Position numbers and translations under genes: made by a program. Below the pieces are notes generated by a model. The model was given only the letters and a program-made list of their open reading frames with translations, ran no database searches and was not told where the DNA came from. A DNA stretch of 64,000 bases, from contig NZ_CP028487.1 in NCBI RefSeq assembly GCF_003048255.1, positions 1,550,001 to 1,614,000 on the forward strand, written 5' to 3'. Positions within the stretch are counted from its first letter, which is position 1. Each line of letters starts with the position of its first letter. The DNA is from Yersinia massiliensis (GTDB lineage: Bacteria; Pseudomonadota; Gammaproteobacteria; Enterobacterales; Enterobacteriaceae). Shown in pieces: positions 1-64,000 of this stretch.

Positions 1-2
1 TA

Positions 3-452
3 ATCCGAGGGTTTGTCCGTGAAGCATTGTCACTTGTAACATGGGGATGTGCGTTTTTCGTTGCCAGCCATTTTTACAGTTACCTTGCTGTCTACTTCAC
101 TCGTTTTGAGGATGAAGTGGTCCGTAACGGAATTGCTATCGGCATTTTGTTCATCGCGACATTGATCGTCGGGGCTATTGTTAACTATGTGATTGGTTCA
201 CTGGTTGAGCGTACTGGGTTATCAGGAACAGACAGGGTATTAGGGATCTGTTTTGGGGCGCTGAGAGGTGTTCTGATTGTCTCTGCCATGTTGTTCTTCC
301 TCGATACGTTTACCGGTTTCTCGCAAAGTGAAGACTGGAAACAGTCGCAATTAATCCCGCAGTTCAGTTATATCATCAGGTGGTTCTTTGACTACCTGCA
401 GAGCACGTCGAGTTTCTTACCGGATCAACTACCGATTCGGAGCGGCTTATGA
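3..452 (+). CDS. cvpA: CvpA, colicin V production membrane protein (5' end missing)
   Basis: The reading frame is already open at the first bases of the window (I-R-G-F-V-R-E-A before the first listed start), so roughly the first 20 residues lie upstream. The rest aligns along its length with E. coli CvpA (162 aa), including the blocks [17 protein letters not shown] and SQLIPQF. It is an inner-membrane protein with several hydrophobic segments, known from its requirement for colicin V production and from lying just upstream of purF. It ends 12 bases before purF, as in the E. coli cvpA-purF operon. The PurR-type operator expected upstream is outside the window. The C-terminus (DQLPIRSGL) is slightly longer than in E. 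coli. Confidence 0.95.
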
Positions 453-464
453 GGAAAAGACAAC

Positions 465-1982
465 ATGTGCGGTATTGTCGGTATCGCCGGTTTTGCACCG
501 GTAAACCAGTCGATTTATGATGCGCTGACGGTGCTTCAGCACCGAGGCCAGGATGCTGCGGGCATCGTTACCATTGATGCCCATAACGGGTTCCGGCTGC
601 GTAAAGCAAACGGCTTGGTGAAGGATGTATTTGAAACCCGGCATATGCTGCGCTTACAGGGGAATATGGGTATTGGCCATGTTCGTTACCCGACAGCTGG
701 CAGTTCCAGTGCTTCCGAGGCTCAGCCTTTCTACGTTAATTCACCGTTTGGCATTACCTTGGCACATAACGGTAATCTGACTAACGCTCACCAGCTGAGA
801 AAGAAATTATTCGAAGTTTCTCGCCGTCATGTGAATACCACGTCTGACTCAGAAATTTTGCTGAATATTTTTGCCAGTGAATTGGACCGCTTCCAACATT
901 ATCCGTTGGAGTCTGACAACATTTTTGCCGCTGTTGCCGCTACGCATCAGCTCATTCGCGGTGCTTATGCGTGCGTCGCGATGATTATCGGCCATGGCAT
1001 GGTCGCCTTCCGTGATCCGAATGGGATTCGCCCGCTGGTGATTGGTAAACGCACATTGGTTGATGGCCGCAATGAGTATATGGTCGCTTCTGAAAGTGTG
1101 GCACTCGATACCCTTGGTTTCGAATTCCTGCGTGATGTTGCGCCAGGTGAAGCGGTGTATATCACCGAAAAAGGCCAGTTGTTCACTCGCCAATGCGCTG
1201 AAAATCCAAAATACAATCCATGCCTGTTTGAGTATGTCTACTTTGCTCGCCCTGACTCCTTTATGGACAAAATTTCTGTTTACAGTGCACGTGTGCGCAT
1301 GGGCCAGAAGTTGGGCGCGAAAATTGCCAAACAGTGGGAAGATTTAGATATCGATGTGGTTATCCCTATCCCTGAAACCTCTTGCGATATTGCGCTGGAG
1401 ATTGCTCGAATTCTGGATAAACCTTACCGCCAAGGTTTTGTGAAAAACCGCTATGTTGGCCGTACTTTCATCATGCCGGGTCAGCAAGAACGCCGTAAAT
1501 CGGTGCGTCGTAAACTGAATGCTAACCGTGCAGAATTCCGCGATAAGAACGTGTTATTGGTGGATGATTCGATTGTGCGGGGCACCACATCAGAGCAGAT
1601 CGTTGAGATGGCACGTGAAGCGGGAGCGAAAAAAGTCTATTTTGCCTCAGCCGCACCTGAAATCCGTTTCCCTAACGTGTATGGGATCGATATGCCGAGC
1701 GCCAATGAGTTAATCGCTCATGGTCGTGAAGTGGATGAGATTCGCCAGTTAATTGGTGCCGACGCGCTGATTTTCCAAGATCTTACTGATCTTATCGAAG
1801 CTGTACGCGAAGATAACCCCGATATCACTCAGTTTGAATGTTCCGTCTTTAATGGCGTTTACGTCACTAAAGATGTGGATCAGAGCTATCTAGAGTATCT
1901 GGAATCGTTACGTAACGATGATGCGCAAGCATTACGTAATCATAACGAAGCGGAAAATCTTGAGATGCATAACGAGGGTTGA
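465..1982 (+). CDS. purF: Amidophosphoribosyltransferase PurF
   Basis: Catalyses the first committed step of purine synthesis, making 5-phosphoribosylamine from PRPP and glutamine. The protein begins MCGIVGIAG, so Cys2 becomes the N-terminal nucleophile of the class II glutamine amidotransferase domain (about residues 2-235). The C-terminal phosphoribosyltransferase domain carries the PRPP-binding motif [14 protein letters not shown] (about residue 363). Its length of 505 residues is that of E. coli PurF. It follows cvpA by 12 bases and is probably co-transcribed with it. A hairpin with a T tract at 2071-2112 probably ends the transcript. Confidence 0.98.
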
Positions 1983-2070
1983 TACCCGCAACGGATTAAG
2001 TTGCAGGTATGCAGGCTGATTTACGATTGCGGTCTGCAAGACTTATTATGTGACAAAAATAGATGAATCA

Positions 2071-2112
2071 AAAAGGTGCAACTTGCGTTCAGGCGCGGTG
2101 CACCTTTTTTGT
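2071..2112 (+). terminator. Rho-independent terminator after purF
   Basis: AAAAGGTGCA and TGCACCTTTT form a 10-base inverted repeat around an 18-base loop. A run of T follows, about 90 bases after the purF stop. Confidence 0.8.
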
Positions 2113-2227
2113 TTTAAGATACTGGGGGCATGACTTGCTTATCTGTGCCTGATACGGCAAAGTTTGCCCCTATTTCTTTGTGTTATGCTTATTTTTGAAG
2201 ACATAACATCAGTACGAGGCATTTTCC

Positions 2228-2800
2228 ATGAAGCGACTTATTATCGGTATCAGCGGGGCTAGCGGAGCCATTTATGGCGTGCGGCTGTTACAGGTGCTGC
2301 AACAGGTTGAGGGCGTGGAAACTCATTTAATTCTCAGCAATGCGGCGCGCCAAACGTTAGCACTTGAAACCGAGTTCAGCGTTAAGGATGTTCAAGCATT
2401 GGCCGATGTGGTGCATGACTCACGGGATATTGCAGCCTGCATTTCTTCTGGTTCATTTAAGACCCATGGAATGGTTATTTTACCTTGTTCAATCAAAACC
2501 TTATCTGGAATTGTCCATAGCTATACGGATGGTTTACTGACTCGTGCCGCTGATGTGATTTTAAAAGAGCGTCGCCCATTACTGCTCTGTGTCCGCGAAA
2601 GCCCGTTACATTTAGGGCATTTACGGCTATTGGTGCAAGCGGCTGAATTAGGTGCAGTTATTATGCCACCGATGCCTGCGTTCTATCATCGGCCACAAAC
2701 CCTGCAAGAGATTGTTGATCAGACCGTTAATCGGGTTATCGATCAATTTGATATCGAATTACCTGAAGATCTCTTTGTCCGTTGGCAAGGTGCGAATTAA
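2228..2800 (+). CDS. ubiX: Flavin prenyltransferase UbiX
   Basis: Makes the prenylated FMN cofactor used by the UbiD decarboxylase in ubiquinone synthesis. The 190-residue length matches E. coli UbiX (189). The N-terminal GISGASGAIYG is the FMN-binding glycine/serine loop. CSIKTLSGI and the C-terminal block ESPLHLGHLRLL with MPPMPAFY are typical family motifs. It has its own short promoter region after the purF terminator. In E. coli ubiX also lies between purF and the argT/hisJ transport genes. Confidence 0.96.
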   Translation: MKRLIIGISGASGAIYGVRLLQVLQQVEGVETHLILSNAARQTLALETEFSVKDVQALADVVHDSRDIAACISSGSFKTHGMVILPCSIKTLSGIVHSYTDGLLTRAADVILKERRPLLLCVRESPLHLGHLRLLVQAAELGAVIMPPMPAFYHRPQTLQEIVDQTVNRVIDQFDIELPEDLFVRWQGAN

Positions 2801-3200
2801 CGTTTCGGATTGATCCGCACAAACCCCTCCCGATTAAATTCATATATTTCTCACTTTATTGATACATTTGTGCAACATCGCACTGAAATGAGGCAGGTTA
2901 TGCACCACAATGATCCTGCCACAAGGTTGCATTGTGGCATGAATTTGGTGTTCGGTTTCTGTCGATGGCTTGATGCCTTGATTTGGTGGTGATCGTGCTC
3001 AGAAAGCTGGCGTGGAATTTCCTTTCCTCCCAGATAATTACTGGCACGATTACTGCAAATTGATTTATGAAAGCTATTATCTATTTATGAAAGCTCTGGG
3101 CTGTACCGAGCAAACCTGTACCTAGCGGGATTGAACAGAGCGAGATGGTACAGAAATCTAACGCGCTTTATGGCATCGAAAATCAATTTGAGGGTTATGT
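2801..3200 (+). other. Regulatory intergenic region upstream of hisJ
   Basis: A 400-base stretch without a convincing gene. It holds a sigma-54 promoter (3041-3057) and, upstream, candidate NtrC half sites: TGCACCA at 2901-2907 and a loose GGCAT-N5-TGGTG arrangement near 2936-2951. An open frame at 2810-2992 has no family resemblance. Confidence 0.6.
3041..3057 (+). promoter_or_regulatory. Sigma-54 (RpoN) promoter for hisJQMP
   Basis: CTGGCACGATTACTGCA matches the -24/-12 consensus YTGGCACGNNNNTTGCW with one mismatch (C for the first T of TTGC), and the GG-to-GC spacing is correct. It lies about 145 bases upstream of the hisJ start. Nitrogen control of the argT/hisJ promoters is established in enteric bacteria, so NtrC activation is a natural inference. 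Confidence 0.75.
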
Positions 3201-3983
3201 ATGAAGAAGACGATTCTGGTTCTACCTTTAGTTTTAGCCTTAGCTGCCGCGAGCAGTGCTTTTGCTGCCATTCCTAAAGATATCAAGATCGGTACCGATC
3301 CAACTTATGAACCTTTTGAATCTAAAAATGCCAGTGGGGAATTGGTTGGTTTTGATATCGATATAGCAAAAGAGCTATGCAACCGTATTGATACCAAATG
3401 TACTTTCGTTGAAAGTGACTTTGATGCATTAATCCCATCGCTCAAAGCTAAAAAAATCGATGCTATTATCTCCTCGCTTTCCATCACCGAAAAACGCCAA
3501 AAAGAGATTGCGTTCACCGACAAACTCTACGCAGCGAATGCGCGTCTGATTGCGCCGAAAGACAGCAAAATTGAACCGACACTGGTGGCCTTGAAAGGCA
3601 AACGTGTTGGGGTGTTGCAAGGTTCAACACAAGAGGCTTTCGCCAATGCTGAGTGGCAACCAAAAGGCATTGATGTTGTTGCCTATCAAAACCAGGATTT
3701 GATCTACGCTGACTTAGCTTCGGGCCGTATTGATGCGGCGTTCCAAGATGAAGTCGCTGGCAGCGAAGGCTTCCTGAAACAAGCTATCGGTAAAGATTAT
3801 GCGTTCGCAGGGCCATCCGTTAAAAATGACGAGTTCTTTGGCGTGGGTACCGGAATGGGCTTACGTAAAGATGATGCAGAACTGAAAGCGGCATTAGACA
3901 AAGCCTTTGCAGAAATGCGTCAAGATGGCACTTACGACAAGCTGGCGAAAAAATACTTCGACTTTGATGTTTACGGCGGTTAA
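3201..3983 (+). CDS. hisJ: Periplasmic histidine / Lys-Arg-Orn binding protein
   Basis: Solute-binding component of a polar amino acid ABC importer. It has a signal peptide ([22 protein letters not shown], cut before AIPKDIKIG) and 260 residues, the family length. Motifs shared with HisJ and ArgT include [38 protein letters not shown] and [12 protein letters not shown]. The N- and C-terminal parts look more like HisJ and some middle segments more like ArgT. Only one such gene is present, where E. coli has an argT-hisJ pair. The start is supported by GAGGG seven bases upstream. Substrate may be His, Lys, Arg or Orn. Confidence 0.93.
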
Positions 3984-3998
3984 TTCTATTGCCGTGAA

Positions 3999-4024
3999 GG
4001 CCTCTGCTGACGCCAGCAGGGGCC
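3999..4024 (+). repeat. Intercistronic hairpin between hisJ and hisQ
   Basis: GGCCTCTGCTG pairs with CAGCAGGGGCC (11-base stem with one T-G wobble, 4-base loop) in the 105-base gap between the binding protein and the first permease. No T tract follows. A REP-type hairpin at this position is known in Salmonella and E. coli and is thought to keep binding-protein mRNA more abundant than permease mRNA. Confidence 0.6.
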
Positions 4025-4088
4025 GCTATAGGGTAATTAACACGCGTAATTTACCAGACTCCTTACTCAGTAAGACAGGATAACCCAG

Positions 4089-4775
4089 ATGCTGGATGGA
4101 TATTCGAAACTGATATTTGAAGGTGCCCTGGTAACGCTGGAGTTAGCATTATGTTCAGTGCTGCTATCGGTGATTATCGGCCTGATTGGTGCCGGTGGAA
4201 AGTTATCCTCAAATCGGCTGTTATCGGGCTTATTTGAGTGCTACACCACGCTTATTCGTGGTGTACCGGATTTAGTTTTAATGTTGCTTATCTTTTACGG
4301 TTTGCAGATCACCCTAAACAGCATTACCGAATCCCTCGGTTTTGAACAAATTAATATTGACCCTCTCTCTGCTGGGATCATTACCCTCGGTTTTATCTAT
4401 GGGGCCTATTTCACCGAAACCTTTCGTGGCGCCTATATGGCTGTTCCTGCTGGCCAAATTGAAGCGGCTACCGCTTTTGGTTTCTCATCAAGCCAGATTT
4501 TCCGCAGAATTATGTTTCCAGCCATGATGCGCTATGCATTACCGGGCATTGGTAATAACTGGCAGGTGATTCTAAAAGCAACGGCATTAGTCTCTATTCT
4601 GGGGTTGAATGATGTCGTAAAAGCCACGCAATTAGCGGGTAAGGGCACTTACCAACCCTTCTTCTTTGCTTTAGTTGCCGGTGTGGTTTATCTGATCTTT
4701 ACCACGGTATCGAATGGTGTCTTGCTGTGGTTAGAGCGGCGCTACTCCCATGGGGTGAAGAGGGCTGAGCTATGA
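4089..4775 (+). CDS. hisQ: Histidine/basic amino acid ABC permease HisQ
   Basis: One of two inner-membrane subunits of the His/Lys/Arg/Orn importer. It has 228 residues, as in E. coli. Hydrophobic helices alternate with short loops, and the EAA-type loop that contacts the ATPase is visible (EAATAFGFSSSQIFRRIMFPAMMRYALPG, about residues 135-160). Its stop overlaps the start of hisM by four bases, which suggests translational coupling. A GGA-containing ribosome site lies just upstream. Confidence 0.96.
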   Translation: MLDGYSKLIFEGALVTLELALCSVLLSVIIGLIGAGGKLSSNRLLSGLFECYTTLIRGVPDLVLMLLIFYGLQITLNSITESLGFEQINIDPLSAGIITLGFIYGAYFTETFRGAYMAVPAGQIEAATAFGFSSSQIFRRIMFPAMMRYALPGIGNNWQVILKATALVSILGLNDVVKATQLAGKGTYQPFFFALVAGVVYLIFTTVSNGVLLWLERRYSHGVKRAEL

Positions 4776-5488
4776 TCGAGATTCTGCATCAATATTGGCA
4801 AGCACTGCTCTGGAGTGATGGCTATCGGTTTACCGGCATGGCCGTCACCTTGTGGTTATTAATCTCCTCGGTCGTCATGGGTGGGCTGTTGGCTATTCCG
4901 CTAGCGGTTGCTCGGGTGGCAGAACGGCGCTGGATCCGCTTACCCGTCTGGATTTTCACTTATATTTTCCGCGGCACGCCGTTATATGTCCAATTGCTGG
5001 TGTTCTATTCTGGCATGTACAGCTTAGAGATTGTCCGAGGCAATGATTTACTGAATGCCTTCTTTCGCAGCGGATTGAATTGTACTATTTTAGCGCTGAC
5101 ATTAAATACCTGTGCTTACACAACAGAGATATTTGCCGGTGCTATTCGTTCAGTACCACACGGTGAAATTGAAGCGGCTAGAGCTTATGGCTTCTCGCGC
5201 TTTAAAATGTATCGGTGTATTATTTTGCCTTCAGCGCTGCGCATTGCTTTACCTGCGTACAGTAATGAAGTGATTTTAATGCTGCATTCAACGGCATTAG
5301 CTTTTACGGCCACCGTGCCGGATATACTGAAAATAGCGCGAGATATTAACGCCGCGACTTATCAGCCGTTTTATGCTTTTGGTATTGCTGCCGTACTTTA
5401 TCTGATTATCTCCTTTACGCTAATTAGCCTGTTCCGCCAGGCAGAGAGACGTTGGCTGGCTCATATAAAACCGCAGGCATCGCATTAA
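4772..5488 (+). CDS. hisM: Histidine/basic amino acid ABC permease HisM
   Basis: Second membrane subunit, partner of HisQ; 238 residues, the E. coli length. It has about five predicted membrane segments and the EAA loop [29 protein letters not shown]. It starts within ATGA shared with the hisQ stop and is followed after 13 bases by hisP, so all four transporter genes probably form one operon. Confidence 0.96.
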
Positions 5489-5501
5489 GTACGGAGAAAC
5501 C

Positions 5502-6341
5502 ATGATGGACATAATTGAAACTATTTCTAGCACATCCGAAACTATGACTGACACATCAGAAACGAAAATAGCTGAAACCAAGCTCTCTGTAACGGAATTA
5601 CATAAGCATTATGGTGAGCATGAGGTTTTAAAAGGTGTTTCACTTTCCGCTAAAGCTGGGGATGTGATTTCTATTATTGGCTCTTCGGGCTCTGGGAAAA
5701 GTACCTTTTTACGCTGTATTAATTTTTTGGAAAAACCAAGCGAAGGTTCGATTAGCGTTAATAACCAAGATATTCGCTTAGTGCGAGATAAAGATGGGCA
5801 ATTAAAAGTTTTCGATAAAAAAGAACTGCAGTTATTGCGCACGCGGTTAACGATGGTCTTCCAACATTTTAATTTATGGAGCCATATGACGGTGCTGGAA
5901 AACGTCATGGAAGCGCCTATTCAAGTATTAGGGCTAAGTAAATCGATAGCGAAAGAGCGAGCTATCCGCTATTTGGATAAAGTCGGTATTGATGAACGAG
6001 CGCGGGCGAAATATCCGGTGCATCTCTCTGGCGGCCAGCAACAGCGCGTTTCAATTGCACGGGCATTGGCCATGGAGCCGGATGTATTACTGTTTGATGA
6101 GCCGACCTCAGCGCTAGACCCTGAACTGGTTGGCGAAGTTTTACGTATTATGCAAAAACTGGCAGAAGAGGGGAAAACCATGGTGGTGGTGACCCACGAA
6201 ATGGAGTTCGCTCGGCATGTTTCAAGCCATGTCATCTTCTTGCACAAGGGGGTGATAGAAGAAGAAGGCCCACCGGCAGAGCTTTTTGGTAACCCGAAAA
6301 GTCCTCGCTTGCAGCAGTTCCTTTCAGGGGCATTGAAGTAA
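5502..6341 (+). CDS. hisP: Histidine/basic amino acid ABC transporter ATPase HisP
   Basis: Energises the HisQM permease. Walker A is GSSGSGKST, the signature is LSGGQQQR, Walker B is [14 protein letters not shown], and the switch His lies in VVVTHEM. It has 279 residues against about 257 in E. coli: the N-terminus carries an extra Ser/Thr/Glu-rich stretch of about 22 residues before the conserved [11 protein letters not shown]. The upstream start has a GGAG site, and no start codon with a better site lies close to the conserved region, so the extension is probably real. Confidence 0.95.
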
Positions 6342-6350
6342 CATATTGTT

Positions 6351-6384
6351 CAGCGGGATAGCGATGAATGAGTCTATCCCGCTG
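6351..6384. terminator. Hairpin between convergent hisP and yfcH
   Basis: CAGCGGGATAG and CTATCCCGCTG form a perfect 11-base inverted repeat between the two convergent stops. There is no clear T tract on either side, so termination is inferred from the stem strength and position. Confidence 0.55.
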
Positions 6385-6401
6385 CGATATATCTCAGGTA
6401 T

Positions 6402-7328
6402 TTAGCGTTTGGCGTTATCGGCAGTTGTTGGTTTTTTCAATACAGCCCGCAGCGCCTCTTCCAGATCGAAATAACGAAAACCAAAGCCCGCCTCTTCCAA
6501 TCGTTTTGGTACGGCCCGTTGGCCACCGAGTACCAACGCCGCTGATTCACCCAGTAATAAACGCATTGCCGCCGCAGGAGTACGAATGACGGCAGGGCGG
6601 TCTAATACTTCTGCTAGCGTGGCAATAAATTGCTCGTTATGTACCGGATACGGGGAAACCATATTGAAGGGGCCGTTAAGGCCATCGGTCGTCAATAAGA
6701 AATAGATGCCATGTACCATGTCATCGATATGAATCCACGGTAAATATTGACGGCCATCACCGATTGGGCCACCCAAACCAAGGCGCAGCAACGGCACCAT
6801 TTTGGCTAACGCACCGCCGTGAGGAGCTAACACGATACCCGTACGCAATAAACAGACTCGCGTCTGCTCACTTTCGGCGGCGAGTGCTAGACTTTCCCAG
6901 CGTTCGCAAAGTTGATGGGTAAACTCATCGTGTGGTGTTTCTTCTTCTGTGACCAAAGCTTGCCCCTGGTCGCCATAGAACCCCACCGCAGATCCGGATA
7001 TGAACACCGCAGGAGGCTCACTACTGGCTTTAATTAGCGCGGTTAGTTTTTCGGTTATTTGCCAGCGGCTTTGGCACAAAATCTCTTTTTGCTGTGGGGT
7101 CCAACGTTTTTCCGCAATAGGCTCGCCAGCGAGGTTAATCACGGCATCAAAGCTATTCAGATCATGCTGATCATCAAGCGTAGACCAGCAGGTGACTTGT
7201 GGACCAAGCACTTCTTTTGCGCGCTGTAGATCGCGTGTCAGTGCAGTGACTTGATGAGCTTGTGACAACAGGAAGGCGGTCAGACTGCGTCCGATTAGCC
7301 CTGTCGCGCCAGTGATTAAAATACGCAT
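6402..7328 (-). CDS. yfcH: YfcH, NAD(P)-binding epimerase family (SDR39U1) protein
   Basis: An atypical short-chain dehydrogenase/epimerase of the TIGR01777 family; its substrate is not established. The start at 7328 gives 308 residues beginning [16 protein letters not shown], whose GxxGxxG motif binds the dinucleotide. It has GGAG about seven bases upstream. A longer frame reaching 7382 adds 18 residues not found in E. coli YfcH (297 aa). Other family blocks are [29 protein letters not shown] and PWIHIDDMV. In E. coli yfcH also lies downstream of hisP. Confidence 0.93.
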
Positions 7329-7864
7329 AGCCAATCTCCATTGATGCCCTTTAACATGAACTCTGAAGGGTAAATAACCCACCCCATCGGGTCACGCACT
7401 CATTATTATTTGTTTCACTTTCAGCATAGATGATTCCAAGCGCTTATCCTACGATACTGAGCACATCCTGAGATAAATCTAAAGAGAAAACCCCTCCTAC
7501 AGCCTCGTTTGAAAAATAATTAAATAATCATTAAACAAATCCGACATTCTGACCGATTAATACAAGAGTAGGTATTCAGGTACTACCAGTTCCCCCTTAG
7601 GTGGTATCGGTATACCTCATTGTTTTTAAATGTTAAAAATATGTATAAGCCATGCCCAAACGACGTTAAAACACGCTAAAGTGAATTTCTGCTAAAGTGA
7701 ATATGAGTATTTTAATTAAAGGGAGCCATCCGCCTTCCTTCACTTTGCGAAATTGGATGTTTTATCAATGTCGGGTATTTTATAAAAGTTAACGCAGGCT
7801 TATAAATCGTCCCGCTGAGGTTAGGTTGTGATCTCATTATTGCTTATAAACTTTTCAGGTGCGC
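7329..7864. other. Intergenic region between yfcH and the EAL gene
   Basis: About 535 AT-rich bases with no supportable gene. The one notable element is a 12-base direct repeat (GCTAAAGTGAAT) at 7675-7686 and 7691-7702, with an inverted partial copy (TTCACTTTG) near 7739. It could be a regulator site for the divergent promoters. Confidence 0.5.
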
Positions 7865-8554
7865 ATGAAGCTAAACATCGAAGTTAATTGTTCTTACGTA
7901 TGTGAACCCATACATAAGCAGGATGGTAGTTTATTAGCCGTCGAGCTATTAAGCCGATTCTCAGCCAAATCGGTCGATTTATCCATGGACGTCGAACAGT
8001 TTATTCGAGAGTTAGGCGTTGAAGGGAAAACGAAATTATTTCATGATCAATTGCGCGCAGTAAAAACCTACAGTGAATGGTTTATTGCTAACAATGTTCT
8101 GCTATCGATTAATATCGATTTTGACTTGGCAAGCGTGATCGTTTCCGATGATTCAACCCGCCGTATGATGGATGAAGTGCCTTTCCTTAGGCTGGAAATT
8201 ATGGAAACTTTCTCTAATTTATCCGATGGTATGAATAACCCGCTATTACGTGAATTAGCTGGGCGATATCCGCTCTGGTTAGATGATTTGGGCAGTGGGG
8301 GTTCGACTTTAAATGCGGTGACGGCCAATATTTTTGAATATGTGAAGATCGATAAACATTTCTTCTGGCAGCACAATAAACATACCTTCCCAATTCTGAT
8401 CAATAACATCAAGAAATATTGCCTCGGTGTTATTGTTGTTGGCGTCGAAAATCAGGATGAATCGGCACAACTCAAGGGGAGCAATATTGACGCGATGCAG
8501 GGGTATTTATTCCATCCTCTGACATTAGATGAGCTGGTATCCCAACCTAGATGA
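7865..8554 (+). CDS. Stand-alone EAL-domain protein (putative c-di-GMP phosphodiesterase)
   Basis: About 229 residues forming a single EAL domain with no sensor or GGDEF part. The EAL signature is varied to VELLSRF, but residues matching the metal and catalytic set can be followed: Glu in the EAL position, Asn in LSINID, Glu in LEIMET, DD in LDDLGSG, Lys in VKIDK, Glu in VGVENQDE and Gln in MQGYLF. It may therefore be an active phosphodiesterase rather than a YdiV-like inactive binder. A GTG at 7859 is an alternative start; ATG 7865 has AGGT a few bases upstream. Confidence 0.8.
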   Translation: MKLNIEVNCSYVCEPIHKQDGSLLAVELLSRFSAKSVDLSMDVEQFIRELGVEGKTKLFHDQLRAVKTYSEWFIANNVLLSINIDFDLASVIVSDDSTRRMMDEVPFLRLEIMETFSNLSDGMNNPLLRELAGRYPLWLDDLGSGGSTLNAVTANIFEYVKIDKHFFWQHNKHTFPILINNIKKYCLGVIVVGVENQDESAQLKGSNIDAMQGYLFHPLTLDELVSQPR

Positions 8555-8768
8555 TATCCGTTCCTCCCTTGCTATTTCGAAATACGCTGGCACGGCTAAC
8601 AGGGCGGCGCTGTTACGATGGAAAAAAATTTCTCGCAAATGATACCTCTTTTTATCGGATAAATCCGACGGATTGGGTGATAGAATAACGCCTCTTTTAG
8701 CTCTCATCAGTCATGCGGCGATATATATCGTCAGAATGACTGAGATTATGATCAGGGAAGATGATGTC

Positions 8769-9320
8769 ATGAAGTTAATGTTTGCTTCTGATCTGCATGG
8801 TTCACTGCCCGCGACTGAAAAAGTGCTGGCAATTTTCGACCAAAGTGAAGCGCAATGGCTAGTGCTATTAGGCGATTTGCTCAACCATGGCCCGCGTAAC
8901 GCGTTACCGGCGGGCTATCAACCCGCAGCCGTTGCTGAGTGTCTTAATCCCTACAAAGACAAGATCATTGCTGTGCGTGGCAACTGCGACAGTGAAGTCG
9001 ATCAAATGCTCTTACAGTTCCCTATCATGGCCGGTTGGCAGCAGATAATTATGCCAGAAACGCGTTTATTTTTGACGCATGGTCACCTTTATCATCCAGA
9101 GTCACTTCCTCCGTTGCGTAAAGGGGATGTCTTAGTTTATGGTCATACTCACCTTCCGCAAGCAGAGTGGCAGGAGGATGTGATTTGCTTCAATCCGGGC
9201 TCTGTCAGCATCCCGAAAGGGGGATTTCCGGCGAGCTATGGCATGTTAAACAAAGGTGTTTTACAGGTTCTGACCCTACAAAATGATGAACTTGTCGCCC
9301 AGTTGGCATTAAAAAAATAG
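8769..9320 (+). CDS. yfcE: Phosphodiesterase YfcE
   Basis: A metallophosphoesterase of the YfcE/MJ0936 family; E. coli YfcE hydrolyses artificial phosphodiesters and its physiological substrate is unknown. The start at 8769 gives 183 residues (E. coli 184), beginning MKLMFASDLHGS, which supplies the DxH metal ligands. GDLLNHGP, RGNCDSE, THGHLYHPE and YGHTHLP are the remaining calcineurin-like motifs. A longer frame from 8673 adds a non-conserved leader. It is followed by yfcD, as in E. coli. Confidence 0.94.
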   Translation: MKLMFASDLHGSLPATEKVLAIFDQSEAQWLVLLGDLLNHGPRNALPAGYQPAAVAECLNPYKDKIIAVRGNCDSEVDQMLLQFPIMAGWQQIIMPETRLFLTHGHLYHPESLPPLRKGDVLVYGHTHLPQAEWQEDVICFNPGSVSIPKGGFPASYGMLNKGVLQVLTLQNDELVAQLALKK

Positions 9321-9476
9321 TCGGCATTGAAAAAGTAAGTATTTAAAAAACAATAAGATAAATCGTCATTTACCCTAGAGAGGCGGGCGCTTACCAGACT
9401 GCGGCCACTCGAGAAGGTCATTTCTTGATTAACAATTGCGCGCGTTTCATCGCGCCTAGATAGAAGGTTTTAGAGG

Positions 9477-10025
9477 ATGGTGGAGCAAAATCCAGCAGCA
9501 GTCATCGAGTGGGTTGATATTGTTGATGAGCAAAACGAGGTTATTGCTCAATCCAGTCGTCAACAAATGAGAGCTCAGCGACTACGCCACCGTGCTACCT
9601 ATATTGTGGTGCATGATGGAATGGGCAAAATTCTGGTACAACGCCGTACTGAGATCAAAGATTTCTATCCCGGCAAACTGGATGCCACCGCGGGCGGCGT
9701 CGTGCAAAGTGGTGAAAATTATCTCGACTCTGCTCGGCGTGAAGCAGAAGAAGAGTTAGGTATCGCAGGTGTCCCATTTGCTGAACATGGACAGTTTTAC
9801 TTTGAGGAAGATTGCTGCCGTGTTTGGGGGGCATTATTCAGTTGTGTGTCTCACGGCCCATTTGCACTACAAGCTGAAGAGATAGATGAAGTCCGTTGGA
9901 TGCTGCCGGAAGAGATCACTGCGCGTTGTGATGAGTTTACGCCGGATTCCCTGAAAGCCTTGTCACTGTGGCTGACGCGTAACAACGAACAAGACTACGG
10001 TAAAATCACCCCACGCGAAGATTGA
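9477..10025 (+). CDS. yfcD: NUDIX hydrolase YfcD
   Basis: A NUDIX-fold protein of 182 residues (E. coli YfcD 180), related in fold to isopentenyl diphosphate isomerase; its substrate is not established. The NUDIX box is at about residues 77-99 with the form G-x5-E-x7-REAEEELG, so the metal-binding glutamates are intact. The ATG at 9477 has AGAAGG about nine bases upstream. Confidence 0.93.
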
Positions 10026-10107
10026 TTTTAGTGTGATGCGAACCTCCCAACCTGCCTAGGTTAGGAGGTCGATTTAGGCCTTATGAGGTGATTCACTCAC
10101 CTCAATA

Positions 10108-10929
10108 TCAGGCTAGAACATGCTGGCGAATAACGGCAGCAATACCCGGTTGTTCATTATCGGCAATGACTAAATCGGCTCGTTCCTTAATAGCATCAGC
10201 GCTGTTACCCATTGCTACGCCCAGACCGGCGCTTTCCAGCATACTCAGGTCGTTAAAGTTGTCACCAAAGGCGACCACGTCGTTCATGCTCATGCCCTGA
10301 GATTCAACCCACCGTTGTAAGCGCATCCCTTTGCTGTTGCCCGCTTGTGCAATATCCACCTGATCATGCCATGACCATTCACAGGCTAGCCCCAATTCAC
10401 CCTCAACCATGGTCGCGAATGCATTAAGCTGCTCGAGATTGGCGTGAGACGTGGCGAATTTCCAGATGTCGGTGGCGCGGTGAGCGGCGTCTAACAAGCT
10501 GTCGACATGGAGCAATGTCGGGCGTTGTGAGGCAGGCAAAGACTCAGCCCAACTCAGTGAACGAATGACATGCCCACTGGTTTGCTGATAGAGCATCGCA
10601 TCATCCACATACATCAGACCGTGAATCTGAGTTTGCTCTAACAACTGAAGAACTTGCACCGCTTGTTTAGGGGCTAACGGGTTAGACTCCAGCACTTTTT
10701 TTGCATGATAATCATAAAGATAAGTGCCGTTGCAGCAAATAGCGGGCGTATCCAGTTCTAGCGCCTGATAAAATGGATGGATAGCGACATGATGACGCCC
10801 AGTGACCACCACGACTTTAATGCCTTCAGCACGTGCCTGTGCTAGTGCAGATAAAGATTCAGGCAGAATACGTTTTTTGTGATCCAGCAGTGTTCCATCC
10901 AGATCCAGTGCAATTACGCGATATGTCAT
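10108..10929 (-). CDS. ybhA: Pyridoxal phosphate phosphatase YbhA (HAD family)
   Basis: A Cof-type HAD phosphatase; E. coli YbhA dephosphorylates pyridoxal 5-phosphate and other small phosphates. It has 273 residues (E. coli 272). Motif I is ALDLDGTLLD (nucleophile Asp), motif II is VVVTGRHH, and motifs III/IV are the Lys region before VAFGDNFNDLSML. The cap domain has FYQALELDTPAICCNGTYLY. It is divergent from pgl, as in E. coli. Confidence 0.95.
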   Translation of the reverse strand: MTYRVIALDLDGTLLDHKKRILPESLSALAQARAEGIKVVVVTGRHHVAIHPFYQALELDTPAICCNGTYLYDYHAKKVLESNPLAPKQAVQVLQLLEQTQIHGLMYVDDAMLYQQTSGHVIRSLSWAESLPASQRPTLLHVDSLLDAAHRATDIWKFATSHANLEQLNAFATMVEGELGLACEWSWHDQVDIAQAGNSKGMRLQRWVESQGMSMNDVVAFGDNFNDLSMLESAGLGVAMGNSADAIKERADLVIADNEQPGIAAVIRQHVLA

Positions 10930-11225
10930 AGCAGTCCAGACTCATTGAAAGGGCGAGTGAGATAGTCAGTATCAAAATGATTTTCTGTATCGAGTTAATG
11001 GATAGTACACCGGATAAGCAGCTGATTAAACCAGACTGTTTATTCGCTAAGAATAAGCAGGGTAAGTTTAAGGTGTGCGACGCGAGAGTGTTGTTATGCC
11101 CAGCCAGTCAGGTAAGCTAGGCTAAAATAAGGTGTTAAAATCGATATTGGGTTAAGGCCGGATTTGCTGAGGCAGATAAAGACGGCTAAACAGTATTGCT
11201 CAACAGGTTCGACTAAGGAGTAGAG

Positions 11226-12221
11226 ATGAAGCAAGTGGTTTACGTGGCAAGCCCAGACAGTCAGCAAATTCATGTCTGGCAATTAGATTCCGCTGGCGCA
11301 TTAACTTTATTGCAAACAGTGGACGTTCCGGGCCAAGTGCAGCCGATGGTCATCAACCCGAATCAACGCCATTTGTATGTTGGGGTTCGCCCTGATTTTG
11401 GTATTGTCAGCTACAACATTGTTGATGACGGCACGCTAGTTGCTGCGGGTATGGCACCTCTGCCAGGTAGCCCGACTCACATCGGCACCGATTTACAAGG
11501 CCGTTTCCTGTTCTCTGCTTCTTACAGCTTCAACTGTGTCAGCGTCAGCCCTATTGATGAGCATGGCGTGGTACAGGCTCCTATTCAGCAGCTAGATGAT
11601 TTGCCAGCACCGCACTCGGCGAACATTGATCCAACCAATCAGATCCTGCTCGTCCCTTGCTTGAAAGAGGATAAAGTCCGGCTATTTGATTTGAGTGAGA
11701 ATGGCAAGCTAACACCTCATGCACAGGCGAACATTCAGGTTGCAGCGGGCGCGGGGCCGCGTCATATGGCGTTCCATCCCAACCAGCAAGTCGCTTATTG
11801 CGTCAACGAACTCAATAGCTCCGTTGATGTGTACCAAATCAGTGATAACGGTCAGGAATACCAACTGATTCAAACATTGAATGCCATGCCTGCTGATTTT
11901 ACTGAGACCTGCTGGGCGGCAGATATCCATATCACGCCAAATGGTCGTCATCTTTATATCAGCGATCGTACGGCTAGCCTGCTGAGTATTTTCAGCGTAT
12001 CGGAAGACGGGCGTGAGATTTCATTGGTTGGCCATCATCCGACGGAAGCACAACCGCGTGGGTTTAATATCGATCACAGCGGCCAGTTCCTGATTTCTTC
12101 TGGTCAAAAATCTGATCATATTGCCGTCTATCGTATCGATCAGAACAGCGGTGAACTGACAACATTGAACCGCTACCCTGTGGGTAAAGGCCCAATGTGG
12201 GTCAGTATCTTGGCGCAATAA
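11226..12221 (+). CDS. pgl: 6-phosphogluconolactonase Pgl (seven-bladed propeller type)
   Basis: Hydrolyses 6-phosphogluconolactone in the oxidative pentose phosphate pathway. Its 331 residues match E. coli Pgl (YbhE, 331). The sequence shows repeated beta-propeller blades (for example [34 protein letters not shown]). The start has AAGGAG about six bases upstream. The 3' region has a short hairpin at 12264-12282. Confidence 0.95.
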
Positions 12222-12263
12222 GTCATTTTACCTGCCACGCTGCATACGGGCAGTGTGCATTAT

Positions 12264-12282
12264 CCTCACGTATGACGTGAGG
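12264..12282. terminator. Hairpin between convergent pgl and bioA
   Basis: CCTCACG-N5-CGTGAGG makes a 7-base stem 42 bases after the pgl stop. No long T tract follows, so terminator function is tentative. Confidence 0.4.
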
Positions 12283-12341
12283 TTGACTGTGCACTGGCCG
12301 TTTGCCGATTGGATTGCAGCGATACTCTGGATTCCGTTCGA

Positions 12342-13613
12342 CTACTCCATGGCTGCGCTGGCGACAGCATCAGTCAGCTTTGTTAGCGCCTCAGGCGAGA
12401 TCACATAAGGCGGCATCAAGTAAATCAGCCGACCAAAGGGCCGGATCCACACGCCCAGCTCGACAAACCTGCGCTGTAAACGGGCAACGTTAACCGGTGC
12501 TTTCATTTCGACCACCCCAATGGCCCCCAACACCCTGACATCCGCGACGTTAGCCTGTTTTGCCAGTGGCAATAACCCCTGCTTGAGTTGAATCTCGATG
12601 GCGCTCACTTGCTGTTGCCAGCGATTCTCTGCCAGCAGCTCCAGACTGGCGCAGGCGACAGCACAGGCGAGCGGATTCGCCATAAAAGTCGGCCCATGCA
12701 TAAAGCAGCCAGCATCACCATGACTGATGGTTTCCGCCACCTGACGAGTGCTTATCGTGGAGGATAAAGTGAGATAACCGCCCGTCAGTGCCTTACCGAG
12801 GCAGAGAATATCGGGCACGATCTGCGCATGTTCGCAGGCAAAGAGTTTGCCAGTGCGGCCAAAGCCTGTGGCAATTTCATCTGCAATCAACAAAATCTGA
12901 TGTTTATCGCACAGCGCTCTCACCTCACGTAAATAAGCCGGATGATAAATTCGCATTCCTCCCGCGCCTTGCACGATAGGTTCCAGAATGACCGCGGCAA
13001 TCTCGTGAGCGTGCTGCGCTATCGTTGCGGCAAAATCCGTGATGTCTTCAGGGTTCCATGTGTCATCGAAACGGCATTGCGGTGAAGTCACGAACAGATT
13101 TTCCGCTAAATAGCCCTGATACAAACTGTGCATTGAATTTTGCGGATCACACACTGACATCGCGCCGAACGTATCGCCATGGTAGCCATGGCGCAGCGTC
13201 AGAAATCGCTGCCGCCGTTCTCCTTTTGCCTGCCAATATTGCAAGGCCATTTTCAGCGCGACTTCAACCGCCACTGAACCCGAATCGGCTAAAAATACAC
13301 ACTCCAGCTCAGCGGGCGTCATGGAGACTAACTGTCTGCAAAGTGCAACCGCAGGCGGGTGGGTAATGCCGCCAAACATCACGTGTGACATTTTATCTAA
13401 CTGCTGATGCGCAGCTTGATTGAGGGCAGGGTGATTGTAACCATGAATGGCTGACCACCAAGATGACATACCATCAATCAATCGCCGACCATCCGCTAAT
13501 TGCAGCTCCACACCTTCGGCGGCAACCACCGGATAGCAAGGGAGCGGGTCGGTCATTGAGGTGTAGGGGTGCCAGATATGGCGTTGATCAAAAGCCAAGT
13601 CAGAAGGTGTCAT
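12342..13613 (-). CDS. bioA: Adenosylmethionine-8-amino-7-oxononanoate aminotransferase BioA
   Basis: Transfers the amino group of S-adenosylmethionine to KAPA, giving DAPA in biotin synthesis. It is a class III aminotransferase of 423 residues (E. coli 429). [21 protein letters not shown] contains the PLP-contacting Asp, and [15 protein letters not shown] contains the Schiff-base Lys. The N-terminal [12 protein letters not shown] block is typical of BioA. It is divergent from bioB across a 99-base region that holds the BirA operator. Confidence 0.97.
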
Positions 13614-13622
13614 GAGAATTTG

Positions 13623-13656
13623 TCGTAAACCAAATTGCAGTAAGAATGGTTGACAG
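13623..13656. promoter_or_regulatory. BirA (biotin repressor) operator between bioA and bioB
   Basis: TCGTAAACC and GGTTGACAG are two half sites separated by 16 bases, matching the enteric BirA operator pattern TTGTAAACC-N15/16-GGTTTACAA. The location between bioA and bioB is the same as in E. coli, so biotin-dependent repression of both arms is expected. Confidence 0.85.
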
Positions 13657-13677
13657 TATAACGAGTTTATTTACACT
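13650..13677 (+). promoter_or_regulatory. Sigma-70 promoter for bioBFCD
   Basis: TTGACA (13650-13655) and TACACT (13672-13677) are spaced by 16 bases. The -35 hexamer lies within the right half site of the BirA operator, so repressor binding would block it. Confidence 0.65.
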
Positions 13678-13712
13678 GACGACACTTTTTTCTCTTCTTT
13701 GGAGAAGCCGTA

Positions 13713-14765
13713 ATGGCAAATTATACTCGCTGGACAGTGGGGCAAGCCCAAGCCCTGTTTGAAAAACCGCTGTTAGATTTATTGTTCGAAGCACAATGTA
13801 TCCACCGCCAACATTTTGATCCCCGCCAAGTACAAGTCAGTACTCTGCTCTCGATTAAAACCGGTGCTTGTCCTGAAGATTGCAAGTATTGCCCCCAAAG
13901 CTCACGCTACAAAACGGGTCTGGAAAGCGAACGCCTCATGCAAGTCGAGCAAGTCCTCGAGTCCGCTAAAAAAGCCAAGGCCGCAGGTTCTACTCGCTTC
14001 TGTATGGGGGCTGCTTGGAAAAATCCTCATGAACGAGATATGCCTTACTTGGAGAAAATGGTCGAAGGCGTCAAAGCGATGGGGATGGAAACCTGCATGA
14101 CACTCGGAACGTTGGATAAGCAACAAGCGCACCGGCTCGCAGACGCTGGCTTGGATTACTACAACCACAATCTGGATACCTCGCCTGAGTTTTACGGCAG
14201 CATCATTACCACTCGCAGCTATCAAGAGCGATTGGATACCCTCACCGAAGTGCGTGATGCCGGTATCAAAGTCTGCTCTGGTGGCATCGTTGGACTCGGG
14301 GAAACAGTTCGTGATCGCGCCGGACTGTTGGTACAACTGGCGAATCTGCCGAAGCCTCCTGAAAGTGTGCCCATCAATATGCTGGTCAAAGTGAAAGGGA
14401 CACCCCTTGAGAACAATGACGACGTAGATGCTTTTGAATTTATCCGTGCCATTGCGGTGGCGCGCATCATGATGCCCACCTCGTACGTCCGCCTATCTGC
14501 TGGTCGCGAACAAATGAATGAGCAAACACAAGCCATGTGCTTTATGGCCGGTGCTAACTCCATTTTCTACGGCTGCAAGCTACTCACCACGCCGAATCCT
14601 GAAGAGGATAAAGACCTGCAACTGTTCCGTAAGTTGGGATTGAATCCACAACAAACCGCCACTGAACAGGGGGATCGCGAGCAGCAGCAAGCGCTGACTG
14701 AGCAACTTTTCCACGGTGATTCATCCCCTGAAGACAGCGTCCAATTCTATAACGCGGCGGTATGA
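13713..14765 (+). CDS. bioB: Biotin synthase BioB
   Basis: A radical SAM enzyme that inserts sulfur into dethiobiotin. It has 350 residues (E. coli 346). The cluster motif CPEDCKYC supplies the three Cys ligands of the SAM-binding [4Fe-4S] cluster. Later blocks [32 protein letters not shown] and SAGREQM are BioB-specific. Its stop overlaps the start of bioF. First gene of bioB-bioF-bioC-bioD. Confidence 0.98.
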
Positions 14766-15916
14766 TGAGTTGGCAAAGCAAGATAGAACAGGGGCTGCAA
14801 CAGCGGCGCGATGCTGCCGCTTATCGGACTCGTCAGGTTAATTCGGGGGCGAATGGCCGTTGGTTACAGTGTGGCGAACAGCGCTATCTCAACTTCGCGG
14901 GCAATGATTATCTGGGGTTAAGCCAAGATGCTGCTGTGATAGCGGCATGGCAGCAGGGCGCGCAGTGCTACGGTGTCGGCAGCGGCGGTTCAGGCCATGT
15001 TACCGGTTATAGCCAGCCTCATGCGCAATTAGAGCAACAGTTGGCCGATTGGCTCGGTTACCCACGAGCACTGCTATTTATTGCTGGTTATGCCGCGAAT
15101 CAGGCGGTGTTAGCCGCGCTGACGGGGGCCGATGATCGCATATTGGCTGATAAACTCAGCCACGCGTCCTTATTGGAGGCGGCGGCACACTCTCCGGCTC
15201 AACTGCGGCGCTTTGCACATAATCAACCGGATTCATTGCAAAAGTTGCTCAGTAAGCCCTGTGTCGGCCAAACCTTGGTGGTCACTGAAGGCGTTTTTAG
15301 TATGGACGGCGACAGTGCGCCGCTGACCGCCTTGCAGCAGCATACCACCGCTGCGGGGGGCTGGCTGATGGTCGATGATGCGCACGGCATTGGTGTACAG
15401 GGCGACGGCGGCCGTGGTAGCTGTTGGTCACAAGGGGTAAAACCCGATCTTTTGGTCGTCACTTTTGGCAAGGCATTTGGCCTCAGTGGTGCGGCGGTTT
15501 TGTGCCAAGCTCCTGTGGCTGAATATCTGCTGCAATATGCTCGCCACCTCATTTACAGCACCGCGATGCCACCTGCACAGGCCGTCGCTTTACAAGCTGC
15601 ACTCTTGCGCATTCAACAAGGTGATGACCTACGCCAACAACTCCAGCAGCGTATTGCTCAATTTCGTCGTGGTGCAGGGGATTTACCGTGGCAATTAGGG
15701 GCTTCAGAAACCGCCATCCAGCCGCTGATGGTGGGGGATAACCCACAGACATTAGCGCTGGCAGAAAGGCTACGCGCCGCAGGGTTATGGGTGACGGCCA
15801 TCCGTCCACCCACAGTCCCGCCCGGGGGAGCTAGGTTGCGAATTACCCTGAGTGCTGCGCATCAGCCGGAAGATATTGACCGATTACTGGAGGGGCTGCA
15901 TGGCGCTAGTCACTGA
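14762..15916 (+). CDS. bioF: 8-amino-7-oxononanoate synthase BioF
   Basis: A PLP enzyme that condenses pimeloyl-ACP with alanine to form KAPA. It has 384 residues (E. coli 384). [25 protein letters not shown] and [12 protein letters not shown] (Schiff-base Lys) are diagnostic of the alpha-oxoamine synthase family. Two adjacent ATG codons (14762 and 14765) overlap the bioB stop; either could start translation. It overlaps bioC by 17 bases. Confidence 0.97.
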
Positions 15917-16772
15917 AAACCAGCAGGCATTTATTGATCTGCAAACCGACTTTGAGCCGCAAACCAAAAGTCTTGATAAAGCTGCGCCTACAGATAAAAC
16001 CGCCAGTGCTGCCAAACCTGTCGCGGTAGACAAAATCGCAATAGCGGCGGCCTTTAGCCGCGCCGCGGGCAGCTATGACACGGCAGCCGATTTACAGCGC
16101 AAAACAGGCGAGACATTGTTGGGGCTAGGCCAACAGCACGCTGGGGTATCGGTGCTGGATGCAGGATGCGGTACGGGGCACTTTAGCCGCCGCTGGCGTG
16201 AACTCGGCAAGCGGGTGATTGCATTCGATCTCGCGGCGGGCATGTTGGATCATGCACGACAGCAGCAGGCCGCTGACGACTATTTACTGGGGGATATCGA
16301 ACATATCCCGCTGCCCGATCACGCTATTGATATCTGTTTCAGTAATCTGGCGGTGCAGTGGTGTGCTGATTTACCTGCGGCATTGGCCGAACTCTATCGC
16401 GTCACGCGCCGCGGCGGCATCATCCTGTTCTCTACGCTGGCAGAAGGTTCGCTTGATGAACTGGGGCAGGCGTGGCAACAAGTTGATGGCAGGCGTCACG
16501 TCAATGATTTCTTATCCCTCCAGCAAATCGGTGCGGCTTGTCAGGGCTATCGTCATCAGCTAACACCACAGCGCTATCAACAACAATTTCCAGATGTGAT
16601 AGCACTTATGCGCTCGCTACAAGGTGTTGGTGCCACGCATTTACATCAAGGGCGTGAGGCTGGGCTAAGCGGCCGCCAGCGCTTGGTGGCCTTGCAGCAG
16701 GCTTATACCACACAAGCGGGATGCTATCCGTTAAGTTACCATTTGGTTTATGGGGTTATCTATCGTGATTAA
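15900..16772 (+). CDS. bioC: Malonyl-ACP O-methyltransferase BioC
   Basis: Methylates malonyl-ACP so that it can pass through fatty acid elongation to pimeloyl-ACP. The SAM motif [15 protein letters not shown] is clear, followed by [16 protein letters not shown], typical of BioC. With the start at 15900 it has 290 residues, about 40 more than E. coli BioC (251). The extra N-terminal part, rich in Lys, Ala and Thr, lies before the conserved [14 protein letters not shown]. The frame is open further upstream to 15852 inside bioF. Confidence 0.95.
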
Positions 16773-17472
16773 GCGTTGGTTCATTACGGGTACTGATACC
16801 GATGTCGGTAAAACAATCGCTAGCTGCGCATTATTGCAAGCCGCTGCCAGTGAAGGTTACCGGACTGTCGGTTATAAGCCGGTTGCCTCCGGCAGCCAAA
16901 TAACGGTCGATGGATTACGTAATAGTGATGCCTTGGCACTGCAAGCGAACAGCAGTGAAAGATTGCCTTACTCGCAGATAAATCCACTGACGTTGTTGGA
17001 AGCGACATCACCGCATATTGCCAGCGAAAGTGAAGGGTGCGAGATCCATCTGTCAGCCTTATCACAAGGCTTACGCCAGCTTGAGCAACAGGCAGAATGG
17101 ATATTGATTGAAGGGGCGGGAGGCTGGTTTACCCCACTTTCTACGCAAGCGACCTTTGCCGATTGGGTACAGCAAGAACAACTACCGGTCATTATGGTTG
17201 TTGGAGTTAAGCTGGGGTGTATCAACCATGCATTGTTGACGGCGTTGGCTATACAACAAGCGGGTTTGACCTTGGTCGGTTGGGTTGCCAATGAGGTGAT
17301 ACCGGCGGGAACGCGGCAAGCGGAATATTTGGCAACATTAGCGAGGATGATCGACGCACCACTATTAGGCGTGATCCCACATCTGGCTGATCTTGGCGCA
17401 TTCCCTGCCACTGAACGCCGCGATCTGGGGGCTTACCTAGATTTAAGCTTATTGCCATCATCAGCCAGTTAG
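16765..17472 (+). CDS. bioD: ATP-dependent dethiobiotin synthetase BioD
   Basis: Closes the ureido ring of DAPA to give dethiobiotin. P-loop GTDTDVGKT, GYKPVASGSQ, GLRNSDALALQ, EGAGGWFTPLS and VVGVKLGCINHA are hallmarks. The GTG at 16765 gives 235 residues beginning VIKRWFITG, which aligns directly with E. coli MSKRYFVTG; an ATG at 16750 would add five residues. Both overlap the end of bioC. Last gene of the biotin operon, followed by a strong hairpin. Confidence 0.95.
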   Translation: MIKRWFITGTDTDVGKTIASCALLQAAASEGYRTVGYKPVASGSQITVDGLRNSDALALQANSSERLPYSQINPLTLLEATSPHIASESEGCEIHLSALSQGLRQLEQQAEWILIEGAGGWFTPLSTQATFADWVQQEQLPVIMVVGVKLGCINHALLTALAIQQAGLTLVGWVANEVIPAGTRQAEYLATLARMIDAPLLGVIPHLADLGAFPATERRDLGAYLDLSLLPSSAS

Positions 17473-17490
17473 CCGCTCAAAAGGGCTCGC

Positions 17491-17530
17491 TTATTTTCAG
17501 GGCTAATAGCGCTTCTTAGCCCTGAAAATA
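17491..17530. terminator. Bidirectional terminator between bioD and the UrtE-like gene
   Basis: TATTTTCAGGGCTAA and TTAGCCCTGAAAATA form a 15-base perfect inverted repeat around a 9-base loop. AT-rich stem bases supply a T-rich end on both strands. It lies between two convergent genes. Confidence 0.8.
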
Positions 17531-17544
17531 GTAAGTTCTGAACA

Positions 17545-18255
17545 TCAACTGGCTAAATGCTCAATAATCATTCCTTCATCCAATTGATCCACGGTTCCTT
17601 GTGCCACATTTCTCCCTCCTGCCATCAAACAGAATCTATCTGCAACATGGCGAATGAGCGGTATTCGATGCTCAACTAATAACACGGTCAGGCCCAGACT
17701 GCGGCTAAGTTGATGCAGAATATTGCCCATATCTTCACTCAATGGCGGCAACGTATCGCTACCTGGCTCATCAAGGATGAGCAACTCTGGTTCAGCGACC
17801 AAGGCTCTGGCAATTGCTAACTGCTGCTGTTGATGGCGAGTAAGCTCACCACCACGCTGGCTGCGTCTGTCATACAGTTGGGGGAATAAGTCAAACACCC
17901 AGCTTGGGATGTGGCGTGATTTATGGCGGCCAGCTAACACTGCGATCAACATATTCTCTTCGACACTTAATTGAGAAAAGATCTGCTGTCCTTGCGGAAC
18001 ATAACCAATGCCCAGCGCGGTTCGCCCTTCGACAGGCTGCTGCAGTAAGTTTTGTGGCGGCTCATGATTGGGTTGCCATGTCATGGTGCCACTCTTAATG
18101 GGTAAATGCCCCATGATGCAATTAATTAACGTCGTTTTCCCTACGCCGTTGCGTCCAATGAGGCAGGTACATTGGCCGCGAGGAAGTTCTAGGTTGATAT
18201 CCCAAAGGATATGGTTCTGACCATAGTATTGATTTACTGCGGTTAAACTCAGCAT
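17545..18255 (-). CDS. Orphan UrtE/LivF-like ABC ATPase with altered signature motifs
   Basis: 236 residues resembling UrtE, an ATPase of urea/branched-chain amino acid type importers: YYGQNHILWDINLELPRGQ, Walker A GRNGVGKTT, and IGYVPQGQQIFSQLSVEENM. The usual signature LSGGQ reads LTRHQ (GGELTRHQQQQLAIARAL), and the region after Walker B is LDEPGSDTLPPL instead of the family's DEPTEGIQP. The switch-region His (VEHRI) remains. No permease, binding protein or urease gene is adjacent. It may be a decaying remnant of a urt operon or a protein with altered ATPase activity. The frame is intact. Confidence 0.75.
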   Translation of the reverse strand: MLSLTAVNQYYGQNHILWDINLELPRGQCTCLIGRNGVGKTTLINCIMGHLPIKSGTMTWQPNHEPPQNLLQQPVEGRTALGIGYVPQGQQIFSQLSVEENMLIAVLAGRHKSRHIPSWVFDLFPQLYDRRSQRGGELTRHQQQQLAIARALVAEPELLILDEPGSDTLPPLSEDMGNILHQLSRSLGLTVLLVEHRIPLIRHVADRFCLMAGGRNVAQGTVDQLDEGMIIEHLAS

Positions 18256-18946
18256 CAGTGCTTCTCCTCAGTCGATCTCAGTAGTTCACAGGTGACCCGG
18301 TGTTCTGTAACGGCTAGTGAAGAATTAACCAGCAAATCTGCATACTAAAAAGCGGCAGTCCAGCATAAAACACCGCGCTTATATCGCGTGGTTGTCAGTG
18401 TAAATTGAGGTAAATTCAGTGAGTAGCGTTATAAAAGTCCCTCAATGCGTTATTTTGACTCATTATCACTCTGCTTATCGGATCATTCGCAGCCAATTGG
18501 CCGTCACAAGAGTCGAGATCATTTCGCCTCTTATCTATCCGCTTAATAGAGATTCTCTGCTTCATCATAAAGTAAGCAACTCTTGGGCCAAGTTGAGGGT
18601 ATGCACAATAAAATCCGTATGTTAATAGGCTGTAAATGGTTTTGACGTAAGACTCGCGTGTAAAGAGCCTGGGTCTGTGAGGCAGAAGGCGCTAAAGGGT
18701 GAATTCGTTGCACCTCAGCGGTGCTTTGATGGAGATAATGGTGCAGAAAAAGTAGAAAGGCGCGAACGGCTATTTTTGAAACTTGTAGGGTTAAACATTT
18801 AGAATTAGCAAGCTGAGTATTTAGTACTAATTGAAATATGTGTTGAAATAAAAATGTAAAAAAAACACTAAAAAAGCTAATTAATCCCTATTTCATCTCG
18901 AAGCTTTGCTTTTCGCCAACTCCCAGCCCCTATGGGGTTGAATGAG

Positions 18947-18969
18947 TTATCCACCATTCCTGTGGATAA
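18947..18969. promoter_or_regulatory. Inverted pair of DnaA boxes upstream of uvrB
   Basis: TTATCCACC at 18947-18955 and TGTGGATAA at 18961-18969 are DnaA-box nonamers in opposite orientation (consensus TTATNCACA), the second a perfect match. Flanking bases extend the palindrome to GTTATCCAC/GTGGATAAC. A DnaA-binding site in the upstream control region of uvrB has been reported for E. coli. Confidence 0.65.
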
Positions 18970-19265
18970 CCATGTGCATTAGCCATAGAAAACTGAAGGA
19001 AAGCGAGAGCGGGCGCGGCTTACGACTCAGTTGTCCGGATTCTCTACTTTTCTAAAATAATATTTATTTTCAATACGTTAATTAAAATCAAGCGTCCAGA
19101 AATTATCACTAAGGCTGATGGTTGAACTTTAATCAATTAGCTATCGCTAATGTGTTTATGTTAACAGTTGGGGATAAAAACACTTTTACAGTGCAACTTG
19201 CGTCAATATGCCACTGTAACGAAGCAACTCATCGCACGATTACAGAAATTCCCACATATTGGTGC

Positions 19266-19293
19266 TTGAAGCTGGTTTTATATCCAGTATCAT
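19266..19293 (+). promoter_or_regulatory. uvrB promoter with LexA (SOS) box
   Basis: CTGGTTTTATATCCAG at 19272-19287 fits the LexA consensus CTG-N10-CAG and resembles the E. coli uvrB SOS box. It fills the whole 16-base spacer between a -35 (TTGAAG, 19266-19271) and a -10 (TATCAT, 19288-19293), so LexA would directly block RNA polymerase. The start codon is 77 bases downstream. Confidence 0.85.
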
Positions 19294-19369
19294 AGGGGTG
19301 GCAAAATTTTATGGGGCTTTCATAATTAGCCTCCTGACAGTGTATGTTTCTCCGGCGGGTAACAAATTC

Positions 19370-21382
19370 ATGAGTAAATCATTCAAACTACATTCTGAGT
19401 TTAAGCCAGCAGGCGATCAGCCTGAAGCCATCCGTAAACTGGAGGAGGGGCTGGAAAATGGTCTTGCCCACCAGACGCTGTTAGGGGTCACGGGATCAGG
19501 TAAAACCTTTACGGTTGCCAATGTGATTGCGGATTTGAATCGGCCGACGATGGTGCTGGCACCCAATAAAACGTTGGCCGCCCAATTGTATGGTGAGATG
19601 AAAGAGTTTTTCCCTGATAACGCGGTAGAGTATTTCGTCTCCTACTATGATTACTATCAGCCTGAAGCCTACGTCCCTAGCTCTGATACTTTTATCGAAA
19701 AAGACGCCTCGGTAAACGAACATATCGAACAGATGCGGTTATCTGCGACTAAAGCATTGCTAGAGCGGCGAGATGTGGTCGTCGTGGCGTCGGTTTCAGC
19801 CATTTATGGTTTGGGCGATCCCGACCTTTACCTGAAAATGATGCTACATCTGACGAAGGGCATGATCATCGATCAGCGCTCAATATTGCGCCGCTTGTCA
19901 GAGTTACAATACAGCCGCAATGACCAAGTTTTTCAGCGGGGTACTTTCCGCGTTCGTGGTGAGGTTATCGATATTTTCCCAGCAGAATCAGATGAATGGG
20001 CGCTGCGGGTAGAATTGTTCGATGAAGAAGTGGAGCGGCTCTCGATATTTGATCCCCTCACCGGCCAATTGCAACACGAAGTTCCGCGTTTTACGGTCTA
20101 CCCTAAGACGCACTACGTCACCCCCCGTGAGCGTATTTTGCAGGCAATGGAAGAGATCAAAGTCGAGTTAGCGGAACGGCGCAAGGTGCTGTTGGAGAAC
20201 AATAAACTCATCGAAGAACAGCGCATAACTCAACGTACTCAGTTTGATCTCGAAATGATGAATGAATTGGGTTACTGCTCCGGCATCGAAAACTATTCCC
20301 GCTATCTATCGGGCCGTGGGCCGGGCGAGCCACCACCAACGTTATTCGATTATCTGCCCGCAGATGGTTTGTTGATTGTCGATGAATCTCACGTCACGAT
20401 CCCGCAAATTGGTGCCATGTACAAAGGTGACCGTTCACGTAAAGAGACATTGGTGGAATATGGCTTCCGGTTACCCTCTGCGCTCGATAACCGGCCGATG
20501 CGTTTTGAAGAGTTTGAGGCTTTAGCGCCGCAAACCATCTATGTCTCGGCAACACCGGGTAAATATGAACTGGAGAAATCCGGTGGTGACGTGATTGATC
20601 AAGTGGTGCGGCCAACGGGGCTGCTTGATCCCATCATTGAAGTGCGGCCTGTCACGACGCAGGTCGATGATCTCTTATCAGAAATTCGTATCCGCGCAGC
20701 GATTAACGAGCGGGTGCTGGTGACCACGTTGACCAAACGTATGGCGGAGGACTTGACCGAGTATCTGATAGAGCATGGCGCACGTGTACGTTACCTGCAT
20801 TCAGATATTGATACCGTTGAACGGGTTGAAATTATCCGTGATTTACGTTTGGGTGAATTTGATGTGCTGGTGGGTATCAACTTGCTGCGCGAAGGTTTGG
20901 ATATGCCTGAAGTGTCATTGGTCGCAATTTTGGATGCCGATAAAGAAGGCTTCCTGCGCTCTGAACGCTCCCTAATCCAGACGATTGGCCGTGCGGCACG
21001 TAACCTCAACGGGAAAGCTATTCTCTACGGTGACCGCATCACGGCATCAATGGAAAAAGCCATTGGTGAAACAGAACGTCGGCGCGCTAAACAACAAGCA
21101 TACAACGAAGAACGTGGCATTATTCCGCAAGGGCTCAACAAGAAAATTGGCGACATTCTTCAGCTCGGTCAACCTTCTACCCGTGGCAAAGGGAAAGGGC
21201 GCAGCAACAAAGTGGTTGATACCCATGATTATCAATCCTTGGCACCGAAAGCGCTGGATCAGAAAATCCGTGAGCTGGAAGCAAAAATGTATACCCATGC
21301 GCAGAATCTGGAGTTTGAACAGGCCGCAGAATTACGTGATCAGGTCCATCAGTTGCGCCAGCAATTTATCGCCATTTCCTGA
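19370..21382 (+). CDS. uvrB: Excinuclease ABC subunit UvrB
   Basis: Damage-verification helicase of nucleotide excision repair, loaded by UvrA and partner of UvrC. The ATG at 19370 gives 670 residues beginning [21 protein letters not shown] (E. coli 673); the frame upstream to 19259 runs through the promoter and is not coding. Walker A is GVTGSGKT. The beta-hairpin region is [12 protein letters not shown]. Walker B is [13 protein letters not shown]. Helicase motif VI is QTIGRAARN. The C-terminal UVR motif ([26 protein letters not shown]) binds UvrC. Confidence 0.97.
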
Positions 21383-21550
21383 TAATCGCCTATTTAGCGC
21401 TTGAACGGGCAACGCGGGGCGGCAATTGATTTGGAAAAGGTCAATTGGCAAAGGAAAGATAAATTGGCATTTACTGCTTGTCGCACCCACCAATCCTGAT
21501 TAAGGTGTGCGGCTGATAAAATTGTCACCGAATAACGCGTGAGATAAAAA

Positions 21551-21799
21551 ATGAGTGATCACTTGTCCAAAGATCCATTGCACGGCATTACGCTGGAGCA
21601 ATTGCTGACCAAGTTGGTGGAACATTACGGCTGGGAAGAGCTGGGATACCGTATCCAGATCAACTGTTTCACCAGCGATCCCAGCATTAAATCGAGTTTG
21701 AAGTTCTTGCGGCGCACGCCGTGGGCACGGGCCAAAGTCGAAGCGCTCTATATCCATATGATTGAAAATGCAGCTTTGCGCGCTAAATCTCAGCCATAA
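21551..21799 (+). CDS. VF530 (DUF2132) family protein
   Basis: A small cytoplasmic protein of 82 residues. The blocks [51 protein letters not shown] and KVEALYIHM are the hallmark of the VF530/DUF2132 family, which has a known fold with DNA-binding-like features but no established function. It lies alone between uvrB and ybhK. Confidence 0.85.
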
Positions 21800-21879
21800 C
21801 GATATCTTAGCTGCGGCATTTTTAGCCGTTAGCATTTTTCAGGGGTAACGTGTTTATAGCTGTAACCCGTCGCGCGCAG

Positions 21880-22803
21880 TCAAGCAGATCCTGCGCCACC
21901 TAACTGCTGCAAAGTCGCTTCCAGTGCCTGACGCAATAACTCGCGATCGTGGCGGTAAGGGATATCTTTGGCTTCCAAGGGTTGCTGGATAATAATTCTG
22001 TCAGTGACCCCACTAATATCAATCCTTGGGCTAACGATGGCGGCATCAATTATCTTGCGACCAATCTTGCTTTCCATGATGGCCAGCTTTTCTTGTAATG
22101 ATAATTCCGCAGCCGCCACACTGAGTTCACGGCCCAAATTACCAATATAAATCATGCTGGCGGAGCTGCGGCGTAAAGCCTGCGTCAAATCATCTAACAG
22201 CAAGAGTGGCATCAAACTGGTCAGGAAGCTCCCTGGGCCAATCAAGATCACATCTGCCTGACTGATGGCTTCAATGGCTTCTCGAGTGGCATGGACATGA
22301 GGTGAGAGCAACATTTCTTGTGGCATGTGCGCCAATTGGTCGATATTCACTTCCCCATAGACCGGATGCCCTTCGCTATCGATTGCCACTAAATCGACGG
22401 GTTGTTCGGACATAGGGATTAGCCAAGCATCTACCTTCAGCAAGCTACGCACGAGATTGATGGCTTCAATGGGGCGAATGCTGAGATGATCCAGCGCCTT
22501 AAGCATCAAATTCCCCAGATTATGGCCTGCTAACTCACCATTACCGGTAAAACGATACTCAAACATTGCGGAAGCCACACTGGGCTCTGTAATCAATTGG
22601 TTAAGGCAGTTTCGTGTATCGCCCCAAGCAATGCCGCCTTCTGAGCGGCGTATACGCCCAGTTGAACCGCCATTATCCGTTGTAGTGACAATGCCCGTTA
22701 GGCGTGAACCTAAAGAGGAGAGGGCTGACATTACTCGACCCAAGCCATGACCGCCGCCAAGTGCAACCACCCGATCGAGATCCGCTAATGTGCGATTTCG
22801 CAT
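21880..22803 (-). CDS. ybhK: YbhK/YvcK family (CofD-like) protein
   Basis: 307 residues (E. coli YbhK 302) of the UPF0052/YvcK family. The N-terminal [17 protein letters not shown] and [28 protein letters not shown] are the nucleotide/sugar-nucleotide binding blocks. [15 protein letters not shown] is also conserved. In Gram-positives YvcK binds UDP-sugars and affects gluconeogenic growth and cell wall synthesis; the enterobacterial role is unclear. It is divergent from the moa operon, as in E. coli. Confidence 0.93.
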
Positions 22804-23062
22804 ATTTTCCTGCCTAAAAAGTGTTACTTAGCTTTAATAGCATATACCCATCATTTTCAATCAGTCGCTGTTTCAAATTGTCGAAAGACTATCTTCTTAG
22901 CTTAGCCTTGAATCTTTTGGGTAACGCAAATGGTGCAATTGCTGCATAAGTTAACGGATTTACCGTTAAAACGCGATAAAAGCCATGATTTACGTGATTT
23001 TAAACAAGGTATTAGCGGGCAATTAATTTACTGTTAATAACGCGGTATTGTGTGTCCTAAGT

Positions 23063-23086
23063 CGTTGTATATAAAAATATATAGCG
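23063..23086. promoter_or_regulatory. ModE (molybdate-responsive regulator) site upstream of moaA
   Basis: The 24-base element begins CGTTGTAT and ends TATATAGCG, with an A-rich centre. Compared with the E. coli modA operator as I recall it (CGTTATAT-N8-ACATAACG), the two arms differ at only three positions and the total length is identical. It lies about 280 bases upstream of moaA, in the region where ModE activates the moa operon of E. coli. Confidence 0.7.
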
Positions 23087-23233
23087 AAAAACTGAGATTG
23101 GCTATCCTGTCGTTTTAGCGTTAGAATCTCTGTGAAAAGTAGGGTTTTTAGCGTTTAGTCGTCTTGATGTCGGCACGTGCCTGACTTTTTTAAACCATGG
23201 TTCAGCAGCAGTCACTGACCGTCTCTGAACTTA

Positions 23234-23362
23234 AACTCCTAGCCTTGGTGTCTAAGTTGTCTCGTTGGATGAATAACGAACAATATGATGCCTTGGCCGT
23301 GGCTTTAAGCCACCAGGGTGCGAGGCAGAAATGCCTGCATCTCCCGTATTTGGAAAGGTGTT
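23234..23362 (+). promoter_or_regulatory. Moco RNA motif (molybdenum cofactor riboswitch candidate) in the moaA leader
   Basis: The leader shares long blocks with the Moco RNA motif upstream of E. coli moaA: ACTCCTAGCC at the start, TTGGCCGTGGC pairing with GCCACCAGGG in the middle, a GGCA-GAAA-TGCC hairpin at 23324-23335, and TCCCGTAT-TGGAAAGGTG ending at the ribosome site. In E. coli this element represses moa translation when the cofactor is available. GGAAAGGTG forms the moaA Shine-Dalgarno region, so folding would control its access. Confidence 0.88.
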
Positions 23363-24343
23363 ATGGTACAACTTACTGACGCATTTGCGCGCAAGTTCTA
23401 TTATTTGCGCCTATCAATCACCGACGTGTGCAATTTTCGCTGTACCTATTGCCTGCCGGATGGTTATCGCCCTGACGGGCAAAAAAGTTTTCTGAGCCTT
23501 GATGAAATAAGCCGCGTCAGTCGCGCCTTTGCTTTGTTAGGGACGGAAAAAATCCGCCTGACGGGCGGTGAACCCTCTATGCGGCGTGATTTCACCGATA
23601 TCATTGCGACAATCCGCCAAAATCCTGCGATACGCACTATTGCTGTGACCACTAATGGTTATCGCTTAGCCCGTGACGCCATGCAATGGCGAGAGGCAGG
23701 GCTAACCGCCATTAACGTGAGTGTCGACAGCCTCGACCCGCGGCAATTTCATGCCATTACTGGGCAGGATAAATTCCATCAAGTCATGCAGGGTATTGAT
23801 GCCGCCTTTGAAGCCGGTTTTGACAAAATCAAAATCAATGCGGTGCTGATGCGAGATGTGAATGATCGCCAATTAAGTGCCTTCCTTCACTGGATTAAAT
23901 CCCGACCGATCCAACTGCGATTCATTGAGTTGATGGAAACGGGAGAGGGCGGCAATCTATTTCGCAAACACCATGTTTCCGGTGGCGTTATCCGCCAGCA
24001 ATTACTTCAGCAAGGTTGGCAACAGCAAGAACGTGCCCGCAGTGATGGCCCCGCACAGGTATTCCATCACCCTGATTACTTAGGGGAAGTGGGGCTTATC
24101 ATGCCGTATGAGAAAGATTTTTGCGCCAGTTGTAACCGCTTGCGTGTCTCAGCGCTGGGGAATCTGCACTTATGCTTATTTGGCGAACAAGGCATTACGC
24201 TGCGTGACCTGCTGGGCAGTGATGATCAGCAAGATGAATTGATGATGCGAATTCAGCGCGCACTGCAAACTAAGAAGCAGACCCATTTCTTGCATGAAGG
24301 CAACAGCGGTATCACGCAGAATTTATCGTTTATTGGCGGCTAA
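23363..24343 (+). CDS. moaA: GTP 3',8-cyclase MoaA
   Basis: A radical SAM enzyme; with MoaC it converts GTP to cyclic pyranopterin monophosphate, the first step of molybdenum cofactor synthesis. The start at 23363 gives 326 residues (E. coli 329) beginning [20 protein letters not shown]; the frame upstream runs through the riboswitch and is not coding. CNFRCTYC holds the N-terminal cluster, [20 protein letters not shown] the C-terminal cluster, and the chain ends in the functional GG tail (FIGG). Confidence 0.97.
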
Positions 24344-24379
24344 CGCCTTTTAACATCAATAACGAAAATAATGAAAATA

Positions 24380-24859
24380 ATGACAAAACTCACCCACATC
24401 AACGCCGCTGGCGAAGCCCACATGGTCGATGTATCTGCCAAAGCAGATACCGTACGCGAAGCACGAGCGGAGGCATTTGTTGAAATGTACGCCGCGACAC
24501 TGGCAATGATCATTGACGGCAGCCATCACAAAGGCGACGTTTTTGCCACCGCACGTATTGCGGGCATTCAAGCAGCTAAACGCACTTGGGAACTCATCCC
24601 ATTGTGTCACCCGCTGCTACTGACCAAAGTGGAAGTGCAGTTAGAAGCTCAGCCTGAACACAATCGGGTGCGTATTGAGTCCTGCTGCCGTCTGACCGGT
24701 AAAACTGGCGTAGAAATGGAAGCCCTGACTGCGGCATCAGTCGCGGCACTGACCATCTACGATATGTGCAAAGCGGTGCAAAAAGACATGATTATTGGCC
24801 CAGTACGCCTGCTGGCAAAAAGCGGTGGGAAGTCTGGTGATTTTAAGGTGAACCCATGA
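24380..24859 (+). CDS. moaC: Cyclic pyranopterin monophosphate synthase MoaC
   Basis: Acts after MoaA to form the cyclic pyranopterin phosphate. The start at 24380 gives 159 residues (E. coli 161) beginning [19 protein letters not shown]; an ATG at 24371 would add three. Motifs [15 protein letters not shown] and [23 protein letters not shown] with the active-site Lys are present. moaC follows moaA by 36 bases; moaB, which stands between them in E. coli, is absent. It overlaps moaD by four bases. Confidence 0.96.
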
Positions 24860-25101
24860 TCCAGATTCTATTTTTCGCTCAGGTTCGTGAACTGGTGGGA
24901 ACCGATAGCCTGCAATTGGCGGCTGAGTTCCCAACCGTCGAGGCATTGCGGCAAGCGCTGTGCCAACGAGGTGATCGCTGGCAGTTGGCCCTCGAAGAGG
25001 GTAAGTTACTCACCGCGGTCAACCAATCGTTGGTGAGCGGGCAACATCCGCTGGTGGCTGGTGATGAAGTGGCCTTCTTTCCACCGGTGACGGGGGGATA
25101 A
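24856..25101 (+). CDS. moaD: Molybdopterin synthase small subunit MoaD
   Basis: A ubiquitin-fold sulfur carrier of 81 residues whose C-terminal GG ([10 protein letters not shown]) is thiocarboxylated by MoeB and inserted into MoaE. Size and tail match E. coli MoaD. It overlaps the moaC stop through ATGA, and its own stop overlaps the first moaE ATG by one base. Confidence 0.96.
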
Positions 25102-25556
25102 TGATGGAACACACCCGTATTCACGTTGGGCCTGAAGCCTTCAATGTCGGTGATGAATATCAATGGTTATCGCAGTGTGACGAAGACGGCGCAGTCGTGA
25201 CATTTACCGGTAAAGTTCGCAACCACAATCTGGGCGAAAGTGTCAGCGCACTGACACTGGAACATTACCCCGGTATGACGGAGAAAGCGCTTGGCGACAT
25301 TATCGCTGAAGCGCGCGGCCGTTGGCCCCTACAGCGGGTGACGGTCATTCATCGTGTTGGGCCACTCTTCCCCGGCGATGAAATCGTCTTTGTTGGCGTC
25401 ACCAGTGCGCATCGTGGCATGGCATTTGATGCCGCTGAATTTATTATGGATTACTTAAAAACGAAGGCACCTTTCTGGAAACGGGAAGCCACTGCGGAGG
25501 GTGAACGTTGGGTTGAATCACGCGATAGTGACCATGCTGCCGCCAATCGCTGGTAA
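25101..25556 (+). CDS. moaE: Molybdopterin synthase catalytic subunit MoaE
   Basis: With MoaD it converts cyclic pyranopterin monophosphate to molybdopterin. 151 residues (E. coli 150). Conserved blocks are DGAVVTFTGKVRNHN, LTLEHYPGMTEKAL, IHRVGPLFPGDEIVFVGVTSAHR and the Lys-rich end YLKTKAPFWKRE. Two adjacent ATG codons (25101 and 25104) are possible starts. Last gene of moaACDE. Confidence 0.96.
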   Translation: MMEHTRIHVGPEAFNVGDEYQWLSQCDEDGAVVTFTGKVRNHNLGESVSALTLEHYPGMTEKALGDIIAEARGRWPLQRVTVIHRVGPLFPGDEIVFVGVTSAHRGMAFDAAEFIMDYLKTKAPFWKREATAEGERWVESRDSDHAAANRW

Positions 25557-25699
25557 ATCATACGTAAACCCATGTAAAGATTAGCGCTAAATACCGATTT
25601 TTACTCCCGTATTGAGGGTGTTTCTGTGTTAATCTAAAAGAGTCGGTGGGCTGTCAGTTGATAGCCTGTTTCATTATTTATATGCATAAGGTAACTACC

Positions 25700-26410
25700 A
25701 TGGATCGCTATCCACGCTCTAATGGTTCTATTGTCGAACGTGCCAACTCTGGCATTCAGGCATATATGGCGCAGGTATACGGCTGGATGACCTGTGGTCT
25801 GTTATTAACGGCGGTTGTCGCTTGGTACGCAGCGAATACACCTGCGATACTTAATTTTATTTTCTCCAGCCAGATTACTTTTTTCGGGCTGATCATTGTT
25901 CAGTTGGGCTTGGTATTTGTTATTTCAGGCATGGTTAATCGCCTGAGTGGTTCGATGGCAACCAGCTTGTTCATGCTCTATTCCGCATTAACGGGCTTAA
26001 CACTTTCCAGCATTTTGATCATGTATACCGGCGCGTCAATTGCCAGCACCTTTATCATTTGTGCGGGGATGTTTGGTGCGATGAGCTTCTACGGCTACAC
26101 CACCAAACGCGATTTGAGCGGCATGGGCAGTATGCTGTTTATGGGCCTGATCGGGATCGTATTAGCCTCGATTGTGAATATCTGGCTGAAAAGCCCTGCA
26201 TTAATGTGGGCAGTGACTTATATCGGTGTGCTCGTGTTCGTTGGCTTGACTGCATACGATACCCAGAAGTTGAAGAATATGGGTGCGCAGTTGGATCCTA
26301 ACGACAGAGATAGCTTCCGTAAGTATTCCATTGTTGGCGCATTGACGTTGTATCTTGATTTCATCAACTTGTTCTTGATGTTGCTGCGGATTTTCGGCAA
26401 CCGTCGTTAA
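25700..26410 (+). CDS. ybhL: YbhL, BAX inhibitor-1 family membrane protein
   Basis: An integral inner-membrane protein of the BI-1/TMBIM family, with about seven hydrophobic segments; its role in enterobacteria is not settled. The start at 25700 gives 236 residues (E. coli 234) with AAGGT upstream; the earlier frame from 25646 has no ribosome site. GLTAYDTQKLKNM near the C-terminus is the conserved family motif with the membrane Asp pair. It is the last gene before the siderophore locus. Confidence 0.94.
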   Translation: MDRYPRSNGSIVERANSGIQAYMAQVYGWMTCGLLLTAVVAWYAANTPAILNFIFSSQITFFGLIIVQLGLVFVISGMVNRLSGSMATSLFMLYSALTGLTLSSILIMYTGASIASTFIICAGMFGAMSFYGYTTKRDLSGMGSMLFMGLIGIVLASIVNIWLKSPALMWAVTYIGVLVFVGLTAYDTQKLKNMGAQLDPNDRDSFRKYSIVGALTLYLDFINLFLMLLRIFGNRR

Positions 26411-26454
26411 CAAGGGTTGGCCAGTTGATGCTGGTGAAGTGAAGTTCTGATGAA

Positions 26455-26480
26455 GGGCACCTGCGGGTGCCCTTTTTGTT
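26455..26480 (+). terminator. Rho-independent terminator after ybhL
   Basis: GGGCACC-TGC-GGGTGCCC followed by TTTTTGTTTTT; strong stem and T tract 45 bases after the ybhL stop. Confidence 0.9.
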
Positions 26481-26565
26481 TTTGGTGTCAGGGAGCAATT
26501 AGCACGTAGATTGAGAACCCGTACCGGCATAGCTCAACCGGCACGGGGTAGAACTATCAGAGGAC

Positions 26566-28782
26566 TTACCAGGAATAGCTGACCGTTGCGGTGGCAACAC
26601 GGCCACTGCCATAGAAACAAGCGGCCATTTGTGCGCAACTGGCGACATACTCTTTATTGAAAACGTTGTTGACGTTGACTTGCAAACTGGTGCCTTTCAG
26701 AGAAGGTACTGCTTGCCCGAGTTCATAGCGCATCATCCAGTCATACAGGGTCACTGCCGGGACTTTAAAGCTGTTCTTCGCATCTCCCCAACTGGTGCCG
26801 ATATATCGCACGCCCATACCGGTGGATAAGCCCTCTACCACGCCTTTATCAAAGGTATACATTCCCCAGAGTGAAGCAGAATGGCTCGGTGTACGGGCTG
26901 GCATTTTATCCAATTCAGCCAGTGTTTTGGTCTCACGCACTTTCCCTTTGGTGTAGGTATAGGCGGCAATCAAGTTGATATTATCGTTAATCTCACTGTT
27001 TAACTGGGCTTCGATACCCTGAGATTGTACTTCGCCAATCGGGACGCTATAGGCTAGCGCCTGATCGTATTGGCTGATGTTTTTCTGGCGCAAATCATAC
27101 AGCGCGGTGGTCAGCATGGTGCTGCTACCCGGTGGCTGATATTTGATGCCAATTTCAACCTGACGTGCGGTCACTGGGTCCAATGCCCCCGTCCCTGGCG
27201 CGCCTTTGGCGGTGCTAGGTTCAAATGAAGTACTGTAACTGGCGTAAGGAGAAATACCCGAATCGAAGGCATACAGTACGCCAGCACGGCCAGTGAAAGC
27301 ATGGTCGTCTTGCTGATCATGAGTGGCGGTTTTGCGGTACTGGTTTTTTAGCTGTGACCAGTCATAGCGCCCAGACAGCAGGAAGTTCCACTTATCCAGC
27401 TCAATTTGATCTTGTAAATAAACCCCGACTTGATCGAGCTTGGTCAGATCGCTGCTATTGAGTGATAAATCACTGTCCTGAATATTCAGGCCATAACTCG
27501 GCGATACCCAATCCAGATTGTATTTTGTCTGTACCGTTCCCATAAAGAATTGGCTATCGATACGGGTGCGTTTGTAATCTAACCCCGTCAGCACGGTATG
27601 GTTAAGTTGGCCAGTCCAGAAATCCGCTTGCAACTGGTTATCAACTGCAAATTCACCGGTTGTCTGTCGCTCGATTTGCGGGCGACGGGTCATGGTGCGG
27701 TTATCGGCGAGCAAATTCATAAAGACCAGATATTTATAGTCTTGTTTGTTATAGCTGTAGCGTAGATTCTGACGGAATTTTAAGGTGTCATTGATGTAAT
27801 GCTCAAGCGAATAACCAACAGACGTTTGTTCGCGCTCAGACTGATCAAATGAGGGGTCACTGACATTAAAGTCATAGGGAATTTTGCCGTAGGCAGTGCC
27901 AAACACCGTACCCGTTGCGGGTAAGAAGTTACGCGAGCCGGCTTTTGGCTCTTTCTGATAGCTGGTCAGTAAAGTAAAGGTGGTGTCTTCGTTCGGGATA
28001 AAGGTTAACGCAGGCGCAATCGCAAAGCGTTCCTGCTTAAATGAATTAACCGCATCATCTTGAGTTCTGCCAATGCCATTCAGGCGATAAAGCACTTTGC
28101 CTTCATCATCCACTGCACCGCCAAAGTCGAAAGCGGCTTCTGCCAAGCTGTTATTACCTGCACCGACCTGAACTTTATGGATGCTTTCTGCGGTTGGGCG
28201 CTTGCTAACCATATTGATTAAGCCACCTGGGTTGACCTGACCGTACAGCACGGAGGCAGGGCCACGCACTACTTCAATCCGTTCCAGTAACCATGGATCA
28301 ATTTGACCACCACGACGTGCGCCACCCAATGAGTTATAGCTCAAACCATCAAGAAAACGCGGTGCGTAACCAAAACCACGAATGATCACTTCATCATTCA
28401 TATTAGAGCCGCCCCGATACTCCGGTACAACGCCTGCGGTGTAGCGCAGAGCTTGTGCGACAGAGGTTGCACCTTGGTCTTGTATTTGCTGAGCGGTAAT
28501 AACAGAAACTGATTGTGGTGTGCGGATTAGCGGGGTATCGGTCTTGGTGCCAGTGGAGCTATTTTTAGCAACGAAACCATCATCTTGTTGCCCGCTGCCG
28601 GTTTGGGCAACCACCACCAGCTTATCTTCTTTCGACGCAGTGGCTTCTTTAGCGGTGGTCGCAGCGGAAGCTTGAAGAGAAGGAATTAATATTAATGCTG
28701 AGGTAAATAATAAGGTCTTTGATTTGCAGCTTGCCCGAAATGGCAATTTTGTTGGTCTCTTCTTGCCAGAAGTTTCAAACAT
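26566..28782 (-). CDS. TonB-dependent siderophore receptor
   Basis: An outer-membrane ferric-siderophore channel of 738 residues. A long signal peptide ends near LQASA, a TonB-box-like stretch (DKLVVVAQTG) follows, then the plug (TPQSVSVITAQQIQDQG, GFGYAPRFLDGL, VRGPASVLYGQVNPGGLINMVSKRP) and a 22-strand barrel ending in YSW. The plug and C-terminal blocks (NVNNVFNKEYVASC, FYGSGRVATATVSYSW) are of the FhuA/FoxA/FcuA type (TIGR01783-like) and not the FepA type. Its position, divergent from fes across a Fur box, makes the locally made catecholate the likely ligand. A ferrichrome-type ligand remains possible. Confidence 0.88.
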   Translation of the reverse strand: MFETSGKKRPTKLPFRASCKSKTLLFTSALILIPSLQASAATTAKEATASKEDKLVVVAQTGSGQQDDGFVAKNSSTGTKTDTPLIRTPQSVSVITAQQIQDQGATSVAQALRYTAGVVPEYRGGSNMNDEVIIRGFGYAPRFLDGLSYNSLGGARRGGQIDPWLLERIEVVRGPASVLYGQVNPGGLINMVSKRPTAESIHKVQVGAGNNSLAEAAFDFGGAVDDEGKVLYRLNGIGRTQDDAVNSFKQERFAIAPALTFIPNEDTTFTLLTSYQKEPKAGSRNFLPATGTVFGTAYGKIPYDFNVSDPSFDQSEREQTSVGYSLEHYINDTLKFRQNLRYSYNKQDYKYLVFMNLLADNRTMTRRPQIERQTTGEFAVDNQLQADFWTGQLNHTVLTGLDYKRTRIDSQFFMGTVQTKYNLDWVSPSYGLNIQDSDLSLNSSDLTKLDQVGVYLQDQIELDKWNFLLSGRYDWSQLKNQYRKTATHDQQDDHAFTGRAGVLYAFDSGISPYASYSTSFEPSTAKGAPGTGALDPVTARQVEIGIKYQPPGSSTMLTTALYDLRQKNISQYDQALAYSVPIGEVQSQGIEAQLNSEINDNINLIAAYTYTKGKVRETKTLAELDKMPARTPSHSASLWGMYTFDKGVVEGLSTGMGVRYIGTSWGDAKNSFKVPAVTLYDWMMRYELGQAVPSLKGTSLQVNVNNVFNKEYVASCAQMAACFYGSGRVATATVSYSW

Positions 28783-29099
28783 GATTTATCCCTATCTAGA
28801 AACACAAAAATATACCCTCGGAAACTATTGGGTATAGGTCTGATTTAATGAGTTATATAAAAGATTTCTAGCCATTCAATCATTAGCCGCACCACACCGC
28901 GCCCATGCCAAATGCGACAAGAGAGTGACACCCCAGAAAGAATGCGCACTATGTTATTGCAAATAATAATTGTTCTCAATAGAATTCGTATTCTCATAAG
29001 AAACACGTATGTATTAGCTTTCTCTTTAGTCGTTACGGGACAGGTATTCGCGCGAATAGCCGCGAATAGACTTGGGCAGTAAAATTAAGAGGGTTGAGT
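28783..29099. other. Divergent promoter region of receptor gene and fes
   Basis: 317 bases without a gene between two divergent iron-uptake transcripts. It contains a Fur-box candidate at 28959-28977 and a further AT-rich palindromic stretch (AGAATTCGTATTCTCAT) immediately downstream, possibly a second overlapping Fur half site. Confidence 0.6.
28959..28977. promoter_or_regulatory. Fur box between receptor gene and fes
   Basis: GCAAATAATAATTGTTCTC matches 13 of 19 positions of the Fur consensus GATAATGATAATCATTATC. Iron repression of both divergent transcripts is inferred. Confidence 0.6.
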
Positions 29100-30428
29100 G
29101 TGGGCACGACAAATGAATATCCGGCGAGTCAGCATCTGCTAGCTGATCCTTTCGCCGGGAGTGACTCATGGTGGCAGCAGGTCGCGCAGTGGGGGACACC
29201 GCTGGTGGAACCTCTCGCGGCGGGCAATATAAAACTGACTTTCCTGTGGCGCGACCGGCAGGAAAAGGCGCACGACTCTGTTTACCGTCGAGTCTATATC
29301 GACGTCAATGGGCTGACAGATCACCACAGCCCGAATCCTGAAACTCTTCAGCGCTTGGGCCAAACAGATGTTTGGTATTGGCAGGCGGAAGTGGAATCTG
29401 ATTTCCGTGCCAGCTATTGCTTTATTCCGGCCACCGCAGCGCAATGCTTAAATTTGCCCGAAGGTAGCGCACCAGAGCGGCGTCAGGCGCAGCGCAATTG
29501 GTGGATATCAATGTTGGATCTGGCAGAAAACGATCCATTAAATCTCACTGCGGCTCATTGCAGTTATCGTGGCATGCCGCTTTCTGCGGTGCATCTCGCC
29601 GATGCTTTGCCGCAAACGGCCTGGCAACAGGTTGATACGGGCCAAACACTGCCTACCGACTCAAAACGGCTACAACGCATCACTTGGAACAGCCAGCGAT
29701 TAGGTAACAGCCGCAATGTGTGGATTTATCACACTGTGGGTGATGAAAGTCTTGGCAATGCCCGTTTTGATGCGGACGCGATAGCAGAAAGGCCGTTGGC
29801 TATTTTGCTCGATGGTCAGTATTGGGCGCAGGGGCAGACGGTATTTGGCGTGTTGGATAATGAAACGACCGCTGGCCGCTTACCCCCGAGTGTATATGTG
29901 TTGATCGATATTATTGATCAGCCCCATCGTTCGGAAGAATTGCCCTGCAATCAAGAATTTTGGCTCGCGCTGCAAACAGAATTACTGCCACAAGTTGCCT
30001 TGTTGCAACCCTTCACTGAAAAAGCCTCTCGCACCGTCGTTGCTGGGCAAAGCTATGGTGGTCTGGCTTCGCTATATGCCGGATTACATTGGCCTGCGCG
30101 TTTTGGCTGTGTATTAAGCCAATCCGGTTCTTTCTGGTGGCCAGACGTTGATAATTTCACCGCATTGTCGGCGGGGACGGCTGAACATCAGGGGTGGCTG
30201 ACAGAGCAGGTTTACCAAGGTCTGGGAGCGGGTCATCCATTGGCTATTTTTATGGAAGCCGGCCGCCGTGAAGATGTGATTTATCAAGTCAATGAAACCA
30301 TGAGTGACGCGCTGCGTCAGGCTGGGCATCGGTTGCACTATCGTATTTATTCCGGTGGTCACGATGCACTGTGTTGGCGTGGTGGATTGATTGATGGATT
30401 GCACTGTTTATTAGGTTCCACTCATTAA
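29100..30428 (+). CDS. fes: Catecholate siderophore esterase Fes
   Basis: A cytoplasmic alpha/beta hydrolase that cleaves the ester bonds of imported Fe-siderophore to release iron. About 442 residues (E. coli Fes is about 400). The N-terminal domain has RVYIDVNGLTDHH and GTDVW-like blocks; the catalytic domain has the nucleophile motif VAGQSYGGLASLYAGLHWP, VLSQSGSFWWP and the catalytic His in GGHDALCWRGGL. The start is GTG 29100, six bases after AAGAGGG; a TTG at 29094 is directly against that site and less likely. First gene of the fes-mbtH-NRPS transcript. An ester hydrolase fits a product built on a Ser-ester core. Confidence 0.93.
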   Translation: MGTTNEYPASQHLLADPFAGSDSWWQQVAQWGTPLVEPLAAGNIKLTFLWRDRQEKAHDSVYRRVYIDVNGLTDHHSPNPETLQRLGQTDVWYWQAEVESDFRASYCFIPATAAQCLNLPEGSAPERRQAQRNWWISMLDLAENDPLNLTAAHCSYRGMPLSAVHLADALPQTAWQQVDTGQTLPTDSKRLQRITWNSQRLGNSRNVWIYHTVGDESLGNARFDADAIAERPLAILLDGQYWAQGQTVFGVLDNETTAGRLPPSVYVLIDIIDQPHRSEELPCNQEFWLALQTELLPQVALLQPFTEKASRTVVAGQSYGGLASLYAGLHWPARFGCVLSQSGSFWWPDVDNFTALSAGTAEHQGWLTEQVYQGLGAGHPLAIFMEAGRREDVIYQVNETMSDALRQAGHRLHYRIYSGGHDALCWRGGLIDGLHCLLGSTH

Positions 30429-30447
30429 AAACAAGGACGTCATCGCC

Positions 30448-30678
30448 ATGAGCAATGAAACACAAGTTAACCCCTTCGATAACGAAGAATTACCCTTCTT
30501 AGTGCTGATCAACGCGCAGCAGCAATACAGTTTGTGGCCACAAATTACGGCGATCCCAGCCGGGTGGACGAGTGTCTATGGCCCGCAAAGCAGGGCGGAC
30601 TGTGTGAAATATCTTGAGGCCAATTGGACCGATATGCGTCCGGCCAGCTTGATTCGTGCAGAGGCTGCCCTGCGATAA
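30448..30678 (+). CDS. ybdZ: MbtH-like NRPS accessory protein
   Basis: 76 residues with the MbtH pattern: NPFDNEELPFLVLINAQQQYSLWP, PAGWTSVYGPQSR and an NWTDMRPASL end. These small proteins bind NRPS adenylation domains and stimulate amino acid activation. It sits between fes and the NRPS gene, as ybdZ does before entF in E. coli. Confidence 0.95.
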   Translation: MSNETQVNPFDNEELPFLVLINAQQQYSLWPQITAIPAGWTSVYGPQSRADCVKYLEANWTDMRPASLIRAEAALR

Positions 30679-30767
30679 CGCAGGTCATCGGTGAACGGAA
30701 TTATCGGAATATTGCGACCCTACCGGTTGCGATAAGTCGTTTGTTGCCCAAAAAAGGAATACCCATC

Positions 30768-33700
30768 GTGTCAGAGGATTCAACCCCCATTTTCGCAGAT
30801 GCCGCTATTGTCGAGTTGCCACTGGTTGCCGCGCAACCCGGTATTTGGTTTGCCGATCAGCTCAGCCAGCAAAAGACCTTGTATACCGTGGCTCATTACA
30901 TTGAACTGGCCGGTTCGTTGGACCGAATGTTATTTAGCCGCGCCGTCAGCCAAGGGTTGTCTGAGGCTGACACCCTGCATGCTCGCTTTTTCCACGGCGT
31001 TGATGGCCCGATGCAGCGTATTCCTCTCCAGTGTAAAGCAACTGACATCCCCAAGCTGGTTTGGCTCGATCTCAGTTCTCGTGCCGATGGTCGTCAGGCG
31101 GCACTGGCATTAATGCAAGATGATATTGATGCAGATTTACTGGCCGATGGCGACGAACCCCTTTATCGCCACTGGGTGATTCGTGTACCGGATGAACAAG
31201 GTAAACCGGTCTGGCTCTGGTATCAGCGTTATCATCATCTGGTAATCGATGGCTTTAGTTTCACCGCTATTACCCGCCGTATCGCTGATATATACACCGC
31301 TCTTCAGCAGGGTAAACCCATTGGCGAATCGCCCTTTACCCCTTTCAGTGATGTAGTCAGTGAATACTTAGCGTATGCCGGTTCTGAAACCGAGCAACGT
31401 GATAAGCAATTCTGGCTGCAACATACTGCGGATTTACCCGCCGCGATTTCTCTTTCAGCCATAAACTCGCCTATTCGGGCCGAACAAGCTGCGAGTCGCG
31501 TGTTGCGTCAGCGCATTGATATCGACTCAGCCTTGTTTAGCTGTTTGACACAACAGGGGGCAGAGCAACGTCTGACTGCCGCCGATATGGCGATGGCACT
31601 GCTGATGTCGTATTTTGCCCGAATGAGTGGTGAAAGGCGTCTATCGGTAGGATGTCCGTTTATGCGCCGCTTGGGATCGGCCGCTTTATCTGCCACTGGG
31701 CCGGTGGTGAATGTCCTCCCATTGCAGGTGAATTTACAACCTGAAATGAACCTGCTGGATGTTGCTCGGGCAGTGGCGAGCGAGTTGAAAAGGGTACGGA
31801 AATACCAGCGCTATGAAGCGGACCAATTACGGCGCGATCTGGGGATGGTCGGTTCCCAACGGTCACTTTATGGCCCCGTGCTGAATTTCAAACTGTTTGA
31901 TTTTGCGCTGAATCTAGGGGAAATCACGGGCATCACTCACACGCTCGCCTCTGGCCCCGTAGATGATTTAGAAATTGACCTCTATCTCGAAAGCGGCGAG
32001 CTAACGCTGGAAATCTTGGCGAATGCGGAGCGTTATGATCACGCCAACCTCCAGGCACACGGTGAGCGGATATCGTATTTGCTGCAACAACTGGCGACTC
32101 AGGCCACCATGCCGATTGGCAACCTCATACTGACCCCCACGCAAGAATTGCAATCCATTGATAGCTGGGCGAAAGGCCCACAATTCAGTCTGCCTGCCGG
32201 CATCGTTTCAGTACTGGATATTTTCCAGCAACAAGTCAGCGCGCAGCCGGATGCCATTGCGGTGAGATGTGGCGATCAAAGCCTGACTTATCATCAGCTT
32301 TCTGCCCGTGTCGCCCAATTGGGGCGTGCGTTAATTGCCCGAGGTATTGGGGCCGAAGATGTGATTGCGATTGGTCTTCCCCGAACGGTGGATTCGCTAG
32401 TGGCAATTTTGGGGGTGTTATCCAGTGGTGCTGCCTATATGCCGCTGGATCTCGATTATCCGATGGACCGATTAGCGCTCATGTGTGAAGACGCCACTCC
32501 GCGTATCCTGTTGGCCCACCAATCGACAGAAAGTGTGTTATCTCCGTTGAATGCGATGGGTGAGATGCCGATAGTCTGTCTGGATGACGTTCACTTCCAG
32601 CGTGAATGTGCGGCTTATGCTATCCAACCCATCAGCAATATTGAACGTCGGCAGCCAATGCACGGCGACCATTTGGCTTACATGATTTACACCTCCGGCT
32701 CGACTGGGCGGCCCAAAGGAGTCATGAGCACCCATGGCGGTTTAGTGAACTTGTTGGTGGCGCATCGTACCTATCTGTATGGTCCGGCGATGGCTGCCTT
32801 CAAGCAACAAAATACGCGTCGAATGCGTGCTGGACACACCGCGTCATTTTCCTTTGATTCCTCTTGGGAACCACTGTTTTGGATGATGATGGGCTGTGAG
32901 ATGGTGATTTTTGATGAAGAAATGCGCCGTGATGCTTATGCACTGGTGCAGTTGATGGATCAGGCCCCCATCGACACGATGGATATTACGCCGTCTTTCT
33001 TCACACAAATGATCGATAGCGGCTTATTGGAGCTTGGTCGCCATCGGCCTGCTTTCATTATGATTGGCGGCGAAGCGGCGACCCCGCGGTTATGGGATCT
33101 GTTAAAGCAGCATACTGAGCTCAATGTGGTTAACTTCTATGGTCCTTCGGAATACACCATTGATACCCTTGGCGCACATACCACTGTGTCGTTACAACCG
33201 GTGGTGGGCCGCCCGGTAGCTAACACCGAAGTTTATTTGTTGGATAGCCAACTGGCAAAAGTCCCAGTGGGCTCGGTCGGGGAGCTCTATATTGCTGGCC
33301 TAGGGCTGGCGCGTGGTTATCTGAATCGGCCTGATTTAACGGCAGCTCGTTTTGTCGCCAACCCATTCCGTTACGGCGAAGTGATGTACCGCAGTGGCGA
33401 TTTGATGCGCTGGACAGCACAGGGGCAGTTAGATTTTGTTGGCCGAATTGATCATCAGATAAAAGTGCGTGGTTTCCGCGTCGAACTGGGTGAAGTAGAA
33501 AATGCATTGGTGGCTTTACCCGAAGTCAGCAGTGCCGTGGTGATTGCACAAGCCATCGGCGCGACACACCGGCTGATTGGTTACTGCTCAGTGCCTGATG
33601 CACAACTGCGTGACAGCGAAGATCTCAATGCGCGATTAATGCGTCAACTGGCGGCCACTTTACCGGATTATATGGTGCCCGCGCTGCTGATGGTGCTGGA

Positions 33701-36700
33701 TGAAATGCCATTGACCGTGAATGGTAAAATTGATCGTCAGGCACTGCCCGCCCCACAACATCGGCAACAGTCATCCCGTCTTGAACAGTCAGCTTATCTT
33801 GAACAACTAACCCCGCAGGAAACGCTCCTGTGCACGAATATTGCCAGCTTGCTGCGTTTAGACTGCATCGGGGCAGAAGATGATTTCTTCCAACTGGGTG
33901 GCGACAGTATTTTAGCCATGGCTTTGGGGAGTGCTTTGCGCCGCGCGGGTTACCGCTTAACTCCGCGTGAAATTTTTGCTTTGCGTACGCCGGCTCGAAT
34001 GGCGCAAGCATTACAGCCATTGATTGAGAAGGGGACAGAGCCAGCGCTAGCGATGCCAACAGCCCATATTTTACCGGAAAAACTGTGGCAAGCCGCCAGT
34101 GAAAAATATGGCCCGATAGCCGATATTTTACCGGTTTTACCGCTGCAACAGGGGTTGCTATTCCATGCTCAATTAGGGCAAGAAGCCAACAATTACAATG
34201 CCATTAGCCGCTTTGATCTTCAGGGTGAGCTCGATATCGAACGCTTGCGCGATGCACTGGAAAGCCTGCTACAACGCTATCCGCAATTGGGCGCTATTTT
34301 TGACAGTGAGCTCCACCCTGAATCTTTGCAAATCCTGCCGCAGATTCATGGCAATGCCCGTCGCTGGCCTTGGAGACAGCATGATCTCAGTGCACTGACA
34401 CCGCATCAGCAAATGGCCGAAACCCAACGATTAGAGCGCGAAGGGCTGGCACGGGATCTGATGCGCGACACGGCGGGGACGCTGCAACCTTTGCTGGTGG
34501 CGACGTTGATCCGCTACAGCAGCGAGCGCCATTCCTTAGTAATCATTGCGCATCATTTGGTGGGTGATGGCTGGTCGTCGGCCATCTTGTTACATGACTT
34601 ACTGCACCTGTATGGCAATAGTGAAAAATCGGGGAATAGTGAAACATATGACAAGAGTGCAAAACTGCCGCCGCTGAGCGTGAGTTATGGCGACCTCATT
34701 CGCCGCATGACAGCGCGGGACTTACGGCAAGACCGCTCGGTTTGGCAGCAGGCGTTGCAGGGGGCGACGCCGACAATTTTGTACCCTGAATCCAATGCCG
34801 CCGGTCCAGTGTCCGAGTGGGTGATTGAGCTGGACAGCAAACTGGAAAGCGCATTGACCGCCTTGCAGCGGCGTGAAGGCATCACGCTGAATACCTTATT
34901 GCAAGGTGTTTGGGCGACATTATTGGGGGTACTCAGTGGCCGTGATGATGTGGTCTTCGGCTCGCCGGTTTCGGGTCGTTTTAGTGAAATAGAAGGCATC
35001 GAGCAGCATGTTGGCTTGTTCAGTAATACCCTCCCTGTGCGGGTAAAATTGCAACCTCAATTGCCACTGTTAACGCAACTGGCAGCCTTGCAGCAACAGC
35101 AAATCCAGTTATTGGAGCATGATGGCCTTGGCTTGGGCGAGATCCAACGTCTGGCCGGCGCGAACACCTTATTTGATACTTTATTGGTGGTCGAGAATTA
35201 TCCAGAAAACAACCAATTACATCAGCAATCTTTCAATGGTCTACGCTGTGATGCACTGAATAATCGCGGCTATACCCATTATCCACTGACGTTATTGGTG
35301 CTACCGGGTGAGAGGCTGCACCTGCAACTGGAATACCGTGATGCCGTCACCGATCCGCAACAAATAGCCCAGCGTTTGGTGATGTTGCTTGAGCACTTGG
35401 TTTGGCAGCCAGAGCTGCCTTTATCCGCACTGGATTTGCTGACCCATGGCGAAAAAGCTCTGATAGCGTCAGTCAATGACACCGCCATCGCCCTACCTAA
35501 ACTGACGCTATGTGACTTGATGAACCAGCAGGCACAATCCACCCCGCAAGCGGTCGCGTTACTGGATATCGATGAAACACTGACTTACCAGCAGGTAAAT
35601 CAACGGGTCAACGCACTGGCGGCTATTTTACGCCAACAAGGTGTGCAATCGGGGGATCGGGTCGCTGTGGCACTGCCACGTTCGGTCAATCTTAGTCTGG
35701 CTCTGATGGCTATTTTGGCGGCCGGTGCCGCTTATTTACCGTTGGATACCGGTTATCCTGCGGATCGTCTGGCTTATATGATAGGTGATGCCAAGCCACG
35801 GTTGATTATTACCGTCAGTTCATTGGCGGAACGTTTTATCGGTCAGGCACCCTTATTGCAGCTCGATCAGCAGGATTTGCTGGTGACAGCGACATTGCCT
35901 ACCGTCCTGATCACGGTGGAAAGTCCGGCTTATCTCATCTATACCTCAGGTTCCACTGGCCGACCTAAAGGGGTGGTGATCTCGCACGGTGCCATCGTTA
36001 ACCGCTTGTTGTGGATGCAAAATGAGTACCCATTGGGCGGTGATGATGTGGTATTACAAAAAACGCCGTGCAGTTTTGATGTTTCGGTGTGGGAGTTCTT
36101 CTGGCCGATGATCACCGGGGCTAGATTGGTCATGGCACCACCGGAGGCGCACCGTGATCCCGATGCATTACGCACCCTGATTGAAGATTATGGGGTGACC
36201 ACCGCCCACTTTGTCCCCTCCATGCTGGCGGCTTTTGTCAGTGCTATGGCAGCGCAAGATAAGCCCTGCCAGAGCTTGCGCCGAGTATTCTGTAGTGGTG
36301 AGGCATTGTCACGCGAGCTCTCGGTTCTCTATCAGGCGATTTTTTCTGCGCCATTACATAACTTATATGGCCCGACTGAGGCGGCGGTTGATGTGACTTA
36401 TCAGCCAGCCTATGGCGATGCGCTGGCGCAGGTGGCGGGCAACAGTGTGCCCATTGGTAAGCCGGTCTGGAATACTCAACTGCGAATTCTCGACAGTATG
36501 CTGCGCCAAGTCCCCGTTGGCGTGGCAGGCGATCTGTATCTGTGTGGCGTGCAATTGGCGCAAGGCTACTATGATCGTCCAGATCTCACGGCCAGCCGCT
36601 TTGTCGCTGATCCTTACGATCATGGCCAGCGAATGTATCTCACTGGCGATATTGCTCGCTGGCTGCCGGACGGTGCCGTCGAGTATCTGGGGCGCAGCGA

Positions 36701-38036
36701 TTTTCAATTAAAGATCCGTGGACAGCGTATTGAATTGGGCGAGATAGAGTCTGCTTTGCTGGCGCTACCTCAAGTCCAGCAAGCCGTTGTTCATGCTCGC
36801 ACCTTGGTCGGTGTCGAGGGAGCTTTGGCCGGTGCCGATAGCCGTCAATTAGTGGGCTATATCGTGCCGACTAACGGGGCTGAAAATACCGACATGGAAC
36901 TCTTGCGCCAACAGCTCAGTGAACAGTTGCCCGCGCATATGGTGCCGGCAGTTATCGTCAGTCTGAAAGCATTTCCGCTTAGCGCCAATGGCAAACTGGA
37001 TCGCAAAGCGTTACCCGCTCCCGTTAATCAAGCAGGTCATGGTGGACGTGCGCCACACGCCGGTCTGGAAAGTGTGATCGCGGGGTTATTTGCCAACTTG
37101 CTGGGGGTTGAGTCGGTCAATGCTGATGATGATTTCTTTGCGTTAGGGGGGCACTCTTTGCTGGCGATGAGACTGGCGGCTGATTTACGTCGCGAGTTGC
37201 AGCAACCGGTCGCGGTTGGGCAAGTGATGGTGGCCTCAACAGTAGCAACGTTGGCGGCAGCATTGAGCCAGCCATCATCAGAAATGTCAGCCGGAAAAGC
37301 GGGCTTCAGTGAAGTATTGCCGTTGCGAAGCGGCCACGGTCATCCGCTATTTTGTCTCCATCCGGCCTCGGGTTTTGCTTGGCAATTCAGCCTATTACCT
37401 CGTTATTTGCCGGGCAACTGGCCAGTGTTAGGGATCCAATCACCTCGCCCTGATGGGGCAATCGCCACCTGTCAGGATATGGATAGCCTCTGTGATCATC
37501 ATCTGGCAACGTTACGTCAGGTCCAACCACAGGGGCCATATCATCTGATGGGCTATTCACTGGGCGGCACCGTGGCGCAGGCCATGGCGGTAAAATTGCG
37601 GGCACAGGGTGAGGAAGTCGCTTTCTTAGGGTTGTTGGATACCTATCCACCGGAAACTCAGGATTGGAATGCACCGATTGAGGCTGAAGCACTCGAAGAA
37701 GTCGAACGTGAGCGGGCATTATTTATGGCTGCGGCAGGTGACGAGCAAGAAGAGAAACGCGAGATGTTTGCGCAAATTCAAGCAAACTACGACGATGCGG
37801 TTGGTTTGCTGTCAGGGGCGAAAACGCCGGTTTATGAGGGTGAAACCACGTTGTTTGTTGCCACTCAGACCTTGCCTGACGGTGAATCGCCAGAGGAAAT
37901 TTGGCGACCTTATGCGAAACAATTGCAAACTTACAGTTTGGATTGTTCCCATATCACGATGATGTCACCGGAGACATTAAAAGTGTTGGGGCCGATTTTG
38001 CAACGCGTGTTTAAGGGGATTCGATCGTTATCCTAG
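30768..38036 (+). CDS. Dimodular siderophore NRPS, EntF-like (C-A-T-C-A-T-TE)
   Basis: 2422 residues from a GTG at 30768 (AAAAAGGA upstream; N-terminus aligns with EntF PLVAAQPGIWFA), almost twice E. coli EntF (1293). Domain order: C1 (HHLVIDG near 156), A1 (YTSGSTGRPKG near 640, YGPSEYTID near 790), T1 (LGGDSILAM near 1045), C2 (HHLVGDG near 1262), A2 (near 1724; YGPTEAAVD near 1866), T2 (LGGHSLLAM near 2126), TE (GYSLGG near 2262). The A2 specificity residues read DVWHFSLVD, the Ser code of EntF. The A1 code reads about D-S-W-D-M-G-F-I-D, with Asp at the 278 and 331 positions, suggesting Lys, Arg or Orn. There is no epimerisation domain. Product inferred: a (DHB-cationic residue-Ser)3 triscatechol. 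Confidence 0.95.
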   Translation: MSEDSTPIFADAAIVELPLVAAQPGIWFADQLSQQKTLYTVAHYIELAGSLDRMLFSRAVSQGLSEADTLHARFFHGVDGPMQRIPLQCKATDIPKLVWLDLSSRADGRQAALALMQDDIDADLLADGDEPLYRHWVIRVPDEQGKPVWLWYQRYHHLVIDGFSFTAITRRIADIYTALQQGKPIGESPFTPFSDVVSEYLAYAGSETEQRDKQFWLQHTADLPAAISLSAINSPIRAEQAASRVLRQRIDIDSALFSCLTQQGAEQRLTAADMAMALLMSYFARMSGERRLSVGCPFMRRLGSAALSATGPVVNVLPLQVNLQPEMNLLDVARAVASELKRVRKYQRYEADQLRRDLGMVGSQRSLYGPVLNFKLFDFALNLGEITGITHTLASGPVDDLEIDLYLESGELTLEILANAERYDHANLQAHGERISYLLQQLATQATMPIGNLILTPTQELQSIDSWAKGPQFSLPAGIVSVLDIFQQQVSAQPDAIAVRCGDQSLTYHQLSARVAQLGRALIARGIGAEDVIAIGLPRTVDSLVAILGVLSSGAAYMPLDLDYPMDRLALMCEDATPRILLAHQSTESVLSPLNAMGEMPIVCLDDVHFQRECAAYAIQPISNIERRQPMHGDHLAYMIYTSGSTGRPKGVMSTHGGLVNLLVAHRTYLYGPAMAAFKQQNTRRMRAGHTASFSFDSSWEPLFWMMMGCEMVIFDEEMRRDAYALVQLMDQAPIDTMDITPSFFTQMIDSGLLELGRHRPAFIMIGGEAATPRLWDLLKQHTELNVVNFYGPSEYTIDTLGAHTTVSLQPVVGRPVANTEVYLLDSQLAKVPVGSVGELYIAGLGLARGYLNRPDLTAARFVANPFRYGEVMYRSGDLMRWTAQGQLDFVGRIDHQIKVRGFRVELGEVENALVALPEVSSAVVIAQAIGATHRLIGYCSVPDAQLRDSEDLNARLMRQLAATLPDYMVPALLMVLDEMPLTVNGKIDRQALPAPQHRQQSSRLEQSAYLEQLTPQETLLCTNIASLLRLDCIGAEDDFFQLGGDSILAMALGSALRRAGYRLTPREIFALRTPARMAQALQPLIEKGTEPALAMPTAHILPEKLWQAASEKYGPIADILPVLPLQQGLLFHAQLGQEANNYNAISRFDLQGELDIERLRDALESLLQRYPQLGAIFDSELHPESLQILPQIHGNARRWPWRQHDLSALTPHQQMAETQRLEREGLARDLMRDTAGTLQPLLVATLIRYSSERHSLVIIAHHLVGDGWSSAILLHDLLHLYGNSEKSGNSETYDKSAKLPPLSVSYGDLIRRMTARDLRQDRSVWQQALQGATPTILYPESNAAGPVSEWVIELDSKLESALTALQRREGITLNTLLQGVWATLLGVLSGRDDVVFGSPVSGRFSEIEGIEQHVGLFSNTLPVRVKLQPQLPLLTQLAALQQQQIQLLEHDGLGLGEIQRLAGANTLFDTLLVVENYPENNQLHQQSFNGLRCDALNNRGYTHYPLTLLVLPGERLHLQLEYRDAVTDPQQIAQRLVMLLEHLVWQPELPLSALDLLTHGEKALIASVNDTAIALPKLTLCDLMNQQAQSTPQAVALLDIDETLTYQQVNQRVNALAAILRQQGVQSGDRVAVALPRSVNLSLALMAILAAGAAYLPLDTGYPADRLAYMIGDAKPRLIITVSSLAERFIGQAPLLQLDQQDLLVTATLPTVLITVESPAYLIYTSGSTGRPKGVVISHGAIVNRLLWMQNEYPLGGDDVVLQKTPCSFDVSVWEFFWPMITGARLVMAPPEAHRDPDALRTLIEDYGVTTAHFVPSMLAAFVSAMAAQDKPCQSLRRVFCSGEALSRELSVLYQAIFSAPLHNLYGPTEAAVDVTYQPAYGDALAQVAGNSVPIGKPVWNTQLRILDSMLRQVPVGVAGDLYLCGVQLAQGYYDRPDLTASRFVADPYDHGQRMYLTGDIARWLPDGAVEYLGRSDFQLKIRGQRIELGEIESALLALPQVQQAVVHARTLVGVEGALAGADSRQLVGYIVPTNGAENTDMELLRQQLSEQLPAHMVPAVIVSLKAFPLSANGKLDRKALPAPVNQAGHGGRAPHAGLESVIAGLFANLLGVESVNADDDFFALGGHSLLAMRLAADLRRELQQPVAVGQVMVASTVATLAAALSQPSSEMSAGKAGFSEVLPLRSGHGHPLFCLHPASGFAWQFSLLPRYLPGNWPVLGIQSPRPDGAIATCQDMDSLCDHHLATLRQVQPQGPYHLMGYSLGGTVAQAMAVKLRAQGEEVAFLGLLDTYPPETQDWNAPIEAEALEEVERERALFMAAAGDEQEEKREMFAQIQANYDDAVGLLSGAKTPVYEGETTLFVATQTLPDGESPEEIWRPYAKQLQTYSLDCSHITMMSPETLKVLGPILQRVFKGIRSLS

Positions 38037-38186
38037 TAGTGGCAAGCGGTTGATGGTTGATGTTGGCTAGGTGAGGCGTAAAGACCTATCAGCCGAACGG
38101 TTCACTGAGCCAACGTTCAACCGAATCTATCGACTCTCTTAAGGCATGGCGGGTCATGGTGGCCCACATTAACGGATTAAATAAAC

Positions 38187-39455
38187 ATGGCAAAATCGCC
38201 TATTCTTCTAGATTTCAGCTTGTTAAAGAATAACGCCAACTTTCGCGCAGTATTTTTTGCTCGCCTGATTTCGATATTAGGGCTGGGAATGCTCACAGTC
38301 GCGGTACCGGTACAGATTCAACAGATGACGGGATCAACCTTACAAGTCGGATTGGCCGTCACCTTGGATGGGGCAGGGATGTTTATCGGCCTGCTACTGG
38401 GGGGCGTACTGGCAGACAGATTTGATCGGCGCACACTGATCTTATTTGCGCGTTTTACCTGTGGCTTAGGCTTTATTGGCTTAAGTTTCAATGCATTCTC
38501 CGCGACACCTTCCTTATGGGTACTGTATGTCTTAGCCGCGTGGGATGGGTTCTTCGGGGCGCTGGGGATGACAGCATTGATGGCGGCAACACCGTCATTG
38601 GTTGGGCGGGAGAATTTGGCTGCTGCTGGTGGCTTAAGCATGCTTACTGTCCGTTTTGGCTCGGTCATCTCTCCGGCGATCGGGGGCTTAGTCATAGTGT
38701 ACGGCGGGTTAGGTTGGAACTACGGCATTGCTGCGGTGGGCACCATGCTCACCTTATTACCGCTGTTGCGTCTGCCAGCCATGAAACCGGCGATAAGCCA
38801 ACATGAGCACCCGCTACGGGCGCTTGCCACTGGGATTTCATTCGTCTTTAGCCACAAAATTGTGGGGGCGGTGGTGTTGCTGGGGACGTTGGTCAGCATG
38901 ATTGGCGCCATTCGTATTTTGTTTCCGGCGTTGGCGGAAAATACTTATCATGTCGGCGCCTCGCAGATTGGTTTGATGTATTCAATCGTGCCGCTGGGGG
39001 CGACCATCGGGGCGTTTACCAGTGGATGGGTCAGTCAGGTAAGGCGGCCTGGCGTGGTGCTGATGTACAGCTCGATTGCCGCTTTTTTAGCCATCGGGAC
39101 ACTCGGCTTAACCCATAATGTCTATTTGGCCCTACCGGGCTTGTTGATGTACGGCTATCTGGGGTCGATTAGCGGCTTGCTGCAATATACATTGGTACAA
39201 ACTCATACACCGGATGCGTTATTGGGGCGGGTAAACAGTCTGTGGAATGTCCAGTTTGTCGCGGGTGAATCATTCGGGGCATTGGGGCTAGGGGTATTAG
39301 CAAAAGTGATGGCGCCGGCACTCAGCGCCCTGACATTTGGCGTGGCAGCCGCAGCACTGGGGAGCCTCATTGCGCTCTGTGGTGGGACACTGCGTGAGGC
39401 CACCATGGCGGGCGACCAGCGTGGTTCAGAAGAGGATGAGGCCGTCGTTGAGTAA
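38187..39455 (+). CDS. entS: EntS-like MFS siderophore exporter
   Basis: 422 residues (E. coli EntS 416) with about 12 membrane helices. The N-terminus (LLDFSLLKNNANFRAVFFARLISILGLGML) and the loop-2 motif GGVLADRFDRRTLILFAR are characteristic of EntS. In E. coli this protein exports enterobactin to the periplasm. It lies 150 bases after the NRPS gene on the same strand. The ribosome site is weak. Confidence 0.92.
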   Translation: MAKSPILLDFSLLKNNANFRAVFFARLISILGLGMLTVAVPVQIQQMTGSTLQVGLAVTLDGAGMFIGLLLGGVLADRFDRRTLILFARFTCGLGFIGLSFNAFSATPSLWVLYVLAAWDGFFGALGMTALMAATPSLVGRENLAAAGGLSMLTVRFGSVISPAIGGLVIVYGGLGWNYGIAAVGTMLTLLPLLRLPAMKPAISQHEHPLRALATGISFVFSHKIVGAVVLLGTLVSMIGAIRILFPALAENTYHVGASQIGLMYSIVPLGATIGAFTSGWVSQVRRPGVVLMYSSIAAFLAIGTLGLTHNVYLALPGLLMYGYLGSISGLLQYTLVQTHTPDALLGRVNSLWNVQFVAGESFGALGLGVLAKVMAPALSALTFGVAAAALGSLIALCGGTLREATMAGDQRGSEEDEAVVE

Positions 39456-39495
39456 TTTGATGGCTTGCTTGCCAGATGCCGGTTAAGGCTGTGAA

Positions 39496-39534
39496 GATCA
39501 ACTGGGTTGTGACACTTTATCAACCCAATTGATC
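39496..39534. terminator. Inverted repeat between convergent entS and fepB
   Basis: GATCAACTGGGTTG and CAACCCAATTGATC pair over 14 bases with one mismatch around an 11-base loop. It lies between two convergent stops; no T tract is obvious. Confidence 0.55.
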
Positions 39535-39569
39535 ACTCAGCCGAATATCCACCAAAACAACATTCGCCG

Positions 39570-40604
39570 CTAAGGCTTTGCCTTAAACATGCCCTCAATT
39601 CGGGTGAGCAAATTACTCGCACTGTAATAATCCAACCGAAAGGTATCGTACCCTGCGGCATAAACTCGATTGTGTTCAATCGCCGGAATATGGGCTAAAA
39701 ATTGATTACTTTTCAATGCATCAATCGCCGGTTGGTCACCGGAAAAGAGCAAAATAGTCTCGCCATTCAAGCCTTCGGCTAACTTCTCCCCACCCAGTTG
39801 GATGATATCTTTACGATTCCCCATACTGGTGTTGCCCTTCACTGAATTCGGGATCTCTGCCAGCGTAAAGCCCAGCTCCTGCAATAATTTCCCCTGCGCT
39901 GAATTCTCTGTCCATAAGTTCGCGGTGCTACTGGCTGCCTGATAGACGAATGCCGAAATGGGTTGCGGCGGTAAAGTAATATTCTGTCTTACCTCATTGA
40001 GCCGATTGGAAAATTCATCAATCACCCGTTTAGCGTCGCTTTCGTGTCCTGTCGCTTGCCCTAATACAAGGGCTAATTCTTGCCAGCTCTTATCATCGTA
40101 ATTAATCACTAGCGTTGGGGCGATGGCTGACAATTGCTCATATAACTTCAGCGCTGAATCACCGCCCGTGGCAGCAATGATAATTAAATCTGGACTCATG
40201 CCCGCAACGGCTTCGGCGTTGGGCTCGGTCTGGTACATCGGCATTAATTTTCGCGATTGCGCAACATCTGACCATTGTGTAAAGAATCCTTGATGATCAG
40301 CCACTGTCGTATCGGGTACGGTCACGCCTGTGGCGATCACCGGTGCATTGATCGCCAGCAAGGTGCCGGTCATGGTGATACTGGTAGAGACAATCCGTGT
40401 TGGCTGTTGTGTCAGTGTGACTGAGCCTTTAGCGGTTTCTACTGTACGCGACCATGTAGTTGGGCTTTCACTGGCTGCTGGAGGGGTAGACTTACCTGTT
40501 GTTTCTTCGGCAGGTTTGCAGCCTGATAAGCACAAAACAAGGCCCAAAATACCCAAGCCAGTTAAGAGTGAACACCCTGTTTTATGCTGATGACCAAGGG
40601 ACAT
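39570..40604 (-). CDS. fepB: FepB-like siderophore-binding protein, predicted lipoprotein
   Basis: 344 residues of the class III periplasmic binding protein family (BtuF/FhuD/FepB fold): TRIVSTSITMTGTLLAI, SPDLIIIAATGGDSALKLYEQLSAIAPTLVINYD, QLGFTLAEIPNSV and the C-terminal YSASNLLTRIEGMF. The N-terminus ends in a lipobox (LCLSGC, Cys29), so it should be a lipid-anchored protein, unlike soluble FepB of E. coli. It is divergent from entC over a strong Fur box, as fepB is in E. coli. No matching permease or ATPase genes are in the window. Confidence 0.88.
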   Translation of the reverse strand: MSLGHQHKTGCSLLTGLGILGLVLCLSGCKPAEETTGKSTPPAASESPTTWSRTVETAKGSVTLTQQPTRIVSTSITMTGTLLAINAPVIATGVTVPDTTVADHQGFFTQWSDVAQSRKLMPMYQTEPNAEAVAGMSPDLIIIAATGGDSALKLYEQLSAIAPTLVINYDDKSWQELALVLGQATGHESDAKRVIDEFSNRLNEVRQNITLPPQPISAFVYQAASSTANLWTENSAQGKLLQELGFTLAEIPNSVKGNTSMGNRKDIIQLGGEKLAEGLNGETILLFSGDQPAIDALKSNQFLAHIPAIEHNRVYAAGYDTFRLDYYSASNLLTRIEGMFKAKP

Positions 40605-40687
40605 AACGACGTTTTCTCTTCTTGTGAGTAGGCGCTAAGTTAGCGGGTTTATATTAGCAATGGTTAATAATAATATTTTTACATTTA

Positions 40688-40716
40688 TTGACAATGCGAA
40701 TACTTAGTCGTAATTT
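40688..40716 (+). promoter_or_regulatory. Sigma-70 promoter candidate for entCEBA
   Basis: TTGACA at 40688-40693 and TAATTT at 40711-40716 with 17-base spacing, just upstream of the Fur boxes and about 70-100 bases before the entC start. Confidence 0.5.
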
Positions 40717-40729
40717 ACCATGCATTAAA

Positions 40730-40754
40730 GGAAATGATAGTCATTATTATTATC
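40730..40754. promoter_or_regulatory. Overlapping Fur boxes between fepB and entC
   Basis: GGAAATGATAGTCATTATT (40730-40748) and, shifted by six bases, GATAGTCATTATTATTATC (40736-40754) each match 15 of 19 positions of the Fur consensus. Overlapping 19-mers offset by six bases are typical of strong Fur operators. They lie in the divergent promoter region, so both fepB and entCEBA should be iron-repressed. Confidence 0.85.
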
Positions 40755-40784
40755 ATTAGTATTTACATCGCAATGGAGGTCTTT

Positions 40785-41999
40785 GTGCGATACAGCAACT
40801 CTGACGAACATGGTAGCTCTGAAGAAATGCCCGTTAATTCGCCGTTTTCAACCATACCCTCAACTTTCTTATTCACCTCAGGACACCAGAGTATTAAAAC
40901 TCGCGGTATCTTCGAGCGAATAAACCAAGCCGCGCAAAGTCGTATTGGAAGCAATGATTCACTGCAAAATGCGATAAAACGGGCTTTCCAACGTGCTCAT
41001 AAAGCGGGTAAACAGCAGCCTATCGTGGTTGGCGCAATTCCGTTTGATGCGAGTCAAGCATCCTGCTTATTTGTGCCGGAGCAATATCAGGTTTGTGACC
41101 GACAAACGTTGGTCAATGCAGCAAAAATAGCAAATCGTAGTCCGGTCAGCGCTGGGTGCGTGCGTAGTCTGCCAGATGAAAACCAATTCAAACAATGCGT
41201 GACTGAAGCCATTTCTGCCTGTCAACGCGGAACCATTCATAAAGTTGTTCTGTCCCGTATTTTAGAAATTGAAACTGATACCCCAGTTGATAGTGACCAA
41301 GTCATGAATCATTTGCTGGTCCAAAACAGTCATGCCCATCACTTTAGGGTGCCTTTGTCCGATGGGGGAGTCCTACTCGGTGCTAGCCCTGAATTATTGG
41401 TGCGTAAGCATTTATCTCAGGTTTATACCAACCCATTGGCAGGGTCGGCAAAACGGCAGACGAATCAGCAGGACGATCTGGACATCAGCCAAGCACTGCT
41501 GAATTCAGAAAAAGATCAATATGAGCACCGCTTGGTTATTGATGAAATTCGCCGTTTGCTGACACCCCATTGCCGCAGCCTGAATATCCCCTCCCAACCT
41601 TCGCTGATTAGCACGGCGGCTTTATGGCACTTATCTTCTGCCATCAGTGGTGAACTGGAAGACCCGGCGATGTCGGTGCTGGAACTGGCTAACTTATTGC
41701 ATCCGACACCGGCTTTGTGTGGCTTACCAACAGCAAAAGCTCGGCAATTGATTAACCACTTGGAGCCCTTTGATCGTGGCTTATTCAGTGGCATTGTCGG
41801 CTGGTGTGATGAGCAGGGTAATGGTGAATGGGCGGTCATTATCCGCTGCGCCACCTTGCATCCCACTCAAGTGCGATTATTTGCCGGTGCAGGCATTGTT
41901 GCCGCCTCACAACCAGCATTGGAATGGTTAGAAACCGAAGCCAAATTGGGCACCATGCTCAATGCGCTGGCAATTACCCCTTCAGGAGAGCAGCCATGA
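40785..41999 (+). CDS. entC: Isochorismate synthase EntC
   Basis: Converts chorismate to isochorismate for DHB synthesis. The GTG at 40785 has GGAGGT just upstream and gives 404 residues (E. coli 391); ATG 40773 overlaps that ribosome site, and the longer frame from 40734 starts inside the Fur box. Motifs [65 protein letters not shown] and [16 protein letters not shown] are those of the isochorismate synthase family. Its stop overlaps the entE start (ATGA). Confidence 0.95.
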
Positions 42000-43642
42000 G
42001 CATCGAGTTCACTCGCTGGCCAGAGGAATTTGCACGTCGCTACCGCGAAAAAGGCTATTGGACCGATCAGCCGATGACAGAGATGTTATCTCGTCAGTGC
42101 CAGATTCGGCCCGAAGCCACAGCCATCATTTGTGGTGAGCGTCATATTAGCTATCTTCAGTTTGAGCAGGCCGCGCAACGACTCGCCATTTACCTGACTC
42201 AGCAGGGCTTGGGTTGCGGTGATACGGCATTGGTCCAACTCCCTAATTGCGCCGAATTCTATCTCGTCTATTTCGCGCTATTAAAAATCGGCGTAGCACC
42301 CGTTAATGCATTATTCAGCCATAATCGGCTGGAATTAAATGCCTATATTGAACAGATTCAACCACGTTTACTGATCGCCCACGCCGATCACAACCTGTTT
42401 GCTGATGGCCATTATTGCGCCCAATTGCAGCAAAAAGCGCCAATGTTGGACGTGGTGCTGGTGGCGGGAGAGACAGATTATGCGCCATTGTTGGAAGCGG
42501 TGCTCTATGGGACAGAGTTGGCGGGTGAGCTAGGCAATCAAGCCGTAGAATTTCATCCCTCAGCCGCCGACGAAGTCGCCTTTTTCCAACTGTCAGGTGG
42601 CAGCACCGGTATGCCAAAACTGATCCCCCGTACCCACAATGACTATTACTACAGTGTGCGTGCCAGTGCGGAAATCTGTCAGCTTGATGAACACACTCGC
42701 TACTTATGCGCCTTACCCGCGGCTCATAATTACCCGCTAAGTTCACCGGGGGCATTAGGCGTCTTTTACGCTGGCGGCTGCGTCGTGCTCGCGCCCGATC
42801 CCAGTGCCATGAGCTGTTTCCCACTCATTAAGCGCCATCAGATCACATTGACTTCCTTAGTTCCTCCCGCCGTAGCCCTATGGTTACAAGCCGCGGAGCA
42901 TTTTGCTGATGACCTGACCAGTTTGCAGGTATTACAAGTCGGTGGCGCGAAACTCAGTGAATCTCTGGCGCGACGTATACCGCAGGTATTGGGCTGTCAA
43001 TTGCAGCAGGTATTGGGTATGGCGGAAGGACTGGTGAATTACACCCGCTTTGATGACAGTGACCACTTGGTGTTTACCACTCAAGGGCGACCCATCAGCG
43101 AAGACGATGAAATCAAGCTGGTTGATAGTGAAGGGGTTCCCGTCGCGCAGGGGGAAGTTGGTGCGTTGGTGACCCGTGGCCCTTATACCTTCCGCGGCTA
43201 TTACCGCAGCCCGACGCATAATGCCAATACCTTTGATCATGAAGGTTTTTACCATTCCGGTGATTTGGTCCAGATGACCGAAGAGGGTTATTTACGCGTC
43301 GTTGGGCGGGAAAAAGATCAGATTAATCGTGGCGGGGAAAAGATCGCCGCAGAAGAGATTGAAAACCTGCTGGTGGCTCATGACAACATTATTCATGCGG
43401 CGTTGGTTTCAATGCCCGACGAGATGATGGGGGAGAAAAGCTGCGCCTTTATTGTGAGCAATGACGCCAGTTTGCGGCCAGTCACTTTACGTAAATATCT
43501 GCGTGAGCAAGGGGTGGCTGACTTCAAATTACCCGATCGTTTTGAAATGGTGACCCATTTACCGGTTACGCCAGTCGGCAAAATAGATAAAAAGCGGTTA
43601 CGTCAGGATATACAAGACCGCCTCAGTACGCTTAGCAAATAA
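41996..43642 (+). CDS. entE: 2,3-dihydroxybenzoate-AMP ligase EntE
   Basis: Activates DHB with ATP and loads it on the EntB carrier domain. The ATG at 41996 gives 548 residues (E. coli 536) and overlaps the entC stop; a longer frame inside entC (from 41828) is not coding. [25 protein letters not shown] is the AMP-binding P-loop region, followed by [25 protein letters not shown] and the catalytic Lys region TPVGKIDKK. The Asn and Ser residues that recognise the DHB hydroxyls appear conserved by eye. Confidence 0.96.
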
Positions 43643-43652
43643 GGATTTTATC

Positions 43653-44555
43653 ATGGCTATCCCTGTTCTTTCTGCTTACGACCTGCCCAAACCTGGGCAA
43701 TTTCCAGCAAATAAAGTGAATTGGCAGTTTAACCCAGCGCGTGCGGTGTTGCTGATCCATGATATGCAGGATTATTTCGTCAGTTTTTATGGTGAAGATA
43801 ACCCCTTGATACAGCAGGTTATCGCCAATATCGCCGCCCTACGACATTACTGCAAACAGCAGGGCGTACCGGTTATCTACACCGCCCAACCTAATCATCA
43901 AAGTGCAGAAGATAGAGCACTGCTTAATGATATGTGGGGCGCAGGTTTAAATAATCATCCAGCCAAACAGCGGGTGGTATCAGAACTGACACCGGATGCG
44001 GAAGATGAAGTCTTGGTCAAATGGCGATACAGCGCATTTTACCGTTCGCCTTTACGCCAAATCATGACGGATAAGGGCCGCGATCAATTGGTTATCTGCG
44101 GTATTTATGGGCACATCGGGTGTTTGACCACCGCAACAGATGCTTTTATGCAAGACATTCAGCCATTTATGGTTGCTGATGCTATTGCCGATTTCTCGTT
44201 GGATGAGCATTTGATGGCACTTAAGTATGTGGCAACCCGAAGTGGACGCGTCATTTTTACCGAGGAAATGGTGGTGAACGGAAGTGCCGCAAATTTCAGC
44301 AAAGATGAGCTTAAACAGCAATTATTGACACTGGTTGATGAAAGTGCCGAAGATTTCGATGAGAACGAAAATCTGATCAATTATGGCCTGAGCTCGGTGC
44401 ATATCATGACACTGGCAACCCAGTGGCGTCAGCAAGGCATTGAGCTGAACTTTGTCGATTTAGCGAAGAATCCCAGCCTCAATAATTGGTGGAAGCTGTT
44501 GGAGCAACAGCTCGCCAATCAGACCGACAATTCGGCTTTGGCAGGAGCAGAATAA
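43653..44555 (+). CDS. entB: Isochorismatase / aryl carrier protein EntB
   Basis: Two functions in one chain of 300 residues (E. coli 285). The N-terminal isochorismatase has the catalytic Asp in LLIHDMQDYFVSFYG, Lys in VLVKWRYSAFYRS and IGCLTTATDAFM. The C-terminal aryl carrier domain has the phosphopantetheine Ser in INYGLSSVHIM. The residue before that Ser is Ser, where E. coli EntB has Asp (GLDS), an uncommon form of the carrier motif. It ends in NPSLNNWWKLL as in EntB. A stretch of about ten extra residues lies near the domain linker and C-terminus. Confidence 0.96.
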   Translation: MAIPVLSAYDLPKPGQFPANKVNWQFNPARAVLLIHDMQDYFVSFYGEDNPLIQQVIANIAALRHYCKQQGVPVIYTAQPNHQSAEDRALLNDMWGAGLNNHPAKQRVVSELTPDAEDEVLVKWRYSAFYRSPLRQIMTDKGRDQLVICGIYGHIGCLTTATDAFMQDIQPFMVADAIADFSLDEHLMALKYVATRSGRVIFTEEMVVNGSAANFSKDELKQQLLTLVDESAEDFDENENLINYGLSSVHIMTLATQWRQQGIELNFVDLAKNPSLNNWWKLLEQQLANQTDNSALAGAE

Positions 44556-45334
44556 TGGCAACTATGCAGATGGATTTTACCGGTAAACGAGTTTGGGTCA
44601 CCGGTGCTGGGCAGGGAATTGGCTATCAGGTTGCCTGTCAATTTGCCGCCATGGGGGCCGACGTCGTGGGTCTGGATAAGGCATTTTCAACTGATAATGC
44701 CTCGACTGCGCGAGACTATCCCTTCGCGACCGAATTACTCGATATTAGCCATCCACAGCAAGTGGAAGGGGTGTGTCAGCGCCTATTGTGCCAAGTTCCG
44801 CGTATTGATGTTTTGGTGAACGGTGCAGGCATTTTGCGCATGGCAGAGACGGAGTCACTCAGTCTGGAAGAATGGAAACAATGCTTTGATGTGAATGTTT
44901 CCGGCGCGTTTTACCTTTTGCGTCAATTGATCCCACAATTTAAACAGCAGCGTTTTGGTGCTGTGGTCACCATTAGCTCCAATGCGGCCCATGTGCCGCG
45001 GATGCAAATGTCGGCTTATTGTGCCTCTAAAGCCGCATTAACCAGCTTTAGTCATTGTGTTGGATTGGAGTTGGCGCCCTACGGCGTGCGCTGCAATCTG
45101 GTCTCACCGGGTTCTACTGATACCCCGATGCAACGCAGTATGTGGCACAGTGACGATGCGCAGCAGCAAACCATTGCCGGTTTTCCGCAACAATATAAGT
45201 TGGGAATTCCACTGGGGAAAATTGCGACGCCAACAGAAATAGCCAACACCGTGGCATTTCTGGCCTCCGATTTAGCCAGCCATATTACGCTGCAAGATAT
45301 TGTCGTGGATGGCGGGGCAACGCTGTCGGCTTGA
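44555..45334 (+). CDS. entA: 2,3-dihydro-2,3-dihydroxybenzoate dehydrogenase EntA
   Basis: Oxidises dihydro-DHB to DHB with NAD. The ATG at 44555 shares a base with the entB stop and gives 259 residues (E. coli 248); the frame from 44486 lies within entB. A short-chain dehydrogenase: NAD motif [16 protein letters not shown]-like VNGAGILRM, catalytic Ser in TISSNAA and YCASK. The Rossmann motif and C-terminal GGATL end are typical. Last gene of entCEBA; no entH-type thioesterase follows. Confidence 0.95.
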
Positions 45335-45366
45335 TGCCGTATTGCCCGCCTGAATATGGTTTCCGC

Positions 45367-46473
45367 TTAAGCTATTTTCCGCCTAAACATCCCATACGCC
45401 ACACTTCCCGTTGTGGCGGTAATCACCAACAGCGGCCATAAACTGTGCCAAATAATATCGAAGCTCGCATCCTTGAGATAAATCTGTTTGGTGATATCCG
45501 TAAAGTGACGAATAGGGTTGATCCAAGTGATATTTTGCAACCAGACCGGCATGTTCTCGACCGGCGAAACATAACCGGATAGCAAAATCGCGGGCATCAT
45601 AAACACAAATACCCCGATAAACGCCTGTTGTTGCGTAGAGCATAATGACGAAATCAACAGCCCAAAACCCACTAGCGACAAACCATAGAGCAGCATGGTG
45701 AAGTAAAACAGGGCTAACGACCCAGCAAACGGAATCTGATAGAAAAAGATACCGATAAACAACACGATACTGGCTTGGAAGGTGGCTACAATCAACGCCG
45801 GAACCGCTTTGCCAATAAAAATCTGCCAAGTGGTCAGCGGGGAAACCAGCAGTTGCTCCAATGTGCCTTGCTCACGCTCCCGCGCCACGGAAAGTGAGGT
45901 CACAATCAATACACCAATGGTCGTAATCATCGCAATCAATGATGGCACCACAAACCATTTATAGTCCAAATTGGGGTTATACCAATTTCGAATGACTAAC
46001 TCGCTGTTATTGGGCTTAACTTGGCCTTGGGTTAGCTCTAATTGGTAATTTTGCACAATTTGCTGAATGTAGTTCGCAGCAATCTGGGCGCTGTTAGAGT
46101 TGCGCCCATCCAGCACTAACTGTAGCTGAGTAGTTTTACCGTTAGCCAAATCGGCACTGAATTGTTCTGGAAAACGGATCAGCAGCAGCGCTTTCTGGTT
46201 ATCAATCACCGGCTGGATCTCATGAGGACTATGCAGCAGTAGCACATGAGAAAACGCTTCTGCTTTCGCAAAACGCTGGGTGAGCTCAACAGAGGCTTTG
46301 CCGCTGTCTTCGCTGTATATGGCGATAGTGGCGTTCGTCACTTCTAAGGTCGCGGCAAAGGGGAATAAAATCACCTGCAAAATGACGGGCATGATTAATA
46401 TCGCACGGGTTTGCGGTTCGCGGAGTAGCGACTGCAACTCTTTAATAATCAATGTGTAGAGGCGATGAAACAT
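45367..46473 (-). CDS. ybhR: ABC exporter permease YbhR
   Basis: 368 residues, as E. coli YbhR. ABC-2 type permease: one N-terminal membrane helix, a large periplasmic loop and five C-terminal helices, with the [16 protein letters not shown] motif facing the ATPase. With YbhS, YbhF and YbhG it forms a tripartite-like exporter linked in E. coli to drug sensitivity and cation/H+ exchange. It follows ybhS by 31 bases with AAGGAAG upstream. Confidence 0.95.
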
Positions 46474-46504
46474 AGTTTACTTCCTTGGGTTAATCTCATC
46501 GGAG

Positions 46505-47695
46505 TCAATCTAATCTGCGCTGTGTTTTCCATGCCGTGAGGCCGATAAATACCGCGGCGGAAGCCACCAGGAACAACAGATTAACCACTAATACGGTGCC
46601 AATATTCCCTGCGAGGAACAGCGTTTGTAAGCTGCTGACAAAGTAGCGGGCAGGAATGATATAGGTCACGGCACGGACAACGGCGGGCATGCTGTCAATT
46701 TGGAATATGAAGCCCGAGAGCATTACCGCAGGTAAAAATGCAGCGTTTAGTGCCACCATGGCGGCATTGAATTGATTTCGCGTGATGGTCGAAATTAATA
46801 GCCCCATCCCCAGCGTGCTGGCTAAGAAGAGGCTGGTCATGATGAACAGTATCCACAGCGATCCGCGATAGGGTACGCCCAGAACAAACACCGCCACCAC
46901 CATACAGAGTGTCATGGCCACCATGCCGAGGACGTAATAAGGAATCAGCTTCGAGAGCAACAACTCACTGCGTGTCACCTGCGTCGACAGCAAGGCCTCC
47001 ATGGTGCCGCGCTCCCATTCACGGGCGATGACCAGCGACGTTAGAATGGCACCAATCACCGTCATAATAATGGTTATCGCGCCGGGAATAATAAAGTGCC
47101 GGCTGATGGCGGCGGGGTTAAACCAATAGCGCACCTGCACTTCAATCAGCGGGTCATTTTTTTGCCCCAGATTTTGTGCCTGTTGCTGTTGCCAGATTTG
47201 CCAGACGCCTTGTGCGTAACCTTGCACAAAGTTGGCGGTATTCGGCTCACTGCCATCCGTAATCACCTGAATGGGCGCTTTGCTTTCTGGTCGAGCAAGT
47301 TGTTCGGCGAAATCATTCGGAATAACGATTAAGCCACGAATTTTACCCGCTTGCATGGCTTGAATTAGCGCCTGACGATCATCACTGATTTGCGGCATGA
47401 TATAGGGCGAACTGGCAAACGCGTTCGCCAAATCTTGCGCCGGTTTACTCTGTTGCTCCATCAGAATACCAACATGTAGCTTGCTGGAGTCCAGATTGAT
47501 GCCGTAGCCAAAAATAAACAGCAACAACAAGGGGATGACGAAGGCTATCAAGCCGCTACTGGGGTCACGCAGAATCTGCCGCGTCTCTTTACGGCACAAA
47601 GCCCGTAGGCGACGCCAAGAAAAACCGGTGTCCTGATAAGTTTCTTCCTCATTTACTGGCGTAGGATGTGCTGGCATAGCATGTGGCTCGGTCAT
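46505..47695 (-). CDS. ybhS: ABC exporter permease YbhS
   Basis: 396 residues (E. coli 377), the partner of YbhR. It has the ABC-2 permease layout with [56 protein letters not shown] and [21 protein letters not shown]. The N-terminus has about 20 extra residues (His/Pro/Glu-rich) before the conserved [12 protein letters not shown]; the start codon overlaps the ybhF stop by four bases, which supports this longer start. Confidence 0.95.
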
Positions 47696-49443
47696 GACTG
47701 TTGCCCCTTATCATGTTGCTGATCATAGCGCTGAACTAACCCGATAAAGGCTTCTTCCATGGAGGGGTTGAGCATTTCATCGGTGGCGACTTGCTGTTTG
47801 AGTTCATCCGGTGTGCCAGCAGCAATAATCTTGCCACGATAAACCAAGCCGATACGGTCGCAGTATTCGGCTTCATCCATAAAGTGTGTGGTCACCATTA
47901 CTGTGACGCCTTTATCGACCATGCCATTGATATGTAGCCAGAATTCACGGCGGGTTAGCGGGTCAACGCCAGAGGTTGGCTCATCAAGAAATAAAATATC
48001 GGGTTCATGCATCAAAGCACAGGCCAGTGCTAGCCGCTGTTTAAAACCGAGTGGCAATGCGTCTGGTGTCTGCTTGAGGATCGGCGTGAAATTAAATGCT
48101 GAGGTCATATCGGCGATTTTGTCACGCTGCGTTTTACCCCGCAGGCCATAAACACCCGAGAAAAACTTCAGGTTTTGTTCAACGGTCAAATTGCCATACA
48201 GCGAGAATTTCTGCGCCATATAGCCTAAATGCTGCCTCGCTTTGCCGGAGCTGGTTTTCAGATCCATCCCCAATACCAATGCATTACCGGAGCTGGGGAC
48301 TAACAAGCCGCACATCATTTTAAAGGTGGTGGATTTACCGGCCCCATTTGGCCCCAGTAGGCCAAATATCTCGCCGCGTTTTACTTGGAAATTGACGTGG
48401 TCGGTGGCGGCAAAATCACCAAATTTTTTCGTTAACTCTTGCGCCTCAATCACCGTATCTTCATGGCTACCGGCAACTTTAGGCATGATTTTCGCCAATG
48501 CGGATTCACTGGCAGGGCCGCCACCCAACAAATCAATAAACGCATCTTCAAAGCGTGGTTCCGCTTCGATGATTTCTGCATTGGGTTGATTGAGCAGGGG
48601 TAATATTTGGCTGTGGTCGACATCCTGTTTCAGGATGAGACGCACATATTTGCCCTGAATAACCCCGTCACTGACCTGCGGCAATGTTAGAGCATGCTGT
48701 AACAGCTTGCGGTGAGCGCCACTTTGGGCGGCAACCAAAATCGTGCGTCCACTCATGCGCTGGGTGAGGTCTTGCGGTGCGCCGCTGTACAGCAACTTGC
48801 CTTCATTCAGTAGCAACACTTCACGGCATTGCTCGGCTTCATCAAGATAGGATGTGCTCCACAAAATGAGCATGCCATCGTTCGCCAACTCATGCACCAT
48901 GCGCCATAACTCGCGGCGTGAGATAGGGTCAACCCCGACTCCGGGCTCATCAAGTAATAACACTTTGGGTTGGCCGACCAAGGTACAAGCCAAGCCCAGT
49001 TTTTGTTTCATCCCGCCAGACAGTTTTCCTGCTAAGCGTTCGGTAAAGCGGGTCAAATCGGTAAACGTCAGCAGGCGCTCAAAGGTCTGGCGGCGCTCTT
49101 CACCGATGACGCCACGCAGATCGGCATACAGCGTCAGATTCTCCATCACCGTCAGATCTTCATATAAACCAAACTTTTGTGGCATGTATCCGAGGATGGA
49201 ATGAAGCTGGCGATCGTTTTCCAGCGGATCAAGACCGACGACCTCCATTTTGCCTTGGCTAGGTTTGAGTAACCCAGCTAACATCCGTAGCAACGTGGTT
49301 TTACCAGCGCCATCCGGCCCCACTAAGCCGGTCACGGCACCACTGCGGATCTCGGTCGTCAGGCTGGCGACAGCAGGGTGATCCAGTTCAGGGAAGCGTT
49401 TCTCAACGCCATCCAGAGTAATGAGATGCTGGATTCCATTCAT
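47692..49443 (-). CDS. ybhF: Dual ABC ATPase YbhF
   Basis: 583 residues (E. coli 578) with two ATPase domains: first Walker [10 protein letters not shown] with LSGGMKQK and [12 protein letters not shown]; second GPNGAGKST with the signature region [12 protein letters not shown] (LSGGQ replaced, as in E. coli) and [12 protein letters not shown]. The start at 49443 ([17 protein letters not shown]) matches E. coli; the frame to 49515 runs into ybhG and is rejected. It overlaps ybhS by four bases. Confidence 0.96.
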
Positions 49444-49456
49444 AACGTTGGCCGCC

Positions 49457-50443
49457 TTAAGGTTGGGCAAAACGAACGGTAACCGGCATACCTTGTCGCA
49501 GTGATTCATCAGCATCTGTGATGATGATTCTCAAGCGATAAACTAAATCGGTCCGCAAGTCCGGCGTCTCAACACTCTTAGGCGTAAATTCGGCGGTCGG
49601 TGACACAAAACCAATTTTGCCGTGATAAGGCTTGTTGGGCCGGCCATCGGTGAAAACTTCAACTTGTGTACCCGGGATGGCTTTATCTAAATTGCGCTCA
49701 CTGACATAAGCCCGTACCCAAACCGGATCAGTCAATGAAAGGGTAAAGACGGTATTGCTGGCGGATAAGATGGTGCCCGGTTCCACGGCGCGAGTGAGCA
49801 CCGTTCCACTTGAGGGCGAAAGGAGCGTCGCGTCTTGCAGATTAAGCTGGGCTTGGGCGAGTTCTGCTTCCGCTTGGGCCAAATTTGCCTCCGCCTGTGC
49901 GATTTCTTGCGGACGGTTACCACTTAAATATTGCGCGAGCTTATCTTTGGATGCTTGCAGATTGGCCTGTGCTTGATTACGCGCTGTGCGAGCATTTTCC
50001 AGTTCGTTAGCCGAGGTGGCCTTGCTGGCCCATAATCCTTGCTGCCGTTTGAGGAAGCTATCGGCATAACTAAATGCGGCTTCACGTTGGGAAACTTCTG
50101 ATTTGACCTGTGCTATCTCTTCATCGCGGTATCCCGCTTTCAGTAGTGCGAGCTGTGCTTGCGCGCTTTGCACATTGGCCTGCGCCTGCTTGAGGGCATT
50201 GATATAAGGGCCATCATCCAGTTTACCGAGCAGTTGCCCCGGCTTGATATCATCCCCTTCATCGACCGCTAATGATGCCAAGCGTCCACCGACTCGGAAG
50301 CCTAGATTGACCGTGCGGATATCCACATTACCGTATAGCGTCAATGTCGAGTCGTGCTGCTGCCGGTAATAACTCCATCCATAACCTATCGCCGCCAACA
50401 GCGCGACAATAACGACGGCCACTACAATCTTTTTGCGATTCAT
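49457..50443 (-). CDS. ybhG: HlyD-family periplasmic adaptor YbhG
   Basis: 328 residues (E. coli about 332). An N-terminal membrane anchor ([18 protein letters not shown]) is followed by a lipoyl-like half ([18 protein letters not shown]), a long coiled-coil hairpin rich in Ala/Gln/Glu (about residues 80-200) and a beta-barrel domain. It would connect the YbhFSR pump to an outer-membrane channel. GGGAG precedes the start. Confidence 0.95.
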
Positions 50444-50530
50444 AATGCTCCCTATCTGTTACTGGTATGTATCACCACAGTCATGATCTTTATGGAGATG
50501 GCTCGTATTTCGTCTTTCTAATTTCTTATT

Positions 50531-51247
50531 TCATATCTCATGCTGAAACTTGGCGCGTAGCCCGTAGAGAAGCAGATCAATATGCTCAACCAGCACTTCA
50601 TTGATCATTTCACTTTCGGCCTGACCAATGTCTAGCCAACCGGCTTGACGGCGAATCGTCTCGCGCCCCATTCGAAAAGCCAGAACCTCGCCAATCAATG
50701 CGTGGGTATGAAGAATCGTTTTCGTCGCACTGGCATCCGCACCAATAAATGCGGCCAATAGTACATTCAATTTTTGATGCAAAGGTGCGATCGCTTGGGC
50801 GTGAATCAGCGGATAGGCATCGGTGGGCGAAAGCTGCTCACGCGCCATGATTTTGCTCATGTTTAAGGTTTCTGGCTGGGTCATCAAATGACTGAATTCC
50901 AGTAATCCACGGCGAATGTAGTGCAACTGTTGTTCAGCCGTTTGGGCATGAAGAGGTTGCTGGAGGAAATGGTTAATTTCTTGCGCCAAGGGTGAAAACG
51001 CTTGCTGGATAAAGTCAGCTATTTGCTGAGCAACCGCCAGATACAAACCTTCTTTGGAGTTGAAATAGTAGGTAATGGCTGCAATATTTTGCCCCGCGCG
51101 CTGCGCAATATCTCGGGTGGTTGCGCCTTTCAGCCCCAATTCCCCGAAGAGTTCGGTCGCTGCCTGAATCAGTTGCTGACGCGCAAGTTCACCTCGGCTA
51201 GTGACCGAGGCTGATGTAGTTGAGCTATGAGATGTGGAATGGGGCAT
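50531..51247 (-). CDS. cecR: TetR-family regulator CecR (YbiH)
   Basis: 238 residues (E. coli 223). The N-terminal helix-turn-helix (AATELFGELGLKGATTRDIAQRAGQNIAAITYYFNSKEGLYLAV) is typical of TetR regulators, and the ligand-binding part matches CecR. In E. coli CecR controls the ybhGFSR operon and rhlE, which flank it here in the same order. AGGAAG lies upstream of the start. Confidence 0.94.
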   Translation of the reverse strand: MPHSTSHSSTTSASVTSRGELARQQLIQAATELFGELGLKGATTRDIAQRAGQNIAAITYYFNSKEGLYLAVAQQIADFIQQAFSPLAQEINHFLQQPLHAQTAEQQLHYIRRGLLEFSHLMTQPETLNMSKIMAREQLSPTDAYPLIHAQAIAPLHQKLNVLLAAFIGADASATKTILHTHALIGEVLAFRMGRETIRRQAGWLDIGQAESEMINEVLVEHIDLLLYGLRAKFQHEI

Positions 51248-51641
51248 GAGCTTCCTATTCGGTCAACAGGGTTTGCATTAACTTCATTTATGCCGATTTT
51301 AATAGATAGCTAAATAATAAATCAATCGTATGATTAACTTTAGGCGTCCGCAGTGGATCTGTAAAGTGATGGGACAAATAAGGCCTATTTTTGTGAGCTG
51401 GGTTGGATGACAGAAGAGAAATTAATCAATTTTTTTCATGTTTTTCGCCATAAAAAATCGAATAGAAACGTAAAAATCCCTTTTCTTGCTAAACATCTGT
51501 TATAATCCGCCGCAATGGTGCACTGCAGTTTGTGCCAATCCTCGTGGTAATGCCTCAATTCATGCCTCGTCTGATAATCTTCCCTTGAAACTGCACCTGA
51601 CGATATCGTTGGGATTGGGAAGGTCTGGAGCTTCTCGTAAT
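51248..51641 (+). other. Intergenic region between cecR and rhlE
   Basis: 394 bases between divergent cecR and rhlE with no gene. It includes the rhlE promoter at 51498-51506 and about 135 bases of 5' leader. The AT-rich stretch 51290-51480 may hold the CecR operator, but I could not identify a clear palindrome. Confidence 0.5.
51498..51506 (+). promoter_or_regulatory. Extended -10 promoter for rhlE
   Basis: TGTTATAAT gives a perfect -10 hexamer preceded by the TG of an extended -10 element. No good -35 hexamer is present at the right distance. Confidence 0.6.
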
Positions 51642-52997
51642 ATGTCATTTGATTCTCTCGGCTTAAATGCCGATATCCTGCGCGCTGTTGAAGAGCAGGG
51701 CTACCTTGTGCCGACACCGATTCAAAGTCAGGCAATCCCTGTTGTATTGGCAGGCCGTGATTTAATGGCTAGCGCACAAACTGGTACGGGCAAAACGGCC
51801 GGTTTCACCTTGCCGCTGTTGCAGTTGCTTAGCCAGAACCAAGCGCCGATTAAAGGCCGCCGTCCAGTCCGCGCGTTGATTCTAACGCCGACCCGTGAAC
51901 TGGCTGCGCAGATTGATGAAAACGTACAGAGTTACAGTAAATATTTGAAGTTGCGTTCGCTGGTGGTATTTGGTGGCGTTAGCATCAATCCACAGATGAT
52001 GAAATTACGCGGTGGCGTCGATATTTTGGTCGCGACCCCAGGCCGTTTACTGGATCTGGAACATCAGAACGCAGTCGACCTCTCCAAGATTGAGATTTTG
52101 GTGTTGGACGAAGCTGACCGCATGCTGGATATGGGCTTTATTCACGATATCCGCCGCGTATTGGCAAAACTACCGGCTAAACGCCAGAACCTGCTGTTCT
52201 CCGCGACGTTCTCGGATGAGATTAAAGGTTTGGCCAGCAAGCTGTTGCATAATCCGGCATCGGTTGAAGTGGCTCGTCGCAATACCGCTTCCGAGCAAAT
52301 CGCCCAAAGCGTTCATTTTGTAGATAAAAATCGCAAGCGCGAGTTGTTGTCTCAGATGATCGGCGAAGGTGATTGGCAGCAAGTGTTAGTGTTTACCCGC
52401 ACTAAACACGGTGCGAACCATTTGGCTGAACAGCTAAATAAAGACGGTATTACCGCGGCTGCTATTCACGGTAACAAGAGTCAGGGCGCGCGTACTCGTG
52501 CATTGGCTGATTTTAAAGACGGTAAAATTCGCGTATTGGTGGCGACGGATATCGCGGCTCGTGGCCTAGATATCGATCAGTTGCCGCATGTGGTTAACTA
52601 TGAGTTGCCAAATGTGCCTGAAGATTACGTCCACCGTATTGGCCGTACTGGCCGTGCAGAACGCACAGGTGAAGCGATTTCACTGGTTTGCGTTGATGAG
52701 CATAAACTGCTGCGTGATATTGAGCGTTTGTTGAAGCGTGAAATTCCGCGTATTGCGTTGGAAGGTTATGAACCAGATCCAAGCATTAAAGCGGATCCGA
52801 TTCAAAATGGTCGCCAAGGCCGTGGTGCGCAACGTCCAGGTATGGGTCGTGGCAGCAATGCAGGGCGCTCACAAAATGGCGGTGGTGCAGCAGGTCGTGG
52901 CGATAGCCGTAACAGCCGCCCACGTAGCCAAGCTGATGGTCAGCGTCGCCCAGCCGGTCCGTCTTCTCGCGGGCGCAGCCGTAATCCAGGCGAATAA
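51642..52997 (+). CDS. rhlE: DEAD-box RNA helicase RhlE
   Basis: 451 residues from ATG 51642 (E. coli 454), starting [21 protein letters not shown] (Q-motif region). Motif I is AQTGTGKT, motif II is [13 protein letters not shown], motif III is SAT, motif VI is [11 protein letters not shown]. The C-terminal 75 residues are a low-complexity Arg/Gly/Gln-rich RNA-binding tail. RhlE acts in ribosome assembly and RNA decay. The frame upstream to 51486 covers the leader and promoter and is not coding. Confidence 0.95.
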
Positions 52998-53402
52998 GCT
53001 GTAAAAGCTATTTGCTAATGAAACCGAGATAGCTGACAACGTGCTGATGGTGGAGAGAACAAGCAGATCGTAAAGACGCCGTAAATCATCCCTGATGGCT
53101 CGAGCCGCGCCATCCTTGGCGCGGACGCTTTACTCTTCTGCCTGTCCTCACCGTTCTAGATCGAGTCATCGGTGTTTGTCAGCAGTCTGAAACCGCTTCT
53201 CTGGAGCGGTTTTTTTTTACCTCTATTATTGGTACAAGGGGGAATCTCTTGTTTAACGCCGCTATTCCCCCGTATGATTGCCGGTCTTTTTGATGGCGAT
53301 ATTGGCTGAAGTTATCGCGGCTGTTGTATTGGCAGTGGCTGGAAACAGCCAAACGTCGAAGAACCTGATGGTGTGGATGATTAATGAGGCGGGATAAGTA
53401 GC
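52998..53402 (+). other. Intergenic region between rhlE and dusC
   Basis: 405 bases without a gene. It contains a GC-rich hairpin (CCGCGCC-N6-GGCGCGG, about 53106-53125) and a strong terminator (53190-53218). In E. coli rhlE and dusC are far apart, so a synteny junction lies here. Confidence 0.55.
53190..53218 (+). terminator. Rho-independent terminator
   Basis: AAACCGCT-N6-AGCGGTTT with a run of eight or more T; a strong stem and tail, 190 bases after rhlE. Confidence 0.85.
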
Positions 53403-54356
53403 ATGCGGGTAATACTGGCACCGATGGAAGGTGTATTAGATTCACTGGTACGCGAATTACTCAGCGAAGTGAATGATTATGATCTTTGTATCACCGAGTT
53501 CCTCAGGGTGGTCGATCAGCTATTGCCTGCAAAGTCCTTCTATCGCCTATGCCCGGAATTGCACAATCAAAGCCGAACTCAGTCAGGCACCTTAGTGCGG
53601 GTTCAACTGTTAGGCCAATATCCACAGTGGTTAGCGGAAAATGCCGCCCGTGCGGTAGAACTGGGGTCATATGGTGTCGATCTCAATTGTGGTTGCCCTT
53701 CAAAGCTCGTCAATGGGAGTGGCGGTGGGGCCACGTTGCTCAAAGATCCTGAGCTGATATATCAGGGCGCTAAAGCAATGCGTGAAGCTGTACCCGCTCA
53801 TCTGCCGGTCACGGTTAAAATACGCTTAGGTTGGGATTCTGGTGATCGTCAGTTTGAAATTGCGGATGCCGTGCAGCAGGCCGGTGCAACCGAGCTAGCC
53901 GTGCATGGCCGCACGAAAGAAGATGGCTATCAGGCCGAGCGCATTAACTGGCAGGCGATCGGTGAAATTCGCCAGCGTCTAACAATACCGGTGATCGCCA
54001 ACGGTGAAATCTGGGATTATCAGAGCGCGCAGGCGTGCATGGATATGACAGGCTGCGATGCCGTGATGTTAGGGCGTGGCGCACTGAATGTGCCGAATCT
54101 CAGTCGCGTGGTGAAATATAACGAACCGCGCATGCCATGGCCGGAAGTGGTCAAACTCCTGAAGAAATATGTGCAGTTGGAAAAACAGGGCGATACGGGT
54201 TTGTATCATGTTGCACGTATCAAACAGTGGTTGGGTTATCTGCGTAAGGAATACACTGAAGCAACAGATTTATTCAGCCAAATACGTGCGCTAAAAACCT
54301 CAAAAGATATCGCGCTGGCTATTCAACAAATCGCTGTCTATGTTGATGAAGAATAG
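53403..54356 (+). CDS. dusC: tRNA-dihydrouridine(16) synthase DusC
   Basis: FMN enzyme that reduces U16 of tRNA. 317 residues (E. coli 315), beginning [42 protein letters not shown] carries the catalytic Cys, [10 protein letters not shown] and [11 protein letters not shown] the FMN/tRNA contacts, and the C-terminal helical domain ([13 protein letters not shown]) the tRNA-binding part. The C-subfamily is chosen from overall resemblance to E. coli DusC (YohI). Confidence 0.94.
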
Positions 54357-54375
54357 GTTGAATGCTAAAGAGTAT

Positions 54376-54396
54376 AAAGGCGTGTTTTACGCCTTT
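54376..54396. terminator. Bidirectional terminator after dusC
   Basis: AAAGGCGT-GTTTT-ACGCCTTT lies 20 bases after the dusC stop and 20 bases before the stop of the opposing small gene. The A/T-rich stem ends give T-rich tails on both strands. Confidence 0.75.
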
Positions 54397-54415
54397 AGTT
54401 ATCAATACGTTATAA

Positions 54416-54592
54416 TTACTTCTTTTTGCGGCCAATAAATTTAGCGACCCCGAGTAGGAATATCGCACCAACAAAAATCAGCAACGCATCAACCCAAAAT
54501 GTTAATGATGCAAGATTCTCATCATGAATATCAGCTAATCCTGCGGCTATCAAAAATACACCAAAAATAATTCCTACGATTGTCGTGCCCAT
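54416..54592 (-). CDS. Small two-helix membrane protein, 58 residues
   Basis: The reverse strand encodes MGTTIVGIIFGVFLIAAG..., ending KFIGRKKK. Two hydrophobic segments (about residues 4-20 and 36-53) flank a polar loop with DIHDEN, and the positively charged tail suggests an inner-membrane hairpin with the C-terminus in the cytoplasm. AGGT lies six bases before the ATG. It is convergent with dusC and shares its terminator. I do not recognise the family; function unknown. It is too short for common ORF length cut-offs and easily missed. Confidence 0.7.
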   Translation of the reverse strand: MGTTIVGIIFGVFLIAAGLADIHDENLASLTFWVDALLIFVGAIFLLGVAKFIGRKKK

Positions 54593-54906
54593 ATTAATAC
54601 CTATAAATCTGATTTAATAAAAAATTATGCCGCTAATTATAGGTTAATAAAGTCGCGCGTAGGCGTTTTTTTACTATTATTGAGTATCTGTATAGGTTTT
54701 TAGGACTGATGCTTAATGTACGTCGCCGATATCAATTCACTCAGTATGTTTACCGATGAGCGGCAATTAGCCAATTTTTAATCTTTGTAACAATCATTTA
54801 AGTAATGGCTGATGCGCAGCGCATTACTGTAATTTATAATGCGGCGGAACAACTATCATCACTCCCAACAACCATCACTCCCAACAACCTATTTAAGCTG
54901 ACGAAC
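54593..54906 (+). other. Intergenic region upstream of pbpG
   Basis: 314 bases between the divergent small membrane protein gene and pbpG. No gene is supported apart from a possible 34-codon N-terminal extension of pbpG. It contains the 16-base tandem duplication at 54857-54888. Confidence 0.5.
54857..54888. repeat. Perfect 16-base tandem duplication
   Basis: CATCACTCCCAACAAC occurs twice head to tail (54857-54872 and 54873-54888), 19 bases before the pbpG start. Copy number might vary among strains. Confidence 0.85.
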
Positions 54907-55842
54907 ATGCATGTGAAAATCCGTTCTGCACTATTAAGTTTATTGCTTTTATCCACTGGTTTTAGTGTCGCACCTTTGGCTCTCGCCAAGGGGGGAACGG
55001 CTGAAATAAAAGGGACGTCTCCGCTGGAATTAGCATCAGGGAGTGCAATGGTGGTTGATTTACAAACCAATAAAGTGGTTTATGCCAACAATGCAGATCA
55101 CGTTGTTCCCATTGCTTCAATTACTAAGCTGATGACCGCAATGGTGGTATTGGATGCGAAATTACCGCTTGATGAGATTATCTCCGTCGATATTCATCAA
55201 ACGAAAGAAATGAAAGGCGTATTCTCGCGGGTCCGAGTCAACAGTGAAATTAGCCGTAAAGATATGCTACTGCTGGCGTTGATGTCTTCCGAAAATCGCG
55301 CAGCGGCTAGTTTGGCGCATCACTACCCAGGCGGATATAACGCCTTTATTAAGGCAATGAATGCCAAAGCCAAATCTCTGGGCATGACAAAAACGCGCTA
55401 TGTCGAACCAACAGGTCTGTCGATTGATAATGTCTCGACAGCCCGTGACCTAACCAAGTTGCTAATCGCGACTAAGCAGTACCCGCTGATTGGGCAACTG
55501 AGTACCACGACCGAGAAAATGGCGACGTTCCGCGATCCTAACTATACGCTGCCCTTCCGGAATACTAACCATTTGGTTTATAACGATAAGTGGAATATCC
55601 AATTAACTAAAACCGGTTTTACTAATCAAGCAGGGCATTGCTTGGCGATGCGTACTGTGATTGGTAATCGTCCTGTTGCACTGGTGGTATTAGATGCTTT
55701 TGGCAAATATACCCATTTTGCCGATGCAAACCGTTTACGCAGTTGGATGGAAACCGGTAAAGCAACGCCAATTCCAGGCGCGGCGAAAAGCTATCGTCTG
55801 CAAAAAGATACGCAGGCACGGATCGCTCAGGTTTCAGAATAA
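54907..55842 (+). CDS. pbpG: D-alanyl-D-alanine endopeptidase PbpG (PBP7)
   Basis: Periplasmic low-molecular-weight penicillin-binding protein that cuts D-Ala-mDAP cross-links in peptidoglycan. From ATG 54907 it has 311 residues (E. coli 310), with a signal peptide ending near PLALA. Active-site motifs are SITK (SxxK), SEN (SxN) and KTGF (KTG). The block [19 protein letters not shown] is nearly identical in E. coli. A frame reaching 54805 would hide the signal peptide behind 34 residues and is less likely. Confidence 0.94.
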
Positions 55843-55860
55843 AGTCGGCAGGGCGTTTGC

Positions 55861-55893
55861 GACAGAATTTGCAGTGAGCTTGCAAATTCTGTC
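55861..55893. terminator. Hairpin between convergent pbpG and dld
   Basis: GACAGAATTTGCA and TGCAAATTCTGTC form a perfect 13-base stem with a 7-base loop, between the two stops. No T tract is clear. Confidence 0.6.
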
Positions 55894-55923
55894 GATAGGC
55901 GCGATATCACTTCAGTAATATTA

Positions 55924-57633
55924 TTATTCCTGCCAAAACTTAAGTTTTGACGTTTTACCTATCCCAGGATTAAAACTATTCGTTGGGTCTATCTGCCGAT
56001 AAAACGCTTTCAATGCAGGTTTGGCGAAATAAAGATGCCCGACATTGTGTTCTGCTGGATACTCCGCCCCTTTATCGTTCAACAGTGCCAGCATTTTTTG
56101 TTTTAACGCTTGGGTATCCACGCCTTTCTTCACAATATAATCTTGATGGAAAACGTGGCACAAAAAATGGCCGTAATAGAGTTTGGCGACCAAACATTGA
56201 TCTATTTCGGGTGGCAGAGTTTCAAACCAATTTTCTTCATTTCTTGGTAGGGCAATGTCTAACGGCAGAATGTCTTCTACTTTATCGGCATGCATAGCGT
56301 GATAGCGTACCGCTGCACCTGCGGCGGCAAAGCGGTGTAAAAAGGCTTTTTTACCTTCATCTGCTGTACAGGTTATAAAGTTACCCTCCGCCGTCGCAAA
56401 GTAATCTTTCAAAAATTGCTGCGCCTCAGCAATACCTTCTCCTGACATTTTAAGTAATAAATGGTGCTCATACTTATTCCGATACATTTTAAGGCGCTTC
56501 GGTAAATGATTAGGCAGTACTCGGCTAAAACCTTGCATTATCCGATCAGATAAATGATCGACTAGAAAAGGAACTTTGTTGAGGCGTGCATCAATCTTGC
56601 CTTTCAATGTGAAGAAACGAGGCATGTTATTAGTGCCCATGCTATTGATCATCACAAATGTATCTTTCCCGTAAATTTCGGCGATATCAAAAATATCACG
56701 GTGCATATATTCACCGGCGATCGGTAAATGTTTAAAATCACGTAAAATAGCGCGGCGCAGCTCAGTCAATACTTGAGTTTGATTGGTGCCGATATAAAAA
56801 ACTTGCTGCTTTTTCTCACTAGGGAAGGTATCCAAGCGTACGGCAAATACCGCTAATTTACCTGCGCAGCCAGAAGCCTCAAATAAACGCCGTGGATCGG
56901 CATTAAAGCGAGAAGGTGTCGAGGCATCAATGTCCCTTACCCGAGTCGCATATTCGTGGTCTGAGGCTTGTTGCGTACCTTGCTCAACATCACTGGCTTG
57001 ATAATTACCCTGTTCTAAGCGTCGTAAAATCTCTTCCGGTGTATTGCCTAAATTAATGCCTAGATGATTAATTAGCTGTAATTCACCTTGAGCATCAATT
57101 TGTGCATACAGTGCCATTTCAGTGTAGGCCGGTCCGCGTTGAACTAAGGAACCGCCCGAATTATTACAAATACCGCCCACGACTGAAGCACCAATACATG
57201 AGGAGCCAATAACGGAATGTGGCTCACGATCATAAGGTTTCAGCATTTTTTCTAACTGATTTAAGGTGCTGCCAGGGAATCCAATGATTTGTTTGCCATT
57301 ATTCAACAACTGAATTTTGTTGAGGCGCAAAGTACTCAGTATCACAATTGGCCTGTCGTAATCATGGCCGCTAGGGGTCGATCCCTCTGTGAGTCCGGTA
57401 TTGGCCGCCTGCATGATGACAATGGTATCGGCCGCGACACAGGCTTGTAGCAATTGCCATTGTTGCAATAACGTTGCAGGGAATACCACCGCAAGTGCCG
57501 CGCCGCCGCCCGATCGAAAGCCTGTACGATATCGCTCGGTTTGCCGCTCGCCAGTGAGTAGGCCACGAGCGCCCACAATCTGCTGCAATTTATTTAGCAA
57601 GATTTGCGTCTTATCATCATTGGATTGATTCAT
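55924..57633 (-). CDS. dld: Quinone-dependent D-lactate dehydrogenase Dld
   Basis: Peripheral inner-membrane FAD enzyme that oxidises D-lactate to pyruvate and feeds electrons to quinone. 569 residues (E. coli 571). The FAD-binding region has QAANTGLTEGSTPSGHDYDRP and GGICNNSGGSLVQRGPAYTE; the C-terminal part has AEHNVGHLYFAKPALKAFYRQIDPTNSFNPGIGKTSK. It is convergent with pbpG, its neighbour in E. coli too. A CRP site lies 140 bases upstream of its start. Confidence 0.97.
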   Translation of the reverse strand: MNQSNDDKTQILLNKLQQIVGARGLLTGERQTERYRTGFRSGGGAALAVVFPATLLQQWQLLQACVAADTIVIMQAANTGLTEGSTPSGHDYDRPIVILSTLRLNKIQLLNNGKQIIGFPGSTLNQLEKMLKPYDREPHSVIGSSCIGASVVGGICNNSGGSLVQRGPAYTEMALYAQIDAQGELQLINHLGINLGNTPEEILRRLEQGNYQASDVEQGTQQASDHEYATRVRDIDASTPSRFNADPRRLFEASGCAGKLAVFAVRLDTFPSEKKQQVFYIGTNQTQVLTELRRAILRDFKHLPIAGEYMHRDIFDIAEIYGKDTFVMINSMGTNNMPRFFTLKGKIDARLNKVPFLVDHLSDRIMQGFSRVLPNHLPKRLKMYRNKYEHHLLLKMSGEGIAEAQQFLKDYFATAEGNFITCTADEGKKAFLHRFAAAGAAVRYHAMHADKVEDILPLDIALPRNEENWFETLPPEIDQCLVAKLYYGHFLCHVFHQDYIVKKGVDTQALKQKMLALLNDKGAEYPAEHNVGHLYFAKPALKAFYRQIDPTNSFNPGIGKTSKLKFWQE

Positions 57634-57980
57634 TCGTGCCGCTTCCCGTCATTGAATTGACTTTTTATCTCATCGAGCATGACACCCGAGTTCAGATCCC
57701 TATGAAACAGTCAAACTAGAGCTATGAAGTAAACATGAGGGAGAGAAGGCTTTCCTGTTAGAACCTGTTTTTTGTGATGCGTATCACGTTATTTGCGCTT
57801 GAGTTGCATTTCAGCCAGTGACTATTCATTAAAAAATATTATTAATATTAATGAGTTGGGAAAAGAAATATCCGAATAATAGATATCGGTAAAACTATTC
57901 GTTATCGCGATCATGATTGTGATTCATCAGACGAAAAAGTATAAGATCGAATCTAATTTTTACATGGATTAGTAGGACAG
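57634..57980. other. Divergent control region of dld and the adenylyl cyclase gene
   Basis: 347 bases without a gene; contains a CRP-type site at 57773-57788 and an AT-rich stretch around 57828-57850. Confidence 0.5.
57773..57788. promoter_or_regulatory. CRP (cAMP receptor protein) site
   Basis: TGTGATGCGTATCACG matches the CRP consensus TGTGA-N6-TCACA at all but the last base. It lies between dld and the class IV adenylyl cyclase gene and could serve either. Confidence 0.75.
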
Positions 57981-58523
57981 ATGATGAGCGAGCATTTTGT
58001 TGGCCAATTTGAAATTGAGCTTAAGTTTAGGTTATCGGATATTGCACAGTTGCATGAACAATTGAAGCAACATGAAGCTATACCTTTTACTTTGGATAAT
58101 CATGAAAAAGACATCTATCTGGAAGCCAATGGCGAGGATTTAGCCAATCAAAAGATCAGCATGGTGCTGCGAGAGATGAACCCATCAGGCATTCGGTTAT
58201 GGATAGTTAAAGGGCCGGGAACCGAGCGTTGTGAAGCCTGCAATATCGAAGATATCGACAAAGTAAAAAGCATGTTAGGAACATTAGGATATCAACCTGC
58301 TTTTATACTAGAAAAAAGGCGAAGTATTTATTTCGTTGGTAAATTCCATGTCACTATCGACAGTTTAGTTGGGCTGGGTGATTTTGCTGAAATAGCCATT
58401 ATGACGGATGATGCCGCTGCAACTAATGAGTTAGAGATAGAATGCTGGCAGTTAGCGAATAAGTTGGGATTATTGCCAGAAAAACAAGAACATCGTTCAT
58501 ATCGGCAATTATTAGGATTTTAG
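57981..58523 (+). CDS. cyaB: Class IV (CyaB-type, CYTH) adenylyl cyclase
   Basis: 180 residues forming one CYTH domain. The class IV signature HFxxxxExExK is present as [12 protein letters not shown] near the N-terminus. Charged residues lining the triphosphate tunnel follow in [26 protein letters not shown] and [12 protein letters not shown]. The Y. pestis class IV cyclase, whose structure is known, is about the same length and very similar as I remember it. The enzyme should form cAMP from ATP, separately from the usual class I CyaA. ATG 57981 or 57984 could be the start. Confidence 0.93.
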
Positions 58524-58544
58524 TCACTTGAGCGCGATAAAGTC

Positions 58545-58572
58545 TCTGGTCGCTCTCAAATAAGCGACCAGA
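58545..58572. terminator. Hairpin between convergent cyaB and yajD
   Basis: TCTGGTCGCT-N8-AGCGACCAGA is a perfect 10-base stem between the two stops. Confidence 0.6.
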
Positions 58573-58577
58573 TCGAT

Positions 58578-58919
58578 TTACTTCTTCATCATGGACTTTA
58601 GATTAGCGAATGGATTATGAGTTGCCACGCCCTGATCATTTTGAGCATCGTCACCCGCAATCACGGTTGAGCCATATTGATCCGCTTCGGTGTATTTAGA
58701 GTGCTCATGATCATGGCAAAATAGGCACAACATTTCCCAATTACTGCCATCTTCTGGATTATTACTGTGGTCATGATCAACATGATGAACCGTCAGTTCT
58801 CGTAGGTTGGAATAAACAAACTCGCGTGAACATCTACCACAGACCCATGGGTAAATCTTTAATGCTTTCTCCCGATAACCACTTTCCAGACGGGTATAAT
58901 TCTTCGGTATATATGCCAT
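58578..58919 (-). CDS. yajD: HNH nuclease family protein YajD
   Basis: 113 residues (E. coli YajD 115). An HNH endonuclease-like zinc fold: CGRC and CLFC supply the four Cys ligands and HHVDHDHSNNPEDGSNWEMLC the ββα-metal core (HH, N, H). No partner or target is known for this single-copy core protein. AAGG precedes the start. Confidence 0.92.
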   Translation of the reverse strand: MAYIPKNYTRLESGYREKALKIYPWVCGRCSREFVYSNLRELTVHHVDHDHSNNPEDGSNWEMLCLFCHDHEHSKYTEADQYGSTVIAGDDAQNDQGVATHNPFANLKSMMKK

Positions 58920-59309
58920 ATGAACCTTCGGTGCTACGAAAATATTAGCGCTATTTTAGCGTGAATCTTGCTTATAAACTATCACCGATTGGCGATAAAT
59001 CTCTCAATAGCGGTCTATCATTTTCACTGAATCTGATAGGAACATATTGAATTAATGCGATAAGTTATCGTTATAAATTATTCATCTTAAGCCGCCGTTT
59101 TTTGAGACTTTTGCTGATGATTTATAGGACTAGGGTGTTTTACACTGTCCTTTAATGTTTAGTATGTCATGTTGATATCACCCATATGTTTACATGGCCA
59201 ATACCAAGTTATTAGCTTAAGAATATCAGCATAACGCTAATAGACTGATGTTACGGCAGGCATGCAAGATGTTTTGCCTGAAATCCTTTGCCGATACTGT
59301 TGAGGCGAT
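58920..59309 (+). other. Intergenic region between yajD and the SUFU-like gene
   Basis: 390 AT-rich bases with no gene, terminator or known RNA motif that I can identify. One short palindrome, CGATAA-G-TTATCG, lies near 59059-59071. Confidence 0.5.
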
Positions 59310-60413
59310 ATGAAAGAATCTGAAGTACTGGCTGAAGTCAGTAATGAAAACCAAACATTAGTCGCTGTGGTGCAGCAAGACCAGCGGGTCGTTTATTTTT
59401 ATATTTATCCGCAGGAGGCATTTGAGGAGCGTTTTCCTGTTCGTGCCTGCTGGGTACGGAATTTAGTTGCAGCACCACTATCGGCAGATAATGCCGCTCT
59501 TGAACAAGGGCTAGCTCCCCGATTGGCAGCCGAATTCTGCCGTAATGTTGCTGGTGAGGCACAATTGGATGCCCAATATATTACGGTCGTCTGGTCCGAA
59601 AGTGATGATGGTGCTGCTTTGTGGTATCAAGGGCAATTGTTAGCGATTATTCCCGGTTGGAGTTTATATATTGATCACTCCATTTGTTATTCTGCCAGTT
59701 GTATTAAAGATAATCCGTTAACGATGCCACTTGGCTCCGCTTCAACCAACACTCAATATGCTAATGCACAAAATACGCGCCAATTTTGGCGAACTTGGCA
59801 ACAAGAAGAAGGGAATCCGTGGCCAGCATTACAGACTGAATATATTCAAAGCTACGAACAGCACTTTGGCCCGTCATTAAAATATTATGCTATCGACCAA
59901 GGTACGTGGCCGCCGATGGCTATTTCGCAGCATGAGAAAGACGGCATATATTACTTCTTGACCTTAGGGGTCAGTATTCGTCCGCAACCCTGGGTCGAAA
60001 TTCTCTTTAATGATGATGCGACTAAATACCGCCGCTTGGAAATGGCTATTGCGATCGATGGGCAATATATGACGGAAGACAATGCGATTCAAATGGCCAG
60101 TGCTTTAGCTGGGTTTGCTCATGTCCCTTGGAACAAATTAACGTGGTTTGGGGAAGGGCATACATTAGCATCATCGGTCGCCCCTCAAGGCTACGAAGGC
60201 TATATTCTTTCGTCAGCACTCTATGCTGACGCTGATAGCCTTACATTGCCTCTCCAGCAAGGTGACCCAGTCAATATCTATTGGGCCAGCCCTATCTTTA
60301 CCAGTGAAAGTGAGTTTGCGCAAAGTATGCCAAATGGTGGTACGGATTTACTGAAAAAATTACAGGCGCAGGGCGTTAACCAGATTTTCATACCGCGCCA
60401 ACCTGTTATTTGA
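59310..60413 (+). CDS. Suppressor-of-fused (SUFU)-like domain protein
   Basis: 367 residues, no signal peptide or membrane segment. The C-terminal two-thirds resembles the bacterial SUFU family: YYAIDQGTWPPMAISQHEKDGIYYFLTLGVSIRPQPWVEILF, then an acidic stretch and VPWNKLTWFGEGHTL, and a C-terminal block ending in LLKKLQAQGVNQIF. Bacterial SUFU proteins are often immunity proteins of polymorphic toxin loci; no toxin gene is adjacent here. The N-terminal 140 residues are unassigned. GAGG lies six bases upstream. The domain assignment is from memory of the family pattern. Confidence 0.7.
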   Translation: MKESEVLAEVSNENQTLVAVVQQDQRVVYFYIYPQEAFEERFPVRACWVRNLVAAPLSADNAALEQGLAPRLAAEFCRNVAGEAQLDAQYITVVWSESDDGAALWYQGQLLAIIPGWSLYIDHSICYSASCIKDNPLTMPLGSASTNTQYANAQNTRQFWRTWQQEEGNPWPALQTEYIQSYEQHFGPSLKYYAIDQGTWPPMAISQHEKDGIYYFLTLGVSIRPQPWVEILFNDDATKYRRLEMAIAIDGQYMTEDNAIQMASALAGFAHVPWNKLTWFGEGHTLASSVAPQGYEGYILSSALYADADSLTLPLQQGDPVNIYWASPIFTSESEFAQSMPNGGTDLLKKLQAQGVNQIFIPRQPVI

Positions 60414-60555
60414 TTCGTGCTGAGAACAGCTGGTCTGATTTGCGAATTTTGTTTTTTGGGTCTTAACTTAATATTGATGATGATGGTTGATCAGTAGATG
60501 GCTGGCCACATAGCTAAATCAACTATCAGCGAAAATTAATTTAATGGAGGCGTTT

Positions 60556-60804
60556 ATGGGCATACTATCTTGGATTATTTTTGGCCTTATTGCTGGTATC
60601 TTGGCTAAATGGATCATGCCCGGAGAGGATGGTGGCGGTTTTATTATGACCATCATCCTAGGTGTAGTCGGTGCGCTGGTTGGGGGATATATTAGTACCT
60701 TCTTTGGTATGGGCAGAGTAGACGGGTTCAATATTGGTAGCTTCGTTGTTGCTGTTATTGGTTCGTTGGTCGTCCTGTTTGTCTACCGAAAACTAAGAAG
60801 CTAG
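60556..60804 (+). CDS. GlsB/YeaQ/YmgE family membrane protein
   Basis: 82 residues with three hydrophobic segments and the family motif GLIAGILAKWIMPGEDGGGF, followed by GVVGALVGGYI. These are small inner-membrane proteins (transglycosylase-associated family) of unclear role, often stress-induced. The start is ATG 60556 because GGAGG (60546-60550) lies five bases before it; an upstream ATG at 60544 overlaps that ribosome site. Confidence 0.9.
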   Translation: MGILSWIIFGLIAGILAKWIMPGEDGGGFIMTIILGVVGALVGGYISTFFGMGRVDGFNIGSFVVAVIGSLVVLFVYRKLRS

Positions 60805-60968
60805 CGCGACTTAATCGCCAATAATATGGCGTCTGAGTATTAATATTCTCTTGAACTAATAAGAAAGGTGGCTATTTTTTGTCACCTTTCTCTCATAAAA
60901 CTATCATCAATATGCAATAAAAATATCCGTTAATGGCTCATGACGACAGGCAATCTGAGAGACATGAT

Positions 60969-61805
60969 ATGGGCCAGGCATTACGTAAATTCATTGTGGC
61001 TGATTATCAGGCTATGGTGCCAGAAGCGCGTAAGAAGGTACTTGCCGTTAAGGGATTAGTTAAAACCTACAAATCGCAGCATCGCGTTTTAGATGATATT
61101 AATTTTGAACTCCATGCAGGGGAATTCGTCGCCATTATTGGCCGTTCAGGTGCCGGTAAATCCACATTACTGCATGTATTAAACGGTACTATTCCCAGTA
61201 GCGCAGGCGAAATTATTAATTACCATGACAATGGTGATACGCAGAATATTGCGGCATTAACGGCAAAACAGATGCGTCAATGGCGTGCTAAATGCGGCAT
61301 GATTTTTCAAGACTTTTGTTTAGTTCCTCGCCTTGATGTTATGACCAACGTTTTATTAGGCCGCCTCAGTTATACCTCAACACTAAAATCATTTTTCAAA
61401 ATATTCGCCGAGCAAGATAGAGCTAGGGCGATTGAGTTATTACAATGGCTTAATATGTTGCCTCATGCTTTACAGCGGGCAGAAAATCTCTCTGGTGGAC
61501 AAATGCAGCGAGTGGCTATTTGTCGCGCCATGATGCAGAACCCTAGCATATTATTGGCCGATGAACCGGTTGCCTCTTTGGACCCAAAAAATACAACGCG
61601 CATCATGAATACATTACAGAAAATAAGTGAAAACGATATTGCTGTCGTTGTGAATTTGCATTCTGTTGAATTAGTGAAAGATTACTGTACACGAGTTATT
61701 GGTATTGCACATGGACGAATTGTTTTTGACGGGCCACCATCGCAACTGAATGACGCCATTATTCAAGATATATATAGCGATGAATCAACTGATCTTTTGC
61801 ATTAA
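60969..61805 (+). CDS. phnC: Phosphonate-type ABC transporter ATPase PhnC
   Basis: ATPase of a PhnCDE importer. Walker A is GRSGAGKST, the signature is [11 protein letters not shown], Walker B is [13 protein letters not shown] and the switch His is in VVNLHSVEL. PhnC-specific blocks are [25 protein letters not shown]. From ATG 60969 it has 278 residues with GAGAGA six bases upstream; an ATG at 60933 would add 12 residues without a ribosome site. First gene of phnC-phnD-phnE1-phnE2. The substrate could be phosphonate, phosphite or a related compound. Confidence 0.9.
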
Positions 61806-61841
61806 TCCCTACTTATCCCTTTATCAGAATAGGTTATTTTA

Positions 61842-62771
61842 ATGAAAAAAGTACTTTGTCTTACCTCACTTTTGGCCAGCATGATGATCTTTAATGCGAC
61901 CGCAGCGGATGCACCAAAGGAAATTAACCTGGGTATACTTGGTGGGCAAAACGCCACGCAGCAAATTGGTGATAATATGTGCGTCAAAGAGTTCTTGGAA
62001 AAAGAACTCAATGTAAAAACAAATTTGCACAATGCATCTGATTATTCTGGTGTCATTCAAGGTTTATTGGGCGGCAAAATTGATTTGGTATTAAGTATGT
62101 CTCCCTCATCGTTCGCTTCTGTTTATATCAAAGATCCTAAAGCGGTTGATATTGTCGGTATCGCTATCGATGACACGGATAAATCACGTGGTTATCACTC
62201 AGTGGTTGTTGTGAAAGCAGATAGCCCTTATCAGAAAATTGAAGACTTGAAGGGGAAAGCATTTGGCTTTGCTGACCCAGATTCAACGTCAGGCTTCCTC
62301 ATCCCTAATCAAAGCTTTAAACAGAAGTTTGGCGGGACGGTTGATAATAAATATAACGACTTCTTTTCTAGCGTGACTTTCTCCGGTGGTCATGAACAAG
62401 ATATTCTTGGTGTCATTAATGGCCAGTTTGATGGTGCTGTGACTTGGGCTTCCATGATCGGTGATTATGATACGGGTTATACTAGTGGCGCATTTACCCG
62501 CATGATCCGTATGGACCATCCTGATTTAATGAAACAGATCCGTATTATCTGGGAATCTCCGCTGATTCCTAATGGCCCGATTTTAGTTCGTAATGGGTTA
62601 CCACCTGAGTTTAAAGCGCAATTAGTGGCAGCGGTTAAAAAATTAGATAAAGAAGATCACGGTTGCTTTATTAAGGCAATGGGTGGGAAACAGCATATTG
62701 GTGAAACATCCCTTAGCGAGTATCAAAATATTATTGATATGAAGCGAGAGTTAACCAAAGGCGATCGTTAA
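61842..62771 (+). CDS. phnD: Phosphonate-type periplasmic binding protein PhnD
   Basis: 309 residues with a signal peptide ending near FNATA. PhnD-family blocks include INLGILGGQNATQQ, ASDYSGVIQGLLGGKIDLVLSMSPSSFA, DLKGKAFGFADPDSTSGFLIP and GQFDGAVTWAS; the STSG segment is where the phosphoryl oxygens bind in the family. It follows phnC by 36 bases. The ligand is not determined by sequence. Confidence 0.9.
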   Translation: MKKVLCLTSLLASMMIFNATAADAPKEINLGILGGQNATQQIGDNMCVKEFLEKELNVKTNLHNASDYSGVIQGLLGGKIDLVLSMSPSSFASVYIKDPKAVDIVGIAIDDTDKSRGYHSVVVVKADSPYQKIEDLKGKAFGFADPDSTSGFLIPNQSFKQKFGGTVDNKYNDFFSSVTFSGGHEQDILGVINGQFDGAVTWASMIGDYDTGYTSGAFTRMIRMDHPDLMKQIRIIWESPLIPNGPILVRNGLPPEFKAQLVAAVKKLDKEDHGCFIKAMGGKQHIGETSLSEYQNIIDMKRELTKGDR

Positions 62772-62908
62772 TTCGAACGATGGGTAATAAATATTGACCC
62801 AACGTATTTGGTGTTGCAGGCGCGTTAGTGGATAACCTCTCTGGAACGTCAAGATATAGGGTATAGCTCTGGCTTGCCAGAGCTATTGCTTTTAGGTGGT
62901 AGCTCATT

Positions 62909-63772
62909 TTGAATACAGACTTTAACCGCTACTATCAACAGATACGCGGTAAACAAAAACGTGAAACGTTAATATGGTCACTAGCCTTGGCGATAATCTA
63001 CCTTGGCGCAGGCAGTATTGCAGAATTTAACCTGCATACTGTTTTTATTTCCATTCCCCATTTCTTCGATTATTTAGCCGAAACCATACCGGTACTCCAT
63101 TTGAACTCATTATTCGCAGATGGCCGTACGGAAGGTTCTTTCGCTTATTGGGGCTATCGATTACACATTCAATTACCGCTGATTTGGGAAACGCTACAGC
63201 TGGCCATCGCTTCAACCATTTTATCCGTCATCGTCGCCACTGTTCTGGCTTTTATGGCCGCGAATAATACCCAAAGTCCAGCTTGGTTGCGTTTAATGAT
63301 TCGAACTTTCGTTGCCTTTTTGCGCACTATGCCAGAATTAGCGTGGGCGGTGATGTTTGTTATGGCCTTTGGAATCGGTGCGATACCCGGCTTTTTGGCA
63401 TTGGCACTACACACCATCGGTAGCTTAACCAAATTGTTCTATGAGTCATTGGAAACGGCATCGGATAAGCCTGTTCGCGGTTTAGCTGCTTGTGGTGCCG
63501 GTAAATTGCAACGTATGCGTTTTGCGCTGTGGCCACAAGTCAAACCTATCTTCCTTTCTTACAGTTTTATGCGATTGGAAATTAATTTCCGGCAATCAAC
63601 GATCTTAGGATTAGTGGGAGCGGGCGGTATTGGGCAGGAATTGATGACCTCAATCAAGCTGGATCGCTATGATCAAGTCAGCATGACATTATTACTCATC
63701 ATCATCGTGGTTTCGTTACTGGATTATACATCCGGTCAATTACGCAAACGAGTTGTGGAAGGGGCATCATAA
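62909..63772 (+). CDS. phnE: Phosphonate-type ABC permease PhnE (first copy)
   Basis: 287 residues, about six membrane helices. Typical PhnE motifs are TLQLAIASTILSVIVATVLAFMAANN, FLRTMPELAWAVMFV and FRQSTILGLVGAGGIGQEL. The start appears to be TTG at 62909, with AGGTGG upstream; no ATG or GTG is available near the N-terminus. A gap of 137 bases separates it from phnD. The stop shares a base with the start of the next gene. Confidence 0.9.
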   Translation: MNTDFNRYYQQIRGKQKRETLIWSLALAIIYLGAGSIAEFNLHTVFISIPHFFDYLAETIPVLHLNSLFADGRTEGSFAYWGYRLHIQLPLIWETLQLAIASTILSVIVATVLAFMAANNTQSPAWLRLMIRTFVAFLRTMPELAWAVMFVMAFGIGAIPGFLALALHTIGSLTKLFYESLETASDKPVRGLAACGAGKLQRMRFALWPQVKPIFLSYSFMRLEINFRQSTILGLVGAGGIGQELMTSIKLDRYDQVSMTLLLIIIVVSLLDYTSGQLRKRVVEGAS

Positions 63773-64000
63773 TGTTGACTTATCATCTCACCACAGAACA
63801 AATATTGCGCCTCAAACAGCAACATCCTCAGCTTTTTACACAGCAAAAACGTTATGTCAGGCTGATTACCGCCATTGCAGTTGGGATTATTTTATATTAC
63901 CTTTTTTTCTTCAAATTTTTTGGTATCCCTTGGCAAACACTCGCTCATGGTAGCCAGCAAATAAGTCGCTACTTTTTACGTATGTTTGTTTGGCATGATT
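63772..64000 (+). CDS. phnE: Phosphonate-type ABC permease PhnE (second copy, 3' end beyond window)
   Basis: The frame opens at ATG 63772 within TAATG shared with the previous stop and is still open at the window end (76 codons). It begins MLTYHLTTEQILRLKQQHPQ, then a hydrophobic segment (LITAIAVGIILYYLFFFKFF). Two consecutive permease genes fit PhnE-type transporters with split or doubled membrane subunits. Identity is inferred mainly from position and N-terminal topology. Confidence 0.75.
   Translation, partial: MLTYHLTTEQILRLKQQHPQLFTQQKRYVRLITAIAVGIILYYLFFFKFFGIPWQTLAHGSQQISRYFLRMFVWHD

Follow-up and report, generated by a model that had tools for sequence, protein, structure and literature searches.

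A probable frederiksenibactin-type synthetase and its split siderophore locus in Yersinia massiliensis

The window (a stretch of 64,000 nucleotides from Yersinia massiliensis, contig NZ_CP028487.1, positions 1,550,001 to 1,614,000) carries a dimodular NRPS gene that is very probably a FreF-type (frederiksenibactin) synthetase with the product (DHB-L-Lys-L-Ser)n. As an enzyme it is an ordinary member of the FreF kind, with nothing new in its mechanism, and the modestly interesting part is the locus around it, which is split and appears to have been regained. FreF of Yersinia frederiksenii ATCC 33641 selects Lys and Ser, lacks an epimerization (E) domain and is accompanied by DHB genes, and similar clusters are described for several Yersinia (PMC8480324).

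The NRPS open frame runs from 30624 to 38036 on the forward strand. It is listed with a TTG start at 30624 (2470 aa), and the GTG at 30768 is the likelier start (2422 aa), being also the start of the database protein P0002 (Yersinia massiliensis), which shows 98.4% identity with the window NRPS over its full length. Pfam finds two Condensation, two AMP-binding and two PP-binding domains and one Thioesterase, and with our own models for the C, A and E domains the window protein reads C-A-T-C-A-T and P0120 and P0073 read C-A-T-E-C-A-T. No E domain was found in the window NRPS by Pfam or by our E model; because P0120 and P0073 are among the 16 longer relatives from which that model was built, only its E-less result counts as independent. 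The features of the gene are as follows:

30768..38036, forward strand: dimodular NRPS C-A-T-C-A-T-TE, FreF-type (Pfam and own domain models)
30816..32129, forward strand: C1, starter-type condensation domain, DHB its putative donor (limits from own model; groups with EntF C domains)
32205..33767, forward strand, limits approximate: A1, predicted L-Lys, pocket D S (S W) E / D / M / G / F / I / D / K (alignment and tree)
33810..34022, forward strand, limits approximate: T1, carrier Ser1047 (GGDSI) (Pfam)
34119..35465, forward strand: C2, groups with DCL-type condensation domains, without a preceding E domain (Pfam, own models, trees)
35526..37022, forward strand, limits approximate: A2, L-Ser, code DVWHFSLVDK (Pfam and alignment)
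37074..37265, forward strand: T2, carrier Ser2130 (GGHSL) (Pfam)
37344..37979, forward strand: TE, EntF-type thioesterase (Pfam and alignment)

The domain order, the absence of an E domain and the EntF-type Ser code in A2 (DVWHFSLVDK in the alignment) thus agree with the original prediction. In the thioesterase, S2264, D2291 and H2395, which we take to be the catalytic triad, are invariant among nine aligned sequences. A condensation-family search of the whole genome found only the two C domains of the window, and the genome holds a 250-aa phosphopantetheinyl transferase frame besides one of AcpS size.

The genes of the locus follow the order TonB receptor, fes, mbtH, NRPS, entS, fepB, entC, entE, entB, entA, so that the DHB pathway genes entCEBA stand beside the NRPS, as for FreF:

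26566..28782, reverse strand: TonB-dependent receptor, FhuA/FoxA-like (Pfam Plug and barrel; best NCBIfam model FhuA, 662.8 bits, below its cut-off of 803)
29094..30428, forward strand: fes, enterochelin-type esterase (NF007758, 566.7 bits, cut-off 222)
30448..30678, forward strand: mbtH-like protein (PF03621, 81.6 bits)
38187..39455, forward strand: entS exporter (NF007792, 596.4 bits, cut-off 324)
39570..40604, reverse strand: fepB periplasmic binding protein (NF008200, 470.4 bits, cut-off 205)
40734..41999, forward strand: entC isochorismate synthase (PF00425; TIGR00543, 313.6 bits, cut-off 224.75)
41999..43642, forward strand: entE DHB-AMP ligase (NF008192, 924.7 bits, cut-off 783; frame open from 41828, match from residue 58)
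43653..44555, forward strand: entB isochorismatase with aryl carrier domain (PF00857 and PF00550)
44486..45334, forward strand: entA dehydrogenase (NF006074, 412.4 bits, cut-off 312; match from residue 27)

The receptor is 73% identical to that of the Y. ruckeri locus. Against the EntC equivalog model entC reaches 398.2 bits, under the cut-off of 624, and entB has no match over the cut-off of the EntB equivalog model. Module 2, the thioesterase and most neighbouring genes are of the ent type, as they would be if the synthetase made enterobactin, and the window shares with EntF a Ser-selecting C-A-T-TE module, an MbtH protein and the gene neighbourhood. However, EntF is a single module without a spacer amino acid and has a C domain that falls with C1 rather than C2, whereas the window protein has an additional C-A-T module with an acidic pocket and scores 1982.2 bits with the EntF model, below the cut-off of 2400. 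We rejected an EntF identity for this two-module protein, and the chance that enterobactin is the product is negligible.

The substrate of A1 is best called L-Lys, as in the frederiksenibactin synthetase. Its pocket positions, named via alignment with A2, are D697, S698, (S699 W700) E701, D739, M765, G767, F790, I798, D799 and K987 (P0001 numbering), with D739 and D799 as the Asp residues foreseen at positions 278 and 331. The one-residue shortening reported near position 238 is also present, as a gap before W700; because this gap is common to all 38 validly read A1 rows other than L011 in a 47-row alignment, it is a family trait and no anomaly of the window. The remaining nine rows comprise L011, which aligns without the gap but has an A1 of another kind, and eight that are not valid A1 reads. 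In a 46-row A1 alignment (21 of 121 proteins, 14 of 79 loci and 11 genus loci, with L021 and L062 dropped as single-module frames), 16 rows share the pocket residues of the window, itself counted in, 17 differ by a single F to Y change at position 322, and 13 show larger differences, two of these (L007 and L093) coming from one Y. ruckeri genome. The 322-Tyr rows are from Dickeya, Brenneria, Xenorhabdus, Prodigiosinella, Serratia ficaria, two Yersinia genomes and others, and the E-bearing Dickeya-type synthetases fall among them, the source name of P0120 beginning 'Chrysobactin sy'. These Dickeya-type rows, the counterparts of CbsF (chrysobactin and cyclic trichrysobactin), show 58-59% overall identity to the window protein; unlike the latter, CbsF has an E domain after T1 (D-Lys), and a cyclic trimer is known for it (PMC8480324). 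A full-length orthologue of the NRPS occurs in 12 of 25 Yersinia genomes, with the window form of the pocket in nine, the Tyr form in two (G009 and G016) and the Y. ruckeri form in one (G021, whose coordinates are those of L007, Y. ruckeri ATCC 29473). The likeness to FreF rests on nine close Yersinia orthologues with one common pocket.

If A1 activated L-Arg, the product would be a ruckerbactin-like (DHB-Arg-Ser)n. Ruckerbactin contains L-Arg, and the Y. ruckeri synthetase shares the domain order and gene set of the window and likewise has Asp at positions 278 and 331 of A1. Identity between the two proteins is 73-84% in module 2 and the thioesterase but 50% in both A1 and C1, and among 12 tabulated pocket-region positions six agree and six differ (236, 237/8, 240, 299, 322, 330). 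In the A1 tree the window falls inside the Lys-type clade and Y. ruckeri outside it (support 99/99), in a tree with long branches, that of the Y. ruckeri A1 among them; all trees in this analysis are midpoint-rooted. We therefore rejected a ruckeri-type A1 and consider activation of Arg highly unlikely; Lys is preferred because the pocket fits the Lys-type family and not Y. ruckeri. An A1 for L-Orn would make the synthetase turnerbactin-like. TnbF of Teredinibacter turnerae shares the E-less domain order, with a DCL-like C2 acting on an L donor, a Ser module 2, a cationic residue and a linear trimer as product, but its A1 has an Orn code; in the published code, DSDDGGLVDK, positions 299, 322 and 330 are G, L and V, against M, F and I in the window, and the specificity prediction for that domain was reported as inconclusive (PMC3795760). 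An Orn-type A1 was thus rejected, and the probability left to it is very small. There is good support for the expected (DHB-cationic amino acid-Ser)n synthetase similar to that of frederiksenibactin; of the two architectures named with it, frederiksenibactin (L-Lys) and ruckerbactin (L-Arg), the Lys type is preferred.

The condensation domains raise a question of configuration. C1 groups with EntF-type starter domains (support 100/100, 72-row tree), and C2 stands among DCL domains, with those of E-bearing relatives and of further synthetases that lack an E domain. In the 72-row tree, which holds 14 randomly drawn LCL rows and omits DCL rows from nine sources that are near-duplicates, a branch with 100/99 support has on the side of C2 all 12 DCL rows, all dimodular C2 domains and two of the 14 LCL rows. 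In a 94-row tree with 50 LCL rows drawn at random, the clade of C2 (99/96) takes in 17 of the 23 DCL rows but none of the LCL rows, the other six DCL rows standing elsewhere beside six LCL rows. The picture is clear yet imperfect, because the LCL and DCL labels were assigned by domain order only. Such a grouping would suit a residue that ends up D or mixed, should a DCL-like C2 epimerize its donor or prefer D. However, the window protein has no E domain; the synthetases of frederiksenibactin (PMC8480324) and turnerbactin (PMC3795760) are equally E-less, and Marfey analysis gave an L residue for the former and L-Orn for the latter. TnbF moreover combines this L product with a C2 placed among DCL domains, for which its authors suggest loss of an E domain (PMC3795760). 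The mismatch between an E-less synthetase and a DCL-like C2 is already in print and is not new, C2 type alone is an unsafe guide to L or D, and a D or mixed residue is most improbable. The argument from the missing E domain to an L residue agrees with both precedents, although C2 itself groups with D-donor domains.

Starting from the domain order, the A-domain codes and the gene content of the locus, and drawing on relatives and known families for Lys, its L configuration, linear release and transport, we propose a pathway in which EntCBA would make DHB and EntE would load it onto the carrier domain of EntB. A1 would activate L-Lys, which C1 would couple with DHB on T1; A2 would activate L-Ser, to which C2 would attach DHB-L-Lys on T2. 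The thioesterase would gather three units as seryl esters and then release them. The secreted (DHB-L-Lys-L-Ser)n is expected to be mostly a linear trimer, a lactone being possible, with EntS as its presumed exporter, and iron would return through the FhuA-like receptor, FepB, Fes and a FepDGC encoded elsewhere in the chromosome. The unit type of the predicted (DHB-cationic amino acid-Ser)3 trilactone stands, but the trilactone goes beyond the data, because frederiksenibactin, built of catechol-lysine-serine units, was detected solely as the linear trimer, with no cyclic form in the part of the report consulted (PMC8480324).

The locus forms a compact block, and its uptake genes are divided between two places:

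26411..45366, strand not assigned: inserted fre block, between the ybhL-type and ybhR-type genes
25646-26410: Bax1-I family gene (ybhL), left flank of the block
45367-46473: ABC-2 permease gene (ybhR), right flank of the block
G000:C1:644867-649896 (L150:4808-9896): half-locus with fes2, fepC, fepG and putative fepD

We take the flanking genes to be ybhL and ybhR by E. coli gene order. They are at most 1.5 kb apart in 22 of 25 Yersinia genomes and have the block between them in two, the window genome (G000) and G014 (G022 was not resolved). There is no transposase gene at the block edges, because only 155 and 32 bases separate the block genes from their neighbours. Compared with the FreF locus, that of the window lies between ybhL and ybhR and is without fepDGC. 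In six other Yersinia loci (G003, G006, G009, G010, G016, G021) the NRPS and entS are separated by an ABC trio that is absent from those of the window and G014; it was typed in G006, where two permeases exceed the FepD- and FepG-type model cut-offs and the ATPase, in an over-long frame, is best matched by FepC below the cut-off. In the window genome the trio lies at about C1:646937-649790, 0.93 Mb from the block, with FepG 88% and FepC 79% identical to their G006 counterparts and an adjacent second permease that we assign as FepD from its position and family. A second fes (fes2, C1:644867-646156), 72% identical to the window fes, is next to it; the fes2-fepC gap, compared with the window genes at E 0.1, gave nothing except 13 residues of fes. 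Comparison of the leading residues by eye finds the surroundings of this half-locus similar to those of the complete fre locus in G003, and its downstream side similar also to that in G006 and G010.

To place the two copies of fes, we compared gene trees. A fes match is found in 23 of 25 Yersinia genomes, and two copies in G000 and G014 only. In the Fes tree the fes2 pair of these genomes groups with G015, G005 and G002 (100/99), which have no full-length synthetase orthologue, and in the uvrB DNA tree G000 and G014 join the same three genomes (100/99); the window Fes is placed with G003, G010, G024 and G020 at weak support (80-85). Therefore fes2-fepCGD seems to have been inherited vertically, and the window block to have been regained, horizontally so far as these limited data go. 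We consider it fairly likely that the Y. massiliensis lineage regained a ~19-kb frederiksenibactin locus between ybhL and ybhR by horizontal transfer after its native locus had shrunk to fes-fepCGD. The block has a Fes, a receptor and a FepB of its own but lacks FepDGC, and iron uptake would therefore depend on two half-loci that differ in ancestry and lie 0.93 Mb from each other; their two Fes proteins may have divided the work. Against a horizontal regain count the use of a single housekeeping gene (uvrB), the weak support at the window-Fes nodes, the lack of a synthetase in G024 and G020, and the failure to find a donor, the window NRPS being 84-86% identical to those of seven other Yersinia; an old duplication with many losses could also have led to this distribution.

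A1 also appears to have a history of its own in Y. ruckeri. G009 (L092) and Y. ruckeri (L007/L093) share 73-86% identity in C1, C2, A2, T2 and TE, 65% in T1 and 51-57% in A1; the identity falls at residues about 420-440 and recovers near 1040, and it dips again in the linker between T1 and C2. The module-2 tree unites the two (100/100) and the A1 tree separates them. This looks like an exchange of the whole A1 between sister lineages whose pockets are now of the Lys type in G009 and of the ruckeri type in Y. ruckeri. Among the best 120 matches listed in a protein search for the donor, no A1 besides that of Y. ruckeri exceeded 46% identity, the window A1 being nearer at 50%; a second protein search listed no protein named vanchrobactin synthetase. 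Ruckerbactin is described as enterobactin-like, with a receptor resembling the Dickeya ferrichrysobactin receptor (PMC6770984). The window appears to extend a characterized siderophore to another Yersinia lineage, and Yersinia may offer a small natural series in which one scaffold carries a Lys-type or a ruckeri-type A1 through whole-domain exchange and the locus is lost and regained, which would bear on the co-evolution of siderophore identity and uptake.

Three further observations concern these loci. A Fur-box-like site matching at 16 of 19 positions (40736-40754) lies at the listed entC start (ATG 40734), whose real start may be downstream; sites with at least 13 matches number six in 20 kb, within the range given by ten mono-nucleotide shuffles (0 to 6), and we treat the site as only a lead. 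In five Yersinia loci (G021, G010, G003, G009, G016) entA is followed by a gene for a stand-alone adenylation domain of 502-519 aa, absent from the loci of the window, G014 and G006; Pfam found no carrier domain in the L119 and L113 proteins. The genes are:

L113:11261-12787, stand-alone adenylation gene
L119:11000-12505, stand-alone adenylation gene
L117:2287-3804, stand-alone adenylation gene
L114:6574-8130, stand-alone adenylation gene
L123:5587-7143, stand-alone adenylation gene

Finally, in G003 entS and fepB are separated by a block of large frames of up to 1560 aa (L116:6273-15738), which none of the other examined loci showed.
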